Source: Pelomonas sp. Root405 (lineage in GTDB: Bacteria > Pseudomonadota > Gammaproteobacteria > Burkholderiales > Burkholderiaceae_C). Taken from it: a DNA stretch of 64,000 nucleotides. The translations under genes were made by a program, and so were the position numbers. The stretch's first letter is position 1. Every line of letters begins with the position of its first letter. The notes under the pieces were generated by a model, which made no database searches, had not been told where the DNA came from, and saw nothing but the letters and a program-made list of their open reading frames with translations. The stretch spans positions 62,001 through 126,000 of the forward strand of contig NZ_LMDU01000002.1 in assembly GCF_001425165.1 (NCBI RefSeq), given 5' to 3'. Below are positions 1 to 64,000 of this stretch, piece by piece.

Positions 1-2
1 TG

Positions 3-230
3 GTCGCCTGCATCGCCAACTTCTTCCTGCAGTCATCGGCCCTGATGCTGACCATCCTTGTGCTGATGCTGGGCGTGTTCTCGGCCTTCATGCTCTACGA
101 CATCAAGCGCGTCATCGACGGCGGCGAGACCAACTACATCAGCGCAACGATGGCAATCTACCTGGACATCTACAACGTCTTCCAGAGCCTGCTGTCGTTG
201 CTGGGCATCTTTGGCGGCGAGCGCGACTGA
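3..230 (+). CDS. Bax inhibitor-1/YccA family membrane protein, C-terminal part
   Basis: Only the last 75 codons are in the window; the gene begins before base 1. The visible part has two hydrophobic helices. The first ends in [12 protein letters not shown], and the stretch that follows includes [12 protein letters not shown] and ends in LLGIFGG. This tail, with a conserved acidic YDIKRV segment and the YLDIYNVF element, is characteristic of the BI-1 (TMBIM/YccA/YbhL) family of seven-helix inner-membrane proteins, which are linked to calcium or proton leak and interact with FtsH in Escherichia coli. The physiological role here is not visible. The gene is followed at once by a strong hairpin terminator and faces the GH5 gene. 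The family call is fairly sure. Confidence 0.82.
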
Positions 231-250
231 TGCGCCAGCCGGCTTGAGCA

Positions 251-280
251 CCAAAGGCGGCCGAGGCCGCCTTTGGTCTT
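251..280. terminator. Bidirectional Rho-independent terminator
   Basis: A perfect 12-bp inverted repeat (251-262 with 265-276) has a 2-nt spacer and is followed by TCTTATT on the + strand. It lies between the convergent BI-1 and GH5 genes, so it can end both transcripts. The right arm reaches almost to the stop codon of the GH5 gene. Confidence 0.75.
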
Positions 281-1796
281 ATTGGGCAGGTTTGTAGTTC
301 TTCAAAACAAACGGCGCGCTCAGCACCACGGGCTGGCCGATCTGGCCCAGTTGCAGCGCCAGGTTGACCGTGCCGCCGGCGAAGCTCTCGGCCGCCACGC
401 CGCCGATGGCGATGGGCTCCAGCTTGCTGGTCAACGTCACCGAACCGGAGACCACGGCCGTGTAGGGCGGCGTGCCGAGTTGCAGCAGCATGGGCAGGAC
501 CGCCTGAGCCTTGGTGTCCTCGGTGTCGAGCCGAGCCCAGGCGATGACTTGCAGCTTGTCGCCCTTGGCGATGCTGCCCTGCAGCGGTGCAACGGCGCCG
601 ATGTCCCAGACATTGGGCTTGGCGGACTGCAGCGCCACGCGCAGGCAGACCTTGCCGGTCGCCGCGCAGGGCACCTGCTGGCTGGATTGGCCCTCGCCGT
701 AGACCGACCAGGTTGTCACGCGCGGCGTGTTGATCAGATAGTCCAGTGCGGGGTCGCTCGTGCGTGCGGGCGCCGCAGCGCTGGCCTTCTCGGGCACCAG
801 CGCGCCATGGATGGGTTTGACCCAGCCGTCGGCCTTCATGTCCCAGAGCACGAAGTCGGAGTCGAACTGCCAGTAGGACCACGCGAAGCCGCGCGCTTCG
901 GCCGCGCGCGCCACGGCGGCCGTCCAGGCGACGCGCTGCGCCATGCCCGCCGTTTCCAGTGCGCCGAACTCACCCAGCAGGATGGGCCGCTGGTGCTTGT
1001 CCGCCCAGGCCTTGACCCGGTCCAGGTCATTCTTCAGCTTCTCCTGGTCGGCCGCCGTGCCCCAGGTCACGCCGGACAGCTTTTGAAACTGCGGCGTCCA
1101 CGACGCTCCCTGGTGGGTGAACTCCATCGGCGTGTAGTAGTGGAAGGTGACGATGAGTCGCCGATCAGCCTCTGGCAGCCGCAGGCTGTCGAGCTGGTCC
1201 AGCGAGTTCCAGGACTTCGGGCCGACGATGACGCGGCGTGTCGGATTGGTCTCGCGGATGATGGCCAGGTTCTCCGCCAGCATGTCGTTCCAGACCGGGT
1301 CGGCCGCACCGTTGGGTTCGTTCAGGATCTCGAAGATCACCGCGTCCGGCGTGCCCTGGTAGCGCGCGGCAACCTGCCGCCAGAACGCTTGCAGACGGAC
1401 GCGGCAAGGCGCCAGGTCCGCATCCTTGGCACACTCGTTGAAGTTGTGCTCGTCCAGGATGACCTGCAGCCCGGCCTTCACACCCGCGTTGACCAGGTCG
1501 TCGAGCGTCTTGAACCACTGCGCGGACAGGCGGTTCTCCGCGTCCATGTGGGCAAAGGCGTGCAGGTTCAGGCGCACATGATCGAAGCCGCCGTCGCGGA
1601 TGGCCTGCATGTGGCGCGACTGGAAGCGCGCCTTGGTTGGGTCCGTCCAGATCGCGTCGTAGCCGACGATGTTGACGCCGCGCTTGAGCGTCCCCAGCGC
1701 CGAAGCGCCATCTCCTTGAGCCTGCGCGACGCCAGACAGGCTGAACGTCAGCCAGGCCAGACCCAGCAGTCGAGCGACATCGAAACGATTGAACAT
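279..1796 (-). CDS. Secreted glycoside hydrolase family 5 (cellulase/mannanase-like) with C-terminal beta-sandwich
   Basis: The 505-aa product starts with a signal peptide (about residues 1-26, cleavage near AQAQ) and then a TIM-barrel of the GH5 type. The two catalytic glutamates are recognisable: the acid/base in FEILNEPNG and the nucleophile in LLGEFGA. The conserved HYYTPMEF segment lies between them. After about residue 365 comes a roughly 140-residue beta-rich domain that looks like a carbohydrate-binding jelly roll (CBM4/9-like), so the enzyme probably hydrolyses a beta-linked polysaccharide outside the cytoplasm. Substrate (beta-glucan or mannan) cannot be told from sequence alone. 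It stands alone on its strand, with a perfect palindrome about 30-60 bp upstream that may be its operator. The start at 1796 has a GGAG-type ribosome site. Confidence 0.85.
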   Translation of the reverse strand: MFNRFDVARLLGLAWLTFSLSGVAQAQGDGASALGTLKRGVNIVGYDAIWTDPTKARFQSRHMQAIRDGGFDHVRLNLHAFAHMDAENRLSAQWFKTLDDLVNAGVKAGLQVILDEHNFNECAKDADLAPCRVRLQAFWRQVAARYQGTPDAVIFEILNEPNGAADPVWNDMLAENLAIIRETNPTRRVIVGPKSWNSLDQLDSLRLPEADRRLIVTFHYYTPMEFTHQGASWTPQFQKLSGVTWGTAADQEKLKNDLDRVKAWADKHQRPILLGEFGALETAGMAQRVAWTAAVARAAEARGFAWSYWQFDSDFVLWDMKADGWVKPIHGALVPEKASAAAPARTSDPALDYLINTPRVTTWSVYGEGQSSQQVPCAATGKVCLRVALQSAKPNVWDIGAVAPLQGSIAKGDKLQVIAWARLDTEDTKAQAVLPMLLQLGTPPYTAVVSGSVTLTSKLEPIAIGGVAAESFAGGTVNLALQLGQIGQPVVLSAPFVLKNYKPAQ

Positions 1797-1822
1797 GGCT
1801 TGCTCGTCTCCGTGTGGATTTT

Positions 1823-1856
1823 TAGATAAACAAAACTAAACAAGAATGTTTATCTA
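1823..1856. promoter_or_regulatory. Perfect 10-bp inverted repeat upstream of the GH5 gene (putative operator)
   Basis: TAGATAAACA (1823-1832) and TGTTTATCTA (1847-1856) are exact inverted repeats separated by 14 bp. They sit in a short AT-rich island inside GC-rich DNA, 27-60 bp upstream of the GH5 start codon. A site for a dimeric repressor or activator is the simplest reading. I do not recognise the protein that would bind it. Confidence 0.55.
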
Positions 1857-1916
1857 TTTTGTCCACGAGACCCGATTCGGCACCCCGGACTTACGCGGAG
1901 ACGGCCGCCCGACTGG

Positions 1917-3269
1917 TCAGCGCTGGAACACGGCGATGGATTCAACGTGGGCCGTGTGCGGAAACATGTTCACCGCGCTCGCCGCCGTACAGCGGTAGCC
2001 GGCCACATTGACGAGCAAGCCGGCATCGCGCGCCAGCGTCGCCGGGTTGCAGCTGACATAGACGATGCGCTTCGGCGGCGTCCAGCCGGGCGCCAGCGAT
2101 GGGTCGAGCGCGATGTCAGCCACGGCTTTGGCGAGGGCGAAGGCGCCCTCACGCGGCGGGTCGATGAGCCAGCGGTCGGCGGTGCCGTCCAGCGCCAGCA
2201 ATTCAGGCGTCATCTCGAACAGGTTGCGCGCGACAAAGCTGGTCTTGTGCGCCAGGCCATTGGCTGCCGCGTTTTCGCGCGAGCGCTGCACAAGCGTCTC
2301 ACTGCCCTCGATGCCCAGCACCTCGCGCGCCTTCGTGGCGAGCGGCAACGTGAAGTTGCCCAGGCCGCAGAACCAGTCGATGACACGGTCGTTGGGCTCG
2401 ACGGCCAGCAGTCGCAGCGCGCGACCGACCAGCGTCGCGTTGATGTGCGGGTTGACCTGCGTGAAGTCGGTCGGCTTGAAAGGCATCGTCACGCCGAACT
2501 CGGCCAGCCGGTAGGCCAGTTGCGCGCCGCCTTCGTCCAGCAGCTTGACGGTGTCGGGTCCCTTGGCCTGAAGCCACCACTGCACGCCGTGCTTCGCGGC
2601 GAACTCGCGCAGCAATGCGATATCGCCATCGGGCAGCGGGTTCAGGTGGCGCAGCACCAGCGCGATGACCTCGTCGCCCATGGCCAGTTCGATCTGCGGC
2701 AGGCGATCGCGTTCGGCCATGCTGGCGATCAGCTCGCGCAGCGGCATCAGCAGGTCGCTGACGACCTTGGGCACGACCTTGCAGACCTGCATGTCAGCCA
2801 CATAGCGGCTCTTGCGCTCGTGAAAACCGATCAGCACGGTGCCCTTCTTCTGCACGTAGCGCACCGAGAAGCGCGCGCGGTAGCGGTAGCCCCAGGTCGG
2901 GCCCTCGATGGGCCGCAGCAGCACCTCGGCCTTGACCTTGCCGAGATGCCAGAGCTGGTCCTCGACGACGCGCTGCTTGACCGCCACCTGCGCGCCCGCG
3001 TGCAAGTGCTGCATCTTGCAGCCGCCGCAGGCGCCGGCGTGCAGCCCGAAATGCGGGCAGCCCGGCGTCACGCGCAGCGGGCTCTCCTTCTTCATCTCGG
3101 TGAGCTGACCTTGCTCCCAGTTGTTCTTGCGGCGCGAGATCTGCGCCTTGACGATCTCGCCGGGCAAGGCGCCGTCGATGAAGACCACCTTGCCCTCGGC
3201 GTTGTGCGCCACGCCCTGTGCTTCAAGTTCGAGGCTTTCGACCTTCAGCCATTCCGTTGTTTGATTCAT
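1917..3269 (-). CDS. rlmD: 23S rRNA (uracil-1939-C5)-methyltransferase RlmD
   Basis: This is an S-adenosylmethionine-dependent RNA methyltransferase of the RumA/TrmA family, expected to make m5U1939 in 23S rRNA. An N-terminal TRAM domain (about residues 8-65) is followed by an iron-sulfur cluster motif, [14 protein letters not shown], with a further Cys in DMQVCKVV. The SAM-binding segment is [14 protein letters not shown], the catalytic cysteine is in [12 protein letters not shown], and the general base glutamate is in HVESIAVF near the C-terminus. The open frame extends to a TTG at 3290. I prefer the ATG at 3269, which gives 450 aa, although the upstream GAGG is very close to it. The gene lies downstream of rpoS on the same strand. 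Confidence 0.92.
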
Positions 3270-3379
3270 CCTCGAATTATCCGAGGACAAAACGGAACCC
3301 TTCGCTCACCGAGCACGTCGCGCGATCCCCCAAAGGGATGCGGACCGGCTCCGGGCGGCCCGTCGCTCGGCCCAACGGC

Positions 3380-4387
3380 TTAGAAGATCGAATCCCTGTC
3401 CACGCCGTGCCGCATCATGTTGCGCTTGAGCTTGGCCAGCGCCTCGATCTGGATCTGGCGGATGCGCTCGCGCGTCAGCTTCAGGCGGATGGCCAACACG
3501 TCCAGCGTCTCGGGCTCGCGGTCGGACAAGCCGTAGCGACCGGCCAGCACCTCGCGCTCGCGGTCGTTCAGGCTCGCAAGACCATGTCGCAGCAGCTCCT
3601 CGACCTCGTGCGACAGGCGCAGGCCCAGCGGGTCGATGGCCTGTTCGTCGGCCACAAGGTCGAGCATGGATTCGCCGCCCTCGCCGTTGCGGTCCACCGG
3701 AGAGTCCAGCGAACTCGGCAGCTCCGCATAGGCCAGCAGTTCGGCCACCTCGTCGACCGGGCGTCCCAGCGCCTGGGCAACGTCTTCCGCACGCACGCGC
3801 CCTTCCGACCCGTTGGCACTTTGCAGCGCCTCCAGAGCCCGACGCGCCTTCAGCACCTGGTTGAGCTCGCGCACGATGTGCACGGGCAGCCGTACCAGGC
3901 GGGCCTGGTGCATCAGCGCGCGCTCGATGCTTTGGCGGATCCACCAGCTCGAATAGGTCGAGAAGCGAAAACCGCGCTCAGGCTCGAACTTGCTGATGGC
4001 GTGCATCAGGCCGAGGTTGCCCTCCTCGATGAGGTCGCTCATCGGCAGGCCGCGACCGAGGTAGTTCTTGGCGATGCTGACGACGAGCCGCAGGTTGTGC
4101 TCGATCATGGCCTGCCGGGCATCGAAATCACCCGCGCGCGCCGCCTGGGCGGTGTCGAACTCCTGTTGCGGTGTCAACAACGGCGTGCGGCGGATGTCGC
4201 GCAGATAGGCCTGCAGCGCATTGCCCAGCTCCACCTCGTCGCCGCTGCTGCGCAGCACCTGGGCATCTTCGTCAGGGGCACCGGACACAGGCTCCGATTC
4301 GCCGTGCCCGTTGATGGCCGACAGCAGGACGCCCGGTTCGCGAGCGGAACCGTCATGACCGTTGAGCTTGGGCGCAGCGCGTTTCAT
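3380..4387 (-). CDS. rpoS: RNA polymerase sigma factor RpoS (sigma-38)
   Basis: The 335-aa protein has the domain order of a group 2 sigma factor. Region 1.2 (DEVELGNALQAYLRDI) is followed by region 2 with EGNLGLMHAISKFEP and FSTYSSWWIRQSIERAL, then region 3 beginning HIVRELNQVLKARRAL. Region 4 contains LNDREREVLAGRYGL and a helix-turn-helix in LTRERIRQIQIEAL. The unusual linker before region 1.2 and the position directly after nlpD distinguish it from RpoD. It is expected to direct stationary-phase and general stress transcription. In other proteobacteria the main rpoS promoter lies within nlpD, and the same may hold here, but I could not identify it. Confidence 0.95.
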   Translation of the reverse strand: MKRAAPKLNGHDGSAREPGVLLSAINGHGESEPVSGAPDEDAQVLRSSGDEVELGNALQAYLRDIRRTPLLTPQQEFDTAQAARAGDFDARQAMIEHNLRLVVSIAKNYLGRGLPMSDLIEEGNLGLMHAISKFEPERGFRFSTYSSWWIRQSIERALMHQARLVRLPVHIVRELNQVLKARRALEALQSANGSEGRVRAEDVAQALGRPVDEVAELLAYAELPSSLDSPVDRNGEGGESMLDLVADEQAIDPLGLRLSHEVEELLRHGLASLNDREREVLAGRYGLSDREPETLDVLAIRLKLTRERIRQIQIEALAKLKRNMMRHGVDRDSIF

Positions 4388-4431
4388 GACTTGGTCGCTG
4401 GCCCGGGTTGTGTGATTGACGCGCCGTCGCT

Positions 4432-5325
4432 TCAGCGCGGCGGCAGCAACTTGGAAGGGTCGACAGGCTTGCCGAGTTTGCGCACTTCGAAGTGCAGCTT
4501 GACGGTGTCGCTCTCGGTGGAACCCATCTCGGCAATCCTCTGACCCTTGCGTACCACTTGGTCCTGCTCGACCAGCATCGCCCGGTTGTGGGCATACGCC
4601 GTCAGGTAGGTGTTGTTGTGCTTGATGATGACCAAGTTACCGTAGCCGCGCAACCCCGAACCGGCGTAAACAACGCGTCCGTCGGCGACAGCGAATACCG
4701 GGTCGCCCGGCTTGCCCGCAAAGTCCAGGCCCTTGTTGCGCTGCTCGTCAAAACCGGCACTGACCGGCTGGGACACCGGCCAGGCCCAAGCAAGGCCATC
4801 ATCATCCGTGGCTGCAGCAGTAGCGGGAGCCGGAGCAGTAGTGGTCGCCGTCGAGGGCGCCGATGCGGGCGCGCTCGCCGCGGCCACGGGTGGCTTGGCA
4901 TCCAGCGGGCGTGTTTCGACCTTGGCTGCGCCGGCGACCGGCTTGGCTGTGACGGCACTCGGGTCCACACCCGGCGGCACTACGCGCAGCACTTGGCCGA
5001 CCTCGATGCGGTTCGGGTTTTCGAGGTTGTTCCACTTGGCCACGTCGCGCCAGCTCTGGCCGTTGTCCAGTGCAATGCGGATCAATGCATCACCCGGCTT
5101 GACGGTGTGATAACCCGGCTTGCCCGCGTTTTCTGCACCCGGAAGCGCTGGTTTGGTTTCGACTGCCGACGCGGCCGAAGCTGCGGGTTCCGGTGTGGCC
5201 GGCACAGTGACCTTGGGCGGCTGCGGATTGCGGTCTTCGACCGGAGCGCGTTGCAACGAGGTGCCGCAGGCACTGAGCAGCAGCGCGGTGGTGACTACAA
5301 ATATGAGGCGCAGGCTAGAGGGCAT
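4432..5325 (-). CDS. nlpD: NlpD-like lipoprotein, LysM plus degenerate LytM/M23 domain
   Basis: The start was set at the ATG at 5325 because it opens a lipoprotein signal with lipobox LLSAC; the upstream extension of the frame is not signal-like. After a Pro/Ala-rich linker comes a LysM peptidoglycan-binding domain (GYHTVKPGDALIRIA to VGQVLRVVPPG), a second Ala/Thr-rich linker, and a C-terminal M23 fold. In that fold the zinc ligands are replaced (NKGLDFAG, LHFEVR), as in E. coli NlpD. The protein is therefore probably an activator of an AmiC-type amidase during cell separation and not itself a peptidase. It sits between pcm and rpoS in the classical order. Confidence 0.9.
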   Translation of the reverse strand: MPSSLRLIFVVTTALLLSACGTSLQRAPVEDRNPQPPKVTVPATPEPAASAASAVETKPALPGAENAGKPGYHTVKPGDALIRIALDNGQSWRDVAKWNNLENPNRIEVGQVLRVVPPGVDPSAVTAKPVAGAAKVETRPLDAKPPVAAASAPASAPSTATTTAPAPATAAATDDDGLAWAWPVSQPVSAGFDEQRNKGLDFAGKPGDPVFAVADGRVVYAGSGLRGYGNLVIIKHNNTYLTAYAHNRAMLVEQDQVVRKGQRIAEMGSTESDTVKLHFEVRKLGKPVDPSKLLPPR

Positions 5326-5389
5326 CGTGTGGCGAAGACGCGTTGGGAGGCCGACCCAATTGTGTGGCGCGGTGCGCCGACGACCCCCG

Positions 5390-6193
5390 TCAAACAACGC
5401 CAGATTTTAGGGGAACGAAAAGCACGGCTTCATGTTCGCTGCGCACCCAGCGGCTGACGCCCGCCTCCACAACATGGTCCAACACCACCAGCACTTGGCC
5501 CCGCCCCCTCGCCACGGTCGGCGCAACGAGGCGCCCCCCGGGCGCGAGCTGCTCGGTCCAGGCCGGTGGAATGTCCTCGCCGCCCGCGGCCGCGATGATG
5601 CTGTCGAAAGGACCGCTGGCCGAGTGGCCGATGCGTCCGTCGCCCCAGATGAGGCGCGGCGAACGCGGTAGGACAACGCGCTGCAGATTCAGCTTGGCTT
5701 TGTCATGCAGGGCCTGCAGGCGCTCGACGGATGTGACCTGGCGTGCCAGCATGGCGATGACGGCGGCCTGGTAGCCACAACCCGTGCCGATCTCCAGCAC
5801 GCGGCCCAGCGAGCCGCGCTGGCGCGCGCCGCCGCTGACCATCAGCAAGCCCAGCATGTGGGCGACGACGGAGGGCTTGGAAATCGTCTGGCCATGGCCG
5901 ATGGGCAATGCTGTGTCTTCATAGGCCTGGGCGGCCAGTGCCGTGTCGACAAACTCGTGGCGCGGCACCGCGGCCATCGCGGCCAGCACGCGTTCATCGA
6001 ACTTGCCTTCAGCCCGCAACCGCTCGACCATGCGCTGGCGCACCGCGCCGCCGTCGAGCCCCGTCCCGCTGGGGCGTGACAGCCGCGCCGCATCGACGGT
6101 GGCCTGGTGCAGATGGCGCTGCGGCATCAGCAGCTCGCGCTGCGGCGCAGCGGCCGACTTCAGGCTGGCAGGAAAGCGCTTGGCTGTGGACAT
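5390..6193 (-). CDS. pcm: Protein-L-isoaspartate O-methyltransferase
   Basis: The 267-aa protein carries the family signature TALPIGHGQTISKPSVVAHM and the SAM-binding motif VLEIGTGCGYQAAVIAML, followed by the IWGDGRIGHSASGPFDSII segment. The enzyme methylates isoaspartyl residues in damaged proteins, starting their repair, and acts in the cytoplasm. About 45 N-terminal residues precede the usual core, a length common in betaproteobacteria. The start codon directly abuts the stop codon of surE, so the two are co-transcribed and probably coupled. Confidence 0.93.
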   Translation of the reverse strand: MSTAKRFPASLKSAAAPQRELLMPQRHLHQATVDAARLSRPSGTGLDGGAVRQRMVERLRAEGKFDERVLAAMAAVPRHEFVDTALAAQAYEDTALPIGHGQTISKPSVVAHMLGLLMVSGGARQRGSLGRVLEIGTGCGYQAAVIAMLARQVTSVERLQALHDKAKLNLQRVVLPRSPRLIWGDGRIGHSASGPFDSIIAAAGGEDIPPAWTEQLAPGGRLVAPTVARGRGQVLVVLDHVVEAGVSRWVRSEHEAVLFVPLKSGVV

Positions 6194-6937
6194 TCAGAGC
6201 CCAAGGCGCTGTGTCCAGCAGGCAAGCGATGAATGCTCGGTGAGGTCGACCTGCAGCGGCGTGATCGACACAGCGCCATTGCTCGTCGCATGGAAGTCCG
6301 TACCTTCGCCAGCTTCGCGGGCGTCGCCCGCGGGACCGATCCAGTAGATGGTCTCGCCGCGCGGATTGACCTGCTCGATGATGCCCTCGCTGGAATGCCG
6401 CCGACCCAGGCGCGTGATGCGGCGCGGCAAGGTGTCGGCATCCGGCCGGTTGGGAATGTTGACGTTGAGCAGGAAGGCCTGGCTCAACCCTCCGGCGATG
6501 ACCTGCTCAACCAGGCTGCGTGCCAAGCGGGCTGCGGCCTCCAGTTCGCCCCAGCCCTTCTCGGCCTGCGAGAACGCGATGGACGGGATGCCGAAAAGAT
6601 AGCCCTCAGTCGCCGCCGCCACGGTGCCCGAGTAGAGCGTGTCGTCGCCCATGTTGGCGCCGTTGTTGATGCCGGACAAGACCAGGTCGGGCCGGTAGCC
6701 CAGCAGGCCGGTCAGCGCGAGGTGGACGCCGTCGGACGGCGTGCCGCTGACATAGCGGAAGCCGTTGGCCGCCCGGTAGACGTTCAGCGGCCGGTTCAGT
6801 GTCAGCGAATTGGACGTGCCGCTGGCGTTTTGCTCGGGCGCGATGACGTCGATCTCGCCAAGGCCTTCGCAGGCTTTCACCAAGGCCGCAAGGCCGGGGG
6901 CCAGGTAGCCGTCGTCGTTGGAAATGAGGATGCGCAT
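6194..6937 (-). CDS. surE: 5'/3'-nucleotidase SurE
   Basis: The start was placed at the ATG at 6937, because the protein then begins [16 protein letters not shown], the canonical SurE N-terminus whose DD pair binds the metal. Other motifs are [34 protein letters not shown] with the metal-binding Ser/Asn, and GIPSIAFSQ. At 247 aa the length is normal. It is a stationary-phase survival phosphatase acting on nucleoside monophosphates. It is the first gene of the surE-pcm-nlpD-rpoS cluster, and the divergent promoter region (6938-7030) separates it from the oxidoreductase gene. Confidence 0.94.
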
Positions 6938-7030
6938 GGCGGCCAATTGTAGGGATGACGTCACCTGCGAGACCGGGTGTAACCCTCTCGATTCCTATCA
7001 TGCCGGCTTCGGAAAAACGTGGAGACGACG

Positions 7031-8008
7031 ATGAAGGCTTGGCTGTGCGACAACCCCACAGGCGTCGAGGCGCTGCAGTGGCGCGAACTGCCGCAACCGG
7101 CGCCTGCTGCAGGTCAGATCCGCGTCCAGATCAAGGCGGCCAGCTTGAACTTCCCGGACTTGCTGATCGTCCAGAACAAATATCAAATGAAACCGGCCCT
7201 GCCCTTCGTGCCGGGCACCGAGTTCTCCGGCGTCGTCACGGAACTCGGCGAAGGCGTCAAGGGTTTCGCGGTCGGCCAGCGCATCGCCGCGTTTGGTGGT
7301 TTGGGCGGCTTCGCTACGGAGGTCTGCATCCCGGCCATGCTCGCCATGCCCTTGCCGGATGCCTTCAGCTTTGAGGACGCGGCCGCCTTCATCTGCACCT
7401 ATGCCACCAGCCATCACGCGCTGATGGACCGCGCAGCGCTGCGCGCCGGTGAGACGGTGTTGATCCTGGGTGCTGCCGGCGGTGTCGGCACGGCTGCCAT
7501 CCAGATCGCCAAAGCCGCGGGGGCGCGCGTCATTGCGGCAGCGGGCAGCGACGCCAAGTGCGAAGCCTGCAAAGCGCTGGGCGCGGATGCGGCCATCAAC
7601 TACACGACCCAAAACCTGCGTGACGAATTGAAGTCGTTGACTCAAGGCAAGGGGCCCGACGTCATTTACGACCCCGTCGGCGGCGACCTCGCTGAAGCCG
7701 CCTTCCGTTCCATTGCCTGGCGCGGCCGCTATCTGGTCATCGGCTTTGCGCAAGGGGCCATTCCGGCATTGCCGCTCAATCTCGCGCTGCTCAAGGGCGC
7801 ATCCATCGTCGGCGTGTTCTGGGGCGAATTCGCCAAGCGCGAGCCAGGCCCTAACGCCAAGATGCTGGGAGAACTCGCCGCCTGGTACACGGCCGGCAAG
7901 ATCAAGCCCGTGATCGACCGCGTGCTGCCCATGGAGGAACTGCCCGCCGCCTTCGCGCGCATGGCTGCCCGCGAGGTCGTCGGCAAGTTGGTTCTTACCA
8001 ATCCTTGA
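7031..8008 (+). CDS. NADPH:quinone oxidoreductase family protein (zinc-free MDR)
   Basis: The protein is a medium-chain dehydrogenase/reductase with the nucleotide-binding motif LILGAAGGVGTAAIQIAKAAGA and a catalytic-domain start QIRVQIKAASLNFPDLL. It has no structural zinc cysteines, which places it with the Qor-type quinone reductases. The ATG at 7031 is preceded by GGAGACG at good spacing, so it is preferred over the GTG at 7019; this gives 325 aa. It is monocistronic between surE and the response regulator. The real substrate could be a quinone, an enone or an acyl derivative, and sequence does not decide. Confidence 0.85.
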   Translation: MKAWLCDNPTGVEALQWRELPQPAPAAGQIRVQIKAASLNFPDLLIVQNKYQMKPALPFVPGTEFSGVVTELGEGVKGFAVGQRIAAFGGLGGFATEVCIPAMLAMPLPDAFSFEDAAAFICTYATSHHALMDRAALRAGETVLILGAAGGVGTAAIQIAKAAGARVIAAAGSDAKCEACKALGADAAINYTTQNLRDELKSLTQGKGPDVIYDPVGGDLAEAAFRSIAWRGRYLVIGFAQGAIPALPLNLALLKGASIVGVFWGEFAKREPGPNAKMLGELAAWYTAGKIKPVIDRVLPMEELPAAFARMAAREVVGKLVLTNP

Positions 8009-8107
8009 AGCCTGAACCGGGGGCGTGAGCCGCCGTGATATCCCTGAGCTCCTAGGGGGCGGTGCGCTACATTCGACGGTCGAAACGACAGCCGCCCGCC
8101 TCGCGCC

Positions 8108-8851
8108 ATGACCGTCAAAGTTCTCATCATCGAAGACAACCCTGTCGCCCGCAGCTTCTTGTGCCGCGTGGTGCGAGAGAGCTTCAGCGACGCCATGGAG
8201 ATCACCGAAGTCGGCGATCTTGAGAACGCCCGCCGCCAGGCCGCCAAGCTGTCAGGCGGCAACCCGGAGATCAGCTTCAAGCTCATCCTCGTCGACCTTG
8301 AACTGCCCGATGGCAACGGCATGGAGTTCCTGACCGAGATGGCCGGCTCACCGGCGATCAAGATCGTCACCACGCTGTACTCGGACGACGACCACCTTTT
8401 CCCAGCCCTGCAGTGCGGCGCAGACGGCTACCTGCTGAAGGAAGACCGGTTCGAGGTGTTGGTGGAAGAGCTCCAGCGCATCGTTCGCGGTCAACCGCCC
8501 CTGTCGCCCGCCATTGCGCGCCGCCTGCTGTCGCACTTCCGCCCCAGCACCAGCGACAGCGGCACGATGCCGCTGAACTCCGGCTTCGGCACCTTGTCGT
8601 CGTCGCATGCGCCCTTTGCCAACAGCCGCGGTGTCGCCTTGGACCCGCCGCCTGAGTGGGAACGCCTGACACCGCGCGAGAGCGAGGTGCTGACCTATCT
8701 GAGCAAGGGCTTCACGATCAAGGAGATCGCGAACCTGATGGGCATCAAATGGTTCACCGTCAACGACCACATCAAGAGCATCTACAAGAAGCTCAACGTA
8801 TCGAGTCGCGCTGAGGCCGCGGTGTTGGCAAGCAAGCAGGGCCTCGTCTAG
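8108..8851 (+). CDS. Orphan response regulator, NarL/FixJ type with LuxR-like DNA-binding domain
   Basis: The 247-aa protein has an N-terminal receiver domain (VKVLIIEDNPVARSF; probable phospho-acceptor Asp in LILVDLELPDGNG; conserved Lys in GYLLKED). A roughly 45-residue Ser/Pro linker follows, then a GerE/LuxR helix-turn-helix (LTPRESEVLTYLSKGFTIKE through VNDHIKSIYKKLNV). No histidine kinase lies next to it, so its partner is elsewhere. It is followed by a hairpin terminator and is probably transcribed alone. Confidence 0.87.
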   Translation: MTVKVLIIEDNPVARSFLCRVVRESFSDAMEITEVGDLENARRQAAKLSGGNPEISFKLILVDLELPDGNGMEFLTEMAGSPAIKIVTTLYSDDDHLFPALQCGADGYLLKEDRFEVLVEELQRIVRGQPPLSPAIARRLLSHFRPSTSDSGTMPLNSGFGTLSSSHAPFANSRGVALDPPPEWERLTPRESEVLTYLSKGFTIKEIANLMGIKWFTVNDHIKSIYKKLNVSSRAEAAVLASKQGLV

Positions 8852-8877
8852 GTAGCGGCCCACCCACCGCTTCTGTC

Positions 8878-8909
8878 CAAGGCCTCGTCGAGTACGGGGC
8901 CTTGTTGTT
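8878..8909 (+). terminator. Probable Rho-independent terminator of the response regulator gene
   Basis: A 10-bp stem with one G-T pair (8878-8887 with 8895-8904), a 7-nt loop and a following TTGTTA lie 26 bp after the stop codon. Confidence 0.55.
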
Positions 8910-8974
8910 AGCGGACCTCGCAGAGCGCGGGGGGAAGGCGCAGCGGCGGTGCCAACTGCGCCTTCTGGACTGCG

Positions 8975-9523
8975 TCAGACCGCCGAGCGCAGCTTTACAG
9001 CGGGGAAATCGACCGGCACTGCAAACGCGACGTTCACGTAGTTCGTGAACAGGTTCAATGCGACATGAGCCAGGATTTCGACGATCTGGCCATCATCGAA
9101 ACCAGCCGCTTTCAGCGCTGCAATGTCCGCGTCACCCACCTGGCCGCGTTGCTCCACAAGCTTCAACGCAAACTGCAGCGCTGCTAACGTTGCGGGATCA
9201 GCGGACTGACCGGCTTGTGCTGCGCTCATCTCGGCCGGCGATGCGCCCGCCTTGCGGCCCAATGCGGTGTGCGCAGCCAGGCAGTATTCGCAGGCGTTGC
9301 GGTCGGCGACGGCGACGGCGATCTGCTCGCCCAGCTTCGCCGGGATGCGGCCCGCGCCAAGGGCGCCGAAGCATGCCCACATCGCCTGCAGCGCGGCGGG
9401 TGAATTCGCAACGGCGCGGAACATATTGGGCGTTGCGCCAAAGGCGCCGTGCACGGCGTCGAGCAGTGCACGGCTGCCGGCGGGAGCGTCGGCAAAAGAA
9501 ACGAGGGGAACTCGGGCGGTCAT
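8975..9523 (-). CDS. Carboxymuconolactone decarboxylase / AhpD-like family protein
   Basis: The preferred start is the ATG at 9523, with AAAGGTG upstream, giving 182 aa. The protein shows the AhpD-type redox motif ACEYCLAAHTALGR (CxxC followed by His) inside an all-helical fold, and an alpha-helical tail AGFDDGQIVEILAHVALNLF. Such proteins act as peroxidase or thiol-redox enzymes, or as decarboxylases when the cysteines are absent. Here both cysteines are present, so a peroxidatic role is likelier. It is transcribed divergently from an AraC-family regulator, with repeated sequence elements between them, which suggests that regulator controls it. Confidence 0.85.
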   Translation of the reverse strand: MTARVPLVSFADAPAGSRALLDAVHGAFGATPNMFRAVANSPAALQAMWACFGALGAGRIPAKLGEQIAVAVADRNACEYCLAAHTALGRKAGASPAEMSAAQAGQSADPATLAALQFALKLVEQRGQVGDADIAALKAAGFDDGQIVEILAHVALNLFTNYVNVAFAVPVDFPAVKLRSAV

Positions 9524-9550
9524 GGCGTCACCTTTCGGTTGCAGTGGAAA

Positions 9551-9598
9551 GGACGCCACTGTGCCGCCTAGTGCCGCACGATAAGTATCATGGCGTCC
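9551..9598. promoter_or_regulatory. Candidate AraC-type operator between the AhpD-like and AraC genes
   Basis: Two nested patterns are visible. GGACGCCA (9551-9558) and TGGCGTCC (9591-9598) form a perfect 8-bp inverted repeat. Inside it GTGCCGC occurs twice (9561-9567 and 9571-9577) exactly 10 bp apart. Direct half-sites on one face of the helix are typical of AraC-family binding. The site lies within the 97-bp divergent intergenic region. Confidence 0.5.
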
Positions 9599-9620
9599 AT
9601 CTTTTATATCCAATCGTCCC

Positions 9621-10484
9621 ATGCCCGACGACCATCCGCTGGACCGCCTCAGTCCGATGTTTGAACGCCTGCGCTTGCGGGCCAGCCTCTTCCATACCGG
9701 TCCGCTGTGCGGGGTGACCCATTTCGACGCACGTCCGGGCCGCGGGTTCCTGCATGTGATGCGCAATGGCGAGATGCAGGTGCGGCACGCCGCCGCGACA
9801 GGCATGGTTGAACAGCTGTGGGTGCGGGAGCCCAGCCTCGTGTTCTACCCACGGCCCCTCGCCCACGACTTCCACAACGCACCCACCGAAGGGTCGGACT
9901 TCGTCTGCGCAACGGTGGACTTCGACCAAGGCGAGGGGCACCCGCTTGTGCAGGCGCTGCCACCCCTCGTGGTGCTGCCTCTGGACCGCGTTGAAGGAAT
10001 CGCTGCGACGCTGTCGCTGTTGTTCGGCGAAGCCGAACGCGTGCGCTGCGGCCAGCGCCTGCTGGCCGACCGGCTCTTCGAGGTGCTGCTGCTACAGCTG
10101 CTCCGCTGGATGCTGGATCAGCGCGACGCACCGCTGCCCGTCGGCCTGCTGCGGGGTCTGGCGGACACCCGGCTGGCACGTTCCCTGACCGCCCTGCATG
10201 CACGGCCCGGCGAGGCCTGGAGCTTGGCCCGCATGGCCGCCGAGGCGGGCATGTCACGCAGCCGCTTCGCTGAAGCCTTTCGCGACGCGGTGGGACAGCC
10301 GCCGGCCGACTATCTCGCGCAATGGCGGCTGATGATCGCGCGCGCCGAATTGCGCGCCGGCAAACCCATGAAACAGCTCGCCGCCGAATTGGGCTACGCG
10401 AACGCATCCGCATTGAGCCGCCTGTTCGCGCAACGACACGGGGGCCTGTCGCCACGCGCCTGGTTGAACGGCCCCGTCGCCTGA
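9621..10484 (+). CDS. AraC-family transcriptional regulator with cupin ligand domain
   Basis: The 287-aa protein has an N-terminal cupin-like sensor (about residues 10-180; CGVTHFDARPGRGFLHVM, FYPRPLAHDFHN). The C-terminal part is a double helix-turn-helix (WSLARMAAEAGMSRSRFAEA, then KPMKQLAAELGYANASALSR) ending LSPRAWLNG. It resembles regulators in the AraC_binding_2/cupin_6 group that usually control a neighbouring redox or detoxification gene. The divergent AhpD-like gene is the obvious target. The inducer is unknown. Confidence 0.88.
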   Translation: MPDDHPLDRLSPMFERLRLRASLFHTGPLCGVTHFDARPGRGFLHVMRNGEMQVRHAAATGMVEQLWVREPSLVFYPRPLAHDFHNAPTEGSDFVCATVDFDQGEGHPLVQALPPLVVLPLDRVEGIAATLSLLFGEAERVRCGQRLLADRLFEVLLLQLLRWMLDQRDAPLPVGLLRGLADTRLARSLTALHARPGEAWSLARMAAEAGMSRSRFAEAFRDAVGQPPADYLAQWRLMIARAELRAGKPMKQLAAELGYANASALSRLFAQRHGGLSPRAWLNGPVA

Positions 10485-10501
10485 ACCACATCCAGAGACA
10501 C

Positions 10502-10535
10502 AAAGAAAAAGCCCGCCGGGGTTACCGGCGGGCTT
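10502..10535 (-). terminator. Rho-independent terminator of the serS-tRNA-Ser transcript
   Basis: A perfect 11-bp GC-rich stem (10509-10519 with 10525-10535) has a 5-nt loop. On the minus strand it is followed by TTTTTCTTTGT, a good U tract. It lies directly after the tRNA-Ser 3' end. It could also act weakly on the AraC transcript from the other strand. Confidence 0.8.
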
Positions 10536-10539
10536 GTCC

Positions 10540-10627
10540 TGGAGGAGAGGGGGGGATTCGAACCCCCGAGACGTTACCGTCCGCCTGATTTCGAGTCAGG
10601 TACATTCAACCACTCTGCCACCTCTCC
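10540..10627 (-). tRNA. tRNA-Ser, anticodon CGA
   Basis: Read on the minus strand, the acceptor stem GGAGAGG/CCTCTCC, the long variable arm of a class II tRNA, the TTCGAAT T-loop and the anticodon stem-loop CCTGA-CTCGAAA-TCAGG are all intact. The anticodon is CGA, reading UCG. CCA is encoded (10540-10542 on the + strand as TGG). The discriminator position before CCA is U, where serine tRNAs usually have G. The gene is 47 bp downstream of serS on the same strand. Confidence 0.95.
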
Positions 10628-10674
10628 GAATCTGGTGCGAGCTGAGCCCAGCATTATAGCCAGGCTTTTCGAGC

Positions 10675-13014
<2,340 letters not shown>

Positions 13015-13015
<1 letters not shown>

Positions 13016-13458
13016 CACAGCACCCCGATCACTTGCACCTCGAAGCTGACCGGCTGGCCAGCGAGAGGGTGGTTGAAGTCAAACAACAGCGCGTCATCGC
13101 CCAGTTCGCGCACGACGCCGGCATAGCCGCCCTGCCCGTCCGGACCGGGGAACTGCACGACATCACCGACGTTGTAGGTCTCGTCCGGGTCGCCGAGCTG
13201 GCGCAACAGCGACAGCTTCACGCGCTGCAGCAGCTCAGGGTTGCGCTCGCCAAACGCTTCGCCGGGCGCCAACTGAAAGCGCTCGTGTGCACCTTCGGGC
13301 AGGCCCATCAAGCGCGCCTCGATGGCGGGCGACAGCTGGCCGGCGCCCAGTGAAAGCGTCGCGGGCTTGTCGTCGAAGGTGTTGACGATGTCGGCGCCGT
13401 CCGGGCCCGAGAGCCTGTAATGCAGCGTGAGGAAGGAGCCGGCCTGGATGGGGTTCAT
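13015..13458 (-). CDS. fkpB: FKBP-type peptidyl-prolyl cis-trans isomerase, SlpA/FkpB type
   Basis: The 147-aa protein begins [20 protein letters not shown] and has the SlyD/SlpA arrangement: a short FKBP domain interrupted by an insert-in-flap domain (about residues 65-120), ending with [18 protein letters not shown]. It lacks a His-rich tail, so SlpA/FkpB fits better than SlyD. A TTG one codon upstream is also possible. It is coupled to ispH by a TGATG overlap. Confidence 0.9.
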
Positions 13459-13498
13459 CAAAAGAGGGAGAGAGGTGCTTGGCTAGACTGCCGATTTT

Positions 13499-14173
13499 AT
13501 GCCGCTGACCCACCTGCCCCCGGATGCCCGCCCGCGCGAAAAGCTGCTTGCCCGCGGCCCGCAGGCGCTGGCGGACGCCGAGCTGCTCGCCCTGCTGCTG
13601 CGCACGGGCATCCAGGGCACGCCGGTGCTGCAGCTGGCGCAGAGCCTGCTGGACCGCTTCGGCGGCTGGGCCGGGCTGCTGGCGACCAGCGTGCAGGACC
13701 TCGGCAAGGTCAAGGGCCTGGGGCCGGCCAAGCGCGCCGAGATCGCCGCGGTGCTGGAGATCGCCCGCCGTTCGCTGAACCAGCGCCTGGTGGAGAAGTC
13801 GACGATGAACGACGTCGACACGGTCAAGACCTATGTGCGCCTGCACCTGGGCGGCCTCAGCCACGAAGTGTTCGCCGTGCTGTTCCTCGACACGCAACTC
13901 AAGCTGATCGCGATGGAGACGCTGTTCCAGGGATCGCTCGCCCACACCACGGTGCACCCCCGCGAGGTCGTCAAGCGGGCCCTGGCACTGGGGGCGGGTG
14001 CAGCCATCCTGGCGCACAACCACCCGAGCGGTGTTGCGGAGCCGTCCCACGCCGACCAGCTGCTGACAAAACACCTCAGCCAGGCGCTGGCGCTGGTAGA
14101 CGTGCGTGTTGTCGACCATCTCGTCGTCGGTGCCGGCGAGGTCGTTTCGTTCGCCGAGCGGGGCCTGATGTGA
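13499..14173 (+). CDS. radC: RadC family JAB-domain protein
   Basis: The 224-aa protein starts with a helix-hairpin-helix region ([20 protein letters not shown]) and ends with a JAB1/MPN metalloprotease-like domain. The zinc motif is complete: HTTVHPREV, then [17 protein letters not shown]. Despite the historical name, a DNA repair role for RadC is doubtful and its biochemical function is not settled. It diverges from fkpB and its last codon overlaps the GTG start of the Smr gene. Confidence 0.93.
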
Positions 14174-14823
14174 GCAAGCCGGCGGTGACGGTTCGCAGCC
14201 TGGCCGATCTCAAGCCGCTGGCCCGTGAGCTGGCAGCCGCGCGCCTGGCCGCCGACGTGGAGCGCGAGCGCATCGCAGCGGCCATGCGCCTGGCCGAGCA
14301 GGAGCGCCGTGTCTTCGAGCTGACGGTCGGTCCCGTCACACCGCTGCGACATGTCGACCGCGTGCTGCATGAGCTGGAGCAGCCCGCGCCCGAGCCGCGC
14401 CAGCGCCAGGCCGACGAGCGCGCCGTGCTGCTGCAGGCGCTGTCGGATGAGATCGACGTCGACACGCTGCTGGAGACCGACGAGACGCTGAGCTTTCGGC
14501 GCGAAGGCATCAGCGTGGAAGTGGTGCGCAAGCTGCGCCGCGGCCACTGGGCGCTGCAGGCGCAGCTGGACCTGCACGGCCTGCGCCGCGACGGCGCGCG
14601 CGAGGCACTTGGCCAGTTCATTCACGACAGCGCCCGGCGCGGCCTGCGCTGCGTGCGCGTCGTGCACGGCAAGGGCCATGGCTCGCCGGGCCGCGAGCCG
14701 GTGCTGAAGGGCCGGGTGCGGCGATGGCTGGTGCAGAAGAACGAGGTGCTGGCCTTTGTGCAGGCGCGCGCCAGTGACGGCGGCGCGGGTGCGCTGATGG
14801 TGCTGCTGAGCGGAACGCCCTGA
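14170..14823 (+). CDS. Smr (small MutS-related) domain protein
   Basis: I chose the GTG at 14170, which overlaps the radC stop codon (ATGTGA), giving 217 aa; the open frame upstream lies inside radC and is not protein-like. The C-terminal Smr domain has the diagnostic [18 protein letters not shown] and [11 protein letters not shown] motifs. The N-terminal half is charged and helical. Smr domains are nicking or RNA-cleaving nucleases in the few studied cases. The coupling to radC is suggestive but not proof of shared function. Confidence 0.85.
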
Positions 14824-14959
14824 CGCACCGCTGACGCGTGCCCCCGCGTCGCATTGCGCCGACACGCCGTGTCGCCATTGACCTGTCTCGTTAGGGCGGA
14901 GTAGCCTGATCCCAACGCTGCCGCGCAAGCGCGATCCGGTTTCACCACGAGGAGAGCCC

Positions 14960-15604
14960 ATGGACCTGTCCCGCCCCTTCCCCAATCGCGCCCCCACGCC
15001 CGCCCGCTACACGGGCATCGGCCTGGTCATCGCGCTGCATCTCGCTGGCATCTACGCGTTGAGCGTCGGGATGATCAAGCCGCCGGCCAGGGAACGTGAA
15101 CTGGCGACGGTGAAGCCGCTTCCCCCGGAGGTGCGCGAGCTGCCACCGCCCGAGCCGCTGAAGGCGCCCCGGCCCGCAATGACCGCACCCCAACCCATCG
15201 CCGTGCCGCTGCCGATCTTCGACGTGCTGACGACGCAGGAACCGCTGATCAGCGCAAAGCCCCTGGACACGACACCCGCGGTGACGACAGGTCCGACACG
15301 CCCCCCGGAGGTCGCACCAATCCAGACCGTTGAGAAGCCGCGCATCCACAGCCCGGGCGCGGTCTGTTCCGTGATGCCGCGACCCGAGGTGCCCGCCGTC
15401 AACTGGAGCGGTGAAGCGGTGCTGCAGGTGATCGCGACCGTGCGTGGCGGACGGGTCGTGGGCAGCGAGGTTCGCATGGCGCAGGGGGCGCCCGACGGCA
15501 AGACGCGGCGTTCGCTGCAACGCTCGGTTGAATCAGCGCTGGCCGGCTACCAGTGCCAGGGCGACGCAGTATTCCAGCAGGATTTCGCGTTTCGCCTCGA
15601 CTAG
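14960..15604 (+). CDS. TonB-like periplasm-spanning protein
   Basis: The 214-aa product has one N-terminal membrane helix (about residues 18-38, GIGLVIALHLAGIYAL), a proline-rich stretch (repeated PP, PEV and PEPLK), and a C-terminal domain of roughly 80 residues containing AVLQVIATVRGGRVVGSEV that resembles the TonB C-terminal fold. The usual YP motif of TonB domains is not evident, and two cysteines in the domain could form a disulfide. ExbB and ExbD are not nearby. It could energise one of the TonB-dependent receptors or be a TonB-domain protein of other use. GAGGAGAG upstream marks the start. Its stop codon overlaps the stop of the convergent hemoglobin gene. Confidence 0.72.
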   Translation: MDLSRPFPNRAPTPARYTGIGLVIALHLAGIYALSVGMIKPPARERELATVKPLPPEVRELPPPEPLKAPRPAMTAPQPIAVPLPIFDVLTTQEPLISAKPLDTTPAVTTGPTRPPEVAPIQTVEKPRIHSPGAVCSVMPRPEVPAVNWSGEAVLQVIATVRGGRVVGSEVRMAQGAPDGKTRRSLQRSVESALAGYQCQGDAVFQQDFAFRLD

Positions 15605-15990
15605 ACGTTGCGCATCCAGTCGGCGGTGCCGGCGAACGACTCGACCAGGCGCTCTTGCAATGCCGGGTCGACGCCGCATTCCTGCATGGCCTGCGCCATG
15701 CATGCCAGCCACTCGTCGCGCTCGGCAATGCCGATGCGAAACGGCATGTGCCGCGCCCGGAGCCGCGGGTGGCCGAAGCGGCTGATGTAGTGGTCGGGAC
15801 CACCCAGCCAACCGCAGAGAAACCAGAACAGCTTGTCGCGCGCACTGTCGAGCCCGTCGCCGTGCGCCGCGCGCAGCCGCGCATAGGCCGGCTCCAGGTC
15901 CATCAGGTCGTAGAAGCGGTCGACGAGTTCGCGCACACGCGCCTCGCCACCGATCCATTCGAAGGCGGAGGTGGGTGACTGTTCAGCCAA
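15601..15990 (-). CDS. Group II truncated hemoglobin
   Basis: The 129-aa protein fits the 2-over-2 globin family. It contains YDLMDLEPAYARLRAAHG near the N-terminus, the heme-proximal histidine region SRFGHPRLRARHMPF and the group II tryptophan in ERDEWLACMAQAM. Such proteins bind oxygen or nitric oxide, and group II members often work in NO or peroxide defence. Its start overlaps the end of the upstream ATPase gene by 8 bp, so the two are likely co-transcribed. Confidence 0.88.
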   Translation of the reverse strand: MAEQSPTSAFEWIGGEARVRELVDRFYDLMDLEPAYARLRAAHGDGLDSARDKLFWFLCGWLGGPDHYISRFGHPRLRARHMPFRIGIAERDEWLACMAQAMQECGVDPALQERLVESFAGTADWMRNV

Positions 15991-16795
15991 GGAGTTTGGA
16001 GGCGAGTGCCTTGATGGCCTGAGCGGCGTCGCAGCCCGGGTAATGCTCCAGCATCAACTGGCGCTTGAGCACGGCCTGCCGCACGGCCTGGTCGGCCTTC
16101 ACCTCGCCATAGAGTTCCAGCCGGAAGGCCTGGCCCGGCATCGGTCCGACAAAGCGCTGCAGCACCTGCTGCAGCTGGCTGCAGATCAGCTTGCCCTCGC
16201 CCACGCGGTTGGCCTGGTTGACGAGCAGGCCCACATGACGGCGGTCCTGCTGGGTGGCCAGCACCTTGATGGTGGCGTAGGCGTCGGTCAGCGAGGTCGG
16301 CTCGGGCGTGGCGACGACAAGGACGTCAGTCGCCAGGGAGATGGCGAACAGCACGACGTCGGAGATGCCGGCACCGGTGTCAAGCAGCACCCAGTCGAAA
16401 CGCGGCTTGACCAGGTCGACGATGTGCAGAAGCTTGTCGCGCACTTCGGGCGTAAGGCGCGAGTACTCGACCATGCCCGAGCCGGCCAGCAGCACCGAGA
16501 AGCCGCCGGGCGCCGGCAGGATGGCCTGCTCCAGCGTGGCCTTTTCGGTGAAGACGTCGTGCAGCGTCAACTTGGGGTGCAGGTTGAGCACCACGTCGAG
16601 ATTGGCCAGGCCGAGGTCGGCGTCGAGCACCAGCACCTTCTGTCCACGCGCAGCCAGCGCCGCAGCGAGGTTGGCGGTGACGAAGGTCTTACCGACGCCG
16701 CCCTTGCCGCTGGTGACGGCAAGGGTGCGGGCGCCGGCGCGCGCCGGGCGTGCATGCGGCATGGCGGGGGCAGCAGGATCGGAGGTCGTGCTCAT
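15983..16795 (-). CDS. MinD/ParA-family ATPase, FlhG (YlxH)-like
   Basis: The ATG at 16795 overlaps the stop codon of the diguanylate cyclase gene (ATGA), giving 270 aa. The deviant Walker A motif is SGKGGVGKTFVTANLAAALA, followed by LVLDADLGLANLDVVL and the switch segment DWVLLDTGAGIS. The DADLGLANLDV form and the absence of a long C-terminal membrane-targeting helix fit FlhG/FleN-like ATPases that limit flagellar number. Nearby cheRDB support a motility link. The flagellar genes themselves are not in the window, so the name is not assigned. Confidence 0.8.
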   Translation of the reverse strand: MSTTSDPAAPAMPHARPARAGARTLAVTSGKGGVGKTFVTANLAAALAARGQKVLVLDADLGLANLDVVLNLHPKLTLHDVFTEKATLEQAILPAPGGFSVLLAGSGMVEYSRLTPEVRDKLLHIVDLVKPRFDWVLLDTGAGISDVVLFAISLATDVLVVATPEPTSLTDAYATIKVLATQQDRRHVGLLVNQANRVGEGKLICSQLQQVLQRFVGPMPGQAFRLELYGEVKADQAVRQAVLKRQLMLEHYPGCDAAQAIKALASKLLG

Positions 16796-17529
16796 GCAGT
16801 GTCCTGTTGCGTATCGAGGTTCAGGGTGGCGAACAACATGCCCTTTTCTTCGGCGCTGACCAGGGATTCGATCTGGGGTTCGAGGCAGGCGCGGTTGCGG
16901 CCTTCGGCCTTGGCGCGATAGAGCTGGCGGTCGGCCCGCTCCGTCCACAGCAAAGGCGAGGAACGGACCCACTGCGGCGCGAAGGCGCCGCCCAGGCTGA
17001 CGGTGACATTGAGCATCTGGCCGGGGGCGACTTCGATGCGCAGTTCGGACACGCGCTCGCGCACGCGCTCGGCGACGGCCAGGCCTGTGTGCGAGGCGCA
17101 GTTGGGCAGGATGATGGCGAACTCTTCACCACCGACACGGGCGACGAGGTCCATCGGCCGCACGGTGTGCTCGACGGTGCGAGCGACCGCGCGAATGACC
17201 TGGTCGCCGGCCCCGTGGCCGTAGGTGTCGTTGACCGCCTTGAAATGATCGATGTCCAGCATCAGCAACAGGGCCGCCTCGCCGGAGCGGGCGACGCGGT
17301 CGACCTCGCGGGCCAGGGCCATCTCGAAGCTGCGGCGATTGACCAGGCTGGTCAGCGCGTCCTTGCTGGACAGGTCACACAGCGCATCCAGCACGGCCTG
17401 CAGCCAGGCGGCACTCTTGGGCGCCTCATCCGGAAGCAGCGCGCCGGCCTGCTGCAGCAATTGCAGAGCCTGATCCAGAACGAGCGTTTCAGCGTCGATC
17501 AAGGTGGGGGCGGGCAGGCGGTGTTCCAA
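16792..17529 (-). CDS. Diguanylate cyclase (GGDEF domain)
   Basis: The catalytic motif GGEEF is intact within DLVARVGGEEFAIILPN, and the inhibitory RxxD site (RPMD) lies five residues ahead, so the enzyme is probably an active c-di-GMP synthase with product inhibition. The N-terminal 80 residues are helical with no recognised sensor. The start is uncertain. The open frame runs to 17769, but the upstream part is not protein-like and overlaps cheR on the other strand, so I use a TTG at 17529. It is translationally coupled to the FlhG-like ATPase, joining c-di-GMP to motility control. Confidence 0.82.
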   Translation of the reverse strand: MEHRLPAPTLIDAETLVLDQALQLLQQAGALLPDEAPKSAAWLQAVLDALCDLSSKDALTSLVNRRSFEMALAREVDRVARSGEAALLLMLDIDHFKAVNDTYGHGAGDQVIRAVARTVEHTVRPMDLVARVGGEEFAIILPNCASHTGLAVAERVRERVSELRIEVAPGQMLNVTVSLGGAFAPQWVRSSPLLWTERADRQLYRAKAEGRNRACLEPQIESLVSAEEKGMLFATLNLDTQQDTA

Positions 17530-17740
17530 CGGTGGGCAGTGGTCGCGACGGGTAGAGGGATTGTGGTTTCGAGTCAGTCTAGCAGCGGCCTGCGCGCGTC
17601 CAGGTCGTGAAACAGGCACGTTCCTGCGGGCTGTTTGCACTATGCTGGACCGCACCCAGGGCCGTACAAAGGGCCCGCGGTGCAGAATCGGCGCGCCGAC
17701 GCCAGAGCTGCTGCGAGCACCCACAAAACCGATTCTCGAC

Positions 17741-18592
17741 ATGCCCGCACCCGACCTCGCCCAAGGCACTGAATCTCTCGATCATGAATTCAGCTTCAGC
17801 AAGGCCGACTTCGACCGTGTACGCGAGCTGATCTACAAGCACGCCGGCATCAGCCTGCATGACGGCAAGCATGCGATGGTCTACAGCCGGCTGTCGCGCC
17901 GCCTGCGAGAGACGGGCCACAAGAGCTTTGGCAGTTACCTGCAGTGGCTGGAAGCATCGAGCGGTGCGTCGGGTGCGGCCGAGTGGCAGGAGTTCGTCAA
18001 CTGCCTGACGACCAATCTGACCTCCTTCTTCCGCGAGGAACACCACTTCCACGCGCTCAAGGACGACCTCAAGCCCTATGTCGGCAAGCAGGTCCGCATC
18101 TGGTGCTGCGCCGCGTCGACGGGCGAGGAGCCCTATTCGATCCTGATGACCTGCAGCGAGGCGCTCGGCTCCGGCGCGTCGGTGCAACTGGTGTCCAGCG
18201 ACATCGACACCAATGTGCTGGCCGCCGCCAAGCGCGGCGTCTACAACGCCGACGCGCGCGGCCTGGACGCCACGCGGCTGAAGAACTTCTTCATGCGCGG
18301 CACGGGCGCCAATTCCGGAAAGATCCGCGTCAAGCCCGAACTGCAGCGTTGGGTGGAATTCCGCCCACTGAACCTGATGGATCAGCAGTGGCAGCTCGGC
18401 GACCCCTTCCACATGGTGTTCTGCCGCAACGTGATGATCTATTTCGATGCGGCCACCCAGCGCAAGGTGCTGGAGCGCATCCACCGGGTCATGCGTCCGG
18501 GCGGCCTACTCTTCGTCGGCCATTCGGAAAACTTCACCGAGGCGCGCGACCTGTTCAAGCTGCGCGGCAAGACGATCTACGAAAGGGTCTGA
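17741..18592 (+). CDS. cheR: Chemotaxis protein methyltransferase CheR
   Basis: The 283-aa protein has the helical N-terminal CheR domain (FDRVRELIYKHAGISL, SRLSRRLRETG) and a SAM-dependent C-terminal domain with WCCAASTGEEPYSILM and FCRNVMIYFDAATQRKVL. It methylates glutamates in chemoreceptor signalling domains. The start at 17741 gives a normal-length protein. cheD follows after only 2 bp. Confidence 0.95.
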   Translation: MPAPDLAQGTESLDHEFSFSKADFDRVRELIYKHAGISLHDGKHAMVYSRLSRRLRETGHKSFGSYLQWLEASSGASGAAEWQEFVNCLTTNLTSFFREEHHFHALKDDLKPYVGKQVRIWCCAASTGEEPYSILMTCSEALGSGASVQLVSSDIDTNVLAAAKRGVYNADARGLDATRLKNFFMRGTGANSGKIRVKPELQRWVEFRPLNLMDQQWQLGDPFHMVFCRNVMIYFDAATQRKVLERIHRVMRPGGLLFVGHSENFTEARDLFKLRGKTIYERV

Positions 18593-18594
18593 TC

Positions 18595-19260
18595 ATGAGC
18601 ACCCCTTTCGCCTCACCACCGGCCGTCGGCTTCGGTAATCCGGCCGCGGTCGCACGCGTCAATGAACTCAAGGCCCAGCCTCGCAAGCAGGGTGAGGCCT
18701 CGTTCTTCTTCTATGACGCCCACTTCAAGAACGCGGCGGTCAAGATCCTGCCGGGCGAATACTTTGTCGACCAGGAAGACCTGCTCGTCATGACGACGCT
18801 GGGTTCGTGCATCGCTGCCTGCCTGTGGGACCGCGTGGCCAAGGTCGGCGGCATGAACCACTTCATGTTGCCGGAGGGCAATGGCGATTCGGGCCGCTAC
18901 GGCTCCTTCGCGATGGAACTGCTGATCAACGAGATGATGAAGCGCGGCGCCAGCAAGTCGCGCATGGAGGCCAAGATCTTTGGCGGTGGCGCGGTGATCT
19001 CGGGCATGAACACGCTCAACGTCGGAGAGCGCAACACCAACTTCGTCATTGACTACCTGAAGCTGGAACGCATCCCCATCGTGTCCAAGGACGTGATGGA
19101 CGTGTACCCGCGCAAGGTGTGCTTCCTGCCGGCCAGCGGCAAGGCGATGGTCAAGCGCCTCGCACCGACGAATACCGACGCCCTTGTTCAACAGGACAAG
19201 GCCGCAATCCAGAAGGTGCAGCCTGTCGCGAGCAGCGGCGGCTCCATCGATTTGTTCTGA
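18595..19260 (+). CDS. cheD: Chemoreceptor glutamine deamidase CheD
   Basis: The 221-aa protein contains the catalytic cysteine in [13 protein letters not shown] and a histidine in GGMNHFMLP, followed by [10 protein letters not shown] and [12 protein letters not shown], all typical of CheD. It deamidates receptor glutamines and in some bacteria interacts with CheC, which is not seen here. The C-terminal tail SSGGSIDLF resembles extensions found in betaproteobacterial CheD. It sits between cheR and cheB in one transcript. Confidence 0.95.
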
Positions 19261-19271
19261 GGAGGCCAACG

Positions 19272-20360
19272 ATGGCCAAGACCAAGGTCGTGGTGGTGGA
19301 CGACTCCGCACTCGTGCGGTCCATCCTCACCGAGATCATCAACCGCCAGAGCGACATGGAATGCATCGGCGCAGCGGCCGACCCCTTGGTCGCGCGCGAG
19401 ATGATCCGCAACCTCAATCCCGACGTCATCACGCTGGACGTCGAGATGCCGCGCATGGATGGGCTGGACTTCCTGTCGCGCCTGATGCGGCTGCGGCCGA
19501 TGCCGGTGGTGATGGTGTCCACACTGACCGAGCGCGGCGCCGAGGTCACCCTCAAGGCGCTGGAACTCGGCGCCATCGACTTCGTCGCCAAGCCCAAGAT
19601 CGGCGTGGCCGACGGCATCCGGCAGTTGGCCCAGGACATCACCGACAAGATCCGTATCGCCTCCAAGGCCCACATCCGCCGCGCGCCCGCCGCGCCGGCA
19701 CCGGGCGCTGCGGCTGCGGCACCGGTCAAGGCCGTCACCATGGCCAGCCTGGGCAGGGCGTCGACGGAAAAGCTCATCTTCATCGGCGCCTCCACGGGCG
19801 GCACCGAGGCCACCAAGGACGTGCTCGTCAACCTGCCGGCCGACAGCCCGGCGGTCGTCATCACCCAGCACATGCCGCCCGGCTTCACCAAGAGCTATGC
19901 GGCCCGGCTGGACGGCCTGTGCAAGATCCGCGTGAAGGAAGCACAGGACGGCGAGCGCATCCTGCCCGGCCACGGCTACATCGCGCCGGGCGGCATGCAC
20001 CTCAGCATCGAGCGCAGCGGCGCGAACTACATCGCGCGTGTTCAGGACGGTGAGCCCATCAACCGCCACAAGCCGTCGGTCGAGGCGCTGTTCCTGTCCG
20101 CGGCCAAGGTCGTCGGGCCAAACGCCATCGGCATCATGCTCACCGGCATGGGCGCCGACGGCGCCAGGGCCATGAAGGTCATGAAGGACGCCGGCGCCTA
20201 CAACTACTGCCAGGACGAGGCGAGCTGCGTCGTCTTCGGCATGCCGCGGGAGGCCATTGCGGCCGGCGCGGCGGACGAGGTGCTGCCGCTGAACCAGATC
20301 GCCAGCAAGGTGCTGGAGCGGCTTCGCGCCACGTCCGGCATCTCGCTCAACCGGGTCTGA
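19272..20360 (+). CDS. cheB: Chemotaxis response regulator protein-glutamate methylesterase CheB
   Basis: The receiver domain ([15 protein letters not shown]; Asp in [16 protein letters not shown]; Lys in FVAKPK) is joined by an Ala/Pro-rich linker to the methylesterase domain. The catalytic Ser is in [10 protein letters not shown], the His in ITQHMPPGF and the Asp in LTGMGADGA. The 362-aa length is normal. It removes methyl groups from receptors and opposes CheR. CheA, CheW and CheY are not in the window. Confidence 0.96.
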
Positions 20361-20367
20361 CGGCGGC

Positions 20368-20676
20368 TCAGCGCTTGCCGGCGCTGTCCGGCGCGCCCGC
20401 CTTGGCCAGCAGCGTCGCGCGGCTGCGCGCCTGCATCACGCGCTCGTCAGGAAGAACCGGCTGGAAACCGTCCAGCGACTTGACCGCCGCCGGCACCCAG
20501 ACCGTCTGCACGGGGCGGTGCGCCTTGCCGGTCACGACGACGCGGGCCGAGCGGTCGACCGCAGCTTCCTTCAGGTCGGCGTTGAGGTCGTTGAATGCCT
20601 GCGCCGCTGTCGCGCCCAGTCCGAGAACGGTTGCGAGCGACGTGTAAGCGATCCAGCGTGATAGGGGTTTCTTCAT
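20368..20676 (-). CDS. Small secreted protein of unknown function
   Basis: The 102-aa product has a clear Sec signal peptide (positively charged start MKKPLSRW, hydrophobic core, cleavage near AAQAF) and a good AAGGAG ribosome site. The mature part of about 75 residues is basic and contains VQTVWVPAAVKSLDGFQPV. I do not recognise the family. It ends 7 bp from the convergent cheB stop and is divergent from a LysR regulator, which may control it. Confidence 0.7.
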   Translation of the reverse strand: MKKPLSRWIAYTSLATVLGLGATAAQAFNDLNADLKEAAVDRSARVVVTGKAHRPVQTVWVPAAVKSLDGFQPVLPDERVMQARSRATLLAKAGAPDSAGKR

Positions 20677-20708
20677 GGTTGACTCCTTCAGTGCTGGTTA
20701 TGCTATTC

Positions 20709-20757
20709 ATCCAACGCCTTACCGATAAGCGCTAGTTTCTGCACTGATTGGTTGGAT
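20709..20757. promoter_or_regulatory. Putative LysR regulator binding region
   Basis: The 92-bp divergent intergenic region holds ATCCAAC (20709-20715) and GTTGGAT (20751-20757) as an inverted repeat, and inside it CTTA-N4-TAAG (20718-20729), a short dyad of the LysR T-N11-A style. This is a visual reading only. Confidence 0.4.
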
Positions 20758-20768
20758 AGGCTTACCAG

Positions 20769-21695
20769 ATGGCATCCCTCGACCGCTTTCCGCTGCATTA
20801 CCTCGCCGCCTTCCGCGCTGCGGCCCAGACCGAAAACCTGCGCGCCGCGGCAGAGACGCTGCATCTGACGCACAGCGCGGTCAGCCAGCAGATCCGCGGG
20901 TTGGAGGCGCAACTCGGCTTCGAACTCTTCACGCGCCAGGGTCGGCGGCTCACGCTCAACCCGGCGGGCCAGGCACTGCAGCGCGCCGTCAGCAAGGTGT
21001 TTGCGGAGTTGCAGGCCGGCCTGCTGGCCGCGAGCCAGGCGAACGGCAACACGGCGCAGATGCTGCGCGTGACCTCCCTGCCCTCCTTTGCGCAGCGCTG
21101 GCTGATGCCGCGCCTGCCGCGCTGGCAGGCCTTGCAACCCTGCATTGCGCTGGACCTTCACACCGGCCAGCAGGTGGTCGACCTGGAACGCGAGGGCTAC
21201 CAGATCGGGCTGCGGGTCGGCCGCGGCACTTGGCCGGGCCTCATCACCGAGCGCCTCTTCCATTCGCCGCTGATTGCCGTGGCCGCGCCGGCGCTGGCGC
21301 ACCGGCTGATCGGTCAGCCGCCACTTGCGTTGGCCTCACAGCCCTTGCTGGACGATGTGGACGTCTGGCGCGAATGGTTTGCGCTGGCGGGCCTGCCGGT
21401 GGCGCCGGTGGTCGTCGCCAGCTTCAATGATGCCGGTGTGCTGTTGCAGGCGGCCGAGCAAGGCATGGGCGTGGCCCTGGCACGCGAGCTGATCGCTGCG
21501 GACGCGCTGCTGGATGGCCGCCTCGTGCGCGTGGCGTCACAGGAACTGGACCTGGACGCGGGGCGCGACTATCACGTCGTCTATCCCGAGGCATTGCGCG
21601 ACGATCCAGCCGTGCGCGCCTTCTGCGACTGGCTGCACGCGGAAATCGCCGCCCTCCAGCAAAGGCTCAGAGAAACAGCTGCTGTAGATCGCTGA
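20769..21695 (+). CDS. LysR-family transcriptional regulator, GcvA-like
   Basis: The 308-aa protein starts with a winged helix-turn-helix (FRAAAQTENLRAAAETLHLT followed by HSAVSQQIRGLEAQLGFELF). Its periplasmic-binding-like sensor domain contains RVTSLPSFAQRWLMPRL, the pattern of the GcvA/AmpR branch. The ligand is unknown. It is divergent from the small secreted protein gene and its last 29 bp overlap the end of hemW on the other strand. Confidence 0.87.
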   Translation: MASLDRFPLHYLAAFRAAAQTENLRAAAETLHLTHSAVSQQIRGLEAQLGFELFTRQGRRLTLNPAGQALQRAVSKVFAELQAGLLAASQANGNTAQMLRVTSLPSFAQRWLMPRLPRWQALQPCIALDLHTGQQVVDLEREGYQIGLRVGRGTWPGLITERLFHSPLIAVAAPALAHRLIGQPPLALASQPLLDDVDVWREWFALAGLPVAPVVVASFNDAGVLLQAAEQGMGVALARELIAADALLDGRLVRVASQELDLDAGRDYHVVYPEALRDDPAVRAFCDWLHAEIAALQQRLRETAAVDR

Positions 21696-22851
21696 GGAAG
21701 TCGAAGCCGCGCTCAGTCGGCTGGATGCGTGCGGGGTCTTGCGTCAGCAGGCCACGGCCACGCGCCGTTTCCAGCCCCTTGGCAATGGCAGACATCGGCA
21801 GGCCGGTGCGCTCAAGGAACTGCGTCGTCGTGACGCCCTCTTTGAGACGAAGCGCATTCAACATGAACTCGAACGGCAGATCCTTGCGTACGACCTCGTG
21901 CTCATTGCTGACTTTGTTCTCCTGCGCCATGAAGGCGGCCGGTTCACGCCAGCGAATCTGGCGCAGCACGCGGTTTGGAAAACTCAGCTTGCTGTGGGCG
22001 CCGGCGCCAATGCCGAGGTAGTCGCCGAACTGCCAGTAGTTCAGGTTGTGCGTGCAGCGGTGACCGTCCCGCGCATAGGCCGAGACCTCATAACGTGCCA
22101 AGTCACGGACACCGGTGCGCGCGGTGATGAGGTCCAGCATGTCGCTGGCCAGGTCCGAGTCCGGCAGGCCCGCCGGCGTGCGCGTCGCGAACACCGTGTT
22201 CGGTTCGATGGTGAGGTGGTAGATGGACAGGTGGGGCGGATTGAAGCTCAGCGCCGTGTCCAGCTCACTCGCCAGGTCGTCCAGCGTCTGGCCCGGCAGC
22301 GCATACATCAGGTCGAGGTTGAAGGTGTCGAAGGCGCTGGCCGCCTCGGTCAAAGCCTCGCGTGCCTGCGCCGAACTGTGCACGCGGCCCAGGGCCTTGA
22401 GCTGCGCATCGTCGAAGCTCTGCACACCCACCGACAGCCGCGTGACACCGGCCTGGCGGAAGCCCCTGAAGCGCTCGCGCTCGAAGGTGCCAGGATTGGC
22501 TTCGAGCGTGATCTCGCAGCCGGCCTCCAGTGGCAGGCGCGCCCGAATGTCGGAAATCAGCTGCGCGATCTGCGCCGGGTTGAACAGGCTGGGTGTGCCC
22601 CCGCCGATGAAGATGCTGATGACCGGCCGGCCCCAGATCAGCGGCAGGGCGGCTTCGAGGTCGGCACGCAAGGCGGCGAGGTAGGCGTCGGCCGTGTCGG
22701 CGGCCAGAGCGCCATCCTTGACTTCATGCGAATTGAAATCGCAGTAAGGACATTTGCGCAGGCACCAGGGCAGATGAACGTAGAGCGAAAGCGGTGGCAG
22801 CGCGGGCAGTTGCAAGGTGCCCGGGCGCATCAGGTGGACGACATCAGCCAT
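21667..22851 (-). CDS. hemW: HemW, radical SAM heme chaperone (HemN-like)
   Basis: The radical SAM cluster motif is CLRKCPYCDF, followed by FIGGGTPSLF and TLEANPGTFE, and the protein ends with the HemN C-terminal domain. At 394 aa it fits HemW, formerly called oxygen-independent coproporphyrinogen oxidase-like. HemW proteins bind heme and pass it to respiratory enzymes; they lack the decarboxylation activity of HemN. It is the last gene of the kinase-phosphatase-rph-rdgB-hemW operon, 4 bp after rdgB. Confidence 0.9.
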   Translation of the reverse strand: MADVVHLMRPGTLQLPALPPLSLYVHLPWCLRKCPYCDFNSHEVKDGALAADTADAYLAALRADLEAALPLIWGRPVISIFIGGGTPSLFNPAQIAQLISDIRARLPLEAGCEITLEANPGTFERERFRGFRQAGVTRLSVGVQSFDDAQLKALGRVHSSAQAREALTEAASAFDTFNLDLMYALPGQTLDDLASELDTALSFNPPHLSIYHLTIEPNTVFATRTPAGLPDSDLASDMLDLITARTGVRDLARYEVSAYARDGHRCTHNLNYWQFGDYLGIGAGAHSKLSFPNRVLRQIRWREPAAFMAQENKVSNEHEVVRKDLPFEFMLNALRLKEGVTTTQFLERTGLPMSAIAKGLETARGRGLLTQDPARIQPTERGFDFLSDLQQLFL

Positions 22852-22855
22852 GACG

Positions 22856-23461
22856 TCAGCCTAGGCGCCAGACCTCGCGCAATTGCCCGATCAGTTGCGC
22901 GGCAGCCAGCGCACGGTGGCTGTGCCGGTTCTTGACCTCGGCGCCCAGGCTGGCCACGGTCTGGCCCAGGGCCGGGATGTGCATCAGCGGGTCATAGCCG
23001 AAGCCGCCCGCGCCGCTCGGCGCCGTCAGGATCTCGCCCGCCCAGCGGCCCATGGCGATCAGCGGCTCGGGGTCCTCAGCGCCGCGCACGGCCACCAGCG
23101 CGCAGACGAAGCGCGCCCGCCGGTCCGCGATGCTGGCCATCTCGCGCAGCAGGCGTTCGTTGTTGGCCGCATCGCTCTTCTCGCCACCAGCATCCAGCGC
23201 GTAACGCGCCGAGCGCACGCCGGGCGCGCCGCCCAGGGCATCGACGCTGAGGCCGGAATCGTCGGCCAATGCCGGCAAGCCACTCAGCCTGGCCGCGTGG
23301 CGAGCCTTGATCAAGGCGTTCTCGACGAAGGTGCCGAAGGGTTCCTCGGCCTCCGGCAGTCCCAGGCTGCCCTGGGTCACCAATTCGATGCCGAGCGGCG
23401 TGAACAGCGCCTGAAGCTCGGCGAGCTTCTTGGCGTTGTTCGAGGCGAGAACCAGCTTCAC
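22856..23461 (-). CDS. rdgB: RdgB/HAM1 non-canonical purine NTP pyrophosphatase
   Basis: The start is the GTG at 23461, which overlaps the stop codon of rph (GTGA) and gives 201 aa beginning [16 protein letters not shown], the canonical start of the family. Other motifs are [29 protein letters not shown] and [10 protein letters not shown]. The enzyme removes dITP, XTP and similar nucleotides from the pool. The open frame upstream of the GTG lies within rph and is not protein-like. Confidence 0.93.
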
Positions 23462-24189
23462 GACTTCAAGGCGAGCTGCTGCGCCGTCAACAACGCGCGG
23501 ATGCCCTCGTCGGCCAGGTCGAGCAGCGCATTCATCTCGTCGCGCGTGAAGACAACGCCCTCGGCCGTGCCCTGCAGTTCGACGAAGCCGCCCGACGCCG
23601 TCATGACGACATTCATGTCGGTGTCGCAAGCGACGTCTTCAATGTATTCAAGGTCCAGCAGCGGTACGCCATCGACCATGCCGACGGAGATGGCTGCAAC
23701 GGCCTCCTTGATCGGCGAGCGGGTCAGCTTGCTGTCGGCCAGCAGCTTGTTGACGGCGTCCTGCGCCGCGACAAAGGCGCCGGTGATGGCCGCCGTGCGT
23801 GTACCGCCATCGGCCTGCAGCACATCGCAGTCCAGCGTGATGGTGCGCTCGCCCAGCGCACTCAAGTCGAAGACGGCGCGGAGCGAACGGCCGATCAGGC
23901 GCTGGATTTCCTGCGTCCGGCCGCTCTGCTTGCCGCGCGCGGCTTCGCGGTCACCGCGGGTGTGGGTCGCGCGCGGCAGCATGCCGTACTCCGCCGTCAC
24001 CCAGCCCTCGCCCGAGCCGCGCTTGTGCGGGGGCACGCGCTCTTCGACAGACGCAGTGCACAGCACGCGCGTGCCGCCGAATTCAATCAGTACCGAGCCC
24101 TCGGCATACGCGGTGAAACCGCGGGTGATGCGCACCGGACGCAACTGGTTGGCGGCGCGGCCTGCGCTGCGCGTGAAGATCTTGGTCAT
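23458..24189 (-). CDS. rph: Ribonuclease PH
   Basis: The ATG at 24189 gives 243 aa, the usual length. Motifs include [32 protein letters not shown], the phosphate-binding [17 protein letters not shown] and [15 protein letters not shown]. It trims tRNA 3' ends phosphorolytically. It overlaps rdgB by 4 bp and lies 13 bp downstream of the phosphatase gene. Confidence 0.95.
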
Positions 24190-24202
24190 GACAGATGGAG
24201 AG

Positions 24203-25114
24203 TTAGCGGCGATTGGCGCCGCGCCCGCGGATGACTTCGTTGATCTCGCGCACCGAGCGCTCGATCTCCTCGTCGTCCATGCCGGCCATGCCGGCAAGAA
24301 GGTCGGCGTCCAGCGCGCCCTGGATGGTGGACGCGAAGCCCGAGTTGCCGAGGTTCTGCGTCGTGTCGCCGCTGGGGTCGCCCTCCCCTTCCCATTCGAC
24401 GGCCAGCACCGTGACGTTGTCACTGCGCGCGCCGCCGCGGCGCAGAGCCTGCTCGACGAGCTCGGGCGCGGCCTCGGAGATGGGCTGGTCGGACAGGTGC
24501 TCGACGATCTGGGCATCGTCCACGCTGCCCCACAGCCCGTCTGAGCAGAGCAGGAGCCGGTCGGACGGCTCCATCACCAGCGGCCCCTGACAGTCGACCA
24601 TGGGCTTGCCCGGGCTGCCCAGGCAGGTGAAGAGCACGTTGCGGTTGAAATGCTCGCCATTGCGGGCAACGCGGCCGAGGGCTTCCTGCAGTTCGGAATA
24701 GGAATGGTCGCGGGTGCGGGCGATCAACTTGCCGCCGCGCACGAGGTACAGGCGCGAGTCCCCGCAATGGGCCCACCAAGCCTGGTTGCCTTGCAGGATG
24801 CAAACCACCACGGTCGTGCGCGGCGTGTCGTTCAGGCCCTTGCTCTGTGCGTAGCGCAACAGTTGCTCGTGGGCGATGACAATACTTTCCTGCAGGAAGC
24901 GCTGCGGGTCGTCGATGACGGGCCGGGCGTCTTGCTGGAACAGCGCGGCCAGTGTCTGCAATGCGATCTGCGCGGCGACCTCCCCTTCGGGGTGGCCGCC
25001 CATGCCGTCGGCCAACGCGAACAGGCCCGCCTCACGCGTGAAGCAGTAGCCCATGCGGTCTTCATTGGTCTCGCGGCCACCGCGACGACTGACTTGAAAG
25101 ACGCTGAAACGCAT
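24203..25114 (-). CDS. PP2C-family serine/threonine protein phosphatase
   Basis: The 303-aa protein has the PPM metal motifs near [31 protein letters not shown] and the late aspartate in [12 protein letters not shown]. It carries a C-terminal extension of about 50 residues with an acidic stretch ([14 protein letters not shown]) that is outside the catalytic core. Its ATG overlaps the stop codon of the kinase gene (ATGA), so the pair is co-translated and the phosphatase probably reverses that kinase. Confidence 0.92.
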
Positions 25115-26082
25115 CAGGCTTTCGCTCCGGACTTCAGGTTCTCAAGTTGCAGCTTGAGCCGTTCGCTGAACGACAGCTTGGTATAGCGCCGTTCCGTCTC
25201 GCGGGCCAGTTCCTTCTGCAACGCGAACACGCTCTGCGGGCGCGACAGCGGGTCCAGCGACATGCACCACTCGGTCACTTCAAGCAGGTTGTCCGAATAG
25301 ACATTACGCAGCCGAGACAGGCTCAGGGACAGGCGGTCCTTCTCCAAACGCTGCGGCGCATCGTTCGGCGGATAGCCCTGCATGCAGGCATAGATGCAGG
25401 CGCCGATGGCGTAGATGTCGGTCCAGGGGCCAAGCGAGCCGTCGCGGCGATACATCTCCGGTGCGGCAAAGCCCGGCGTGTACATCGGGCGGATGAAGTT
25501 GCCTTCCTTGCTCAGCACTTCGCGCGCGGCGCCAAAGTCCAGCAGCACGGCCTTGTTGTCGTTGGTGATGAAGATGTTGGCCGGCTTGATGTCCAGGTGC
25601 AGCATCTTGTGCTGGTGGACGATGCGCAGGCCGCGCAGGATCTCGTCGAAGAGGCTGCGGATGGTCGACTCGCGGAAGACCTTGTCGCGCTTCATGTCGC
25701 GCGCGGTCACGATGAAGTCCTGCAGCGTGTCGCCCTGCAGGTAATTCATGACCATGTAGACGGTCTCGTTCTCGCGCAGGAAGTTCAGCACCGAGACAAC
25801 GCTGGGGTGCGAGATCTGCGCCAGCGAGCGACCTTCTTCGAAGAAGCTCTTCAGCCCCAGCCGATAGAGCGGCTGCTTTTCGGGTTTGACGCGGGGGGTC
25901 AGCTCGCCTGGCGAGCGTTCGGCCAGCGACGAGGGCAGATATTCCTTCAGCGCGACCAGGTGGTGATCGGGGTCCTCAGCGAGGTAGACCACGCCGAAAC
26001 CGCCCGCCGCCAGTCGCTTGATGATCTGGTAGCCCCCAACCACCGTGCCTGCGGGCAAGGGCGCCGGCTTCGGCTTGGACAT
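25114..26082 (-). CDS. Hanks-type serine/threonine protein kinase
   Basis: The ATG at 26082 gives 322 aa. The kinase core is complete: glycine loop LAAGGFGVVYLAE, the ATP-binding lysine in LVALKEYLP, catalytic loop LHLDIKPANIF (HLD in place of HRD), VLLDFGAA and the APE segment FAAPEMYRRDG. There is no transmembrane helix or PASTA domain, so it is a soluble cytoplasmic kinase. Its C-terminus is a short charged helix. It leads the operon that continues with the phosphatase, rph, rdgB and hemW, which hints at control over RNA or nucleotide quality functions, but targets cannot be inferred. Confidence 0.92.
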   Translation of the reverse strand: MSKPKPAPLPAGTVVGGYQIIKRLAAGGFGVVYLAEDPDHHLVALKEYLPSSLAERSPGELTPRVKPEKQPLYRLGLKSFFEEGRSLAQISHPSVVSVLNFLRENETVYMVMNYLQGDTLQDFIVTARDMKRDKVFRESTIRSLFDEILRGLRIVHQHKMLHLDIKPANIFITNDNKAVLLDFGAAREVLSKEGNFIRPMYTPGFAAPEMYRRDGSLGPWTDIYAIGACIYACMQGYPPNDAPQRLEKDRLSLSLSRLRNVYSDNLLEVTEWCMSLDPLSRPQSVFALQKELARETERRYTKLSFSERLKLQLENLKSGAKA

Positions 26083-26127
26083 AATCGCGCTTGAATCTCT
26101 TGTTAACGTCTGTTTTGCGAGTGCGAA

Positions 26128-27042
26128 ATGCCAGTCTACAGCATGACCGGGTATGCCAATTCCCAGGCACAACCCCCTAAAGCCGAGGACGGCAGTCCCC
26201 CGATCCAAGCGTCTATCAGCGTCGAATTGCGCTCGGTCAACGGCCGGTTTCTGGACCTGTCGATGCGCATGCCTGAGGAGATGCGCGGGCTCGAACCGCA
26301 GTTGCGCGAGCTGATCGCCGCGCGTTTCAAGCGCGGCAAGATTGAATTGCGCATCAATACCCAGCGTGATGCCGAGGGCGGCTGGCCGCAGCCGCAGCCT
26401 GACCAGCTCAACCGGCTGGCCAACCTGGACGCCAAGGTGCGCACGTGGCTGCCCCAGGCCGCGCCGCTGTCAGTCCACGAAGCGCTGAACTGGTGCAAGA
26501 GTGGCGCTGCCGTGCCGGCCCAACTGGACGCCACGACGCTGGAGGCCGCTCAGGCCTGTGTGCGGGGTCTGGCCGAGGCCCGCGAGCGCGAGGGCGAGAA
26601 GCTGGTGTCCATCCTGAATGAACGCATCCAGCGTTTGCGCGAGCTGGCTGACGAGGCCGAACCCCTGCTGCCCGCCGTTGTTGCACGCCAGCAGCAGCGC
26701 TTTCTGGAACGCTGGCAGGAGGCGCTGGCCGCCACGAGCGCGAGTGCCACGGTGCCCCAGTCTGCGCTGCAGGAGCGGGCTTTGAACGAGGCGGCCGCCT
26801 TTGCCATCCGCATCGACGTGGCCGAGGAACTGGGCCGCCTGCGCGCCCACCTGGAGGAGCTGACGCGGTTATTGAAGAAGGGCGGCGAACTCGGCAAGCG
26901 CCTGGACTTCCTGATTCAGGAGCTGCATCGCGAAGCCAATACCCTCGGCTCCAAATCCGCGGCGCTGGAATTGACGAATATCTCAGTCGAAATGAAGGTG
27001 GCCATCGAGCAGATGCGCGAACAGGTGCAGAACATCGAATAG
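26128..27042 (+). CDS. yicC: YicC family protein (endoribonuclease-type)
   Basis: The 304-aa protein begins with the family signature MTGYANS (residues 6-12) and contains ELRSVNGRFLDLSMRMPEEM and the C-terminal DUF1732 pattern RLDFLIQELHREANTLGSKS followed by EMKVAIEQMREQVQNIE. YicC of E. coli has been linked to RNA decay and RNase activity. Here it is divergent from the kinase operon and separated from gmk, with which it is paired in many bacteria. Confidence 0.92.
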   Translation: MPVYSMTGYANSQAQPPKAEDGSPPIQASISVELRSVNGRFLDLSMRMPEEMRGLEPQLRELIAARFKRGKIELRINTQRDAEGGWPQPQPDQLNRLANLDAKVRTWLPQAAPLSVHEALNWCKSGAAVPAQLDATTLEAAQACVRGLAEAREREGEKLVSILNERIQRLRELADEAEPLLPAVVARQQQRFLERWQEALAATSASATVPQSALQERALNEAAAFAIRIDVAEELGRLRAHLEELTRLLKKGGELGKRLDFLIQELHREANTLGSKSAALELTNISVEMKVAIEQMREQVQNIE

Positions 27043-27089
27043 TTTGCCGCGCTGCCGCGGTGATGGTGAATCCGTCTGAAACCAGACAT

Positions 27090-27128
27090 AAAAAAAGCCC
27101 CGGCACCTAGGGCGCCGGGGCTCTTCAA
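27090..27128. terminator. Bidirectional Rho-independent terminator
   Basis: A 12-bp stem with one mismatch (27096-27107 with 27111-27122) has a 3-nt loop. An A tract precedes it on the + strand, giving a U tract for minus-strand transcripts, and CTTCAATCTT follows it. It separates the convergent yicC and PEP-CTERM genes. Confidence 0.72.
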
Positions 27129-27172
27129 TCTTCAGGCGGGATCACCAAAGCATGGCGGTCCGCCAAGCGTTT

Positions 27173-27685
27173 TCAGCTGTTGCGACGGCGGCGCGCGGCG
27201 ATGAAGCCAACGATGCCGAGGCCAGCGCCGAACAGAGCATAGGTCTCTGGCTCAGGCACCGGCAGTGCGGTGGCCGAAGCCGAAATCGCATAGGCCGAAG
27301 GACCTTGGTTGGCCAAGGCGAAAACGTTGAAGTAGTAGTCGCCAGCACTCAGGTTCGTGAAGTTCCCGGTGGACGTGGACGTGAACGCGAAACCGGTGAC
27401 CACGGCGTCGTCGCCACCGCCCACCACATGATCAGCGCCGGTGCTGACGATGCTGTAGAAGGCCGGCGAGAAATTGCCGAAGAAACCGGTCACGTTGCTT
27501 TGCACCGTCGATGCCGACGCGAGCGAGAACGTGAAGGTGTCGTTCACCAGGCCGGGCGCAAGAATCACATTGCCGCCATTGACGGTGGTCGTACCCAAGG
27601 GGCCCGTACCCAAAGCGAAAGAAGCGGCTTGCGCTGCAAAGCTGCCTGCCAGCAGCGCAGAAGCGACGACGAAAGACTTGACCAT
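27173..27685 (-). CDS. FxDxF-type PEP-CTERM protein
   Basis: The ATG at 27685 has GGGAGTAGGT upstream and opens a signal peptide (MVKSFVVASALLAGSFAAQA). The 170-aa product ends with VPEPETYALFGAGLGIV, a short membrane helix and the basic tail RRRR, the complete PEP-CTERM sorting signal. The middle is small and beta-rich, with the DTFTF element typical of the FxDxF subgroup. Such proteins are processed by an exosortase and linked to extracellular polysaccharide. The exosortase is not in this window. A strong sigma-54 promoter lies just upstream. Confidence 0.88.
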   Translation of the reverse strand: MVKSFVVASALLAGSFAAQAASFALGTGPLGTTTVNGGNVILAPGLVNDTFTFSLASASTVQSNVTGFFGNFSPAFYSIVSTGADHVVGGGDDAVVTGFAFTSTSTGNFTNLSAGDYYFNVFALANQGPSAYAISASATALPVPEPETYALFGAGLGIVGFIAARRRRNS

Positions 27686-27717
27686 ACCTACTCCCAAATA
27701 AAAGACCATCAGCTTTA

Positions 27718-27732
27718 GCAAGGAGCGTGCCA
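27718..27732 (-). promoter_or_regulatory. Sigma-54 (-24/-12) promoter of the PEP-CTERM gene
   Basis: Read on the minus strand, TGGCAC-GCTCC-TTGC matches the sigma-54 consensus TGGCAC-N5-TTGC exactly. The predicted transcript start is about 12 bp downstream (near 27706), leaving a leader of about 20 nt that includes the ribosome site of the gene at 27685. PEP-CTERM genes in several betaproteobacteria are known to depend on sigma-54 and the PrsK/PrsR regulators. Confidence 0.82.
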
Positions 27733-27904
27733 TTGGCGTAAACCCTTTCGCCGCCGGCACTTATCGTTGCCGACTTGGCGCGCGTGTAAAAAATATCGAC
27801 AGCAAAGCGGCCTAGGTCCGACCACGAGGTACTGTGTCGCGGATATACCCCCCGCTGAACCACCGGCCAAGCCGCCGACGTTGTTCAGGCGCGCTGAAAC
27901 CGGC

Positions 27905-29446
27905 TCAACTCGCCGGCAGGCGAAACGTCGACACGACCTGCATGAGCCGTTGGGCTTGCTGCTTGAGGCTTTCGGCAGCGGCGGCGGATTCTTCGACCAG
28001 GGCTGCGTTCTGCTGGGTGACCTGGTCGAGCTGCGAAACCGCGTCACCCACTTGGTCGATGCCCTGGCTTTGCTCGGCGCTCGCCGTGCTGATCTCGTTG
28101 ATCAGCTGGGTGACGCGCTGGAACTGCTCGACGATGTCCGTCATGGTCTTGCCGGCGGTCCCGGCCAGCTCATGGCCGGCCTCCACCCTCGCGACGCTGT
28201 CGCCGATAAGGTTCTTGATCTCCTTGGCGGCCTGGGCACTGCGTTGGGCCAAGGTCCTGACCTCGCCGGCGACAACCGCAAAGCCACGCCCCTGCTCGCC
28301 AGCGCGCGCCGCTTCCACTGCGGCGTTCAGCGCCAGGATGTTGGTCTGGAAGGCGATGCCGTCGATGACGCCGATGATGTCGGCCATCTTGCGCGACGCG
28401 GCGGTGATCTGCTGCATGGTCTGCAAGACCTCCTGGACCACCTGGCCACCGCTGGAGGCCGCCTGCGAGGCGGCATCGGCCAGGCGCGTGGCGGCACGCG
28501 CGGTCTCGGCGTTCTGCTTGACGGTGGCAGTCAGCTCCTCCATCGAGGCGGCCGTCTCTTCAAGATTGGCCGCCTGCTCCTCGGTGCGCTGGCTCAGGTC
28601 TGCATTGCCGTTGGAGATCTGCGTCGATCCGCTGGCGACCGACTCAGCGCTGTCGCGGACTTGTCCGACGATGCCGGACAGGTTGTCGTTCATTGTCTTC
28701 AAGGCCTCGAGCAGCCGCCCCGTCTCATCCTTGCTGACCGCTTCTATACGACTGCGAAGGTCGCCATCCGCCACCGCCTGAGCGAGCGAAACCGCCTTGT
28801 TCAATGGAATGAGGATGGAGCGGATGATCGTCCAGGCCATCGTCACGCCGACGGCCAGGGCGATGACGATGCCCGCCACGCTGGACCAGAGCACCGTGCT
28901 GGCCGTGACGGCGCTGGCCTTGTAGTCCTGATTCGCCACGTCGAGCTGCACCTTCATCAGCTCACCCACGACCTCGGCAATCGGGTCGATCGCCGGGTAC
29001 AGATCCTTGGCGGCAAAGGCCCGCAAGCCGTCCATGTCGTTCGCCTGCATCAATGCAACCAGCCGCTCGGCGGCTTCATCGGCGCGCTTGAACAACGTCT
29101 CGCCCTTGGTGATCAGGACCTTCTCCCGGTCGATCAGCGTGGTGCCGACATAAGCGCGCCAAGACTTGTCGATCTATGCCCGTGCCTGGGTGATCGCCTT
29201 GATGCCGTCTGCCGCCGAGAAGGCCCCGTCCCGGGTCTTGTGGGCAGCATCGACGATGCCGACCGCATAACCGTCGGCCACATCCTTGAGCTGCTGGAGC
29301 GGCACGACCCGGTCGTTGTACAGCGCTCCGAGCGTGGCGCTGGCTTGTCGTGAATTGCCAATGCCGTACAGCGCAGAGGCGACAAGCAGGATCAGCAAGA
29401 CGACAACCATGAGGACCAAACGGCCCTTGATGCTGAGTCGGTTCAC
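27905..29446 (-). pseudogene. Methyl-accepting chemotaxis protein interrupted by an in-frame TAG
   Basis: Two stretches in the same frame together form one normal receptor of 513 codons. From a GTG at 29446 (GGAGGAGAG upstream) come the first membrane helix (RLVLMVVVLLILLVASALYG) and the start of a four-helix periplasmic sensor. A TAG at 29174-29176 stops translation after 90 residues. The frame then continues with the rest of the sensor, a second membrane helix, a HAMP domain and an intact signalling hairpin (tip [20 protein letters not shown]), without the C-terminal NWETF-type pentapeptide. A single base change (for example GAG to TAG) would explain the break. Restart at the internal ATG (29095) would give a receptor lacking its first anchor. 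It could also be a sequencing error. Confidence 0.85.
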
Positions 29447-29607
29447 GGGCTCTCTCCTCCAGATGCCGGCGGTTCTTGGCGCACCTCATCTTCGTCATCC
29501 GCGGAGGCCGGCCTATGCGCACAAACCCGGCCGGCTGGCCTTCCGATTGCCCGGACGGCTCGGCGGCGCCCCAAGCCGTTCACCCCAACCCTGATTGAAA
29601 GACCTTC

Positions 29608-29859
29608 ATGATCCGCACCCTTCTCCTCGCCGCTGGCCTCACCGCGCTTGGTGTCAGCTTGTCCAAACGCATGTCGCAGCGCTCGTTGCCTATGGCAGAC
29701 GGCCCGCTCGACGCCCAGGAAGACACAAGCGAAAGCCGCCAGAAGGCCGGCGAGCTGCAGCAGCGGCGCGTGCCGCTGGAGGCTGGCATGCCGACAGACA
29801 TGTCCAACGACGCCGACCGCGCACGCCCCGGCTTCGCGGACTACGCCCGCGGCGCCTGA
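29608..29859 (+). CDS. Hypothetical small protein with N-terminal hydrophobic segment
   Basis: The 83-aa reading frame begins with MIRTLLLAAGLTALGVSL, a short hydrophobic stretch that could be a signal or membrane anchor, followed by a charged, Gln/Arg/Asp-rich tail. It diverges from the broken chemoreceptor and no clear ribosome site is visible. The frame is retained because its codon use and hydrophobic N-terminus look protein-like. I do not recognise it. Confidence 0.5.
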   Translation: MIRTLLLAAGLTALGVSLSKRMSQRSLPMADGPLDAQEDTSESRQKAGELQQRRVPLEAGMPTDMSNDADRARPGFADYARGA

Positions 29860-29907
29860 GCCTCAAGCAGCACGGCGTCCTGCGCGGGCGCCGTGCTGCT
29901 GCTTGCT

Positions 29908-30399
29908 TCAGTAGTCAGCCTGCGCGCTGCGCTGCGCCAGCGAACTGGGCGCGTCCAGGTGCGCGTCGTCAGACACGCCGACACCCAGCCGGTCGACCAA
30001 CTCGCCGCCCAGCCAGGCGGTGACCAGCGACAAAGCCGCCCCGCCGAAAGACAGAGCCATCGCGGGCCATCCGGGCGCCGCCGGGTTGTCGTGACGCAGC
30101 CATGCGCTCGCCGCAAACAGCACCAGCACAACGACATTGCCACCGGCGTGCAATGCGCCTACGGACTTCGCGCGGGTGCCGCTCGGGATGGCCAACCAGT
30201 CGACCGTGCCAAACGGCGCAGCCAGCAAGCCTCCGACGATCCCGGCCAATATCAGATAGTGGGCGACGATGGCCATCAGGCTGTGGTCGGCGCCGATGGC
30301 GATGAGGTCGAACACCACCGACGCGCCGAGAAGCCCGAGCGGGAAGACCACCAGCATCTGGTGGACCGGGTGCCCAAGCAAACGCGCTTTGCTTTCCAT
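29908..30399 (-). CDS. DUF2231-type integral membrane protein
   Basis: The ATG at 30399 (AAAGGAG upstream) gives 163 aa with four hydrophobic helices. The opening MESKARLLGHPVHQMLVVFP carries the conserved GHPVHQ signature of the DUF2231 family. Its role is unknown; homologues often occur beside cytochromes and stress proteins. It lies 19 bp downstream of the DUF4142 gene on the same strand and is likely in one transcript with it. Confidence 0.82.
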   Translation of the reverse strand: MESKARLLGHPVHQMLVVFPLGLLGASVVFDLIAIGADHSLMAIVAHYLILAGIVGGLLAAPFGTVDWLAIPSGTRAKSVGALHAGGNVVVLVLFAASAWLRHDNPAAPGWPAMALSFGGAALSLVTAWLGGELVDRLGVGVSDDAHLDAPSSLAQRSAQADY

Positions 30400-30418
30400 A
30401 GGAACTCCTTTCCTGGCC

Positions 30419-31009
30419 TCAGGGCTGGCCCGGCGTGCCGGCGCGGGCCGGCGCACCCAGGCCCTGGACATGCGTCAGGTGCTGCCGCAGTGTCGGCAGC
30501 GTCTTTGCGGCAAAGGCCTTCAGTTCCGCGTCCTGCCCGGAGCCCGCCTGCTTCTCGAAGAGCGCGACATCCTTGCGGTGGGCATCCAGCATTGCCTGAA
30601 CATAGAGCCGATCAAACTGCTCACCCGAGGCGCGCTGCAGCTTCTCTGCCAGGTTGCGGTGTTCGGCATCCAGTTGCGTCGGCAGATCCAGGCCTTTGGC
30701 GGCCGCAATGCTCTTCAGCTCCTGGTTGGCCTGGCCATGGTCCTTGACCATCTGCGCGCCGAACTGCTTGACCTGGTTGCTGGCGCCTTGCCGCTGCGCC
30801 AACTCGCCAAGCTGGACTTCCGCCAGCCCGCCCACTGCTGCCTTGACGGCGAAGTTGCGGTCTGCGGCCGGCACGGCCTTGCCGGCCGCAGCGGGTGCGC
30901 TGCCGGCCGCTGCAGGTGTCTGCGCCTGGGCCTGCAGGGGCGCCCAGAGTCCGACCAGCGCGGTCGTGAGCGCCGAGGAAACAAGAAGCTTGGATGGGAG
31001 TCGTTTCAT
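30419..31009 (-). CDS. DUF4142 periplasmic protein
   Basis: From the ATG at 31009 the 196-aa product has a signal peptide (residues 1-30, cleavage near LQAQAQ) and then an all-helical domain typical of DUF4142, a ferritin-like four-helix bundle. Recognisable segments are DRNFAVKAAVGGLAEVQLGE, GAQMVKDHGQANQELKSIA and VQAMLDAHRKDVALFEKQ. The biochemical function is not known. It precedes the DUF2231 gene. Confidence 0.85.
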   Translation of the reverse strand: MKRLPSKLLVSSALTTALVGLWAPLQAQAQTPAAAGSAPAAAGKAVPAADRNFAVKAAVGGLAEVQLGELAQRQGASNQVKQFGAQMVKDHGQANQELKSIAAAKGLDLPTQLDAEHRNLAEKLQRASGEQFDRLYVQAMLDAHRKDVALFEKQAGSGQDAELKAFAAKTLPTLRQHLTHVQGLGAPARAGTPGQP

Positions 31010-31234
31010 GGATTGCTCCAGAGTTGAAAGGCGCCCCGCCGCGGCAAATCGCGCTCCCTCTGCGGCCCCTCGCGGCGCTGCCCTTTGGCGCGCCACTTCA
31101 CCCAGTTGGATGACGTAGAAATTACCGGGCCGGCAAACTATTGCCGCATAGCCGCTCATCGCGCGGCCCGTCGCTCGGGGCGCGCCCATTGCCTCGCAAC
31201 GCTGCGGCGCAACGCGCCATCACGGAGCAAGCAC

Positions 31235-31951
31235 ATGGACATGAGAACTCGAATGAGACACAACCGCACAGGCACGCAAACGGCGCCGGCCAAGGCTGCC
31301 AGCATGCTGGCGCCGCCCTGCGATGACCGGTGCGCCTTCGCCACCGACAACCGCGGTGAGCTGGCCGACACGCCGCTGCGCAAGACCTATTGCAGCGATG
31401 CCGGCAGGCTGGGCTCGGTGCCGCTGGCCGCGCGCCGGAACGGCGCGTCCTCGTCGCGTGGCAGGCGCCCGCACCTGCTGATGGACAAGCTGGGCGAGCG
31501 CCTGGCCTTCGAGCGCACGGGCGTGCGCCTCTACGACGCTCTGCTCATCAAATGCAAGGCGGCCGGCAGTGCCCTTCAGCACAGCGAGATCAGCATGCTG
31601 CGCTACTTCCGTGACCAGGAGGCACAGCATTTCGAACTGCTCGCCAGCGCACTGGAAGAACTCGGCGGCGACAGCACCGCGCAGACGCCGGGCGGCGACC
31701 TGGTGGGCGTCGAGGGCGCCGGTCTCGTGCAGGCGATGAACGACCCGCGCGCGTCGCTCGCGCAATCGCTGCACGTGATGTTCGACGCGGAGCTGATCGA
31801 CAACGCCAGCTGGGAGCTGCTGATCCACCTGACTCGCTCCGCCGGCCACGCCGCCATCGCCGAACGCTTCGAGGCCGCGCTGCGACAGGAGGCGGCGCAC
31901 CTGCGCACCCTCAAGGACCTGGTGACACGGCTGACGCTGTCCGACGCGTAG
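31235..31951 (+). CDS. Ferritin-like domain protein
   Basis: The ATG at 31235 follows CGGAGC and gives 238 aa. The first 75 residues are basic, Arg/Ala-rich and apparently disordered. The rest is a four-helix bundle with possible di-iron ligands: Glu in LAFERTGVRLYD, Glu and His in RDQEAQHFELL, Asp/Glu in FDAELIDNASWELL and Glu/His in RQEAAHLRTL. It resembles ferritin-like stress proteins, but the specific subfamily is not clear. It is divergent from DUF4142, another helical-bundle protein. Confidence 0.72.
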   Translation: MDMRTRMRHNRTGTQTAPAKAASMLAPPCDDRCAFATDNRGELADTPLRKTYCSDAGRLGSVPLAARRNGASSSRGRRPHLLMDKLGERLAFERTGVRLYDALLIKCKAAGSALQHSEISMLRYFRDQEAQHFELLASALEELGGDSTAQTPGGDLVGVEGAGLVQAMNDPRASLAQSLHVMFDAELIDNASWELLIHLTRSAGHAAIAERFEAALRQEAAHLRTLKDLVTRLTLSDA

Positions 31952-32083
31952 GAGGCTGGGAGGCGCAGCGAAGCGTTCCCGCCCCATGCCGAGGCCAAAG
32001 GCTCGCGCCGGCCTACACCAGTGGCACGGGCCGCCGCCTAGCATGCGTGCGGCCGTCAATGTCGACGGCGCCCCAGGCCGTCC

Positions 32084-33217
32084 ATGAAAACCTTCAGCTG
32101 CGAACGTTGCCAGGCGCGCGTCTTCTTTGAGAACGTCTGCTGCGAAGCCTGCAATGCGCAACTGGGCTTCATTCCTGCCGACCTGACCATCGGCTCCTTC
32201 GAGGTAGACGCGACCGGTCGCATGACGCGCCTGGCGCCCGCGACCCACCCGCAGCCGGGCCCGTTGCGCCGCTGCGCCAACCATGTCGCGCCGGTCATCT
32301 GCAACTGGATGGTCGACGCCAACGGCGCCGAACCGCTGTGCCAGTCCTGCCGCACGACCCGCGCGCGCCCGGCATTGGACAAGGCCGAGAACCGCGGCTA
32401 CTGGCGCCGCATCGAGGGCGCCAAGCGTCAACTCGCCTACAGCCTGACGTCCTGGCGCTTGCCGTTTCCGAGCAAGGCGGAGGATCCCGAGCATGGCGTG
32501 GCCTTTGACTTCCTGGAGCAGACTGACCCCGCCAAACGCGTGCTGACGGGCCACGATGCCGGTGTCATCACCCTCAACATCGCCGAGGCCGACGACGCGC
32601 GCCGTGAACAGATGCGCGCCCAGATGCATGAGCCCTATCGCACGCTGCTGGGCCATCTGCGGCACGAGATCGGCCACTACTACTGGGACCGGCTGATCCG
32701 CGCCACCCGCTGGATAGCCGACTACCGCCGCCTGTTCGGCGATGAGCGCGCCGACTACGCGCAGGCGCTCAAGCGCCACTACGCGACGCCACTGGCGAAC
32801 TGGCAGGAGCGCTATGTCAGCGTCTACGCCAGCTGCCACCCCTGGGAAGACTGGGCCGAGTGCTGGGCCCACTACATGCACCTGCAGGACGGCCTGGAGA
32901 CCGCTGCATCCTGGGGCATGCAGCTCAACGCCGCCGTACCCAACGGCTTGCCGGTGCGCGCCGAGGTCATCGCCTCCGACGTGGCCGACGTGCCGGCGCG
33001 TGTGGTGCGCAGCTGGCTGCCGATCTCGCAGTTCATCAACGCCATGTCCCGCAGCCTCGGCGCGCGCGACAGCTACCCTTTCGTCGTGCCGCCACCGGTG
33101 CTCGACAAGCTCGCCTTCATCCATCAGGTCATCGACGCGGGCGTGCGCGCCGCCGTGCCCATGAACTTTGACCCAGCAGCCACGCCCGGCTCCTGCAAGA
33201 TTCCCTTAGGAGCCTGA
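32084..33217 (+). CDS. Putative zinc-binding metallopeptidase with zinc-ribbon N-terminus
   Basis: The 377-aa protein starts with a four-cysteine zinc ribbon (C6, C9, C20, C23). It then contains a HEIGHYYWD motif near residue 194 and a downstream YASCHPWEDWAECWAHYMH segment that probably gives the third zinc ligand. This architecture matches a conserved family of putative bacterial zinc peptidases with an N-terminal zinc ribbon. No signal peptide is present, so it acts in the cytoplasm. The substrate is not known. The transglutaminase-like gene follows 3 bp later with its AGGAG overlapping the end of this gene. Confidence 0.82.
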   Translation: MKTFSCERCQARVFFENVCCEACNAQLGFIPADLTIGSFEVDATGRMTRLAPATHPQPGPLRRCANHVAPVICNWMVDANGAEPLCQSCRTTRARPALDKAENRGYWRRIEGAKRQLAYSLTSWRLPFPSKAEDPEHGVAFDFLEQTDPAKRVLTGHDAGVITLNIAEADDARREQMRAQMHEPYRTLLGHLRHEIGHYYWDRLIRATRWIADYRRLFGDERADYAQALKRHYATPLANWQERYVSVYASCHPWEDWAECWAHYMHLQDGLETAASWGMQLNAAVPNGLPVRAEVIASDVADVPARVVRSWLPISQFINAMSRSLGARDSYPFVVPPPVLDKLAFIHQVIDAGVRAAVPMNFDPAATPGSCKIPLGA

Positions 33218-33220
33218 CCC

Positions 33221-34096
33221 ATGGTCCGCATCGAACTGCAACTGCAACTCAAGTACGAAGTGAGCGCCCCCGGGGCCGACTTCATCTTCAACATTCACCC
33301 GGCCTATACAAGCTGCCAGACGGTCTCCGCCGAGCGCCTGCACATCAACCAGGACATCACCTCGGAAGTGCAGACCGACCCAACCACCGGCAACCGGCAC
33401 TTGCGACTGCAGGCTCAGCCGGGCGACCTGGAGATCCGTTACGAGGCCACGGTCGATCTCGTCCACCACCGCATGCAGCCGGCCGATTTGCAGGAGGTGC
33501 CCATCCTGTCGCTGCCGCTGGACGTGCTGCGCTACATCTACCCAAGCCGCTATTGCCAGTCCGACCGCCTGGCCAAGCTCGCCCTGGCCGAGTTTGGCGC
33601 GGTCACGCCGGGCCACCAGCGCGTGCTGGCCATCATCGAATGGATCCAGCAGCGCGTCTCGTTCACCTCCAACACCTCCACCTCCAGCACCTCCGCGGTC
33701 GACACGCTGATCGAACGCACTGGCGTCTGCCGCGACTTCACGCACCTGCTGGTGGCCCTGTGCCGGGCGCTGAACATCCCTGCTCGCTTCACCACGGGCA
33801 CCGACTACGGCGCCGACCCTGCACTCGGCCCGCCTGACTTCCATGCCTATGCCGAGGTCTACCTCGGTGACCGCTGGTACATCTTCGACGCCTCCGGTAC
33901 CGCCATCCCGATGGGCTTCGTCCGCTTCGGCACCGGGCGCGACGCCGCCGACGTGGCCTTCGCGACCATCTTCGGCCCTGTCACGCCCTGGGCACCGTGG
34001 ATACAGACCATTGCGCTGGCGGACGCCGCTGCCGGCCTCGTGCTGCCACATCACTGCGACCTGGCCTTGTCGACCGACGGGGGCGCTGGCGCATAG
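33221..34096 (+). CDS. Transglutaminase-like cysteine protease family protein
   Basis: The 291-aa protein has an N-terminal beta-rich domain typical of bacterial transglutaminases and then the catalytic core: Cys in RTGVCRDFTHLL (near residue 170), His in DFHAYAEVYLGDRW and Asp in YIFDASG. It has no signal peptide or membrane helix. Related proteins occur in conserved gene sets with ATP-grasp and alpha-E proteins thought to make or cleave peptide bonds, but those partners are absent here. The tight coupling to the metallopeptidase suggests a shared substrate. Confidence 0.88.
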   Translation: MVRIELQLQLKYEVSAPGADFIFNIHPAYTSCQTVSAERLHINQDITSEVQTDPTTGNRHLRLQAQPGDLEIRYEATVDLVHHRMQPADLQEVPILSLPLDVLRYIYPSRYCQSDRLAKLALAEFGAVTPGHQRVLAIIEWIQQRVSFTSNTSTSSTSAVDTLIERTGVCRDFTHLLVALCRALNIPARFTTGTDYGADPALGPPDFHAYAEVYLGDRWYIFDASGTAIPMGFVRFGTGRDAADVAFATIFGPVTPWAPWIQTIALADAAAGLVLPHHCDLALSTDGGAGA

Positions 34097-34221
34097 GCGC
34101 GCCCTGCCCACGACGAGCGAAACGGTGTCGATTCACTTGACAGTCCCCGTCTCGATATACGCAGTGACGGCGCCCGGTTCCGCACGCGCCTCCCATGCCA
34201 GGCCCAGCACTCACCGTGCCA

Positions 34222-34237
34222 CGGCTCGAACCTTGCA
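34222..34237 (+). promoter_or_regulatory. Possible sigma-54 promoter of the second PEP-CTERM gene
   Basis: CGGCTCG-AACC-TTGCA keeps the essential GG (34223-34224), ten bases, then GC (34235-34236), and the TTGCA block is exact. Two positions in the -24 block differ from consensus. The predicted start lies near 34248, 29 bp before the ATG at 34277. It is weaker than the site at 27718. Confidence 0.45.
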
Positions 34238-34276
34238 TGGCTGCACGCCTGGGATCCACCCAGCCTCAGGAGCATC

Positions 34277-34987
34277 ATGCGATTCACAAGACTTTTCGGC
34301 CTGCGTCACGCGGCCGCCGCAGCCGCGCTAGCCTCCGCAACCCTGGCCGCCGGTGCGGCACCGGTGCTGGTGGACTTTTCCAACTACGGGTCAACGGGCG
34401 TTCACGCCGTGGTCGCCAGCGGCGGCTTCACGTTCACGCCGGCTGCCGGGACCATCGCGGTCGCGGCGAACGGCACCAACTGTTTGCCGACCTGCGCTGC
34501 CAACGGCAGCACCGCGCTGGCTGTGGGCCGGGTCGGGCTCAATCCGCCCAGCGTCGCCCCCGTCACGATGACCACCGCCCTCTATGCGAGCTTTCGCCTG
34601 ACCGGCCTGGACTACGCGGAACTGAGCAACAACTTCATCAATGGCTGGAGCGCCTCGTCCATCGAGGTGACGGGCATGCTGCTCGGCGGCGGCACCGTTT
34701 CGCAAACGCTGTCTCTCGACGGCATCAACGACGGCCCTGGCGGCGGCACCGATTTCGAAACGGCTGTGCTCGCAGGCTTCTGGAGCACCAGCGACCTGGT
34801 CTCGCTGCAGTTCGCCGGTTTCATCGGCGCGGACGACAACCAGGCCTTCCAGCTCGACAACATCGCACTCGATGTGACGCGCGTGTCGCAATTGCCCGAG
34901 CCTGGCAGCCTCGCGCTCGGCGGCCTGGCGTTGGCGGCGGCATGGCAGACGCGCCGCCGGGCGGCAGTCGCCCGCCGGTCGAACTAG
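34277..34987 (+). CDS. PEP-CTERM sorting domain protein
   Basis: The 236-aa product has an AGGAG ribosome site, an N-terminal signal peptide (residues 1-28, cleavage near AAGAA) and the C-terminal LPEPGSLALGGLALAAAW helix with a basic tail QTRRRAAVARR. The mature domain is beta-rich and low in charge, with a DFSNYGSTG start and a possible disulfide in NCLPTC. It is a probable exosortase substrate at the cell surface. Its function is unknown. Confidence 0.87.
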   Translation: MRFTRLFGLRHAAAAAALASATLAAGAAPVLVDFSNYGSTGVHAVVASGGFTFTPAAGTIAVAANGTNCLPTCAANGSTALAVGRVGLNPPSVAPVTMTTALYASFRLTGLDYAELSNNFINGWSASSIEVTGMLLGGGTVSQTLSLDGINDGPGGGTDFETAVLAGFWSTSDLVSLQFAGFIGADDNQAFQLDNIALDVTRVSQLPEPGSLALGGLALAAAWQTRRRAAVARRSN

Positions 34988-35067
34988 GTCAGACGACCCG
35001 GACAAGCTGATGCGCGACCGGGCCACCGGGCGGCACCCCGCTGCCCTTCCGGTCAAAGGAGCGGCCC

Positions 35068-35793
35068 ATGGCCTCAGGTCTCATCGTACGCAACGCAGTG
35101 CGAAAACTGCTGCAGTCCTCGCCGTCCTACCGCGAGCTTCCTGCCGACAAACAGCGCGAGATCGCCCAGGACACGGTACGTGTGGCGTCTTACATGGCCG
35201 ACCCGCACGGCCTGCTGTCCAAGAAGCCGCCCGCGCAAGTAGCTGCACCGCACGCGGCTGCAACCCGCACCGCCGCGAAAGGCGCACGGGGACCGGCGGC
35301 CGCGCATCTGGCGGCGCTGCGCGACCCGCGCGCGGTCGACGCCGCAGCGGCCACGGCCATCATGCTTCAGACAGTCGACTTCCCGGACTTCGTCGGCGAC
35401 CTGGTCAAGGGCGTTTTCAACGCGGTAGTCGACGCGTCGATCCAGCAGATGCAGGCCTACGCCGAACTCATCAAGCAGGTGGCGGACGCCGTCGACCGAT
35501 TCAAGCAAGACAACATCGGCACGGCACAGGCCAGGGACTGGCTCACGCAGCGGTTTGGCGCCGAGCTTGAGCGTGATCCGCGCGGCCGCCTGCGCTGGTG
35601 CGTCGACCCGGATGCCGGCGCCTGTGCAGTAGCTTCGGCACTGCTGCTGTCCAGCCCTACGACCGACACGCGCGAACTTGTGGCCGCAGCCAGGCGCCGC
35701 ATGGCAGTGGATCGCCAGCAGCTGCTGGCGACGACGGTGCTGATGGGCATCAACCGGATCGTCGTCACCGACGGCAAGATCCGCCAGCGGTGA
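35068..35793 (+). CDS. Conserved-looking hypothetical protein
   Basis: The 241-aa protein has a strong AAAGGAG ribosome site and no signal peptide. Its layout is a helical N-terminus (IVRNAVRKLLQ), an Ala-rich linker, a central amphipathic helix (FPDFVGDLVKGVFNAVVD, QQMQAYAELIKQVADAVDRF) and a C-terminal helix-turn element (RQQLLATTVLMGINRIVVTD). Coding signals are good and it is not a shadow of another gene. I do not recognise the family. Its neighbours on the other strand, of 82 and 112 aa, are equally unknown. Confidence 0.68.
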   Translation: MASGLIVRNAVRKLLQSSPSYRELPADKQREIAQDTVRVASYMADPHGLLSKKPPAQVAAPHAAATRTAAKGARGPAAAHLAALRDPRAVDAAAATAIMLQTVDFPDFVGDLVKGVFNAVVDASIQQMQAYAELIKQVADAVDRFKQDNIGTAQARDWLTQRFGAELERDPRGRLRWCVDPDAGACAVASALLLSSPTTDTRELVAAARRRMAVDRQQLLATTVLMGINRIVVTDGKIRQR

Positions 35794-35806
35794 CGACCGA
35801 TCCGGC

Positions 35807-36055
35807 TCAGTACACGAGGGCGAAGGTGACGTAGCCCTCACCAGCCTCGGCCAAGTGTTTGAGGCCCGAGGTGCCGGCACTGATCGAGATGAACTTCAGG
35901 TGGCGCTGCGTTTCCTTGGCATGCTTGGCCAGCAGCAAGGCGGCGGCCATCCTGTCGCTGGCATGTGGCGCCAGGTCGTTGTAGGCCAGTTCGAGGTTCG
36001 CGCCCGCCGTCATGAGCGAATTCAGGAACGGCGGTTGGAGGGTGTTGTTGTGCAC
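35807..36055 (-). CDS. Small hypothetical protein
   Basis: The 82-aa frame starts at a GTG at 36055 with GGAGAG upstream and ends 13 bp after the convergent 241-aa gene. It begins MHNNTLQPPFLNSLMTAGAN and has an internal helix (SDRMAAALLLAKHAKETQRH) and a glycine-rich end (GTSGLKHLAEAGEGYVTFAL). No signal or membrane segment is seen. I do not recognise it. Confidence 0.5.
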   Translation of the reverse strand: MHNNTLQPPFLNSLMTAGANLELAYNDLAPHASDRMAAALLLAKHAKETQRHLKFISISAGTSGLKHLAEAGEGYVTFALVY

Positions 36056-36096
36056 TTGAGCTCTCCGTGGTTACGGGCAGCATAGTCCTCGACCCG

Positions 36097-36435
36097 TCAG
36101 CGCGGTTGAGCCTCCGGTTGGGCGCGGTTGGCCCGCCAGCACTGGATCAATTGCCGTGCCAGTACCGGCAACTCCCCGCGGCCGACCCGCTTGGCAAAGC
36201 CGAGGCGCTCGCCGGCATAGATGCGGTCATAGGCCATGCGCGACACATGCGCCGGCCAGCCCTGCGCCGCCATCAGCGCCGAGAAGCGCTCCAGCGAAGG
36301 CAGCTCGACCTGCACCGGCCGATCGTCGCTGGCGAATGTTTCCGAAATGACCACCCGCTCCGAACCCTGCGCGCAGGTGATGCGGCGCGGGCCGAAGCTG
36401 GGCAGTGGCAAGGGGCGGCGGTGGCGGAATGTCAT
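36097..36435 (-). CDS. Hypothetical protein
   Basis: The 112-aa product starts at the ATG at 36435; the open frame beyond is Arg/Ala-rich and not protein-like. It contains ITCAQGSERVVISETFASD, then LERFSALMAAQGWPAHVSRM and a basic C-terminus, which gives the look of a small cytoplasmic protein. It precedes the 82-aa gene on the same strand with a 41-bp gap. I do not recognise the family. Confidence 0.55.
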   Translation of the reverse strand: MTFRHRRPLPLPSFGPRRITCAQGSERVVISETFASDDRPVQVELPSLERFSALMAAQGWPAHVSRMAYDRIYAGERLGFAKRVGRGELPVLARQLIQCWRANRAQPEAQPR

Positions 36436-36536
36436 GGCCGTGAAGATAGAACCAGCGGCGCCGCGGGGTGCGCTGAAAAACACCGCTTCTGCGGCCTGGC
36501 GTCGGCGGCGGCCGATGAGCCCGCCAAAGATGTGGG

Positions 36537-39500
36537 TTAGGTCACACGGGGACCGGGTTCCGACAGGGCGCGCAGCAGCGGCTGCAACAGCCGGTTGACC
36601 TCGGTCAACGGCGGCGCGATGACGGCATCGTCGACACCCTGTGCACACGCCGCTTCCAGCGCCGCCGCGGCCTGCTGCAAGGCTTGCATGCCCAGCGTGC
36701 CGGCAACGCTCTTCAGGTCGTGGGCACTGCGCAGGGCAGCCCCCGCGTCGCCGCGGGCGCAGGCCTCCCGCATGCGCGCCGCAAAGTCGACCTCCCGCTC
36801 GCGGAACATGCCGAGTAGCCGCCGGTACAAGGCCTCGTTGCCGTCCACCGCCGCAAGGCCGGCGCTGAGGTCCAGGCCCGACGCGGACGGCAGGGGCTGG
36901 CGTTCGGGCTGCGCCAACGCCGGGCGTACCCAGTGCGCCAGTGTCGCGAACAGCTCGTCCACGCGAAAAGGCTTGGCGACATGGTCGTTCATGCCTGCCG
37001 CCAGCACCTTCTCGCGGTCACCGGCCATCGCGTTGGCGGTCATCGCGATGACGGGCAGCTCCTTGAGCGCGGGACGCTGGCGCAGCGCGCGTGTGGCCTC
37101 GTAGCCATCCATCACCGGCATCTGGCAGTCCATCAGCACGGCATCAAAACGCTGGCTGTCCAGCGCGGCGAGCGCTTCGCGGCCGTGGCCGGCGATGGTG
37201 ACGACGATGCCCACACGCTCCATCAGGCTGCAGGCCAATTCTTGGTTGATCGCGTTGTCTTCGACGAGCAGGATGCGCGCGCCGGCCAGGCTGGCCTGGT
37301 GCGCGTGCAGCTTCTCCTGCCGCTGTTCGCTGCGGCGTGGCAGCGCCGCCTTCACGCCCAGCGCCGTGACGCAGGCGTCGAGCAGGGCCGACGGCGTGAC
37401 GGGCTTGGGCAGCAGGGCCGCCACCTGCAGGCCGCGCGCCAGCAGCTGGCGCTCGGCCTGGTCGCGGCTGAAGGCGGTGACCATCAGCACCGTCGGCGGC
37501 GCGTGGCGGCCGGCCATGGCGGCCAGCCGCGCCAGGCACTCGACGCCGTCCATGCCGGGCATGCGCCAGTCCAGCAGCACCAGCTTGAAGGGGCGGTCGG
37601 CGGCATCGGCATTCGCCACGGCCGCCAGGGCCGCCTCGCCATCGGCCGCCACCTCGGCATTCAAGCCCAGCGAGGCCACCAGGGCGCACAGCAGCTCACG
37701 CGCCGCCGGGTGGTCGTCGACGATAAGCAGCCGGGTACCGCGCAGTTCTGTCGTGTCCAGCACCGGCTGCGCCCCAGGCTGCAGCTCGAAAGGCAAGCTG
37801 AAGTGGAAGCTGCTGCCGCGCGAGGGCTCGCTGTCCACCCAAATCCGGCCGCCCATGCGCTCGACGAGGTGGCGGCAGATTGCAAGGCCCAGGCCCGTGC
37901 CGCCAAAACGCCGGCTGGTCGATGCATCGGCCTGCGTGAAGGGCTGGAACAGGCGCTCGCAGGCCTCGTGGCTCAGGCCGATACCGGTGTCGCGCACCTC
38001 GAAGCCCAGCGTCGCGCGCCGGCCGACGCGCTCGGCCAGCGACACCGCCACGGTCACCTCGCCGCGCTCGGTGAACTTGATGCCGTTGTTGACCAGGTTC
38101 AGCAGGATCTGGCCCAGCCGCGAGGGGTCGCCGACCAGCCCGGTGGGCAGCTCGGCCGGCAGCATGAACAGCAGCTCCAGCCCCTTCTCCTCGGCCGGCA
38201 TGCCCACCAGGTTGGCCAGTTGGTCGAACACGTCACCCAGCTGGAAAGGGATGGTCTCCACTTCCAGCTTGCCGGCCTCGATCTTCGAGAAGTCCAGGAT
38301 GTCGTTGATGATGCCCAGCAGCGACTCGGCCGCGCGGTGCACCTTCTCGACGTAGTTGCGCTGCTTGGCGTCCAGCCCGGTCTGCAGCGCCAGGTAGGAC
38401 ATGCCGAGGATGGCGTTCATCGGTGTGCGGATCTCGTGGCTCATGTTGGCCAGGAACTCGCTCTTGGCCTGCGTCGCGGCCTCGGCGGCGTGCTGGGCGC
38501 GCTCCAGCTGGCCAGTGCGTTCGTGCACGCGCTGCTCCAACGTGTTGGCCAGGCGGCGCACCTCGGTGCGCGAGCGGCGCAGCCGCACGAGGAAGAACAC
38601 CGTGCCGACCAGCGCGAGCATGCTGCCGGCCAGCACCGTCCACAGCCAACGCTCCTGCAGCTCCCGGGTCTGCAGCTCAGTGGCCTGCTGCTGGCCACGG
38701 CGCTGCAGCTCGGCCAGCTCGCGCTGGCGCGCCTCGTCGCGGCGGCGCTGTGCGGCCTCCAGCAGGCGCTCGGCGCTGCGCTCGGTGCTGGCACGCGCCT
38801 GCATGTCGGCGGCGTCGATGGCCAGCCGGTAGGCGCGCTGAATGTCACCCGCGGCCGCCTGCAGCTGCGCGAGCCGGCGCGCGGCGCTGGCAATGTAGAG
38901 CGGCTGCCCGAGTGCGAGTGACTCGGCATAGGCGTCCTCGGCCTCGGCCAGCGCCGCCGCAGAATGCCCCAGCGCCTCTTGGATGCGACTGCGTTGCTGG
39001 GCACCATGGAAGCGGCCGGCGCGCAACTGCGTCGTGGCGAGGATGGCGCGCGTGCGGTCACTTTCGGCCAGCGCCTCCTGCAGCCGCCCCTGGTTCAGCA
39101 GTTGCTCGGCATGGTTGTGCAAGGCGTTGGCAAGATTCACCGGCGTCGCCACCGCAGTGAAGGCGGCGATGGCCTGGGCGACCAAGCGCTCGCCCTCGCC
39201 ATGGTCCTTGCGCCGGTGGGCCTCGTTGGACAGGCCGAGCAGCGCGAACCCTTCCTGCAGCTTGGAGCCGGCGGCCAGGGACTGCCGGCGCATCTGCTCC
39301 AGCTGCTCGCCCGCTTCGACGAAGCGCTCGCTCTGCATATAGGACACGGCCAGGCCGTGGTGGGCATAGGCCAGTGCCAGCGTGTCGCCCGAGCGCTGTG
39401 CGGCGTCCATGGACTGCAAGGCCATCGTGGCCGACTCCTCGAACCGGCCGACGCGGCGCAGCACCAAGGCGCCGCGGAACAGGGCCTCGGCCAGCAGGTC

Positions 39501-39941
39501 GGGCCGGTCGACCCCGTCCAGCACGGCGATGCTGTGCGAGGTGACCTCGACGAGGCGCTCCACATGGTTGAGGTTGACCGCGCCCAACGACAGGTTCATG
39601 TCGGCCTCGGCCTGGCCGGGGCGATCATTGGCCGCGGTGGCCTCGCGCATCGCCTGCTCGGCGCGCGCGACGGCTTCCGCCGAGCGGCCGAGGTGGATCT
39701 CGATGCGTGCCAGCAGGTTCAGCACCCGCGCGCGGTCTGCGGCCGGCGCATCGGGCGGCAGCTCGGCCTGCAGGCGCTGCGCCTGCACGTAGGACGCCGG
39801 CGCGTCGTTGTCGGCCAGCTTGCGCACGGCGGTGGCGCGCTGGCGCCAGTCGTCAATGGGCGCGGCCACGGCGAGCGTCAGCAACAGCAGCAGCAGCCAG
39901 GCTGCGGCGGCTGCGCCCCATCGCAAGCCGCGCAGCCTCAT
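36537..39941 (-). CDS. Hybrid histidine kinase with periplasmic TPR sensor, two receivers and Hpt
   Basis: The 1134-aa protein has a signal peptide or anchor (residues 1-27), about 400 residues of helical TPR-like repeats predicted to be periplasmic, one membrane helix near 432-453 ([19 protein letters not shown]) and a coiled-coil. The kinase core follows: H-box [19 protein letters not shown] (His near 501), N-box [14 protein letters not shown]1 VRDTGIGLS and G2 [13 protein letters not shown]. Two receiver domains follow (Asp in [11 protein letters not shown] and [14 protein letters not shown]), then an Hpt domain with [14 protein letters not shown]. There is no DNA-binding domain. Its ATG overlaps the stop of the TonB receptor gene (ATGA), so the two are made together. 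The partner response regulator is not visible nearby. Confidence 0.93.
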
Positions 39942-42538
39942 ATGCGCAGGCTCAGGCTGGTGCCAAGCTGGCGGTCATTCACCCAGGCGTTCTGCGGTCG
40001 GGTCTCGACGCCGAAATGGGAGCGCCGCAGCGTGCCCAGCAGGTTGCCGCCGTCGAGCGACCAGGTCAGCTCGTCGGTGATGCGCCAGCGCAGCGAGGCA
40101 TCCAGCCAGCCATAGGCGCGCGTGGTCGTCTGCAGTGCACCCAGCCCCACGACGCTGACCGTGCCGCTCGGGAAGCTGCTGCGCCAGTTCCACGCCAGCC
40201 GCGCCGACCAGGCGCCGTGCTCGTACAGGCCGACGAGGTTGGCACTGCGGCGCGACAGGTTCTGCATCGCCACAGTGGAGCGCAGCGCGCGGTCGTAGGT
40301 GCTGCTGTCGACGAAGGTGGCGTTGGCCTGCAGCCCGAGGCCGCGCCAGGCACCGGGTAAAAAGTCGAGGAAGCGCTGGTAGGACAGCTCCGCGCCCCGG
40401 ATGCGGCCGGCGTCGGCGTTGTACGGGCGGTTGACTTGGTAGAGCTGGCCGTCATGCGTCTCCGCCTGGCTGCGCGTGGCAATGAAGCCGTCCACGCGTT
40501 TCCAGAACAGCGTCACCGAAGCGGCATGGCCGGCGCCGAAATTGCCTTCAGCGGCCAGGTCGGCATTCGTCGCCCGCAGCGGCCGCAGCGCCGGGTTGCC
40601 GGCCGTGCCCTGGTTGAGCTGAGGGTTGATGCTGTTCGGCGTCAGCGTGATGGATGGCGACAGCAGGTTGAAGTCGGGCCGCGTGATCGTGCGCGAGGCG
40701 GCCGCACGCAGCTGCCAGGGCCCGCCGGCACGCCAGCGCAGGTTGGCGCTGGGCAGCCAGTCGGTCGTCGTCGTGTCGATGGCCAGCGGCGCGACCGTGC
40801 CGGTGGAAGGCACGCTCTGGTTGCCCGACAGCGTGGCGCGCGTGCGCACCAGGCGCAAGCCGGCCTGGCCGTCCAGGGCCAGCGCCGGCAGCTTCCAGCC
40901 CGCCTCGCCATAGGCGGCGTCGGTAGCTTCGCGGATGTGCCACACGCCCAGCGGCCCGCCCGCCGTGGGCAGCGGCGTGGTGATGCCAAAAGCCGCGCGC
41001 GCCGCCACCGGGTCGCGGGCGTCGGCCAGCGTGTCGGTGAGATAACCCTCGATGCTGCTTGTGCGGCCATCGAGCAAGGGCGAGTAGGGGTAGACGGCCG
41101 TGCGGCCCGGCTGGGTGGCCGCTGGCGTACCCGGCACCGCAATGTCGCCAAAGATCAGGTTGGGCGCGTTGTCGGCCTCGCGGCGCGCATGGCGCCAGCC
41201 GATGGCCACGCGCTCCAGCAGGCCGTTTTCCGGCTGCCACTCGGCGTCGCCCCGGCCCGCGAGCAGGCTGCCACGCAACGGCCGCACCCGGTAGGCCATG
41301 GACACATAGCGCAGGTTGGCCGGGTTGGCGAGGTCCGTGCCCGCGACCGATGTGGCCGGCACCGCGCCCGCCACGTCGTGCGTGAAGCGGGCTGCGGTAG
41401 CGGCCAGCGTGGGGCCGGCGAAGAACAGGCGGTTGAGGCTGCGCGTGTGGCTGAGGTCGGCGCTCAGCCGCAGCTCGCCTTGCGACCACGCGCCACCGGC
41501 AGCCAGCTGGCGCGTGCGGTCGATGGTGTCGCGCGCAAAGCCGAGGATGGAGACTGGCGCGTTCGTCCACGTGATGCGCTGCACGTCGCGCGTGCCGGTG
41601 AAAAGGGTGACGCTGGCGGGTTCGAAGCCGCTGCCGGCCGCGAAGTTGGGGCCGATGTTGAGCTGCTGCGTGTCCTGCCTCGTCTTCAGCTCCGCGAAGT
41701 GCGCCTCGGCGTAGAGATCGAGGGCGGCGTCGGGGCGCCAGCCCAGCATCAGGCTGGCCGCGCTGCGGCGGCGCCGGCCGAGGTTGGCGCTCTCGCTGCT
41801 GCTGCTCGGCGCGACGGTGTCTTCGCCGGGCACCAGGTCCAGCCGGCAGCCCGACGCGGCGCGCGCGCTGCACAGCATCGGCGAGCCGGTGCTCTTCTGG
41901 TCTTCGCGGTAGGCCCGGTCCTGCAGCACCAGGTTCACCAGCAGCGCCGTCTCGCCCACCGCGGTGGCCGCACCGCCGCCGTAGAGCAGCGCGAACTGGC
42001 CGGCGCCGCGGCCGACGAGATCGCCGTGCAGATGGCGCGCCGACAACGCCAGCATGGGCTGGCGGAAATCGAACGGGCGGCGCGTGCGCAGGTCCACCGT
42101 GCCGCCCAGCCCGCCCTCGATGCGCGAGGCCGCCGAGGTCTTGTAGACATCGATGCCGGCCAGCATGTCGCTCGGCAAGTCGGCGTAGTCCAGCGCCCGG
42201 CCGAAGCCGGCGGTGAACAGCTCACGGCCGTTCAGCGTGGTCTCGATCTGACCCAGCCCACGCACCGTGGCCACCGAAGCCTCGCCGCGGTCGCGCGTGA
42301 TCTGCACGCCAGTGATGCGCTGCACCGCGTCGGCCACGCTGAGGTCGGGCAGGCGGTTGATCTCCTGCGCCAGGATGCCGTCGACGATGTCGGCGCTGCT
42401 GCGTTTGCGCTCGGCGGCGGATTCGACGCTGGCCCGCACGCCGATGACGACAACGGGTTCGAGCTTCTGCGCCGACATCGCAGCAGGCGCCAGCAGGGCA
42501 AGGCTGGCGGCTGGCATGACCAGGCCGATCTGCTTCAT
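39938..42538 (-). CDS. TonB-dependent outer membrane receptor
   Basis: The 866-aa protein has a signal peptide (cleavage near AAMSA), a TonB-box-like start ([12 protein letters not shown]), a complete plug ([57 protein letters not shown]) and a long barrel ending [11 protein letters not shown]. It belongs to the TIGR01782-type (Caulobacter/Xanthomonas) receptors often linked to carbohydrate or other organic substrates, with no FecA-style signalling domain. The substrate is unknown. It is translationally coupled to the hybrid kinase and divergent from a lipoprotein hydrolase. Confidence 0.92.
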
Positions 42539-42666
42539 ACGAGGCCTCCATCCGTTGGGCCAGGCTCGTCGGGATGACGACCCTGGCCGGGGATCACCGC
42601 GTTAGGACCGACGCCGGCGTGACGCAACCGAGCGTTCGACTCGTCTTTTATCCCTAAACGAGCCAT

Positions 42667-42691
42667 CTCGACAGTGCCGTCCACTGTCGAG
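42667..42691. promoter_or_regulatory. Perfect 10-bp inverted repeat between receptor and hydrolase genes
   Basis: CTCGACAGTG (42667-42676) and CACTGTCGAG (42682-42691) are exact inverted repeats with a 5-bp spacer in the 193-bp divergent region. It lies 40 bp before the hydrolase ATG and 130 bp before the receptor start. It could be an operator for one or both genes or a hairpin in the hydrolase leader. It does not match the LexA pattern CTGT-N8-ACAG. Confidence 0.5.
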
Positions 42692-42731
42692 CGGCCAGCT
42701 GGTGCGGCGCAGCATCCCGGAGAATCCCGCG

Positions 42732-43886
42732 ATGAGAATCTCCATTGCCCATTGGCTGCTGGTCCCGGTCCTGCTGAGCGGCTGCGCCGTCCGGCCCGCG
42801 TTGGCGCCCGCGCCGCTGGCGCAGGCCGACCAGGCGGTCGAGCGCCTCATCGCGCAGCGGCAGTTGCCGGGAGCCGCGGTCTGGATCGAGCGCGTCGGCC
42901 ACGGCAGTCATCACCGCGCCTATGGCCAGCGTGCCGTCGACCCGGTACCCGAACCGCTGGACGAGGCGACCGTCTTCGATGCCGCCTCGCTGACCAAGCC
43001 GGTCGTCACCGCCACGCTGGTGCAGCTGCTGCGCGAGCGCGGCCAACTCGACATGGAAGCGCCGCTGCAGCGCTATTTGCCCGGCTGCGGCGGTGTCGAC
43101 AAGGCCGGCATCACGCTGCGCCAGTTGCTGACACACAGCTCCGGCCTGCCGGCCAGCCTGCCGGGCAATGGCGCCGGCGATTGGGCCGGCCCCGGCGACG
43201 CCGAGCGCATCGCCTGCGGCCTGCCGCTGACCGCGCCGCCCGGCACGCTGTTCCGCTACTCGGACGTCAACTTCATCCTGCTGGGCCGCATCGTCGAGCG
43301 CGTGAGTGGCTTGCCGTTGGCGCGCCATGCGGCGCAGGCCGTGTTCGCGCCGCTGGGCATGAAGGACAGCGGCTATCTGCCGCTGCAGCGCATGGACGCG
43401 GCGCGCATCGCGCCCACCGAGCGCCTGCCCAGCGGCCAGCTGCTGCGCGGCGAGGTGCACGACCCGACCGCGCGCAAGATGGGAGGCGCCGCCGGCCATG
43501 CGGGCCTGTTCACGACCACGGCCGACCTGGCCCGCTTTGCCCGCATGCTGCTGACCGGCGGCCTGGCCGAGGATGGCCGCCGCCTGCTGTCGCCCGAGAG
43601 CGTGGCACTGCTGACCACGCCGCAGTCACCCGCAGCGCTGGCCGAGAAGCGCAGCCTGGGCTGGGACATCGCCTCGCCCTTCTCCCGGCCGCGCGGCAGC
43701 CTGTATCCGCCCACCAGCTTCGGCCACACCGGCTTCACCGGCTGCGCCTTCTGGCTGGACCCGACGAGCCGCAGCTTCTTCGTGCTGCTGTCCAACCGCG
43801 TGCATCCGGCGCTGGGGACGAATGTGCTGCCGCTGTACGGCGAGCTGGGCACGCTGGCGGCGCAGGCGGCGGGGGTGGGGCCATAG
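42732..43886 (+). CDS. Beta-lactamase class C-like serine hydrolase, lipoprotein
   Basis: From the ATG at 42732 (CCGGAGAA upstream) the 384-aa product has a lipobox VLLSGC. The class C fold has SxxK in DAASLTKPVV, the YxN motif in RYSDVNFILL and a KTG-equivalent region near FGHTGFTGCAF, where HTG takes the place of KTG as in many esterase-like members. It may be an esterase, peptidase or penicillin-binding-like enzyme at a membrane; true beta-lactamase activity is uncertain. It faces the TonB receptor gene and precedes another lipoprotein hydrolase. Confidence 0.88.
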   Translation: MRISIAHWLLVPVLLSGCAVRPALAPAPLAQADQAVERLIAQRQLPGAAVWIERVGHGSHHRAYGQRAVDPVPEPLDEATVFDAASLTKPVVTATLVQLLRERGQLDMEAPLQRYLPGCGGVDKAGITLRQLLTHSSGLPASLPGNGAGDWAGPGDAERIACGLPLTAPPGTLFRYSDVNFILLGRIVERVSGLPLARHAAQAVFAPLGMKDSGYLPLQRMDAARIAPTERLPSGQLLRGEVHDPTARKMGGAAGHAGLFTTTADLARFARMLLTGGLAEDGRRLLSPESVALLTTPQSPAALAEKRSLGWDIASPFSRPRGSLYPPTSFGHTGFTGCAFWLDPTSRSFFVLLSNRVHPALGTNVLPLYGELGTLAAQAAGVGP

Positions 43887-43932
43887 GCCGATGCCGCGGC
43901 TCGCGTGGCCTGCCTCGGGCACACTCGTTTCC

Positions 43933-45012
43933 ATGCGATCTTTCCTGCGCCTGATCCTCGTCGCCAGCCTCGCCCTCATCGCCAGCTGCGCCAGCAAAAG
44001 CAACTGCAGCGCGCCCTATGCCAATTCGCCCCAGCTGCAGAACTGCCTGTTCGCCAATCCGCCCAATCCCGACACACCGCCGGGGGCCAGCGGCTGGTCG
44101 ATCTGGACCCGCTTCCTGTTCAGCAACAAGGTCGGCACGGTGCCGGTGGACGCCATCCCGGTTCGGCAGCTGACCACTGCGCAGCTGGCGGCGCTCGACG
44201 CCAGCGCCAACCATGTCGTGCGGCTGGGCCATTCGTCTCACCTGCTCAAGCTGCAGGGCAAGTTCTGGCTCATCGACCCGGTGTTCGGCGAGCGCGTGTC
44301 GCCGTTCAGCTTTGCCGGCCCGAAGCGCTTCCATGCGCCGCCGCTGACGCTGCAGCAGCTGCCGCCCATCGAGGGCCTGATCCTGTCGCACGACCATTAC
44401 GACCACCTGGACGTGCCCACCATCGAATACCTGGCGCTGCGCGTGCAGCGCTATTTCGTGCCGCTGGGCGTGAAGGCGCGCTTGGTGGACATGGGCGTGC
44501 CGGCCGAGCGCGTGCAGGAATTCGACTGGTGGCAGGCCGCGGCGCATGCCGGCGTGAAGCTCACGGCGACACCATCCCAGCACTTTTCCGGCCGCACGCT
44601 GAGCGACCGCAACAGCACTCTGTGGGCGTCGTGGGTCCTTGAGAGCGGCGGGCAGCGCATCTATTACAGCGGCGACACGGGTTACTTCGGCGGCTTCAAG
44701 CAGATCGGCGAGCGCTTCGGCGGCTTCGACCTCGCGCTGATGGAAAACGGCGCCTACGACACCTACTGGCCCGCCGTGCACATGACGCCGGAGCAAAGCG
44801 TGCAGGCCTTCATCGACCTGCGCGCCCAGGTGCTGTTCTCGGTACACAACAGCACCTTCGACCTGGCCTTCCACACCTGGCAGGACCCGCTGAACCGGCT
44901 GGCCGACCTGGCCGAGGCCAAAGGCCTGGCACTGGCCACGCCCGAGATCGGCGAGGTCATGACGGTCGGGCAGCCGCGCATCAACAGGCGCTGGTGGGCG
45001 GGCTTGAAGTAG
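43933..45012 (+). CDS. Metallo-beta-lactamase-fold hydrolase, lipoprotein (NAPE-PLD/UlaG-like)
   Basis: The ATG at 43933 opens a lipoprotein signal with LIASC, giving 359 aa. The metal motif is LSHDHYDHLD, preceded by VVRLGHSSHLLKLQGKFWLI and followed by TPSQHFSGRTLSDRN, IYYSGDTGYF and FSVHNSTFDL. This is the arrangement of the NAPE-phospholipase D/UlaG branch of metallo-beta-lactamase-fold enzymes. Likely substrates are phosphodiesters or lipids, not beta-lactams. It lies 46 bp after the serine hydrolase gene, so both are probably on one transcript. Confidence 0.9.
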   Translation: MRSFLRLILVASLALIASCASKSNCSAPYANSPQLQNCLFANPPNPDTPPGASGWSIWTRFLFSNKVGTVPVDAIPVRQLTTAQLAALDASANHVVRLGHSSHLLKLQGKFWLIDPVFGERVSPFSFAGPKRFHAPPLTLQQLPPIEGLILSHDHYDHLDVPTIEYLALRVQRYFVPLGVKARLVDMGVPAERVQEFDWWQAAAHAGVKLTATPSQHFSGRTLSDRNSTLWASWVLESGGQRIYYSGDTGYFGGFKQIGERFGGFDLALMENGAYDTYWPAVHMTPEQSVQAFIDLRAQVLFSVHNSTFDLAFHTWQDPLNRLADLAEAKGLALATPEIGEVMTVGQPRINRRWWAGLK

Positions 45013-45022
45013 CCGGCGGTCG

Positions 45023-45502
45023 TCAGGCCTTGGGGGCGGGCGCGATGTCGAAGTGCAGCACGTCCTCCCGCACGCCCAGCTTGGTATAGAGCGCAATCGC
45101 CGGGTCATCGCCGTGGTCGGCCTGCACGAAGATGACGTAGATGCCGCGCGCCGCGGCCAGTCGCTGCAGCTCGCCGATCATGGCCGTGGCGATGCCCTGG
45201 CGGCGATGCGACTCGGCCACGGCCAGGTCGTAGATATAGAACTCTGAACGCTGCTGCTCGAACTTGGGCAGGACATAGCCAGCCAGTCCACCCACCACGT
45301 CGTCACCGGCCAGCGCGGCGATGGCGACAAAGGTGGGGCTGGCGATCAGCTGCTGGAGATAGCTGTCGTCCGGTTGCTGCGCCGAGTAGGTGGCCGTGTC
45401 GTCGAAGGCGCGGCCGAAAAGCTCAAGCATGCGACGCAGCGGAAGCAGGTCATCGGCGGACAGAACCTGGGTCGTGAAGGTGCTGGATATGGAGATGCTC
45501 AT
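45023..45502 (-). CDS. AAC(3)-I-family GNAT acetyltransferase
   Basis: The 159-aa protein has the GNAT fold and closely follows aminoglycoside 3-N-acetyltransferase type I, from [19 protein letters not shown] through [20 protein letters not shown], the acetyl-CoA loop [32 protein letters not shown] and [12 protein letters not shown]. The substrate-binding segments look intact, so gentamicin-type acetylation is possible, though a native substrate cannot be excluded. No integron, transposase or attachment site is nearby, so it looks like a resident chromosomal gene. It is convergent with the lipoprotein hydrolase. Confidence 0.88.
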
Positions 45503-45537
45503 CGCGGTGTTGGAGTGCCGGTCGGCGTGAGTTTCGA

Positions 45538-47451
45538 TCAGCTCGGCGACAAGCCCGGCCCATACCCGTCCAGCTTGAGCTGCTTCAACAGCGCCAGGAA
45601 GCGCGGCTGCTCGCGCAGCCCGGTCCAGCGCGGGTCGTCCTTCAGGAACACCAGCTGCGTGTCCCGCGCGGCATGGGCGCGCTCCAGCGCGTCGAGCGCC
45701 AGCGTCGTTTCACCCAAGGCGTTGTGCAGCACGGCCAGCGAGATCGGTGGCACGAACTGATGGCTTGACCGTTGCAGCAGCCGCGCCAGGATCCCGCGGG
45801 CCTCGGCTGAGTGGCCCAGGCGGGCCAGGTGCATGCCCAGCAATGCCTGAGGCCGGCTGTTGCCGCCGGCTTGCTCGGCGGTGCGCCGCAGCGCCGCAAG
45901 GGCCAGGTCGGGTTGGCCGTCGGCCAGATGCAGCAGGGCCTGGGTGCGGTGGGCCAGGTAGAAATCCGGCGCGATGTCGAAGGCCCGTTGCAGGCGCGAG
46001 CGCGCGGCCTCGCGCTGGCCGCGCGCCAGCAGGTAGCCGGCTTCCAGCGTGTTGAGGAAAGGCGACATCGGGTCCAGCTCGCGCGCCGTGCGCAGGTGCT
46101 GCATGCCTTCGTCGGGCCGGTCCTGCGTCAGCAGCAGCTGGGCTAGGCCGAAGTGGGCCATGGCCACATTGGGGTTCACCGCCAGCGCGCGCCGGAAGCC
46201 ACGCTCGGCGCCGGGCCAGTCGAAGTCGAAGTAGTAGAGGCTGAAGCCCTGCTCGGACAGCGCGGCCGCCAGGTCGGGTGCAAGTGCGAGCGCGCGCTGC
46301 ACGGCCTGCTTGGCGGGCTGGAAGACATCGCTGGGCGGCGCGTCGGCGGCGAGCAGGGTTTCACGCAGGGCCTCGGCCAGGCCGACATGGGCCAGCGCGT
46401 AGCCGGGGTCCGCCTGCAGCGCCTGGCCGAACAGCGCGATGCTCTTGCGCAGGCTGTCGCCGCGGCGCGCCTGCGCATGCCGCGTGGCGGCCTGGTAGAA
46501 CTCGTAGGCGTCGGTGTTGCGGGTGCCGCCGAGCGGCTTGGCCGGCAGGCCGGTGGCCGCGCCGCCGCCGGCCTGCAGGCGGGGTGCCAGCGCCTGCAGC
46601 ACGCGGGCGGAGATCTGGTCCTGCATGTCGAAGACGCCGGTGAACTGCGCGTCGAAGCTGTCGCTCCAGCCCGCGCTGCCGTCGCTGGCGCGCAGCAGGC
46701 GGGCGCTGACGCGCAGCTGGCTGCCGCGCCTCTGCAGCGAGCCGTCGACGATCCAGTCCACGTCCAGCTCGCGCGCCGCGCGCACCGGGTCCTGCTCGCT
46801 GCCGGCGTAACGCCGCACGGAGCCCACCGAGCGCACCACCAGCCCCGGCACCAGCGACAGGCGTGTGATGAGGCTGTCGGCCATGCCCAGCTCCAGCAAC
46901 TCGTCGCGGCTTTCGGCGGCCAACGGCTTGAAGGGCAGCACGGCCAGCGTGACGCGGCCGGAAGGCTCGTTGACGGCCGGCGCTGGACGGCGCAGCCACC
47001 ACCATGCGCCGGTCAAAGCGACGGCAGCGCCGCCAGCCAGCGCCCAGCGCCGCGCCGGTTGGCGTGTCGCAACAATCGCTGGCGCTGCTGGCGGTGCGGG
47101 CGGTGCGGGCGGCGGCACGGCGTCGTCCAGCACCGTCACCGGAGCAATGAAACGGAAGCCGCGTCGAGGCACGGTCTGGATGTACCGGCTGCCCGCCGGC
47201 TCGTCGCCCAAAGCGCGCCTCAGGCTGGAGATGGTCTGGCTGAGGTTGTTCTCTTCCACCACCAGGCCGGGCCACAGCTCGCGCATCAGCCGATCCTTGT
47301 CCAGCAGCGTGTCCGGGTGGTCGACCAACAGCTGCAGCGCGCTGAACAGGCGCGGCGTCAGGACCAGCTCGGTGCCGTCACGCTGCAGCACGCGCTGCTG
47401 GGACCGCTGCAGCACGAAATCGCCAAAGGCAAGGAGTTCGGGCGCAGGCAT
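45538..47451 (-). CDS. CadC-like membrane transcriptional regulator with TPR domain
   Basis: The 637-aa protein starts with an OmpR/PhoB winged helix ([20 protein letters not shown], then [17 protein letters not shown] and [16 protein letters not shown]). One membrane helix follows ([17 protein letters not shown], near residue 140), then a TolB/FlgO-like segment ([20 protein letters not shown] to [19 protein letters not shown]) and C-terminal TPR repeats. It is a one-component regulator reading envelope conditions directly. It is divergent from the cytochrome gene, its likely target. A 129-bp intergenic region separates them. Confidence 0.87.
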
Positions 47452-47580
47452 GGCGCGGCTTCACAGGGGTTTCAGGAATCGTTCAGACGCCGTTCAAGAC
47501 GACTGCGGCGCGGGCGGGCCATTGTGGCGTGACGGTCCGCGCCCCGCGGCCGGCGCCATGCCCGAAGGAGACGCACCCCC

Positions 47581-49023
47581 ATGAATGCCATCAACCTCAC
47601 CCTGCTCGCCGCCCTCATGCTGTCCGCCTGCGGCGGTGGCGGCGGTGACGCCGAGGTCGCCGCGCTGGACGAAGACGGCTGCCTGCTCACGCCCGCGGCC
47701 ACCTTGGCGTCACACCAGACCAGCACCGTCTGCCGCGGCAAGGCCAACTTCCATGACCGACAACTGCTCGGCCTGGGCGGCAATGGCCGGGCCTGCGTCG
47801 ACTGTCACTCAGCGGCCGAGCGCTTTCAGCTCAGCCCCGCCAAAGCTCAGGAACGGCTGGCTGCCATGCTCGCCAGCGGCATCGACGACCCCTTGTTCCG
47901 TGCCATCGATGCAGACGACTTCCGCGTGCTGGGCGCCGCCGCGCGGGACTTCACCAACCTCACCGTCAACGGCCTGGTTCGCGTGACGCTGCCGCTGCCC
48001 GAGAACGTCAAGCTGCTGGACTGTGGTGCCGCGGTGCCCTGCCCGGCCTCGGCGCGGCCCACTGCCGAGACCCATGCCGACATCTGGCGCGCCGTGCCCT
48101 CCATCCTGGACGCCCGCCTCACCGGCCCCGACGGCCAGTCGCCGGCCTGGCCGCGGGGCGCCAACCCCAGCGGCGGCTACCAGCTCGACGGCCGCATCGA
48201 CACGCTGCAGAGCCAGGCCCAGAGCGCACTGCGCAGCCATGCCGCCACCACGGTGGACGCGCCGGACACCTTCCTGGACGACCTCGCCGCCTTCCAGAAC
48301 GCCCAGTTCTCCAGCCCCGGCGTGAAGCGCCTCGCCGAGGCCATGGCCAGTGCCGCCAGCGCCGCCCTGCCCGACCCCGACCCGCCGCTGGACGACCTGG
48401 AACTGATCGGCAAGCGCGTCTTCAACCGCGCCTGCGCCCAGTGCCACGGCAACCTCGGCGCCCACCCGAGCGGCAGCGCGCCCATCCGCCAGGGCATCAC
48501 CGGCACGCCAACAGCGCTGGTGCGCTATCACGACATCATCACGGCCTGCCCGCGCCCGGTGGACACCGCCAGCCCGCCGCGCTTCGTGTTTGTCCGGTGC
48601 AGCCCCAGCCAGATGGCGAACGTGCGCACCTACCAGATCACCAACAGCGGCTCGCCGCCATCCGGCACGCCCTGCGGCGGCGCCGCGCCGCAGCCGGCCT
48701 GCGTGACGCGCGTCACCACGTCGGACCCGGGCCGCCTGCTGCTCACCGGCTACCCGACGCCGGGCGGGCCGGGTGACATCCAGAAGATGGACATTCCCAG
48801 CCTGCGCGGCATCGCGCTGACGGCGCCTTATTTCTCCAACAACACCGCCGCCACGCTGGAAGACATGCTGGCGCACTACAAGCAGTTTTTCATTCGCGTG
48901 CAGGTGCAGAACCCCGCCGCGCCGCTGCTGACCACGCAACCGGGCGTGGCGCCACCGGTGATCGACCGGCCCTTCACGGATGCCGAGACGCCGGCGCTGC
49001 TGGCTTATCTGCGCAAGTTGTGA
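47581..49023 (+). CDS. c-type cytochrome lipoprotein with two heme motifs
   Basis: The 480-aa protein has a lipobox (LMLSAC) followed by a glycine run, a first heme motif ACVDCHSAAERF and a second ACAQCHGNLGAHP about 220 residues later. A MDIPSLRGIALTAPYFSNN segment near the end is like that of di-heme peroxidase/MauG-type cytochromes. It is probably a periplasmic or outer-membrane electron-transfer protein or peroxidase. The ribosome site is GAAGGAGACG. The nearby CadC-like regulator may control it. Confidence 0.83.
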   Translation: MNAINLTLLAALMLSACGGGGGDAEVAALDEDGCLLTPAATLASHQTSTVCRGKANFHDRQLLGLGGNGRACVDCHSAAERFQLSPAKAQERLAAMLASGIDDPLFRAIDADDFRVLGAAARDFTNLTVNGLVRVTLPLPENVKLLDCGAAVPCPASARPTAETHADIWRAVPSILDARLTGPDGQSPAWPRGANPSGGYQLDGRIDTLQSQAQSALRSHAATTVDAPDTFLDDLAAFQNAQFSSPGVKRLAEAMASAASAALPDPDPPLDDLELIGKRVFNRACAQCHGNLGAHPSGSAPIRQGITGTPTALVRYHDIITACPRPVDTASPPRFVFVRCSPSQMANVRTYQITNSGSPPSGTPCGGAAPQPACVTRVTTSDPGRLLLTGYPTPGGPGDIQKMDIPSLRGIALTAPYFSNNTAATLEDMLAHYKQFFIRVQVQNPAAPLLTTQPGVAPPVIDRPFTDAETPALLAYLRKL

Positions 49024-49088
49024 GGCGCGGGCGGGCGCGAGGCAACGCCTGCGCAGGCCGGGTTGGCAAATTGCCCTAGCCTCGCAGG

Positions 49089-49688
49089 ATGTCCATCGAT
49101 TTCAATGCCAGCCCCGTCGACGTCGCCCGCGAGTTGCTCGGTTGGACCCTGCTGGTCGACGGCGTGGGCGGCGTCATCGTCGAGACCGAGGCCTACGACG
49201 GCGACGACCCGGCCTCGCACAGCTTCAGTGGCCGCACCGCCCGCAACGCCGCGATGTTCGGGCCGCCCGGCCATGCCTATGTCTACCTGAGCTATGGCCT
49301 GCACTGGTGCCTGAACTTCGTCTGCCGTGAGCCCGGCCATGGCGCGGCGGTGCTGGTCCGAGCGCTGCAGCCGACCCACGGTCTGGACGTGATGCGGGCG
49401 CGCCGCGGCGTGGAGGCGCTGCGCCTGCTGGCCGCCGGTCCGGGCCGGGTCGGCCAGGCGCTGGGCATAGACCGGTCCTTCGACGGCCTGCCGCTGGACC
49501 GGCCACCGTTCGAGCTGCAGCCGCCGGCGGGCCCTGTCGACGTGGCCAGCGGCGCGCGCATCGGCATCAGCAAGGCTGCAGAGCAGCCATGGCGCTTCGG
49601 CGTGACCGGGTCGGCCTTCCTCAGCAAGCGCATTGAAGCGAGCGCGAAAGAAAAAGCCCCTCGGCCGGCGAGCGGTTCGAAGGGCTGA
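49089..49688 (+). CDS. mpg: DNA-3-methyladenine glycosylase (AAG/MPG family)
   Basis: The 199-aa protein is a base-excision enzyme removing alkylated purines. Recognisable parts are the start VARELLGWTLLVDGVGGVIV with VETEAYDGDDPASHSFSG (catalytic Glu region), FGPPGHAYVYLSYGLHWCLN and GPGRVGQALGIDRSFDG. The family core is intact. The last 15 residues are basic and vary between species. It is preceded by the cytochrome gene on the same strand, 65 bp away. Confidence 0.93.
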   Translation: MSIDFNASPVDVARELLGWTLLVDGVGGVIVETEAYDGDDPASHSFSGRTARNAAMFGPPGHAYVYLSYGLHWCLNFVCREPGHGAAVLVRALQPTHGLDVMRARRGVEALRLLAAGPGRVGQALGIDRSFDGLPLDRPPFELQPPAGPVDVASGARIGISKAAEQPWRFGVTGSAFLSKRIEASAKEKAPRPASGSKG

Positions 49689-49690
49689 AT

Positions 49691-49706
49691 CCACCCGGGC
49701 GGGTGG
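49691..49706. repeat. Short perfect hairpin after mpg
   Basis: CCACCCG-GG-CGGGTGG forms a 7-bp stem directly after the mpg stop codon but has no U tract. It may aid termination or be coincidental. The remaining intergenic DNA up to 49936 shows no gene or clear promoter. Confidence 0.35.
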
Positions 49707-49936
49707 AGGAGACAAGCAAGGCCTCGACCTTAGCGCGGCCACGCCTTGCGAAGCAGTCAACTTGGCGACTGAAGCGACGCATGAATCATCACGCCCCACC
49801 ATTGCGCCCGCCGCTACCGGGTCCGGCCCCTACGCCTCCCCAATCGGGATGAGACAACGCCTTTGACCTGGGTAAACCTGCGGGCGATGTGCCAAGGCCT
49901 TGCTGGATCGTCGGCCTCAATCACCAAGGGGCCAAC

Positions 49937-51007
49937 ATGGCAGCTCACTCCACCGCCGCGACCCGGCATTGCACAACCCTGTCACTGGCCGCGGGCCTGG
50001 CGCTCGCTGCGGGCCCGGCCGCGGCGAACACCGTCGTGTACGACAGCTTCGACACGCCCGCCTACTCGCTGGCCGGCTACGGTGCCAAATGGGCCAACCC
50101 CTACGGCCTGGGTGAAATGGCCATCAGCGACACGCGCAATTTCCTGGGCGGCAACTTCGCCATCAAGGCGCCGGTGTTCCAGACGGGTTTCGACTTCAGC
50201 GTCTACGACCACCTCAAGTACATCGCCACCAGCACGCAAAGCTTCGCGGTGCCGGTCGGCGGCTCGCTGACCTTCTCTTCCACCATCACCGCCACGGCCC
50301 ACAACACCCAGGCGGCCGGGCGCATCATCAATGGCACCTACATCCAGAGCGGCCTGCCCTACTCGGCACTCGCGCTGGAAGGCCAGCAGGCCGGCGCCGT
50401 GATGAACATGATCGACTTCTCCACCGGCCAGTTGTTCGACTGGTTCATCTCGGGCTCGACCGCCTTCACGCTGATCGAGCGCCTGCCATCGGCCGTCACC
50501 AACCCGGCTCTGCTGCCCAGCGACCCGAACTACGTCGGCATGGACAAGATGTACACGCAGATCATCAACCAGATCGACATCGGGCCCGGCCCGCACGTCG
50601 CGTCCATCACCTACAGCGACGCCGGCAGCGTCAGCTACTTTCTCGACGGCAAGCTGGTGTCCCAGGTCGACAACGTCGGCATCCCGCTCGACAAGCAGGC
50701 CGGCGCGGCCTGGTCGGGCATCTACCCGTCCTACGGCCCGGGCGAGAACCTGGCCGGCAAGGTCCGCAACCTGACCATCGGCCACGGCCTGTTCAGCCTG
50801 CTCGACGCCTACCCCTTCCAGCACCCCGAGCGGCCCGACCTGGCCGTCTCCATCCCGATGTCCGAGCGCCTGTTTGGCCAAGGCATGGACGCCACCTTCG
50901 ACGACTTCACCGTCACGGCCGTGCCCGAGCCACAGAGCTGGGCGCTGCTGATGGCCGGGCTGTTGGTCGGCATTGCCGCGCAGCGCAGGCGCGTGCCGCG
51001 GCGCTGA
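49937..51007 (+). CDS. PEP-CTERM sorting domain protein, concanavalin-like fold
   Basis: The ATG at 49937 opens a signal peptide (cleavage near AAANT). The 356-aa product has a long beta-rich domain (DSFDTPAYSLAGYG, FAVPVGGSLTFSSTITATA, MIDFSTGQLFDWFISGSTAF, HVASITYSDAGSVSYFLDGK) of lectin/glucanase appearance and ends VPEPQSWALLMAGLLVGIAA with RRR and a basic tail. It is a probable exosortase substrate on the cell surface. The function is unknown. No convincing sigma-54 site lies upstream, unlike the PEP-CTERM gene at 27685. Confidence 0.85.
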   Translation: MAAHSTAATRHCTTLSLAAGLALAAGPAAANTVVYDSFDTPAYSLAGYGAKWANPYGLGEMAISDTRNFLGGNFAIKAPVFQTGFDFSVYDHLKYIATSTQSFAVPVGGSLTFSSTITATAHNTQAAGRIINGTYIQSGLPYSALALEGQQAGAVMNMIDFSTGQLFDWFISGSTAFTLIERLPSAVTNPALLPSDPNYVGMDKMYTQIINQIDIGPGPHVASITYSDAGSVSYFLDGKLVSQVDNVGIPLDKQAGAAWSGIYPSYGPGENLAGKVRNLTIGHGLFSLLDAYPFQHPERPDLAVSIPMSERLFGQGMDATFDDFTVTAVPEPQSWALLMAGLLVGIAAQRRRVPRR

Positions 51008-51085
51008 CGCTGCGGCCGCTGCGCGCGGCGGCGCAAGGTCGAATCGGGCCTACATTGCCGGCTGATTTCTCAGCCTGGAGCCGGT

Positions 51086-52429
51086 TTGCCGACTGACCCG
51101 AACCCACCGCCCACCGTCAATTTCTGGGCAGCGCTGCGCTTCTGGCTCAAGCTGGGCTTCATCAGCTTCGGCGGCCCCGCCGGCCAGATCGCCATCATGC
51201 ACACCGAGCTGGTCGAGCGCCGCCGCTGGATCAGCGAGAAGCGTTTCCTGCATGCGCTGAACTACTGCATGTTGCTGCCCGGTCCCGAGGCGCAGCAGCT
51301 TGCCACCTACATCGGCTGGCTGATGCACCGCACGCGCGGCGGCCTGGTCGCCGGCGCGCTCTTCGTGCTGCCGTCGCTGTTCATCCTCATCGCGCTGTCC
51401 TGGGTCTACCTGGCCTGGGGCCAGCTGCCCATCGTGGCCGGCCTGTTCTACGGCCTCAAGCCTGCGGTGACCGCCCTGGTCGTGCATGCCGCCCATCGCA
51501 TCGGCACGCGGGCGCTGAAGAACGGCTGGCTGTGGGGCATCGCGGCCGCGGCATTCGTGGCGATCTTTGCCCTGGACGTGCCCTTTCCCGTCATCGTGCT
51601 GGCCGCCGCCCTCGTCGGCCACTTCGGCGGGCGCTGGGCGCCGCAGGTCTTTGCGCTGGGCGGCGGCCACGGCACGGCCGGGCACAGCCATGGCCCGGCG
51701 CTGATCGACGACCACACACCGACACCGCCGCACGCCCGCTTCAGCCGTGCACGACTGGCCCGCGTGCTGGCCATCGGCCTGGGCCTGTGGGGCTTGGCCA
51801 TGGCCGGTCTGGTGCTGACGCAGGGCGTGGACGGTGCGCTGGCGCAGATGGGCTGGTTCTTCACCAAGGCCGCGCTGCTGACCTTCGGCGGCGCCTACGC
51901 GGTGCTGCCATACGTCTACCAGGGCGCTGTCGAGCAGCACCAGTGGCTGAGTGGCGCGCAGATGATCGACGGCCTCGCGCTGGGCGAGACGACGCCTGGC
52001 CCGCTCATCATGGTGGTGGCCTTCGTCGGCTTTGTTGGTGGCTGGACGAAGCAGCTGTTCGGCCCCGATGCCCTCTTCCTGGCCGGCGCAACGGCCGCGG
52101 CCGTGGTGACCTTCTTCACCTTCCTGCCTTCGTTCGTGCTGATCTTTGCGGGCGGGCCGCTGATCGAGTCGACTCACGGCAATCTGAAGTTCACCGCGCC
52201 GCTGACGGCGATCACCGCGGCCGTGGTCGGCGTCATCCTGAACCTGGCGCTGTTCTTCGCCTATCACGTGCTGTGGCCACAGGGCCTCGGTGGCCGCTTC
52301 GACTGGATCGCCGCGCTGATCGCCGTGGCCGCCGGGGTGGCGCTGTTCCGCTTCAAGCTTGGCGTCATGCCGCTGCTGGCGCTGTGCGCCGTGGCGGGGC
52401 TCGCGGCCTCCCTACTGCGCGGACTTTGA
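51086..52429 (+). CDS. chrA: Chromate transporter ChrA (long two-domain type)
   Basis: The start is a TTG at 51086 with GGAG eight bases before it. The 447-aa protein carries two tandem homologous halves with the family motifs: [37 protein letters not shown], then [39 protein letters not shown]. It is an inner-membrane exporter associated with chromate resistance. The loop between the halves is histidine-rich ([12 protein letters not shown], then DDHTPTPPH). No chrB regulator is next to it, so inducible resistance cannot be assumed. Confidence 0.93.
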
Positions 52430-52556
52430 ACGTAGGGCTGCGCCTACCTGATCGCGCGGCGTCGAGGTATGGCGACCCCTGGCCCGCAGGCCTAAATTGG
52501 AACTGTCGCGAGCCGAGTGGCATCTGATGAAGGTGCTCTACAAGCAGACCGACAAG

Positions 52557-52586
52557 GACCCGGTGCACGCATCGGGTCTTTTCTTT
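52557..52586 (+). terminator. Possible Rho-independent terminator
   Basis: GACCCG (52557-52562) and CGGGTC (52573-52578) form a 6-bp stem with a 10-nt loop, followed by TTTTCTTTCC. It lies 128 bp after chrA and 14 bp before the GTG of the 79-aa gene, so it could end the chrA transcript or act in the leader of the next gene. Confidence 0.4.
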
Positions 52587-52599
52587 CCAAGGAGCAGCC

Positions 52600-52839
52600 G
52601 TGAGTAACCCGTTGAGCCAGGTGGGTCAAACCCCGCACCCCGAAGCGTCTGCCAAGCCCGACCAGCCCCCCAGTGAGGCGGGCAATCCCGCGCTTCAGCA
52701 TCCCCAAACCACCGCCGAGAATTCAGCCCCCGCCCCCACTGCCCAGCAGCCCGCGGCCAACCCGGCGCCGCCGAAAAAGGCCGAGATCGCCGACCTGAAG
52801 CCCGGCGAGCCGCCACCGGAGTCGAGTGCGGGTTCGTGA
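52600..52839 (+). CDS. Small Pro/Ala-rich hypothetical protein
   Basis: The GTG at 52600 is preceded by AAGGAGC at good spacing. The 79-aa product is almost entirely Pro, Ala, Glu, Gln and Ser (for example APAPTAQQPAANPAPPKKAE) and is predicted to be disordered. It has no signal peptide and no family that I recognise. It ends 16 bp before the convergent channel gene. Confidence 0.5.
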   Translation: MSNPLSQVGQTPHPEASAKPDQPPSEAGNPALQHPQTTAENSAPAPTAQQPAANPAPPKKAEIADLKPGEPPPESSAGS

Positions 52840-52855
52840 ACGGGGCGCGCCGGCG

Positions 52856-53521
52856 TCACTTGCGCAGCGTCAACCCGATCAGCCGCGACACCACGGCGGC
52901 CAGATACATGACGCCGACAAACATCTCCAGCGCCGTCAATGCGCGTGCCAGCGGTCGCAGCGGAATGACATCGCCGATGCCGGTGCTGGAAAGCAGCGCA
53001 AAGCTCAGGTACATCAACTCCGTCCACGTGCGCGGCTGATCAGCATTGATGGCCGCCGAGAAACTGCCCGGCTGCCAGGCCTGCAGTGCGACGAAGCTGT
53101 AGGCAAAGCCCCAGGCCAGCAGCGTGAAGGTGGCGCCGGCAGCGAACAGCTCGTCGGTCGTCGCATGCATGTCGCCCATCATGTAGGCGACCAGGCTGCC
53201 GGCCGCGTAGAAATAGAACAGCGCCTCCAGCGTTGCCGACCAGGGCTGCAGCCAGTGCGTGTCGAACAGAACCTGCAGCAACAGCATGACGATGGCCGGC
53301 AGCGCCAGGCACACGCTCAACCAGGTCAGCCCGGGCGTGCGGCGTACCATGCCCGTGGTGAACACCAGCACGGTGATGCCAAAAGCGCTCAAGGCAATCG
53401 GCCCGCCGCGCGTCGATTCCAGCAGCGGGTAGAGCAACAGGCCGGCGAGCTGCACGAGCAGCAACACGGCCGACGGATGGCGCCGCGTGACCGCGAGCAA
53501 GTCATTGTGGAAGTAGGGCAT
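52856..53521 (-). CDS. Potassium channel-like membrane protein (Ion_trans_2 type)
   Basis: The 221-aa protein has about six hydrophobic helices; the last two flank a pore loop (LMYLSFALLSSTGIGDVIP). In place of the classical TVGYGD filter it reads STGIGD, which occurs in some bacterial channel-family proteins, so ion selectivity is uncertain. There is no regulatory domain. It is transcribed alone, convergent with the 79-aa gene and divergent from the lipid kinase gene. Confidence 0.78.
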   Translation of the reverse strand: MPYFHNDLLAVTRRHPSAVLLLVQLAGLLLYPLLESTRGGPIALSAFGITVLVFTTGMVRRTPGLTWLSVCLALPAIVMLLLQVLFDTHWLQPWSATLEALFYFYAAGSLVAYMMGDMHATTDELFAAGATFTLLAWGFAYSFVALQAWQPGSFSAAINADQPRTWTELMYLSFALLSSTGIGDVIPLRPLARALTALEMFVGVMYLAAVVSRLIGLTLRK

Positions 53522-53677
53522 GGCGCGATTCTGCGTGCGGCCGCTGATGCAAAACCCGTCACCTCTCGCCTTTCATCGAGCTGGGTGAAGATGCAGCCTG
53601 ACGGCCCATCTGCCCCGACCCGTGGCCGCGGCCCGGCCCCCTGATTGCCCGGCCGCCAATCACCCCGCGCCTTGACC

Positions 53678-54685
53678 ATGCCCCCATCGCCATCGAGCCA
53701 CCCCGACCCCGGCACCGCGCCCTTCTTCGTCGTGTTCAACCACGCTTCCGGTCGCGGTGACCGCGACGAGGTCGGGCCGGCGGTGGAGGCTGCCTGCGCC
53801 ACGGCGGGGCGCCGCTGCGAGCTCTTTCCCGTCGACCGGCCGGCCCGCCTGCCGGAAATTGCACGTCGCGCGGTGCAGCGCGCGCGGGAGGCCGGTGGCA
53901 CCGTCGTCGCCGCGGGCGGCGACGGCACCATCAATGGCGTGGCGCAGGCGGTGTTGGGCAGCGGCTGCCGCTTCGGCGTGCTGCCGCGCGGCACCTTCAA
54001 CTACTTCTCGCGCACCCACGGCATCCCGCAGGATCTCGACGGTGCGCTGCGGGTGCTGCTGACCGAGGACGCGGTGGCCGTGCAGGTTGGCCTCGTCAAC
54101 GAGCGGGTGTTTCTCGTCAATGCCAGCCTGGGCCTTTACCCACAGCTGCTGGAGGAGCGCGAGGCGTGGAAGCAGCAGTTCGGCCGCAGCCGGCTGGTGG
54201 CGCTGGGGGCTGGCGTTCGCACTCTCATGCGCGGCCACCGCAGCCTTCGGCTGATCATCGAGCAGGGTGGCCAGTCGCGCCAGGTCCGCACGGCAACGCT
54301 GTTCGTCGGCAACAACGCGCTTCAGATGGAACAGGTCGGCCTGCCCGAAGCCCGTGCCATCGACGCGGGCTGCCTGGCGGGCGTGGTGCTGAAGCCGGTC
54401 GGGCGCTGGGCGCTGCTGGCGCTGCTGGCGCGCGGCGCCTTCGGCCAACTCGGCGCCGCCGACCAGGTGCAGAACTTCGCCTTCCGCCGCCTCACGGTGA
54501 CGGCGCGCAGCTTCGGCGCCAGGCGTATCAAGGTTGCCACCGACGGCGAGGTGCTGCGCATGCAGATGCCACTGCGCTTCGAGGTGGCACCGCATCCGCT
54601 GCTGCTGATCCGCCCGGCCGGGCTGGCGCAGGAGCGGCGCGAGGCCCAGGCTGCCGCGGCCGCCGGCTTGGAGGCAGGCGCATGA
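53678..54685 (+). CDS. Diacylglycerol kinase-family lipid kinase
   Basis: The preferred ATG at 53678 gives 335 aa. It has FFVVFNHASGRGD near the N-terminus, the nucleotide motif VVAAGGDGTINGVAQAVLG, PRGTFNYFSRTHGIP and a C-terminal beta-sandwich (RRIKVATDGEVLRM). It belongs with DgkB/YegS-type lipid kinases, which phosphorylate diacylglycerol or related lipids. Its last codon overlaps the ATG of the metallophosphoesterase gene (ATGA). Confidence 0.9.
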   Translation: MPPSPSSHPDPGTAPFFVVFNHASGRGDRDEVGPAVEAACATAGRRCELFPVDRPARLPEIARRAVQRAREAGGTVVAAGGDGTINGVAQAVLGSGCRFGVLPRGTFNYFSRTHGIPQDLDGALRVLLTEDAVAVQVGLVNERVFLVNASLGLYPQLLEEREAWKQQFGRSRLVALGAGVRTLMRGHRSLRLIIEQGGQSRQVRTATLFVGNNALQMEQVGLPEARAIDAGCLAGVVLKPVGRWALLALLARGAFGQLGAADQVQNFAFRRLTVTARSFGARRIKVATDGEVLRMQMPLRFEVAPHPLLLIRPAGLAQERREAQAAAAAGLEAGA

Positions 54686-55476
54686 CGGTGGTGCTGCAGG
54701 TCTCCGACACCCATTTCGGCACCGAACGGCCGGTCGCCGTGGTCGCGCTGCAGCAGCTGAGCGCCGAACTGCGGCCCGACCTGCTGCTGGTCACGGGCGA
54801 CATCACGCAGCGCGCTCGGCCCGCGCAGTTCGCGCGGGCCAAGGCAGTGTTCGACCAGCTCGGCGTGCCGGCCCAGCTCATCATCCCGGGTAACCACGAC
54901 ATCCCCCTCTACAACGTCTTCGCACGCGCCTTCCACCCTTACGGTCGCTTCGCCGAGGTATTCGGCGAAGCGCTGGAAGGCGAGTACGAGCGCGACGACC
55001 TGCTCGTCATCGCCATCAACACCACGCGGCGCTACCGGCACAAGCACGGCGAGGTCTCGCAGGAACAGATCGACCGCGTGGCCGAGCGCCTGTCCCGGGC
55101 CAGGCCGGGCCAGCTGCGCCTGGTGGCCGTGCATCAGCCGGTGGCGGTGACGACCGAGTCCGACATCAACAACCTGCTGCGCGGCCATGAACGCGCGGTG
55201 CGCCGCTGGGCCGTGGCCGGGGTCGATGCCATCATCGGCGGCCACATCCACCTGCCCTATGTCCTGCCGCTCAAGCAGACCTGGCCCGACCTGCCACGCG
55301 CCGTGTCGGCAATCCAGGCAGGCACGGCCGTCAGCCATCGCCTGCGCGGCGGCATCTCGAATTCGGTCAACGTGATCCGCACCGGCCCGAAGCCCGTGGT
55401 GGAGCGCTGGGACCTGGACGAGGTGGCGGGCAGGTTCAAGCTGGTGCAGTCGACGCCGCTGAACGTCGAGCGCTGA
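54682..55476 (+). CDS. Metallophosphoesterase, calcineurin-like fold
   Basis: The ATG at 54682 overlaps the stop codon of the lipid kinase gene. All metal motifs are present in the 264-aa protein: VLQVSDTHFGTE, LLVTGDITQRARP, IIPGNHDIPLYN, LVAVHQPVAV and IIGGHIHLPYVL. This is the pattern of the class III cyclic nucleotide phosphodiesterase/CpdA-like and lipid phosphatase group. The overlapping kinase suggests work on a phospholipid, but cAMP cannot be excluded. Confidence 0.88.
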   Translation: MTVVLQVSDTHFGTERPVAVVALQQLSAELRPDLLLVTGDITQRARPAQFARAKAVFDQLGVPAQLIIPGNHDIPLYNVFARAFHPYGRFAEVFGEALEGEYERDDLLVIAINTTRRYRHKHGEVSQEQIDRVAERLSRARPGQLRLVAVHQPVAVTTESDINNLLRGHERAVRRWAVAGVDAIIGGHIHLPYVLPLKQTWPDLPRAVSAIQAGTAVSHRLRGGISNSVNVIRTGPKPVVERWDLDEVAGRFKLVQSTPLNVER

Positions 55477-55593
55477 AGGCGATGCACTCCGTCACGCCGG
55501 GCGGCGCTTCGGCAGCCCCTGCAGGGGTGGCGCCTCCTCGCGCAAGATAAAGTCCGGCCGCTTCGGCTGCGACTGATCGGACACACGCGTCTC

Positions 55594-56214
55594 ATGGAAT
55601 ACCCCGGCAATCTCTTCGTCGTCGCCGCACCCAGCGGGGCGGGCAAGTCCAGCCTCGTCAAGGCCCTGCTGGAGCTCGATTCGCGCCTGGCGGTGTCCAT
55701 CTCGCACACCTCGCGCGCGCCGCGCGGCCAGGAGCAGCACGGCCGCGAATACTGGTTCATCACGCCGGACGAATTCCGCGCGATGGCCGAGCGCGGCGAG
55801 TTCTTCGAATGGGCCGAGGTGCATGGCAATCTCTACGGCACCTCGCGCGTCGGCATCGAAAGCCGGCTGCAGCATGGCGAAGACGTGGTGCTGGAGATTG
55901 ACTTCCAGGGCGCGCTGCAGATCAAGCAGCTGTTTCCTTATGCGGTGCTGATCTTCATCCTGCCGCCGAGCTGGGAGGAGCTGAACCAGCGCCTGAACCG
56001 GCGCGGCGACACGGAACCCGACGTCATCGCCAAGCGCATGGACAACGCCCGCGTCGAGGTGGCGCAGGCTCGGCACTTCGATTTCGTTGTCGTCAATGCG
56101 GTGTTTGATACCGCCGTCTTCGACCTGAAATCCATCGTCCACGCGCAGCGGCTAAAATACGCGGCTCAGCGCCGTAACCGCTCGGCCGTCTTTCAGGCGC
56201 TCGATCTGCCCTGA
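55594..56214 (+). CDS. gmk: Guanylate kinase
   Basis: The 206-aa protein has the P-loop [17 protein letters not shown], the GMP-binding [19 protein letters not shown] and the lid [18 protein letters not shown]. It converts GMP or dGMP to the diphosphate. rpoZ and spoT follow in the order common in proteobacteria. No yicC is upstream; that gene is at 26128. Confidence 0.96.
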
Positions 56215-56238
56215 TCACCGAAATACCCTAGGAACACC

Positions 56239-56442
56239 ATGGCCCGCATCACCGTCGAAGACTGCCTGACCAAGATCCCGAACCGCTTCCAGCTCGTGCT
56301 GGCCGCCACCTACCGCGCGCGCATGCTGAGCCAGGGCCACAGCGCCCGCATCGAGAGCAAGAACAAGCCGGGCGTGACGGCGCTGCGCGAGATCGCCGCC
56401 GGTGAAGTCGGCATCGAGATGCTGCGCAAGGTGCCGGTCTAA
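56239..56442 (+). CDS. rpoZ: RNA polymerase omega subunit
   Basis: The 67-aa protein begins [20 protein letters not shown] and contains [10 protein letters not shown] and [16 protein letters not shown], all omega-subunit signatures. It stabilises RNA polymerase and, in E. coli, forms part of a ppGpp binding site. It lies between gmk and spoT. Confidence 0.96.
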
Positions 56443-56467
56443 GTACCGCCGGCCTCGCTGTACATGA

Positions 56468-56498
56468 AACGGGCGTCCTCGGGCGCCCGTTGCCTTTT
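56468..56498 (+). terminator. Terminator-like hairpin between rpoZ and spoT
   Basis: An 8-bp stem (56468-56475 with 56484-56491), an 8-nt loop and a GCCTTTT tail lie 25 bp after rpoZ and just ahead of spoT. It could give partial termination, lowering spoT relative to rpoZ. Confidence 0.5.
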
Positions 56499-56522
56499 AG
56501 GCATCGGCTAAATTCGGCGCAT

Positions 56523-58781
56523 ATGGCCCAACGCTCCCTGACCGCCTGGTTCACGCTGCCTGGATTGCGCCAGCCAGCGCCTCCCACGCCGGCGGAGGCA
56601 GCCTCCTTCGATGCCCTCGCCCCCAAGCTCGGCTACCTGAGCAAGGCCGAGGTCAAGCGTGTGCGCGAGGCCTACAAGTTCGCCGACGAGGCCCACCTGG
56701 GCCAGAAACGCGCCACCGGCGAGCCCTACATCACCCACCCCATCGCCGTGGCTGGCATTTGCGCCGAATGGCGGCTGGACGCCCAGGCGCTGATGGCGGC
56801 GCTGATGCACGACGTGGTGGAAGACTGCGGCGTCTCCAAGACCGAGCTGATCGAGAAATTCGACGCGACGACGGCCGACCTCGTCGACGGCCTGACCAAG
56901 CTGGACAAGCTGCAGTTCTCCACCAAGGAGGAATCGCAGGCCGAGTCCTTCCGCAAGATGCTGCTGGCGATGGCGCGCGACCTGCGCGTCATCCTGATCA
57001 AGCTGGCCGACCGCCTGCACAACATGCGCACCATGGGCGCGATGGCACCGCAGAAGTCGCGCCGCATCGCCCGCGAAACCTTCGACATCTACGCGCCCAT
57101 TGCCCACCGCCTGGGCCTGAACCAGACCTTCCGCGAGCTGCAGGACCTGTCCTTCCAGTACTTCCACCCCTGGCGCTATTCCGCGCTGAGCAAGGCGGTC
57201 GGCAAGGCACGCGGCAACCGGCGCGACCTGGTGTCGCGCATCGAGGGCGAGATCCGCGCCGCCTTTGCCAAGGCCAGCCTGCGCGTGCAGGTGCAGGGCC
57301 GCGAGAAGACCGTCTACTCGATCTACAAGAAGATGCGCGAGAAGGGCGGCCTGTCCTTCGCACAGGTCAGCGACATCTTCGGTTTTCGCCTCATCACGGA
57401 GGAGCCGCTGCAGTGCTACACGGCGCTCGGCGTGCTGCACCAGCTCTACAAGCCGCAGGCGGGCCGCTTCAAGGACTACATCGCCACGCCCAAGGACAAC
57501 GGCTACCAGTCCTTGCACACGACGCTGATGGGGCCGCTGGCCACGCCGCTGGAGTTCCAGCTGCGCACCGAAGGCATGCACCAGATCGCCGAACAGGGCG
57601 TGGCGGCGCACTGGATCTACAAGAGCCGCGGCAAACAGACCTCGGCGCTCGTGGCGCAGCAGGCCAATGCGCGCTGGCTGCAGAGCCTGATCGACATCCA
57701 GGACGAGACGCGCGACGCCAACGAGTTCCTGGAGCACGTCAAGATCGACCTCTTCCCCGACGCGATCTACGTCTTCACGCCCAAGTCCAAGATCATGGCG
57801 CTGCCCAAGGGTGCGACACCCGTGGACTTCGCCTACGCCATCCACTCCGATGTCGGCGACCACTGCGTGGCCGCCCAGGTCAATGGCGAGGCGGTGCCGC
57901 TGCGGGCTGAGCTGCGCAGCGGCGACATCGTCGAGATCATCACGGCCCCTGGCGCCAGCCCCAACCCGGCCTGGCTGAGCTTCGTGCGCACCGGCCGGGC
58001 GCGCTCCAAGATCCGCCACTACCTCAAGGACCTGGAGCATGAGGAGTCGCGCGAGCTGGGCGAGAAGATGCTCGCCCAGGCCATGCGGGTCGAAGGCCTG
58101 GGCCTGCCCAGCCTGGAGGCGGACGACCCGGCGTCCAACATCTGGCACGAACTCGCCGCCTGGGCCGGCAGCGCCGGCACGGAGCAATTGCTGGTCGACA
58201 TTGGCGCCGGCCGCAAGATTGCCACCATCATTGCCAAGAAGATGGCACGCCTGATGGCCGAGCAGGGCCAGAAACCCGATGCGCTCGCGCTGACGCTGGG
58301 CCGTTTCACCGAGGCCCCGGCCGACCAGGGCAGCGTGACCATCGACGGCAGCGAAGGCGCCTCGGTACAACTGGCCACCTGCTGCCGCCCCATCCCCGGT
58401 GACGGCGTGCACGGCTATCTTGGCCGCGGCGAAGGCCTGGTCGTGCACACGCTGGATTGCCAGGTCGGCAAGCGCCTCTTCCAGCGCGACAGCGAACACT
58501 GGATCCGCGTCGAGTGGGCGGAGGAGCCGGGCCGCAGCTTCGAGGCCGGCATCACGCTGCTGCTCAGCAACGGCAAAGGCGTGCTGGCCCGCGTGGCCCA
58601 GGCCGTCGCCCAGGCCGAGGCCGACATCACCCACATCGCCATGAGCGATGACGCGCCCCTGCGCGAGACGGCGGAGATGACCTTGCTCATCGCCGTGCGC
58701 GACCGCCTGCACCTTGCCGACGTGTTGCGCGTGCTGCGCCGCACCTCGCCCGTGCAGCGCGTCTGGCGCGTCAAACCCTAG
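56523..58781 (+). CDS. spoT: Bifunctional (p)ppGpp synthetase/hydrolase SpoT
   Basis: From the ATG at 56523 the 752-aa protein has an HD hydrolase domain (PYITHPIAVAGICAEW, MHDVVEDCGVSKTELI), a synthetase domain (GREKTVYSIYKKMREKG, FGFRLITEEPLQCYTALGVL, KDYIATPKDNGYQSLHT), a TGS domain (DAIYVFTPKSKIMALPKGA), a zinc-finger/helical region (LATCCRPIPGDGVHGYLG) and a C-terminal ACT domain. The HD motif is complete, so it should hydrolyse as well as make (p)ppGpp. It lies downstream of rpoZ, the subunit whose ppGpp site it may feed. Confidence 0.96.
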   Translation: MAQRSLTAWFTLPGLRQPAPPTPAEAASFDALAPKLGYLSKAEVKRVREAYKFADEAHLGQKRATGEPYITHPIAVAGICAEWRLDAQALMAALMHDVVEDCGVSKTELIEKFDATTADLVDGLTKLDKLQFSTKEESQAESFRKMLLAMARDLRVILIKLADRLHNMRTMGAMAPQKSRRIARETFDIYAPIAHRLGLNQTFRELQDLSFQYFHPWRYSALSKAVGKARGNRRDLVSRIEGEIRAAFAKASLRVQVQGREKTVYSIYKKMREKGGLSFAQVSDIFGFRLITEEPLQCYTALGVLHQLYKPQAGRFKDYIATPKDNGYQSLHTTLMGPLATPLEFQLRTEGMHQIAEQGVAAHWIYKSRGKQTSALVAQQANARWLQSLIDIQDETRDANEFLEHVKIDLFPDAIYVFTPKSKIMALPKGATPVDFAYAIHSDVGDHCVAAQVNGEAVPLRAELRSGDIVEIITAPGASPNPAWLSFVRTGRARSKIRHYLKDLEHEESRELGEKMLAQAMRVEGLGLPSLEADDPASNIWHELAAWAGSAGTEQLLVDIGAGRKIATIIAKKMARLMAEQGQKPDALALTLGRFTEAPADQGSVTIDGSEGASVQLATCCRPIPGDGVHGYLGRGEGLVVHTLDCQVGKRLFQRDSEHWIRVEWAEEPGRSFEAGITLLLSNGKGVLARVAQAVAQAEADITHIAMSDDAPLRETAEMTLLIAVRDRLHLADVLRVLRRTSPVQRVWRVKP

Positions 58782-59035
58782 CCATCGGCGCCCCTGCCGA
58801 AGCCGCGGCCCGATCACGGCCGTGAGTGTTTCTATTCGCGTCCCCGGGTTAACCATTGTTTCTGGGCCCGGTATTTGTTTTCGGGATAGCAGACGAGACA
58901 AAACGAATTTCTCGCGGTTACAGCGCCTGCTTAAGGTCGCACCGCGGTTCGGGAACGGGGCGATGACCCTTGAATCCGAGCCGCGCCGACCGACCCACAA
59001 CAAGCCCGGACCCCCACCGGAGCGCGGAGAGAGAC

Positions 59036-62000
59036 GTGAACAAGTTCAGCAAGCCTGCGGTGGTAACCGCTGTTTCGATGGCCCTGGCCCTGTGGAGCCA
59101 ACAGGCTACCGCCCAGCAAGGCACGCCTGCCGCTCCCGAGGCCGCCAAGGCCGATGAAGCCAAGCCCGCGGCGCGCAAACCCACCGCCCCGGTGCAGGAA
59201 CTCGAAACCGTGCTGGTCGTCGGCACGCGGCAGTCGCAGCAGTCGGCCAATGCGCGCAAGAAGAACGCCGCCACCGCCCAGGACTCCATCGTGGCCGAGG
59301 ACGTCGGCGCTTTCCCCGACCGCAACATCGGCGAAGCCATCTCCCGCATCGCCGGCGTCGCGCTGGACCGCGGTGACTACGGCGAGGGCGTCACCGTCTC
59401 CATCCGCGGCAACAGCTCGGAACTGACCCGCGTGGAATTGGACGGCATGGGCGTGAGTTCCGGCGCCGGCACCAACCTGCTGGGCCGGGGCGCCGAAGGC
59501 GGCGACGGCCGCGGCACCGAGTTCCGCGAACTGCCGTCGGACCTCATCAAGAGCGTCGACGTCATCAAGGGCTCGACCGCGGCCATGACGGAAGGTTCGC
59601 TGGGCGGCGGCATCATCATCCAGACCCGCACCGGCCTGGACTTCGACAAGCCTTACTACATGATCAAGGCCGAGGCCACGCAGAGCGACCTCGTCAAGAA
59701 GACCACGCCTCGCTACAACGTGATCCTGGCCGACAAGTTCTTCGACAAGAAGCTGGGCGTGCTGTTCAACTGGAGCAAGGGACGCACGGTGAGCCAGAAC
59801 CATGCGATCTCGCAGGGCGGCAGCAACAACAACCAGGGTTTGCTGCGTCTGGCCGACTTCGACAACTCGCCCGAGAAGACGTTTGCGTTCAACCCGAACA
59901 CGCTGAACCAGTCCGACCCGACCGCGCTGGCGACGCTGCTGGCCTCGCCCAAGACGACCGCCGCCGGTGGCGGCTTCTTCAATGCCGCCACGCCGCTGGA
60001 AATTCTCACCAAGTCGGCCGCCGCCCAGACGAAGGAGGCCTGCTTCACCGCCTTCCCCAATCTGACACCCACGGAGATCGCCTCCATCCAGGCGGGCACG
60101 CGCAACGCGACCATCAATGCCGCGATCAACCAGCGCAACTCAGAGCAGATGACCTGCCTGAACCAGTGGAACGACTACCACATGTCCAACGCCGGTGGCA
60201 TCCGCTACAACTTGAAGGGCCAGGATGACCGCCGCGACAACGCCGACATCCGCTTCGACTTCAAGGTCAACGACAAGCTGACCGTCTACACCAAGCTGGC
60301 CGCCGCCAAGCGCCATGTGGACGACACGGTGGGCTTCCTGGGCGTGGGCAGCACGCCACTGTTCAACTCCGCCGTCACCGACAACCTCACCACCGGCATC
60401 CGCACATTGACGCCAGGCGCCTCCGGCAGCACCCTGGCGAGCACCTATTCCTTTCCGCTGGCCACGGCCAACAACGGTGTGACGCGGCCGCTGATGTCCG
60501 GCGCGATGACCACCATCCTGCCGGGCTACACCGTCGATTCGGCGCACCATGTGACCAACTACTCGGTGGACGGCGGCAGCTACAACACCGACACCATCTT
60601 CAGCACGATCGACACCGACACGAAGACGCTGCTTGCCGGTGGCGAATACAACGATGGCCGGCTGAAGGCCCAGTTCATGGGGGGCTACGTCAAGTCCACC
60701 GCCACGCGCCACGACCGTCGCGCCTCGTTCGGCTACAACTACGGCATCGGCAACTTCGCCCTCCAGCCCAACGGCATCTGGGCCTTCACGCTGCCTGAGG
60801 GCAGCCAGAACGATCAGCTGAACTTCGCGAGGTACGCAACGCTGAACCCGGCCATCGCTGGCGCGGCGTTCAACGCTTCCGCGACCAATCCGGTGAGCGT
60901 GCCGGCCTACACGGCCGCTCAGATGCCGCGTTACACCAACAGCGCGCTGTTGAACGTCATCCGGTCCTTCGACAGCGAGAACTCCGAGAAGCAGGGCAAG
61001 CTCGACCTGTCCTACAACCTCCTCGACAAGGTGCCCTTCCTGACCGCGCTGAAGGGCGGCGTCCAGATGCGCCAGAACGCCAGCAACTTCTGGAACGGTG
61101 GCGGCGGCACCATCAAGGAGCCCGTGGGAACTTACGGCACGGCCGGCTTCGTGCCCGGCGTCTACATGCCGCAGGTCAACACGCGCTTCACCCTCGTCGG
61201 TTGCGAGAACACGCCCGGCTCCCTGGCCGCCGGCGGCAACCCGTGCGCGCCGTACGGCTACGTGCCCAGCAACCAGCTCAACCGCGGTATCGGCGGCGGC
61301 GTGGCGGGCACCACCACGCTGACCCGCGCGCAGTACGAAGAGATCATCCGCCAGACGATGACGCTGGCGCCGGCCAGCCAGTACTACGCCAACGCCAAGG
61401 ACCGGCCCGAATCGCTGCTGAACGGCTGGAACCAGATCGACATCGACAAGCTCTTCAACCTGGCCGGTGTTCCGGTGCGCCTGGACTGCTTCCGCCAGTG
61501 CACGGCCACCGACGGCAAGGTCTACGACATGCCGGTCAGCAGCGCCAAGGAAACGGTGACGGCCGCCTACCTGATGACCGATTTCGAGGTCGACCGCGTG
61601 CCGTTCACGAACTGGTCCCTGCCTTTCGGCATGGAAATCGCCGGCAATTTCGGCGTGCGCGTCGTGAAGACGGACGTGGAAGGCACGGGCTACGTAACCA
61701 TCCGCTCGAACCGCATCATCGCGGGCTCGTTCAACCCGGCAAATCCTTACGCCGCCGCGGGCCTGCAGGCCTACTCGCAGACCATGAACACGTCCATCAA
61801 GGACAGCACCACCGATGTGATGCCCTCGCTGAACCTGGCGCTGTGGCCCATCCCGGACAAGTTGGCGCTGCGCTACAGCGTCGGCAAGACCGTCGCACGC
61901 CCGCCGATCTCGAAGCTGCTGCCCGAAGGGACCTGCAACACGTATGAGTTCGCCACGGGAACCACGGAAGATGACGGCTCGGAAACTGACCAGGGTTGCG

Positions 62001-62827
62001 GCCGTTTCGGCAACCCGGCTCTCAAGCCCCAGACCAACGTCAACCACAACCTGTCGCTGGAATGGTTCCCCAACCGCGACACGCTGTTCTCGGCCGCTGT
62101 CTACAAGCAGCGCGGCCTGATCGGCGCGCCGACGCTGATCGCATCGCGCAACGACGTCAGGCTGTTCAAGGACAGCGCCGCCCTGGACCCCTTCACCGGA
62201 AAGCCGCTGGCCGAGTCGGAGTTCTCGCACACCACCTGGGACAACCAGCCAGCCGCCACCCGCAGGGGCTTCGAGGTCGGCATGAAGACCGCGTTCTCCT
62301 TCCTGCCCTGGGTTCTGCGCTACACGGGCCTCGACGCCAACTTCACCAAGGCCAAGTCCACCCAGGGCCAGCCGGTGCTGGACCTGATCAGCGGCGACGT
62401 GATGCCGGTCGCGGGCGAGCCCAAGCACTCGTGGAATGCCTCGCTGTGGTACGACGACGGCGGCTTCCAGGCGCGCGTGGCGATGCAGGTGGTGGCCAAG
62501 CGCTACCTGGGTTTCACGCCGGGCGCGAGCAACAGCGCCATCGCCGTCAACAACTACCCATCTGTCGGCACCATTAACTGGCGCCTGCCTTACAACCCGG
62601 GCGCGCCGATCTTTGCTCCGCGCACGGCCTTCGTCGATGCCAAGGTCTCCTACAAGTTCAAGAACGGCCTGGAGATCTTTGCCGACGCGCGCAACCTGAC
62701 CGGTGAGCGCGGGCAGTCGAACACGGGCGGCTACCAGGACTACGCAGACGGCATCCCGAACATCTACAGCGACAACTACAACGGCCGCCGCTACACGATC
62801 GGCTTCACGCTGCGCAGCCCGCGCTAA
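59036..62827 (+). CDS. Large TonB-dependent receptor (TIGR01782-like)
   Basis: The start is a GTG at 59036 with GGAGAGAG upstream, giving 1263 aa and a signal peptide (cleavage near ATAQQ). An Ala/Pro/Lys-rich linker and a TonB-box-like stretch (ELETVLVVGTRQS) lead to the plug (FPDRNIGEAISRIAGVALDR, SIRGNSSELTRVELDGMG, GSLGGGIIIQTRTGLDFDKP). The barrel is unusually long, with several large loops of 70-200 residues and pairs of Cys (for example GCENTPGSLAAGGNPC). It ends TIGFTLRSPR, without the usual C-terminal aromatic residue. The substrate is unknown. A Sel1-repeat gene follows 18 bp later with its own ribosome site. Confidence 0.9.
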   Translation: MNKFSKPAVVTAVSMALALWSQQATAQQGTPAAPEAAKADEAKPAARKPTAPVQELETVLVVGTRQSQQSANARKKNAATAQDSIVAEDVGAFPDRNIGEAISRIAGVALDRGDYGEGVTVSIRGNSSELTRVELDGMGVSSGAGTNLLGRGAEGGDGRGTEFRELPSDLIKSVDVIKGSTAAMTEGSLGGGIIIQTRTGLDFDKPYYMIKAEATQSDLVKKTTPRYNVILADKFFDKKLGVLFNWSKGRTVSQNHAISQGGSNNNQGLLRLADFDNSPEKTFAFNPNTLNQSDPTALATLLASPKTTAAGGGFFNAATPLEILTKSAAAQTKEACFTAFPNLTPTEIASIQAGTRNATINAAINQRNSEQMTCLNQWNDYHMSNAGGIRYNLKGQDDRRDNADIRFDFKVNDKLTVYTKLAAAKRHVDDTVGFLGVGSTPLFNSAVTDNLTTGIRTLTPGASGSTLASTYSFPLATANNGVTRPLMSGAMTTILPGYTVDSAHHVTNYSVDGGSYNTDTIFSTIDTDTKTLLAGGEYNDGRLKAQFMGGYVKSTATRHDRRASFGYNYGIGNFALQPNGIWAFTLPEGSQNDQLNFARYATLNPAIAGAAFNASATNPVSVPAYTAAQMPRYTNSALLNVIRSFDSENSEKQGKLDLSYNLLDKVPFLTALKGGVQMRQNASNFWNGGGGTIKEPVGTYGTAGFVPGVYMPQVNTRFTLVGCENTPGSLAAGGNPCAPYGYVPSNQLNRGIGGGVAGTTTLTRAQYEEIIRQTMTLAPASQYYANAKDRPESLLNGWNQIDIDKLFNLAGVPVRLDCFRQCTATDGKVYDMPVSSAKETVTAAYLMTDFEVDRVPFTNWSLPFGMEIAGNFGVRVVKTDVEGTGYVTIRSNRIIAGSFNPANPYAAAGLQAYSQTMNTSIKDSTTDVMPSLNLALWPIPDKLALRYSVGKTVARPPISKLLPEGTCNTYEFATGTTEDDGSETDQGCGRFGNPALKPQTNVNHNLSLEWFPNRDTLFSAAVYKQRGLIGAPTLIASRNDVRLFKDSAALDPFTGKPLAESEFSHTTWDNQPAATRRGFEVGMKTAFSFLPWVLRYTGLDANFTKAKSTQGQPVLDLISGDVMPVAGEPKHSWNASLWYDDGGFQARVAMQVVAKRYLGFTPGASNSAIAVNNYPSVGTINWRLPYNPGAPIFAPRTAFVDAKVSYKFKNGLEIFADARNLTGERGQSNTGGYQDYADGIPNIYSDNYNGRRYTIGFTLRSPR

Positions 62828-62845
62828 TAAGAAAAAGGGAGACAA

Positions 62846-64000
62846 GATGACCGGCACGCACCGCCCAATCCTTCAACTGAATTGGGCGGCACGCGCCGTC
62901 CTCGCCCTGGCCCTCGCTTCGCCGGCTGCGCGCGCGCAGCAGGCCGACGCCGCCAAGCCGGCAGCCACGCCGAACACGCTGAACGCGGTCAAGGTCACCG
63001 GCCAGCGCAACGGCGGGGTCGATTCATCGATCATCACCGCCGCCAAGGACAAGATCCTGGGCCGCAACTTCGCCTCGTCCTGCGGCTTCCTGAGCGGCTA
63101 CTCGGCCGCCGAGGATGACGTGACCCTGGCCTATATGCGCGACATGGGGATGATGGACAGCCCGTCCAACGAGGCCGAGCGCTTCAGCGACCTCAGCCCC
63201 GATGGCAACGCCAAGACGGGCACCCACCGCAGCCCCCTGGACCCCAGCACCGCCGACCCCAACGACATCAGTGGCACGTCCCCCGCCGTCGCCTGCGGCG
63301 GCGCGGACCGCCGGTTCTCTGCCAGCCGCAACTGGATCGCCCGCAAGGACAAGTCGCTGCTGCAGGCCTTCGAAGCCTATGAGGCCGGCAACTACACCGA
63401 AGCCCGCGCCAAGTTCGAGGAAGGTTGGAACAAGCTCGGCTACGAGGAGGCGGCCATGATGCTGGGCCGCATCCAGCTGCTCGGCCTGGGCACGCCGGCC
63501 AACACACCCCGGGCCATCGAATGGCTGCGCAAGGTGCTGGATGCGCGCTACGACCCGGTCGGCGACCGATTGCGCTTTGACCCGAGCAAGCCCGACCAGA
63601 TCAACACCCGCGTCGAGGCCGCGCTGCTGCTGGCCCGCATCCACCTGACCGGCCAGGGCACCAAGCGCGATCCCGCCGAGGCCTACAAGTGGTGGCGCAA
63701 GGCACTGGACTACGGCTTCGAGCCCGCCGGCACGCTGCTGGCCCAGGCTCATCTGAGCGGCATCGGCACCCAAGCCGACGTCAAGCCCGCGCTGGCCTAT
63801 CTGCAGGCCGCCGCTGAGGCGGGCGACGCGACGGCGTTTTACATGCTGGGCCAGCTTTACCAGCACCAGCTGCCCAAGCAGCCGGCCGGCGTGCCGCTGG
63901 ACCTGCAGCGCGCCGGCGCCTACTACGGCGCTGCCGCCAAGGCCGGGCATCTGGAAGCCACCTTCGCCGCGGCGCGCATGCTGGATCTGGGCGAAGGCGT
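62846..64000 (+). CDS. Sel1-repeat protein, partial (runs off the right end)
   Basis: The ATG at 62846 has AAAGGGAG upstream and the frame stays open to the window end, giving at least 385 codons. It has a signal peptide (residues 1-30, cleavage near ARAQQ), then AKPAATPNTLNAVKVTGQRN, which resembles the N-terminal region of TonB-dependent receptors. A Cys-containing domain follows (NFASSCGFLSGYSAAEDD, VACGGADRRFSASRN). From about residue 175 come Sel1-like repeats (MMLGRIQLLGLGTPANTPRA, LLLARIHLTGQGTKRDPAEA, LLAQAHLSGIGTQADVKPA). It is in one operon with the large receptor and is probably periplasmic. Confidence 0.82.

Follow-up and report, generated by a model that had tools for sequence, protein, structure and literature searches.

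The gene for a TonB-dependent receptor was found to lie usually beside that for one sensor kinase with a TPR sensor, which suggests a paired device that senses one outside chemical and whose outputs inside the cell can be changed. In the window, which is the whole stretch of 64,000 nucleotides from Pelomonas sp. Root405 that was analyzed, both genes are located on the minus strand (Table 1), with gene calls and starts taken from a codon-usage script made for this analysis, and the direct neighbor on the far side of the receptor gene is a beta-lactamase-family gene. The plus strand reads TCAT at 39938-39941, that is, ATGA on the minus strand, in agreement with the preliminary description, according to which the receptor stop and the kinase start share these bases.

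Table 1. Features of the receptor and kinase genes, with their positions in the window.
Feature	Positions	Strand	Basis
TonB-dependent receptor, 866 aa, TIGR01782 (TonB-Xanth-Caul) subfamily	39938..42538	-	Pfam, NCBIfam
Receptor plug domain, residues 45-146	42101..42406	-	Pfam PF07715
Receptor barrel, residues about 162-865, read as 22 strands	39944..42055	-	AlphaFold2 model; partly Pfam PF00593
ATGA overlap of receptor stop TGA (39940-39938) and kinase start ATG (39941-39939)	39938..39941	-	Sequence
Hybrid histidine kinase, 1134 aa, predicted extracytoplasmic TPR sensor	36537..39941	-	Pfam and structure model
Signal sequence, residues 1-27	39861..39941	-	Hydropathy; putative cleavage
Predicted periplasmic TPR solenoid, ~8 repeats of 40 residues, residues about 29-363	38853..39857	-	AlphaFold2; conserved family
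Long juxtamembrane helix, residues about 367-431	38649..38843	-	AlphaFold2; conserved positions
Single membrane helix, residues about 434-454, then RLRRSR	38580..38642	-	Hydropathy
HisKA dimerization/phosphoacceptor domain, residues 492-557, H502	38271..38468	-	Pfam; motif
HATPase_c, residues 604-719	37785..38132	-	Pfam
Receiver 1, residues about 738-857 (our limits), D791	37371..37730	-	Response_reg stretch; motif
Receiver 2, residues 890-1001, D938	36939..37274	-	Pfam; motif
Hpt, residues 1041-1108, H1074	36618..36821	-	Pfam; motif

The gene pair is conserved, and more so than by chance, as follows from its counts across genomes and from a control within this genome: none of 24 further TonB receptor genes is flanked directly by a kinase gene (homology search showed 25 further receptors, one of which is not in this set, and left more distant ones uncounted). 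In the large genome draws scoring was limited to the 2 to 11 best candidates of each genome, so that genes may have been missed; at this depth the sensor was found in 6 of 200 genomes of the family, close receptor relatives (E below 1e-250) occurred in the same six, and receptor and sensor were adjacent, judged by place, in all of them. Likewise, in the family draw of Methylobacter tundripaludum, scored to the same depth, the receptor was present in 5 of 151 genomes and the sensor in 8, including all five receptor genomes, in each of which the pair is adjacent on one strand; one of these receptors (G757) is a partial match with a stop, a remnant on the same contig as the sensor locus L044. The draw from the order, again scored to this depth, yielded either gene in 1 of 399 genomes, namely this one. 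Combined, the receptor-first draws place the sensor next to the receptor in 11 of 11 genomes (one receptor being the partial remnant), which bears out the conserved gene pair. Among 30 sensor loci gathered by scanning named genome contigs, the receptor is directly upstream in 17 (one of them, L044, with the remnant) and downstream of the kinase in 3, one locus has a divergent receptor of only 34% identity, seven have no adjacent receptor, and two are cut by contig ends. An inherited neighborhood without a functional link, through chance or lineage, would draw on the small number and partial relatedness of the loci (L060 and L061 are near-copies, and there is a Roseateles-Pelomonas-Rhizobacter group), but it is highly improbable given that the pair occurs in Burkholderiales, Azoarcus, Novimethylophilus and Methylobacter with differing surroundings, is reversed in order in Duganella, and is adjacent in every receptor-first genome. 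Carriers of the pair are some soil, water and methane-eating bacteria. Of the 18 loci in which the receptor gene immediately precedes the kinase gene, 4 show the four-base overlap (the window, L039, L054 and L059, with starts as called here), and one more locus, L066, shows it in reversed gene order, so that the overlap is not confined to one or two genomes; it is, however, no conserved trait of the pair, since the spacing between receptor and kinase genes ranges from -4 to 440 bases among the loci.

The receptor scores 571.8 bits against the TIGR01782 TonB-Xanth-Caul model (cut-off 310), and Pfam reported only plug and barrel families and no STN signaling domain, as expected for the receptor without a FecA-type signaling domain that had been described before. 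Its AlphaFold2 model is poor in the plug (pLDDT below 50 at residues 40-58, 75-104 and 112-153), and the assignment of the barrel strands is our own reading of this model. Since a search of PDB sequences gave no hit for the receptor at E 0.001, naming the ligand from solved structures was dropped. In the kinase, two Response_reg stretches were counted with Pfam, the phospho-site residues H502, D791, D938 and H1074 were assigned by motif, and no DNA-binding domain was reported by Pfam, in accordance with the earlier account of two receivers and an Hpt without an output domain. The TPR_12 match of the kinase is weak by itself (8e-5, 23.2 bits, under the Pfam cut-off of 30.1), and the TPR character of the sensor is settled by the structure model, which has 17 helices with a 40-residue period (AlphaFold2, mean pLDDT 91.5), together with relatives of the sensor that score TPR_12 above the cut-off. 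Because a hydrophobic N-terminus and one membrane helix, at about residues 432-455, precede a kinase core taken to be cytoplasmic, the repeats are predicted from the sequence to face the periplasm whether the signal is cleaved or uncleaved, as the preliminary description had it; the TPR-like repeats themselves were likewise recognized correctly there, but their length of about 400 residues was set slightly high, as the repeats span ~335 residues and are followed by the long juxtamembrane helix. Among the positions conserved to at least 85% in 29 sensor sequences are polar ones in the first helices of repeats 2-4 (D43, N49, R53, E55, Q84, E86, N97, E126, R130 and R137; adding 26 gives the kinase numbering). 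In its fold the sensor is similar to TPR solenoids, including Rap proteins with peptides (4gyo_A, TM 0.69 by target and 0.57 by query; a second Rap-type match, 4i9c_A, TM 0.66), and among the fold matches LGN had better E-values than the Rap proteins.

We propose, with roughly even confidence that leans slightly toward acceptance, that receptor and sensor form a cassette in which the receptor is dedicated to sensing and imports a ligand, the TPR domain reads it, and a phosphorelay follows. The TonB-dependent receptor would take up a specific outside compound and deliver it by energized uptake to the periplasm, where the TPR solenoid of the partner kinase would bind it, the binding site perhaps being the conserved face that repeats 2-4 build from their first helices. 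The resulting change may pass along the long helix and through the membrane to the kinase, and the phosphoryl group would here move from H502 to a receiver, to H1074 of the Hpt and on to an unlinked response regulator as the putative target. The output part differs among lineages.

The 20 receptors from sensor-bearing genomes form one clade (support 100/100), 19 of them adjacent to a sensor and one, L094, not, and this clade is separate from 25 further receptors of this genome and from six receptors of other genomes. Of the conserved receptor positions, 141 lie in the extracellular half and 60 in the periplasmic half; residues special to the paired receptors account for 49 of the former and 7 of the latter (Fisher p 0.0009), a placement that depends on the barrel strands, because the plug is poorly modelled, and on our reading of which end faces out. 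The excess in the extracellular half may be the mark of a shared outside ligand. Alternatively, the TPR domain might grip the TonB-box tail, the plug or the periplasmic turns and pass the ligand state straight to the kinase, in the way FecA signals to FecR but with a phosphorelay as the recipient. Such a direct contact would be in keeping with the tight adjacency, the single receptor clade, the TPR solenoids with bound peptides among the fold matches of the sensor, and the correlation of the receptor and sensor distance matrices (r 0.82 for 19 pairs without L050, 0 of 5000 permutations). However, the matrix correlation is also expected from shared descent, for which reason it was rejected as proof of contact, and it falls to r 0.40 when L050, in which the same sensor type accompanies a different receptor (35% identity), is included. 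Moreover, the N-terminus and plug contain few special residues (3 of the 56 positions conserved there) and the periplasmic turns none (0 of 5), and some genomes have a sensor but no detected receptor, so that we regard the contact as unlikely.

At the scoring depth of the large draws (the 2 to 11 best candidates of each genome), no receptor was detected in three of the eight sensor genomes of the Methylobacter draw (G609, G713 and G716), and in G713 an assembly gap does not account for this, since 4.8 of its 4.9 Mb are assembled in a single contig. In addition, a receptor was not detected in 4 of 16 searched sensor genomes, G609 again included and all four being MAGs, and the receptor and sensor genes of Pseudoduganella namucuonensis are not neighbors. 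The sensor genomes in which no receptor was detected indicate that the sensor can work without this receptor. Together with the mainly extracellular position of the special residues, they are more compatible with a sensor that reads an imported ligand than with a protein contact that is obligatory, and they argue against a TPR domain touching the plug, in the form in which the preliminary description stated it.

The outputs of the sensors differ by lineage (HK-REC-REC-Hpt, PAS-HK-REC, HisKA_3 and GGDEF-EAL, assigned with Pfam for 14 sensor proteins and with BLAST for the rest). A co-conserved response regulator had been proposed as a search target; BLAST showed no response regulator of any kind within 4 kb of the window's pair, and regulators of the LuxR and GGDEF-EAL types are found nearby in other lineages. 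LuxR-type regulators lie within 4 kb in 9 of the 30 loci versus 0 of 24 control regions (p 0.003), GGDEF/EAL proteins within 4 kb, or fused in L062, in 12 versus 2 (p 0.012), and chemoreceptors within 4 kb in 5 versus 0 (p 0.06), all as hand counts with controls from one genome and with partly related loci, among them the near-copies L060 and L061. As the pair has regulators in its vicinity at several further loci but not in the window, the window may be atypical, and c-di-GMP or chemotaxis was dropped as its output because no such neighbors lie within 4 kb. When 225 neighboring proteins of the 30 loci were clustered by single linkage with coverage limits, the groups present in at least three loci were the sensor with other signaling proteins (two members unlabelled), the receptor, receivers with LuxR-type regulators, chemoreceptors, and one family without assigned identity that is limited to three loci of Methylobacter. 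Among these neighbors, neither an enzyme nor a transporter family was seen to recur beside the pair across genera, and about 30 neighboring genes scanned by Pfam contained one GH115 glycosidase, in Roseateles cellulosilyticus; since nothing recurs across genera, naming the ligand from the neighbors was dropped. Because the receptor is kept with the sensor and such families do not recur, the main job of the receptor in the proposed cassette would be sensing rather than feeding, and the lack of recurring transport genes fits this as well as an import that is finished elsewhere.

Hybrid sensors tied to outer-membrane import are known from Bacteroidota, where hybrid two-component systems lie beside SusC/SusD; in contrast, the kinase here is without a DNA-binding domain, and neither direct neighbor is SusD-like. 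With hybrid kinases of the BarA/ArcB/TorS type it shares HisKA, HATPase, receiver(s) and Hpt with the phospho-site residues, and BarA is its best NCBIfam model (NF008318, 474.3 bits, under the cut-off of 890), but it differs from them in its TPR sensor and two receivers. The textbook case of TonB receptor signaling is FecA/FecR. In cell-surface signaling, an outer-membrane TonB receptor is coupled to an inner-membrane protein that relays its state (PMC2729926). The present pair departs from FecA-FecR-FecI in that the receptor lacks the STN domain and its partner is a kinase instead of an anti-sigma factor; no FecR and ECF sigma genes are adjacent to the receptor, whose direct neighbors are the kinase gene and, on the other side, a single beta-lactamase-family gene.

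According to two sources, the receptor genes pfeA and pirA of Pseudomonas aeruginosa and peuA of Vibrio parahaemolyticus lie beside two-component systems with a membrane histidine kinase (pfeRS, pirRS and peuRS), which answer to the receptor's compound (PMC9426570, PMC4141801). Here, too, the kinase gene is directly beside the TonB receptor gene, but the PfeRS-PfeA kind has a separate adjacent response regulator, PeuS has a 115-residue loop where the hybrid kinase found here carries a TPR solenoid as its sensor, and the relatives of the present pair combine differing outputs with a TIGR01782-type receptor. These known pairs and the sensors without an adjacent receptor would speak for ordinary regulation, in which the kinase would respond to an unrelated periplasmic cue, such as a ligand or the envelope state, and the two genes would be transcribed together because the kinase controls, or has to match, the expression of the receptor. 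Varied outputs such as HisKA_3 and GGDEF-EAL are, however, ill-suited to a dedicated one-operon regulator, an argument softened by the fact that GGDEF-EAL, like one of the HisKA_3 forms, was seen only where the sensor has no receptor next to it, and other signaling genes lie near many loci; we judge this explanation improbable. In Xanthomonas campestris, the kinase system VgrS-VgrR controls the TonB receptor gene tdvA, and VgrS binds ferric iron via an ExxE motif; tdvA is there a regulated target, the substrate of which is termed unknown by the authors (PMC5231390).

Among titles and the beginnings of abstracts, mostly from outside the subscription literature, no published description of this pair of receptor and TPR kinase was found. 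If the proposed cassette is real, it would constitute a second, phosphorelay-based route of TonB receptor signaling that is testable in culturable bacteria, and receptor and sensor would represent a natural biosensor pair and a way to find ligands. More tentatively, and with doubt prevailing, there might be a class of TonB receptors for perception rather than nutrition, each serving a periplasmic TPR reader and some serving two readers with different outputs, possibly by direct contact between receptor and TPR domain. Whether one receptor has several readers is directly testable in three genomes with extra sensors of other outputs: a hybrid kinase and a HisKA_3 kinase occur as sensors in Roseateles caseinilyticus, a kinase and a GGDEF-EAL protein in Pseudoduganella rivuli, and two hybrid kinase types in Methylibium rhizosphaerae.

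The TonB-dependent receptor and hybrid histidine kinase genes of the window overlap by an ATGA, as the preliminary description had claimed and the window sequence bears out. The receptor consists of plug and barrel with no other domain (Pfam) and belongs to the TonB-Xanth-Caul subfamily (NCBIfam model), and the kinase contains HisKA, HATPase and the two receivers and Hpt described earlier (Pfam), with phospho-site residues as expected on motif inspection. By hydropathy, the kinase opens with a hydrophobic, signal-like segment, and a single hydrophobic helix separates its N-terminal part from the core. The AlphaFold2 model of this sensor part (29 aligned sequences) is a regular TPR solenoid of 17 helices with a 40-residue period, continued by a long single helix that takes in the membrane span (mean pLDDT 91.5), in agreement with the TPR-like repeats and single membrane helix proposed before. 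Since the kinase core is necessarily cytoplasmic, the modelled solenoid should be periplasmic. Hydrophobic start and membrane helix are both present in 28 of 30 sensor loci, which come from a single scan across genome contigs using the sensor alignment and carry our own gene calls; the remaining two are L067, cut by its contig, and L068, where the check did not anchor and the TPR region between start and membrane helix appears to be largely missing. In the window, the beta-lactamase-family gene and the receptor gene have a common upstream region, and the longer receptor is not close to the paired one in a 52-receptor tree.

Coordinates of the receptor-kinase pair and of other features in the window and in named loci
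Feature	Sequence	Coordinates	Strand
TonB-dependent receptor gene, 866 aa	window	39938-42538	minus
Hybrid histidine kinase gene, 1134 aa	window	36537-39941	minus
ATGA overlap, receptor gene into kinase gene	window	39938-39941	minus
Beta-lactamase-family (PF00144) gene, divergent from receptor	window	42732-43886	plus
Protein with TPR repeats and Trans_reg_C DNA-binding domain	window	45538-47451	minus
Another TonB-dependent receptor, far longer (our gene call: about 1249 aa)	window	59078-62827	plus
ORF after the longer receptor	window	62847 to window end	
Sensor kinase	L068 (Methylococcaceae MAG)	4730-8206	
Receptor remnant, 280 aa, adjoining sensor kinase	L044 (Methylobacter MAG)	5996-6838	
GH115 glycosidase gene, upstream of pair	L038 (Roseateles cellulosilyticus)	713-3604	
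Common-type sensor divergent from different receptor (34-35% identity)	L050	4087-6654 and 7037-10213	

The 30 loci come from Roseateles, Pelomonas, Rhizobacter, Methylibium, Aquabacterium, Ideonella, Piscinibacter, Duganella, Pseudoduganella, Azoarcus, Novimethylophilus, Methylotenera, Methylobacter and less precisely named MAGs. A receptor relative lies directly upstream of the sensor kinase in 17 of them, including L044, where only a remnant is found; this retains the start and a TonB-box-like region followed by late barrel, with plug and early barrel absent, and may reflect receptor loss or an assembly error. The receptor is downstream of the kinase in three loci, all Duganella (with a regulator between in two), divergent from the sensor and only 34% identical in L050, and not adjoining in seven (L042, L047, L048, L053, L062, L063, L068), and the arrangement cannot be read at the contig ends of L064 and L067. 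In a receptor search of 16 locus genomes, those of L042, L062, L063, L064 and L067 had the receptor elsewhere, and those of L047, L048, L053 and L068, each of them a MAG, gave no receptor match. Receptor and sensor are not adjacent in Pseudoduganella namucuonensis; in Pseudoduganella rivuli the receptor lies at a contig break, with a second sensor kinase immediately downstream of its 3' part. In three genomes the pair is accompanied by a further sensor whose output differs: Methylibium rhizosphaerae (L049, L042), Roseateles caseinilyticus (L039, L063) and P. rivuli (L095, L062). Of the neighbours analysed with Pfam, the GH115 gene of L038 alone encodes a sugar enzyme.

The receptor gene immediately precedes the sensor gene in 18 loci (17 scan loci and the window). 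By our own start-codon calls, a 4-base overlap occurs in four of these, namely the window, L039, L054 and L059; L057 has a 1-base overlap and the other 13 have gaps of 2 to 440 bases. The overlap, whose restriction to one or two genomes had been named as a refutation, is thus found more widely, but the conserved feature is the gene pair, not the overlap.

In the large genome draws the best 2 to 11 candidates were scored per genome. On this basis the sensor was found in 6 of 200 genomes of the family draw, and the receptor, at E < 1e-250, in the same six in a draw of the same size; a seventh match (G030; 1.5e-103, 34% identity) lies outside the paired clade. Within the genus, the sensor is present in 4 of 20 genomes, all four with the pair, and the order draw returned receptor and sensor in 1 of 399 genomes each, under the same 2 to 11 candidates, this being Pelomonas sp. 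Root405 itself, which has one sensor copy. Among 151 genomes of the Methylobacter tundripaludum family, five contained the receptor and eight the sensor, including those five, in all of which the two lie on the same strand at most about 250 bases apart; in one (G757) the receptor match is no more than partial, covering about 250 residues and containing a stop. The other three (G609, G713, G716) gave no receptor match among the best 2 to 11 candidates, an absence that is probably real in G713 because its assembly is nearly one contig. In the receptor-first searches the sensor adjoined the receptor in 11 of 11 genomes.

The receptor tree comprised 20 sequences from sensor genomes, L050, 25 others of the Root405 genome and six from other genomes. 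The 20 form one clade (support 100/100), which includes the non-adjacent P. namucuonensis receptor (L094), and the L050 receptor is their sister (99/94). The presence of this different receptor beside a sensor of the common type suggests partner exchange at L050. A kinase lies directly beside none of the 24 other receptor genes of the Root405 genome; in one such control region (L115), a receiver and a kinase gene encoded on the other strand are separated from the receptor by a single gene.

Gene neighbours of the same broad kind, pfeA-pfeRS, pirA-pirRS and peuA-peuRS, are known (PMC9426570, PMC4141801), and no description of the present pair was found by title or abstract start in a literature lacking most subscription journals. 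Our favoured reading is that the receptor would import a ligand, which the TPR domain of the partner kinase would then read. The 20 receptors of the clade share 260 positions conserved at 90%, and 59 of these are rare in unpaired receptors: 0 of 3 N-terminal tail positions, 3 of 53 plug positions and 56 of 204 barrel positions. Within the barrel, with halves assigned by strand direction in the structure model, such positions make up 49 of 141 on the extracellular side (half and loops) versus 7 of 60 on the periplasmic side (half and turns; p 0.0009). Because of this outer-side bias we read them as the probable mark of a common outside ligand and not of a special periplasmic contact. The TPR domain may instead contact the receptor directly, since recognition of some generic TonB-box or plug feature need not leave a clade-specific mark. 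On the sensor side, conservation within the solenoid is highest in the first helix of each of repeats 2-5, and polar residues are among the conserved ones in repeats 2-4. Structure comparison matched the fold to TPR solenoids, with LGN complexes ranking first and peptide-bound Rap proteins also among the hits. Receptor and sensor distances correlate across 20 pairs (r 0.40; as high in 1/5000 and 0/5000 permutations in two runs), across 19 without L050 (r 0.82, 0/5000) and across 14 after removal of L050 and near-copies (r 0.74, 0/5000), which can be explained by shared descent alone.

The outputs joined to the sensor vary. Pfam identified HisKA-HATPase-REC-REC-Hpt in the window and L040 (with an additional PAS domain in L058 and L065), PAS-HK-REC in L045, L051, L052, L056 and L060, PAS-HK in L043 and L054, GAF/PAS-HisKA_3 in L063 and L067, and PAS-GAF-GGDEF-EAL in L062; the remainder were typed by BLAST. 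HisKA_3 and GGDEF-EAL outputs were observed only at loci without an adjacent receptor or at contig ends. The sensor tree as drawn needs seven output-type changes, but support is weak at many forks, and fewer changes are required by the well-supported branches.

Regulators adjoining other pairs include REC-GGDEF-EAL, REC-PAS-HisKA_3 and LuxR-type proteins. Within 4 kb, GGDEF/EAL genes occur in 12 of 30 loci (counting the fused domain of L062) versus 2 of 24 control regions, LuxR-type regulators in 9 versus 0, and chemoreceptors in 5 versus 0; none of the three lies within 4 kb of the window pair. Clustering of 225 neighbour proteins from 30 loci (the window and 29 others, without L061) yielded five groups represented in at least three loci: the sensor with other signalling proteins and two unlabelled members, the receptor, receivers/LuxR regulators, chemoreceptors, and one unlabelled family from three Methylobacter loci; four families occurred in exactly two loci. 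Chemotaxis genes lie downstream of the sensor in L062 and L063, which have no adjacent receptor, including CheA in both (Pfam: Hpt, H-kinase_dim, HATPase, CheW) and a STAS protein in L063, with chemoreceptors nearby according to BLAST.
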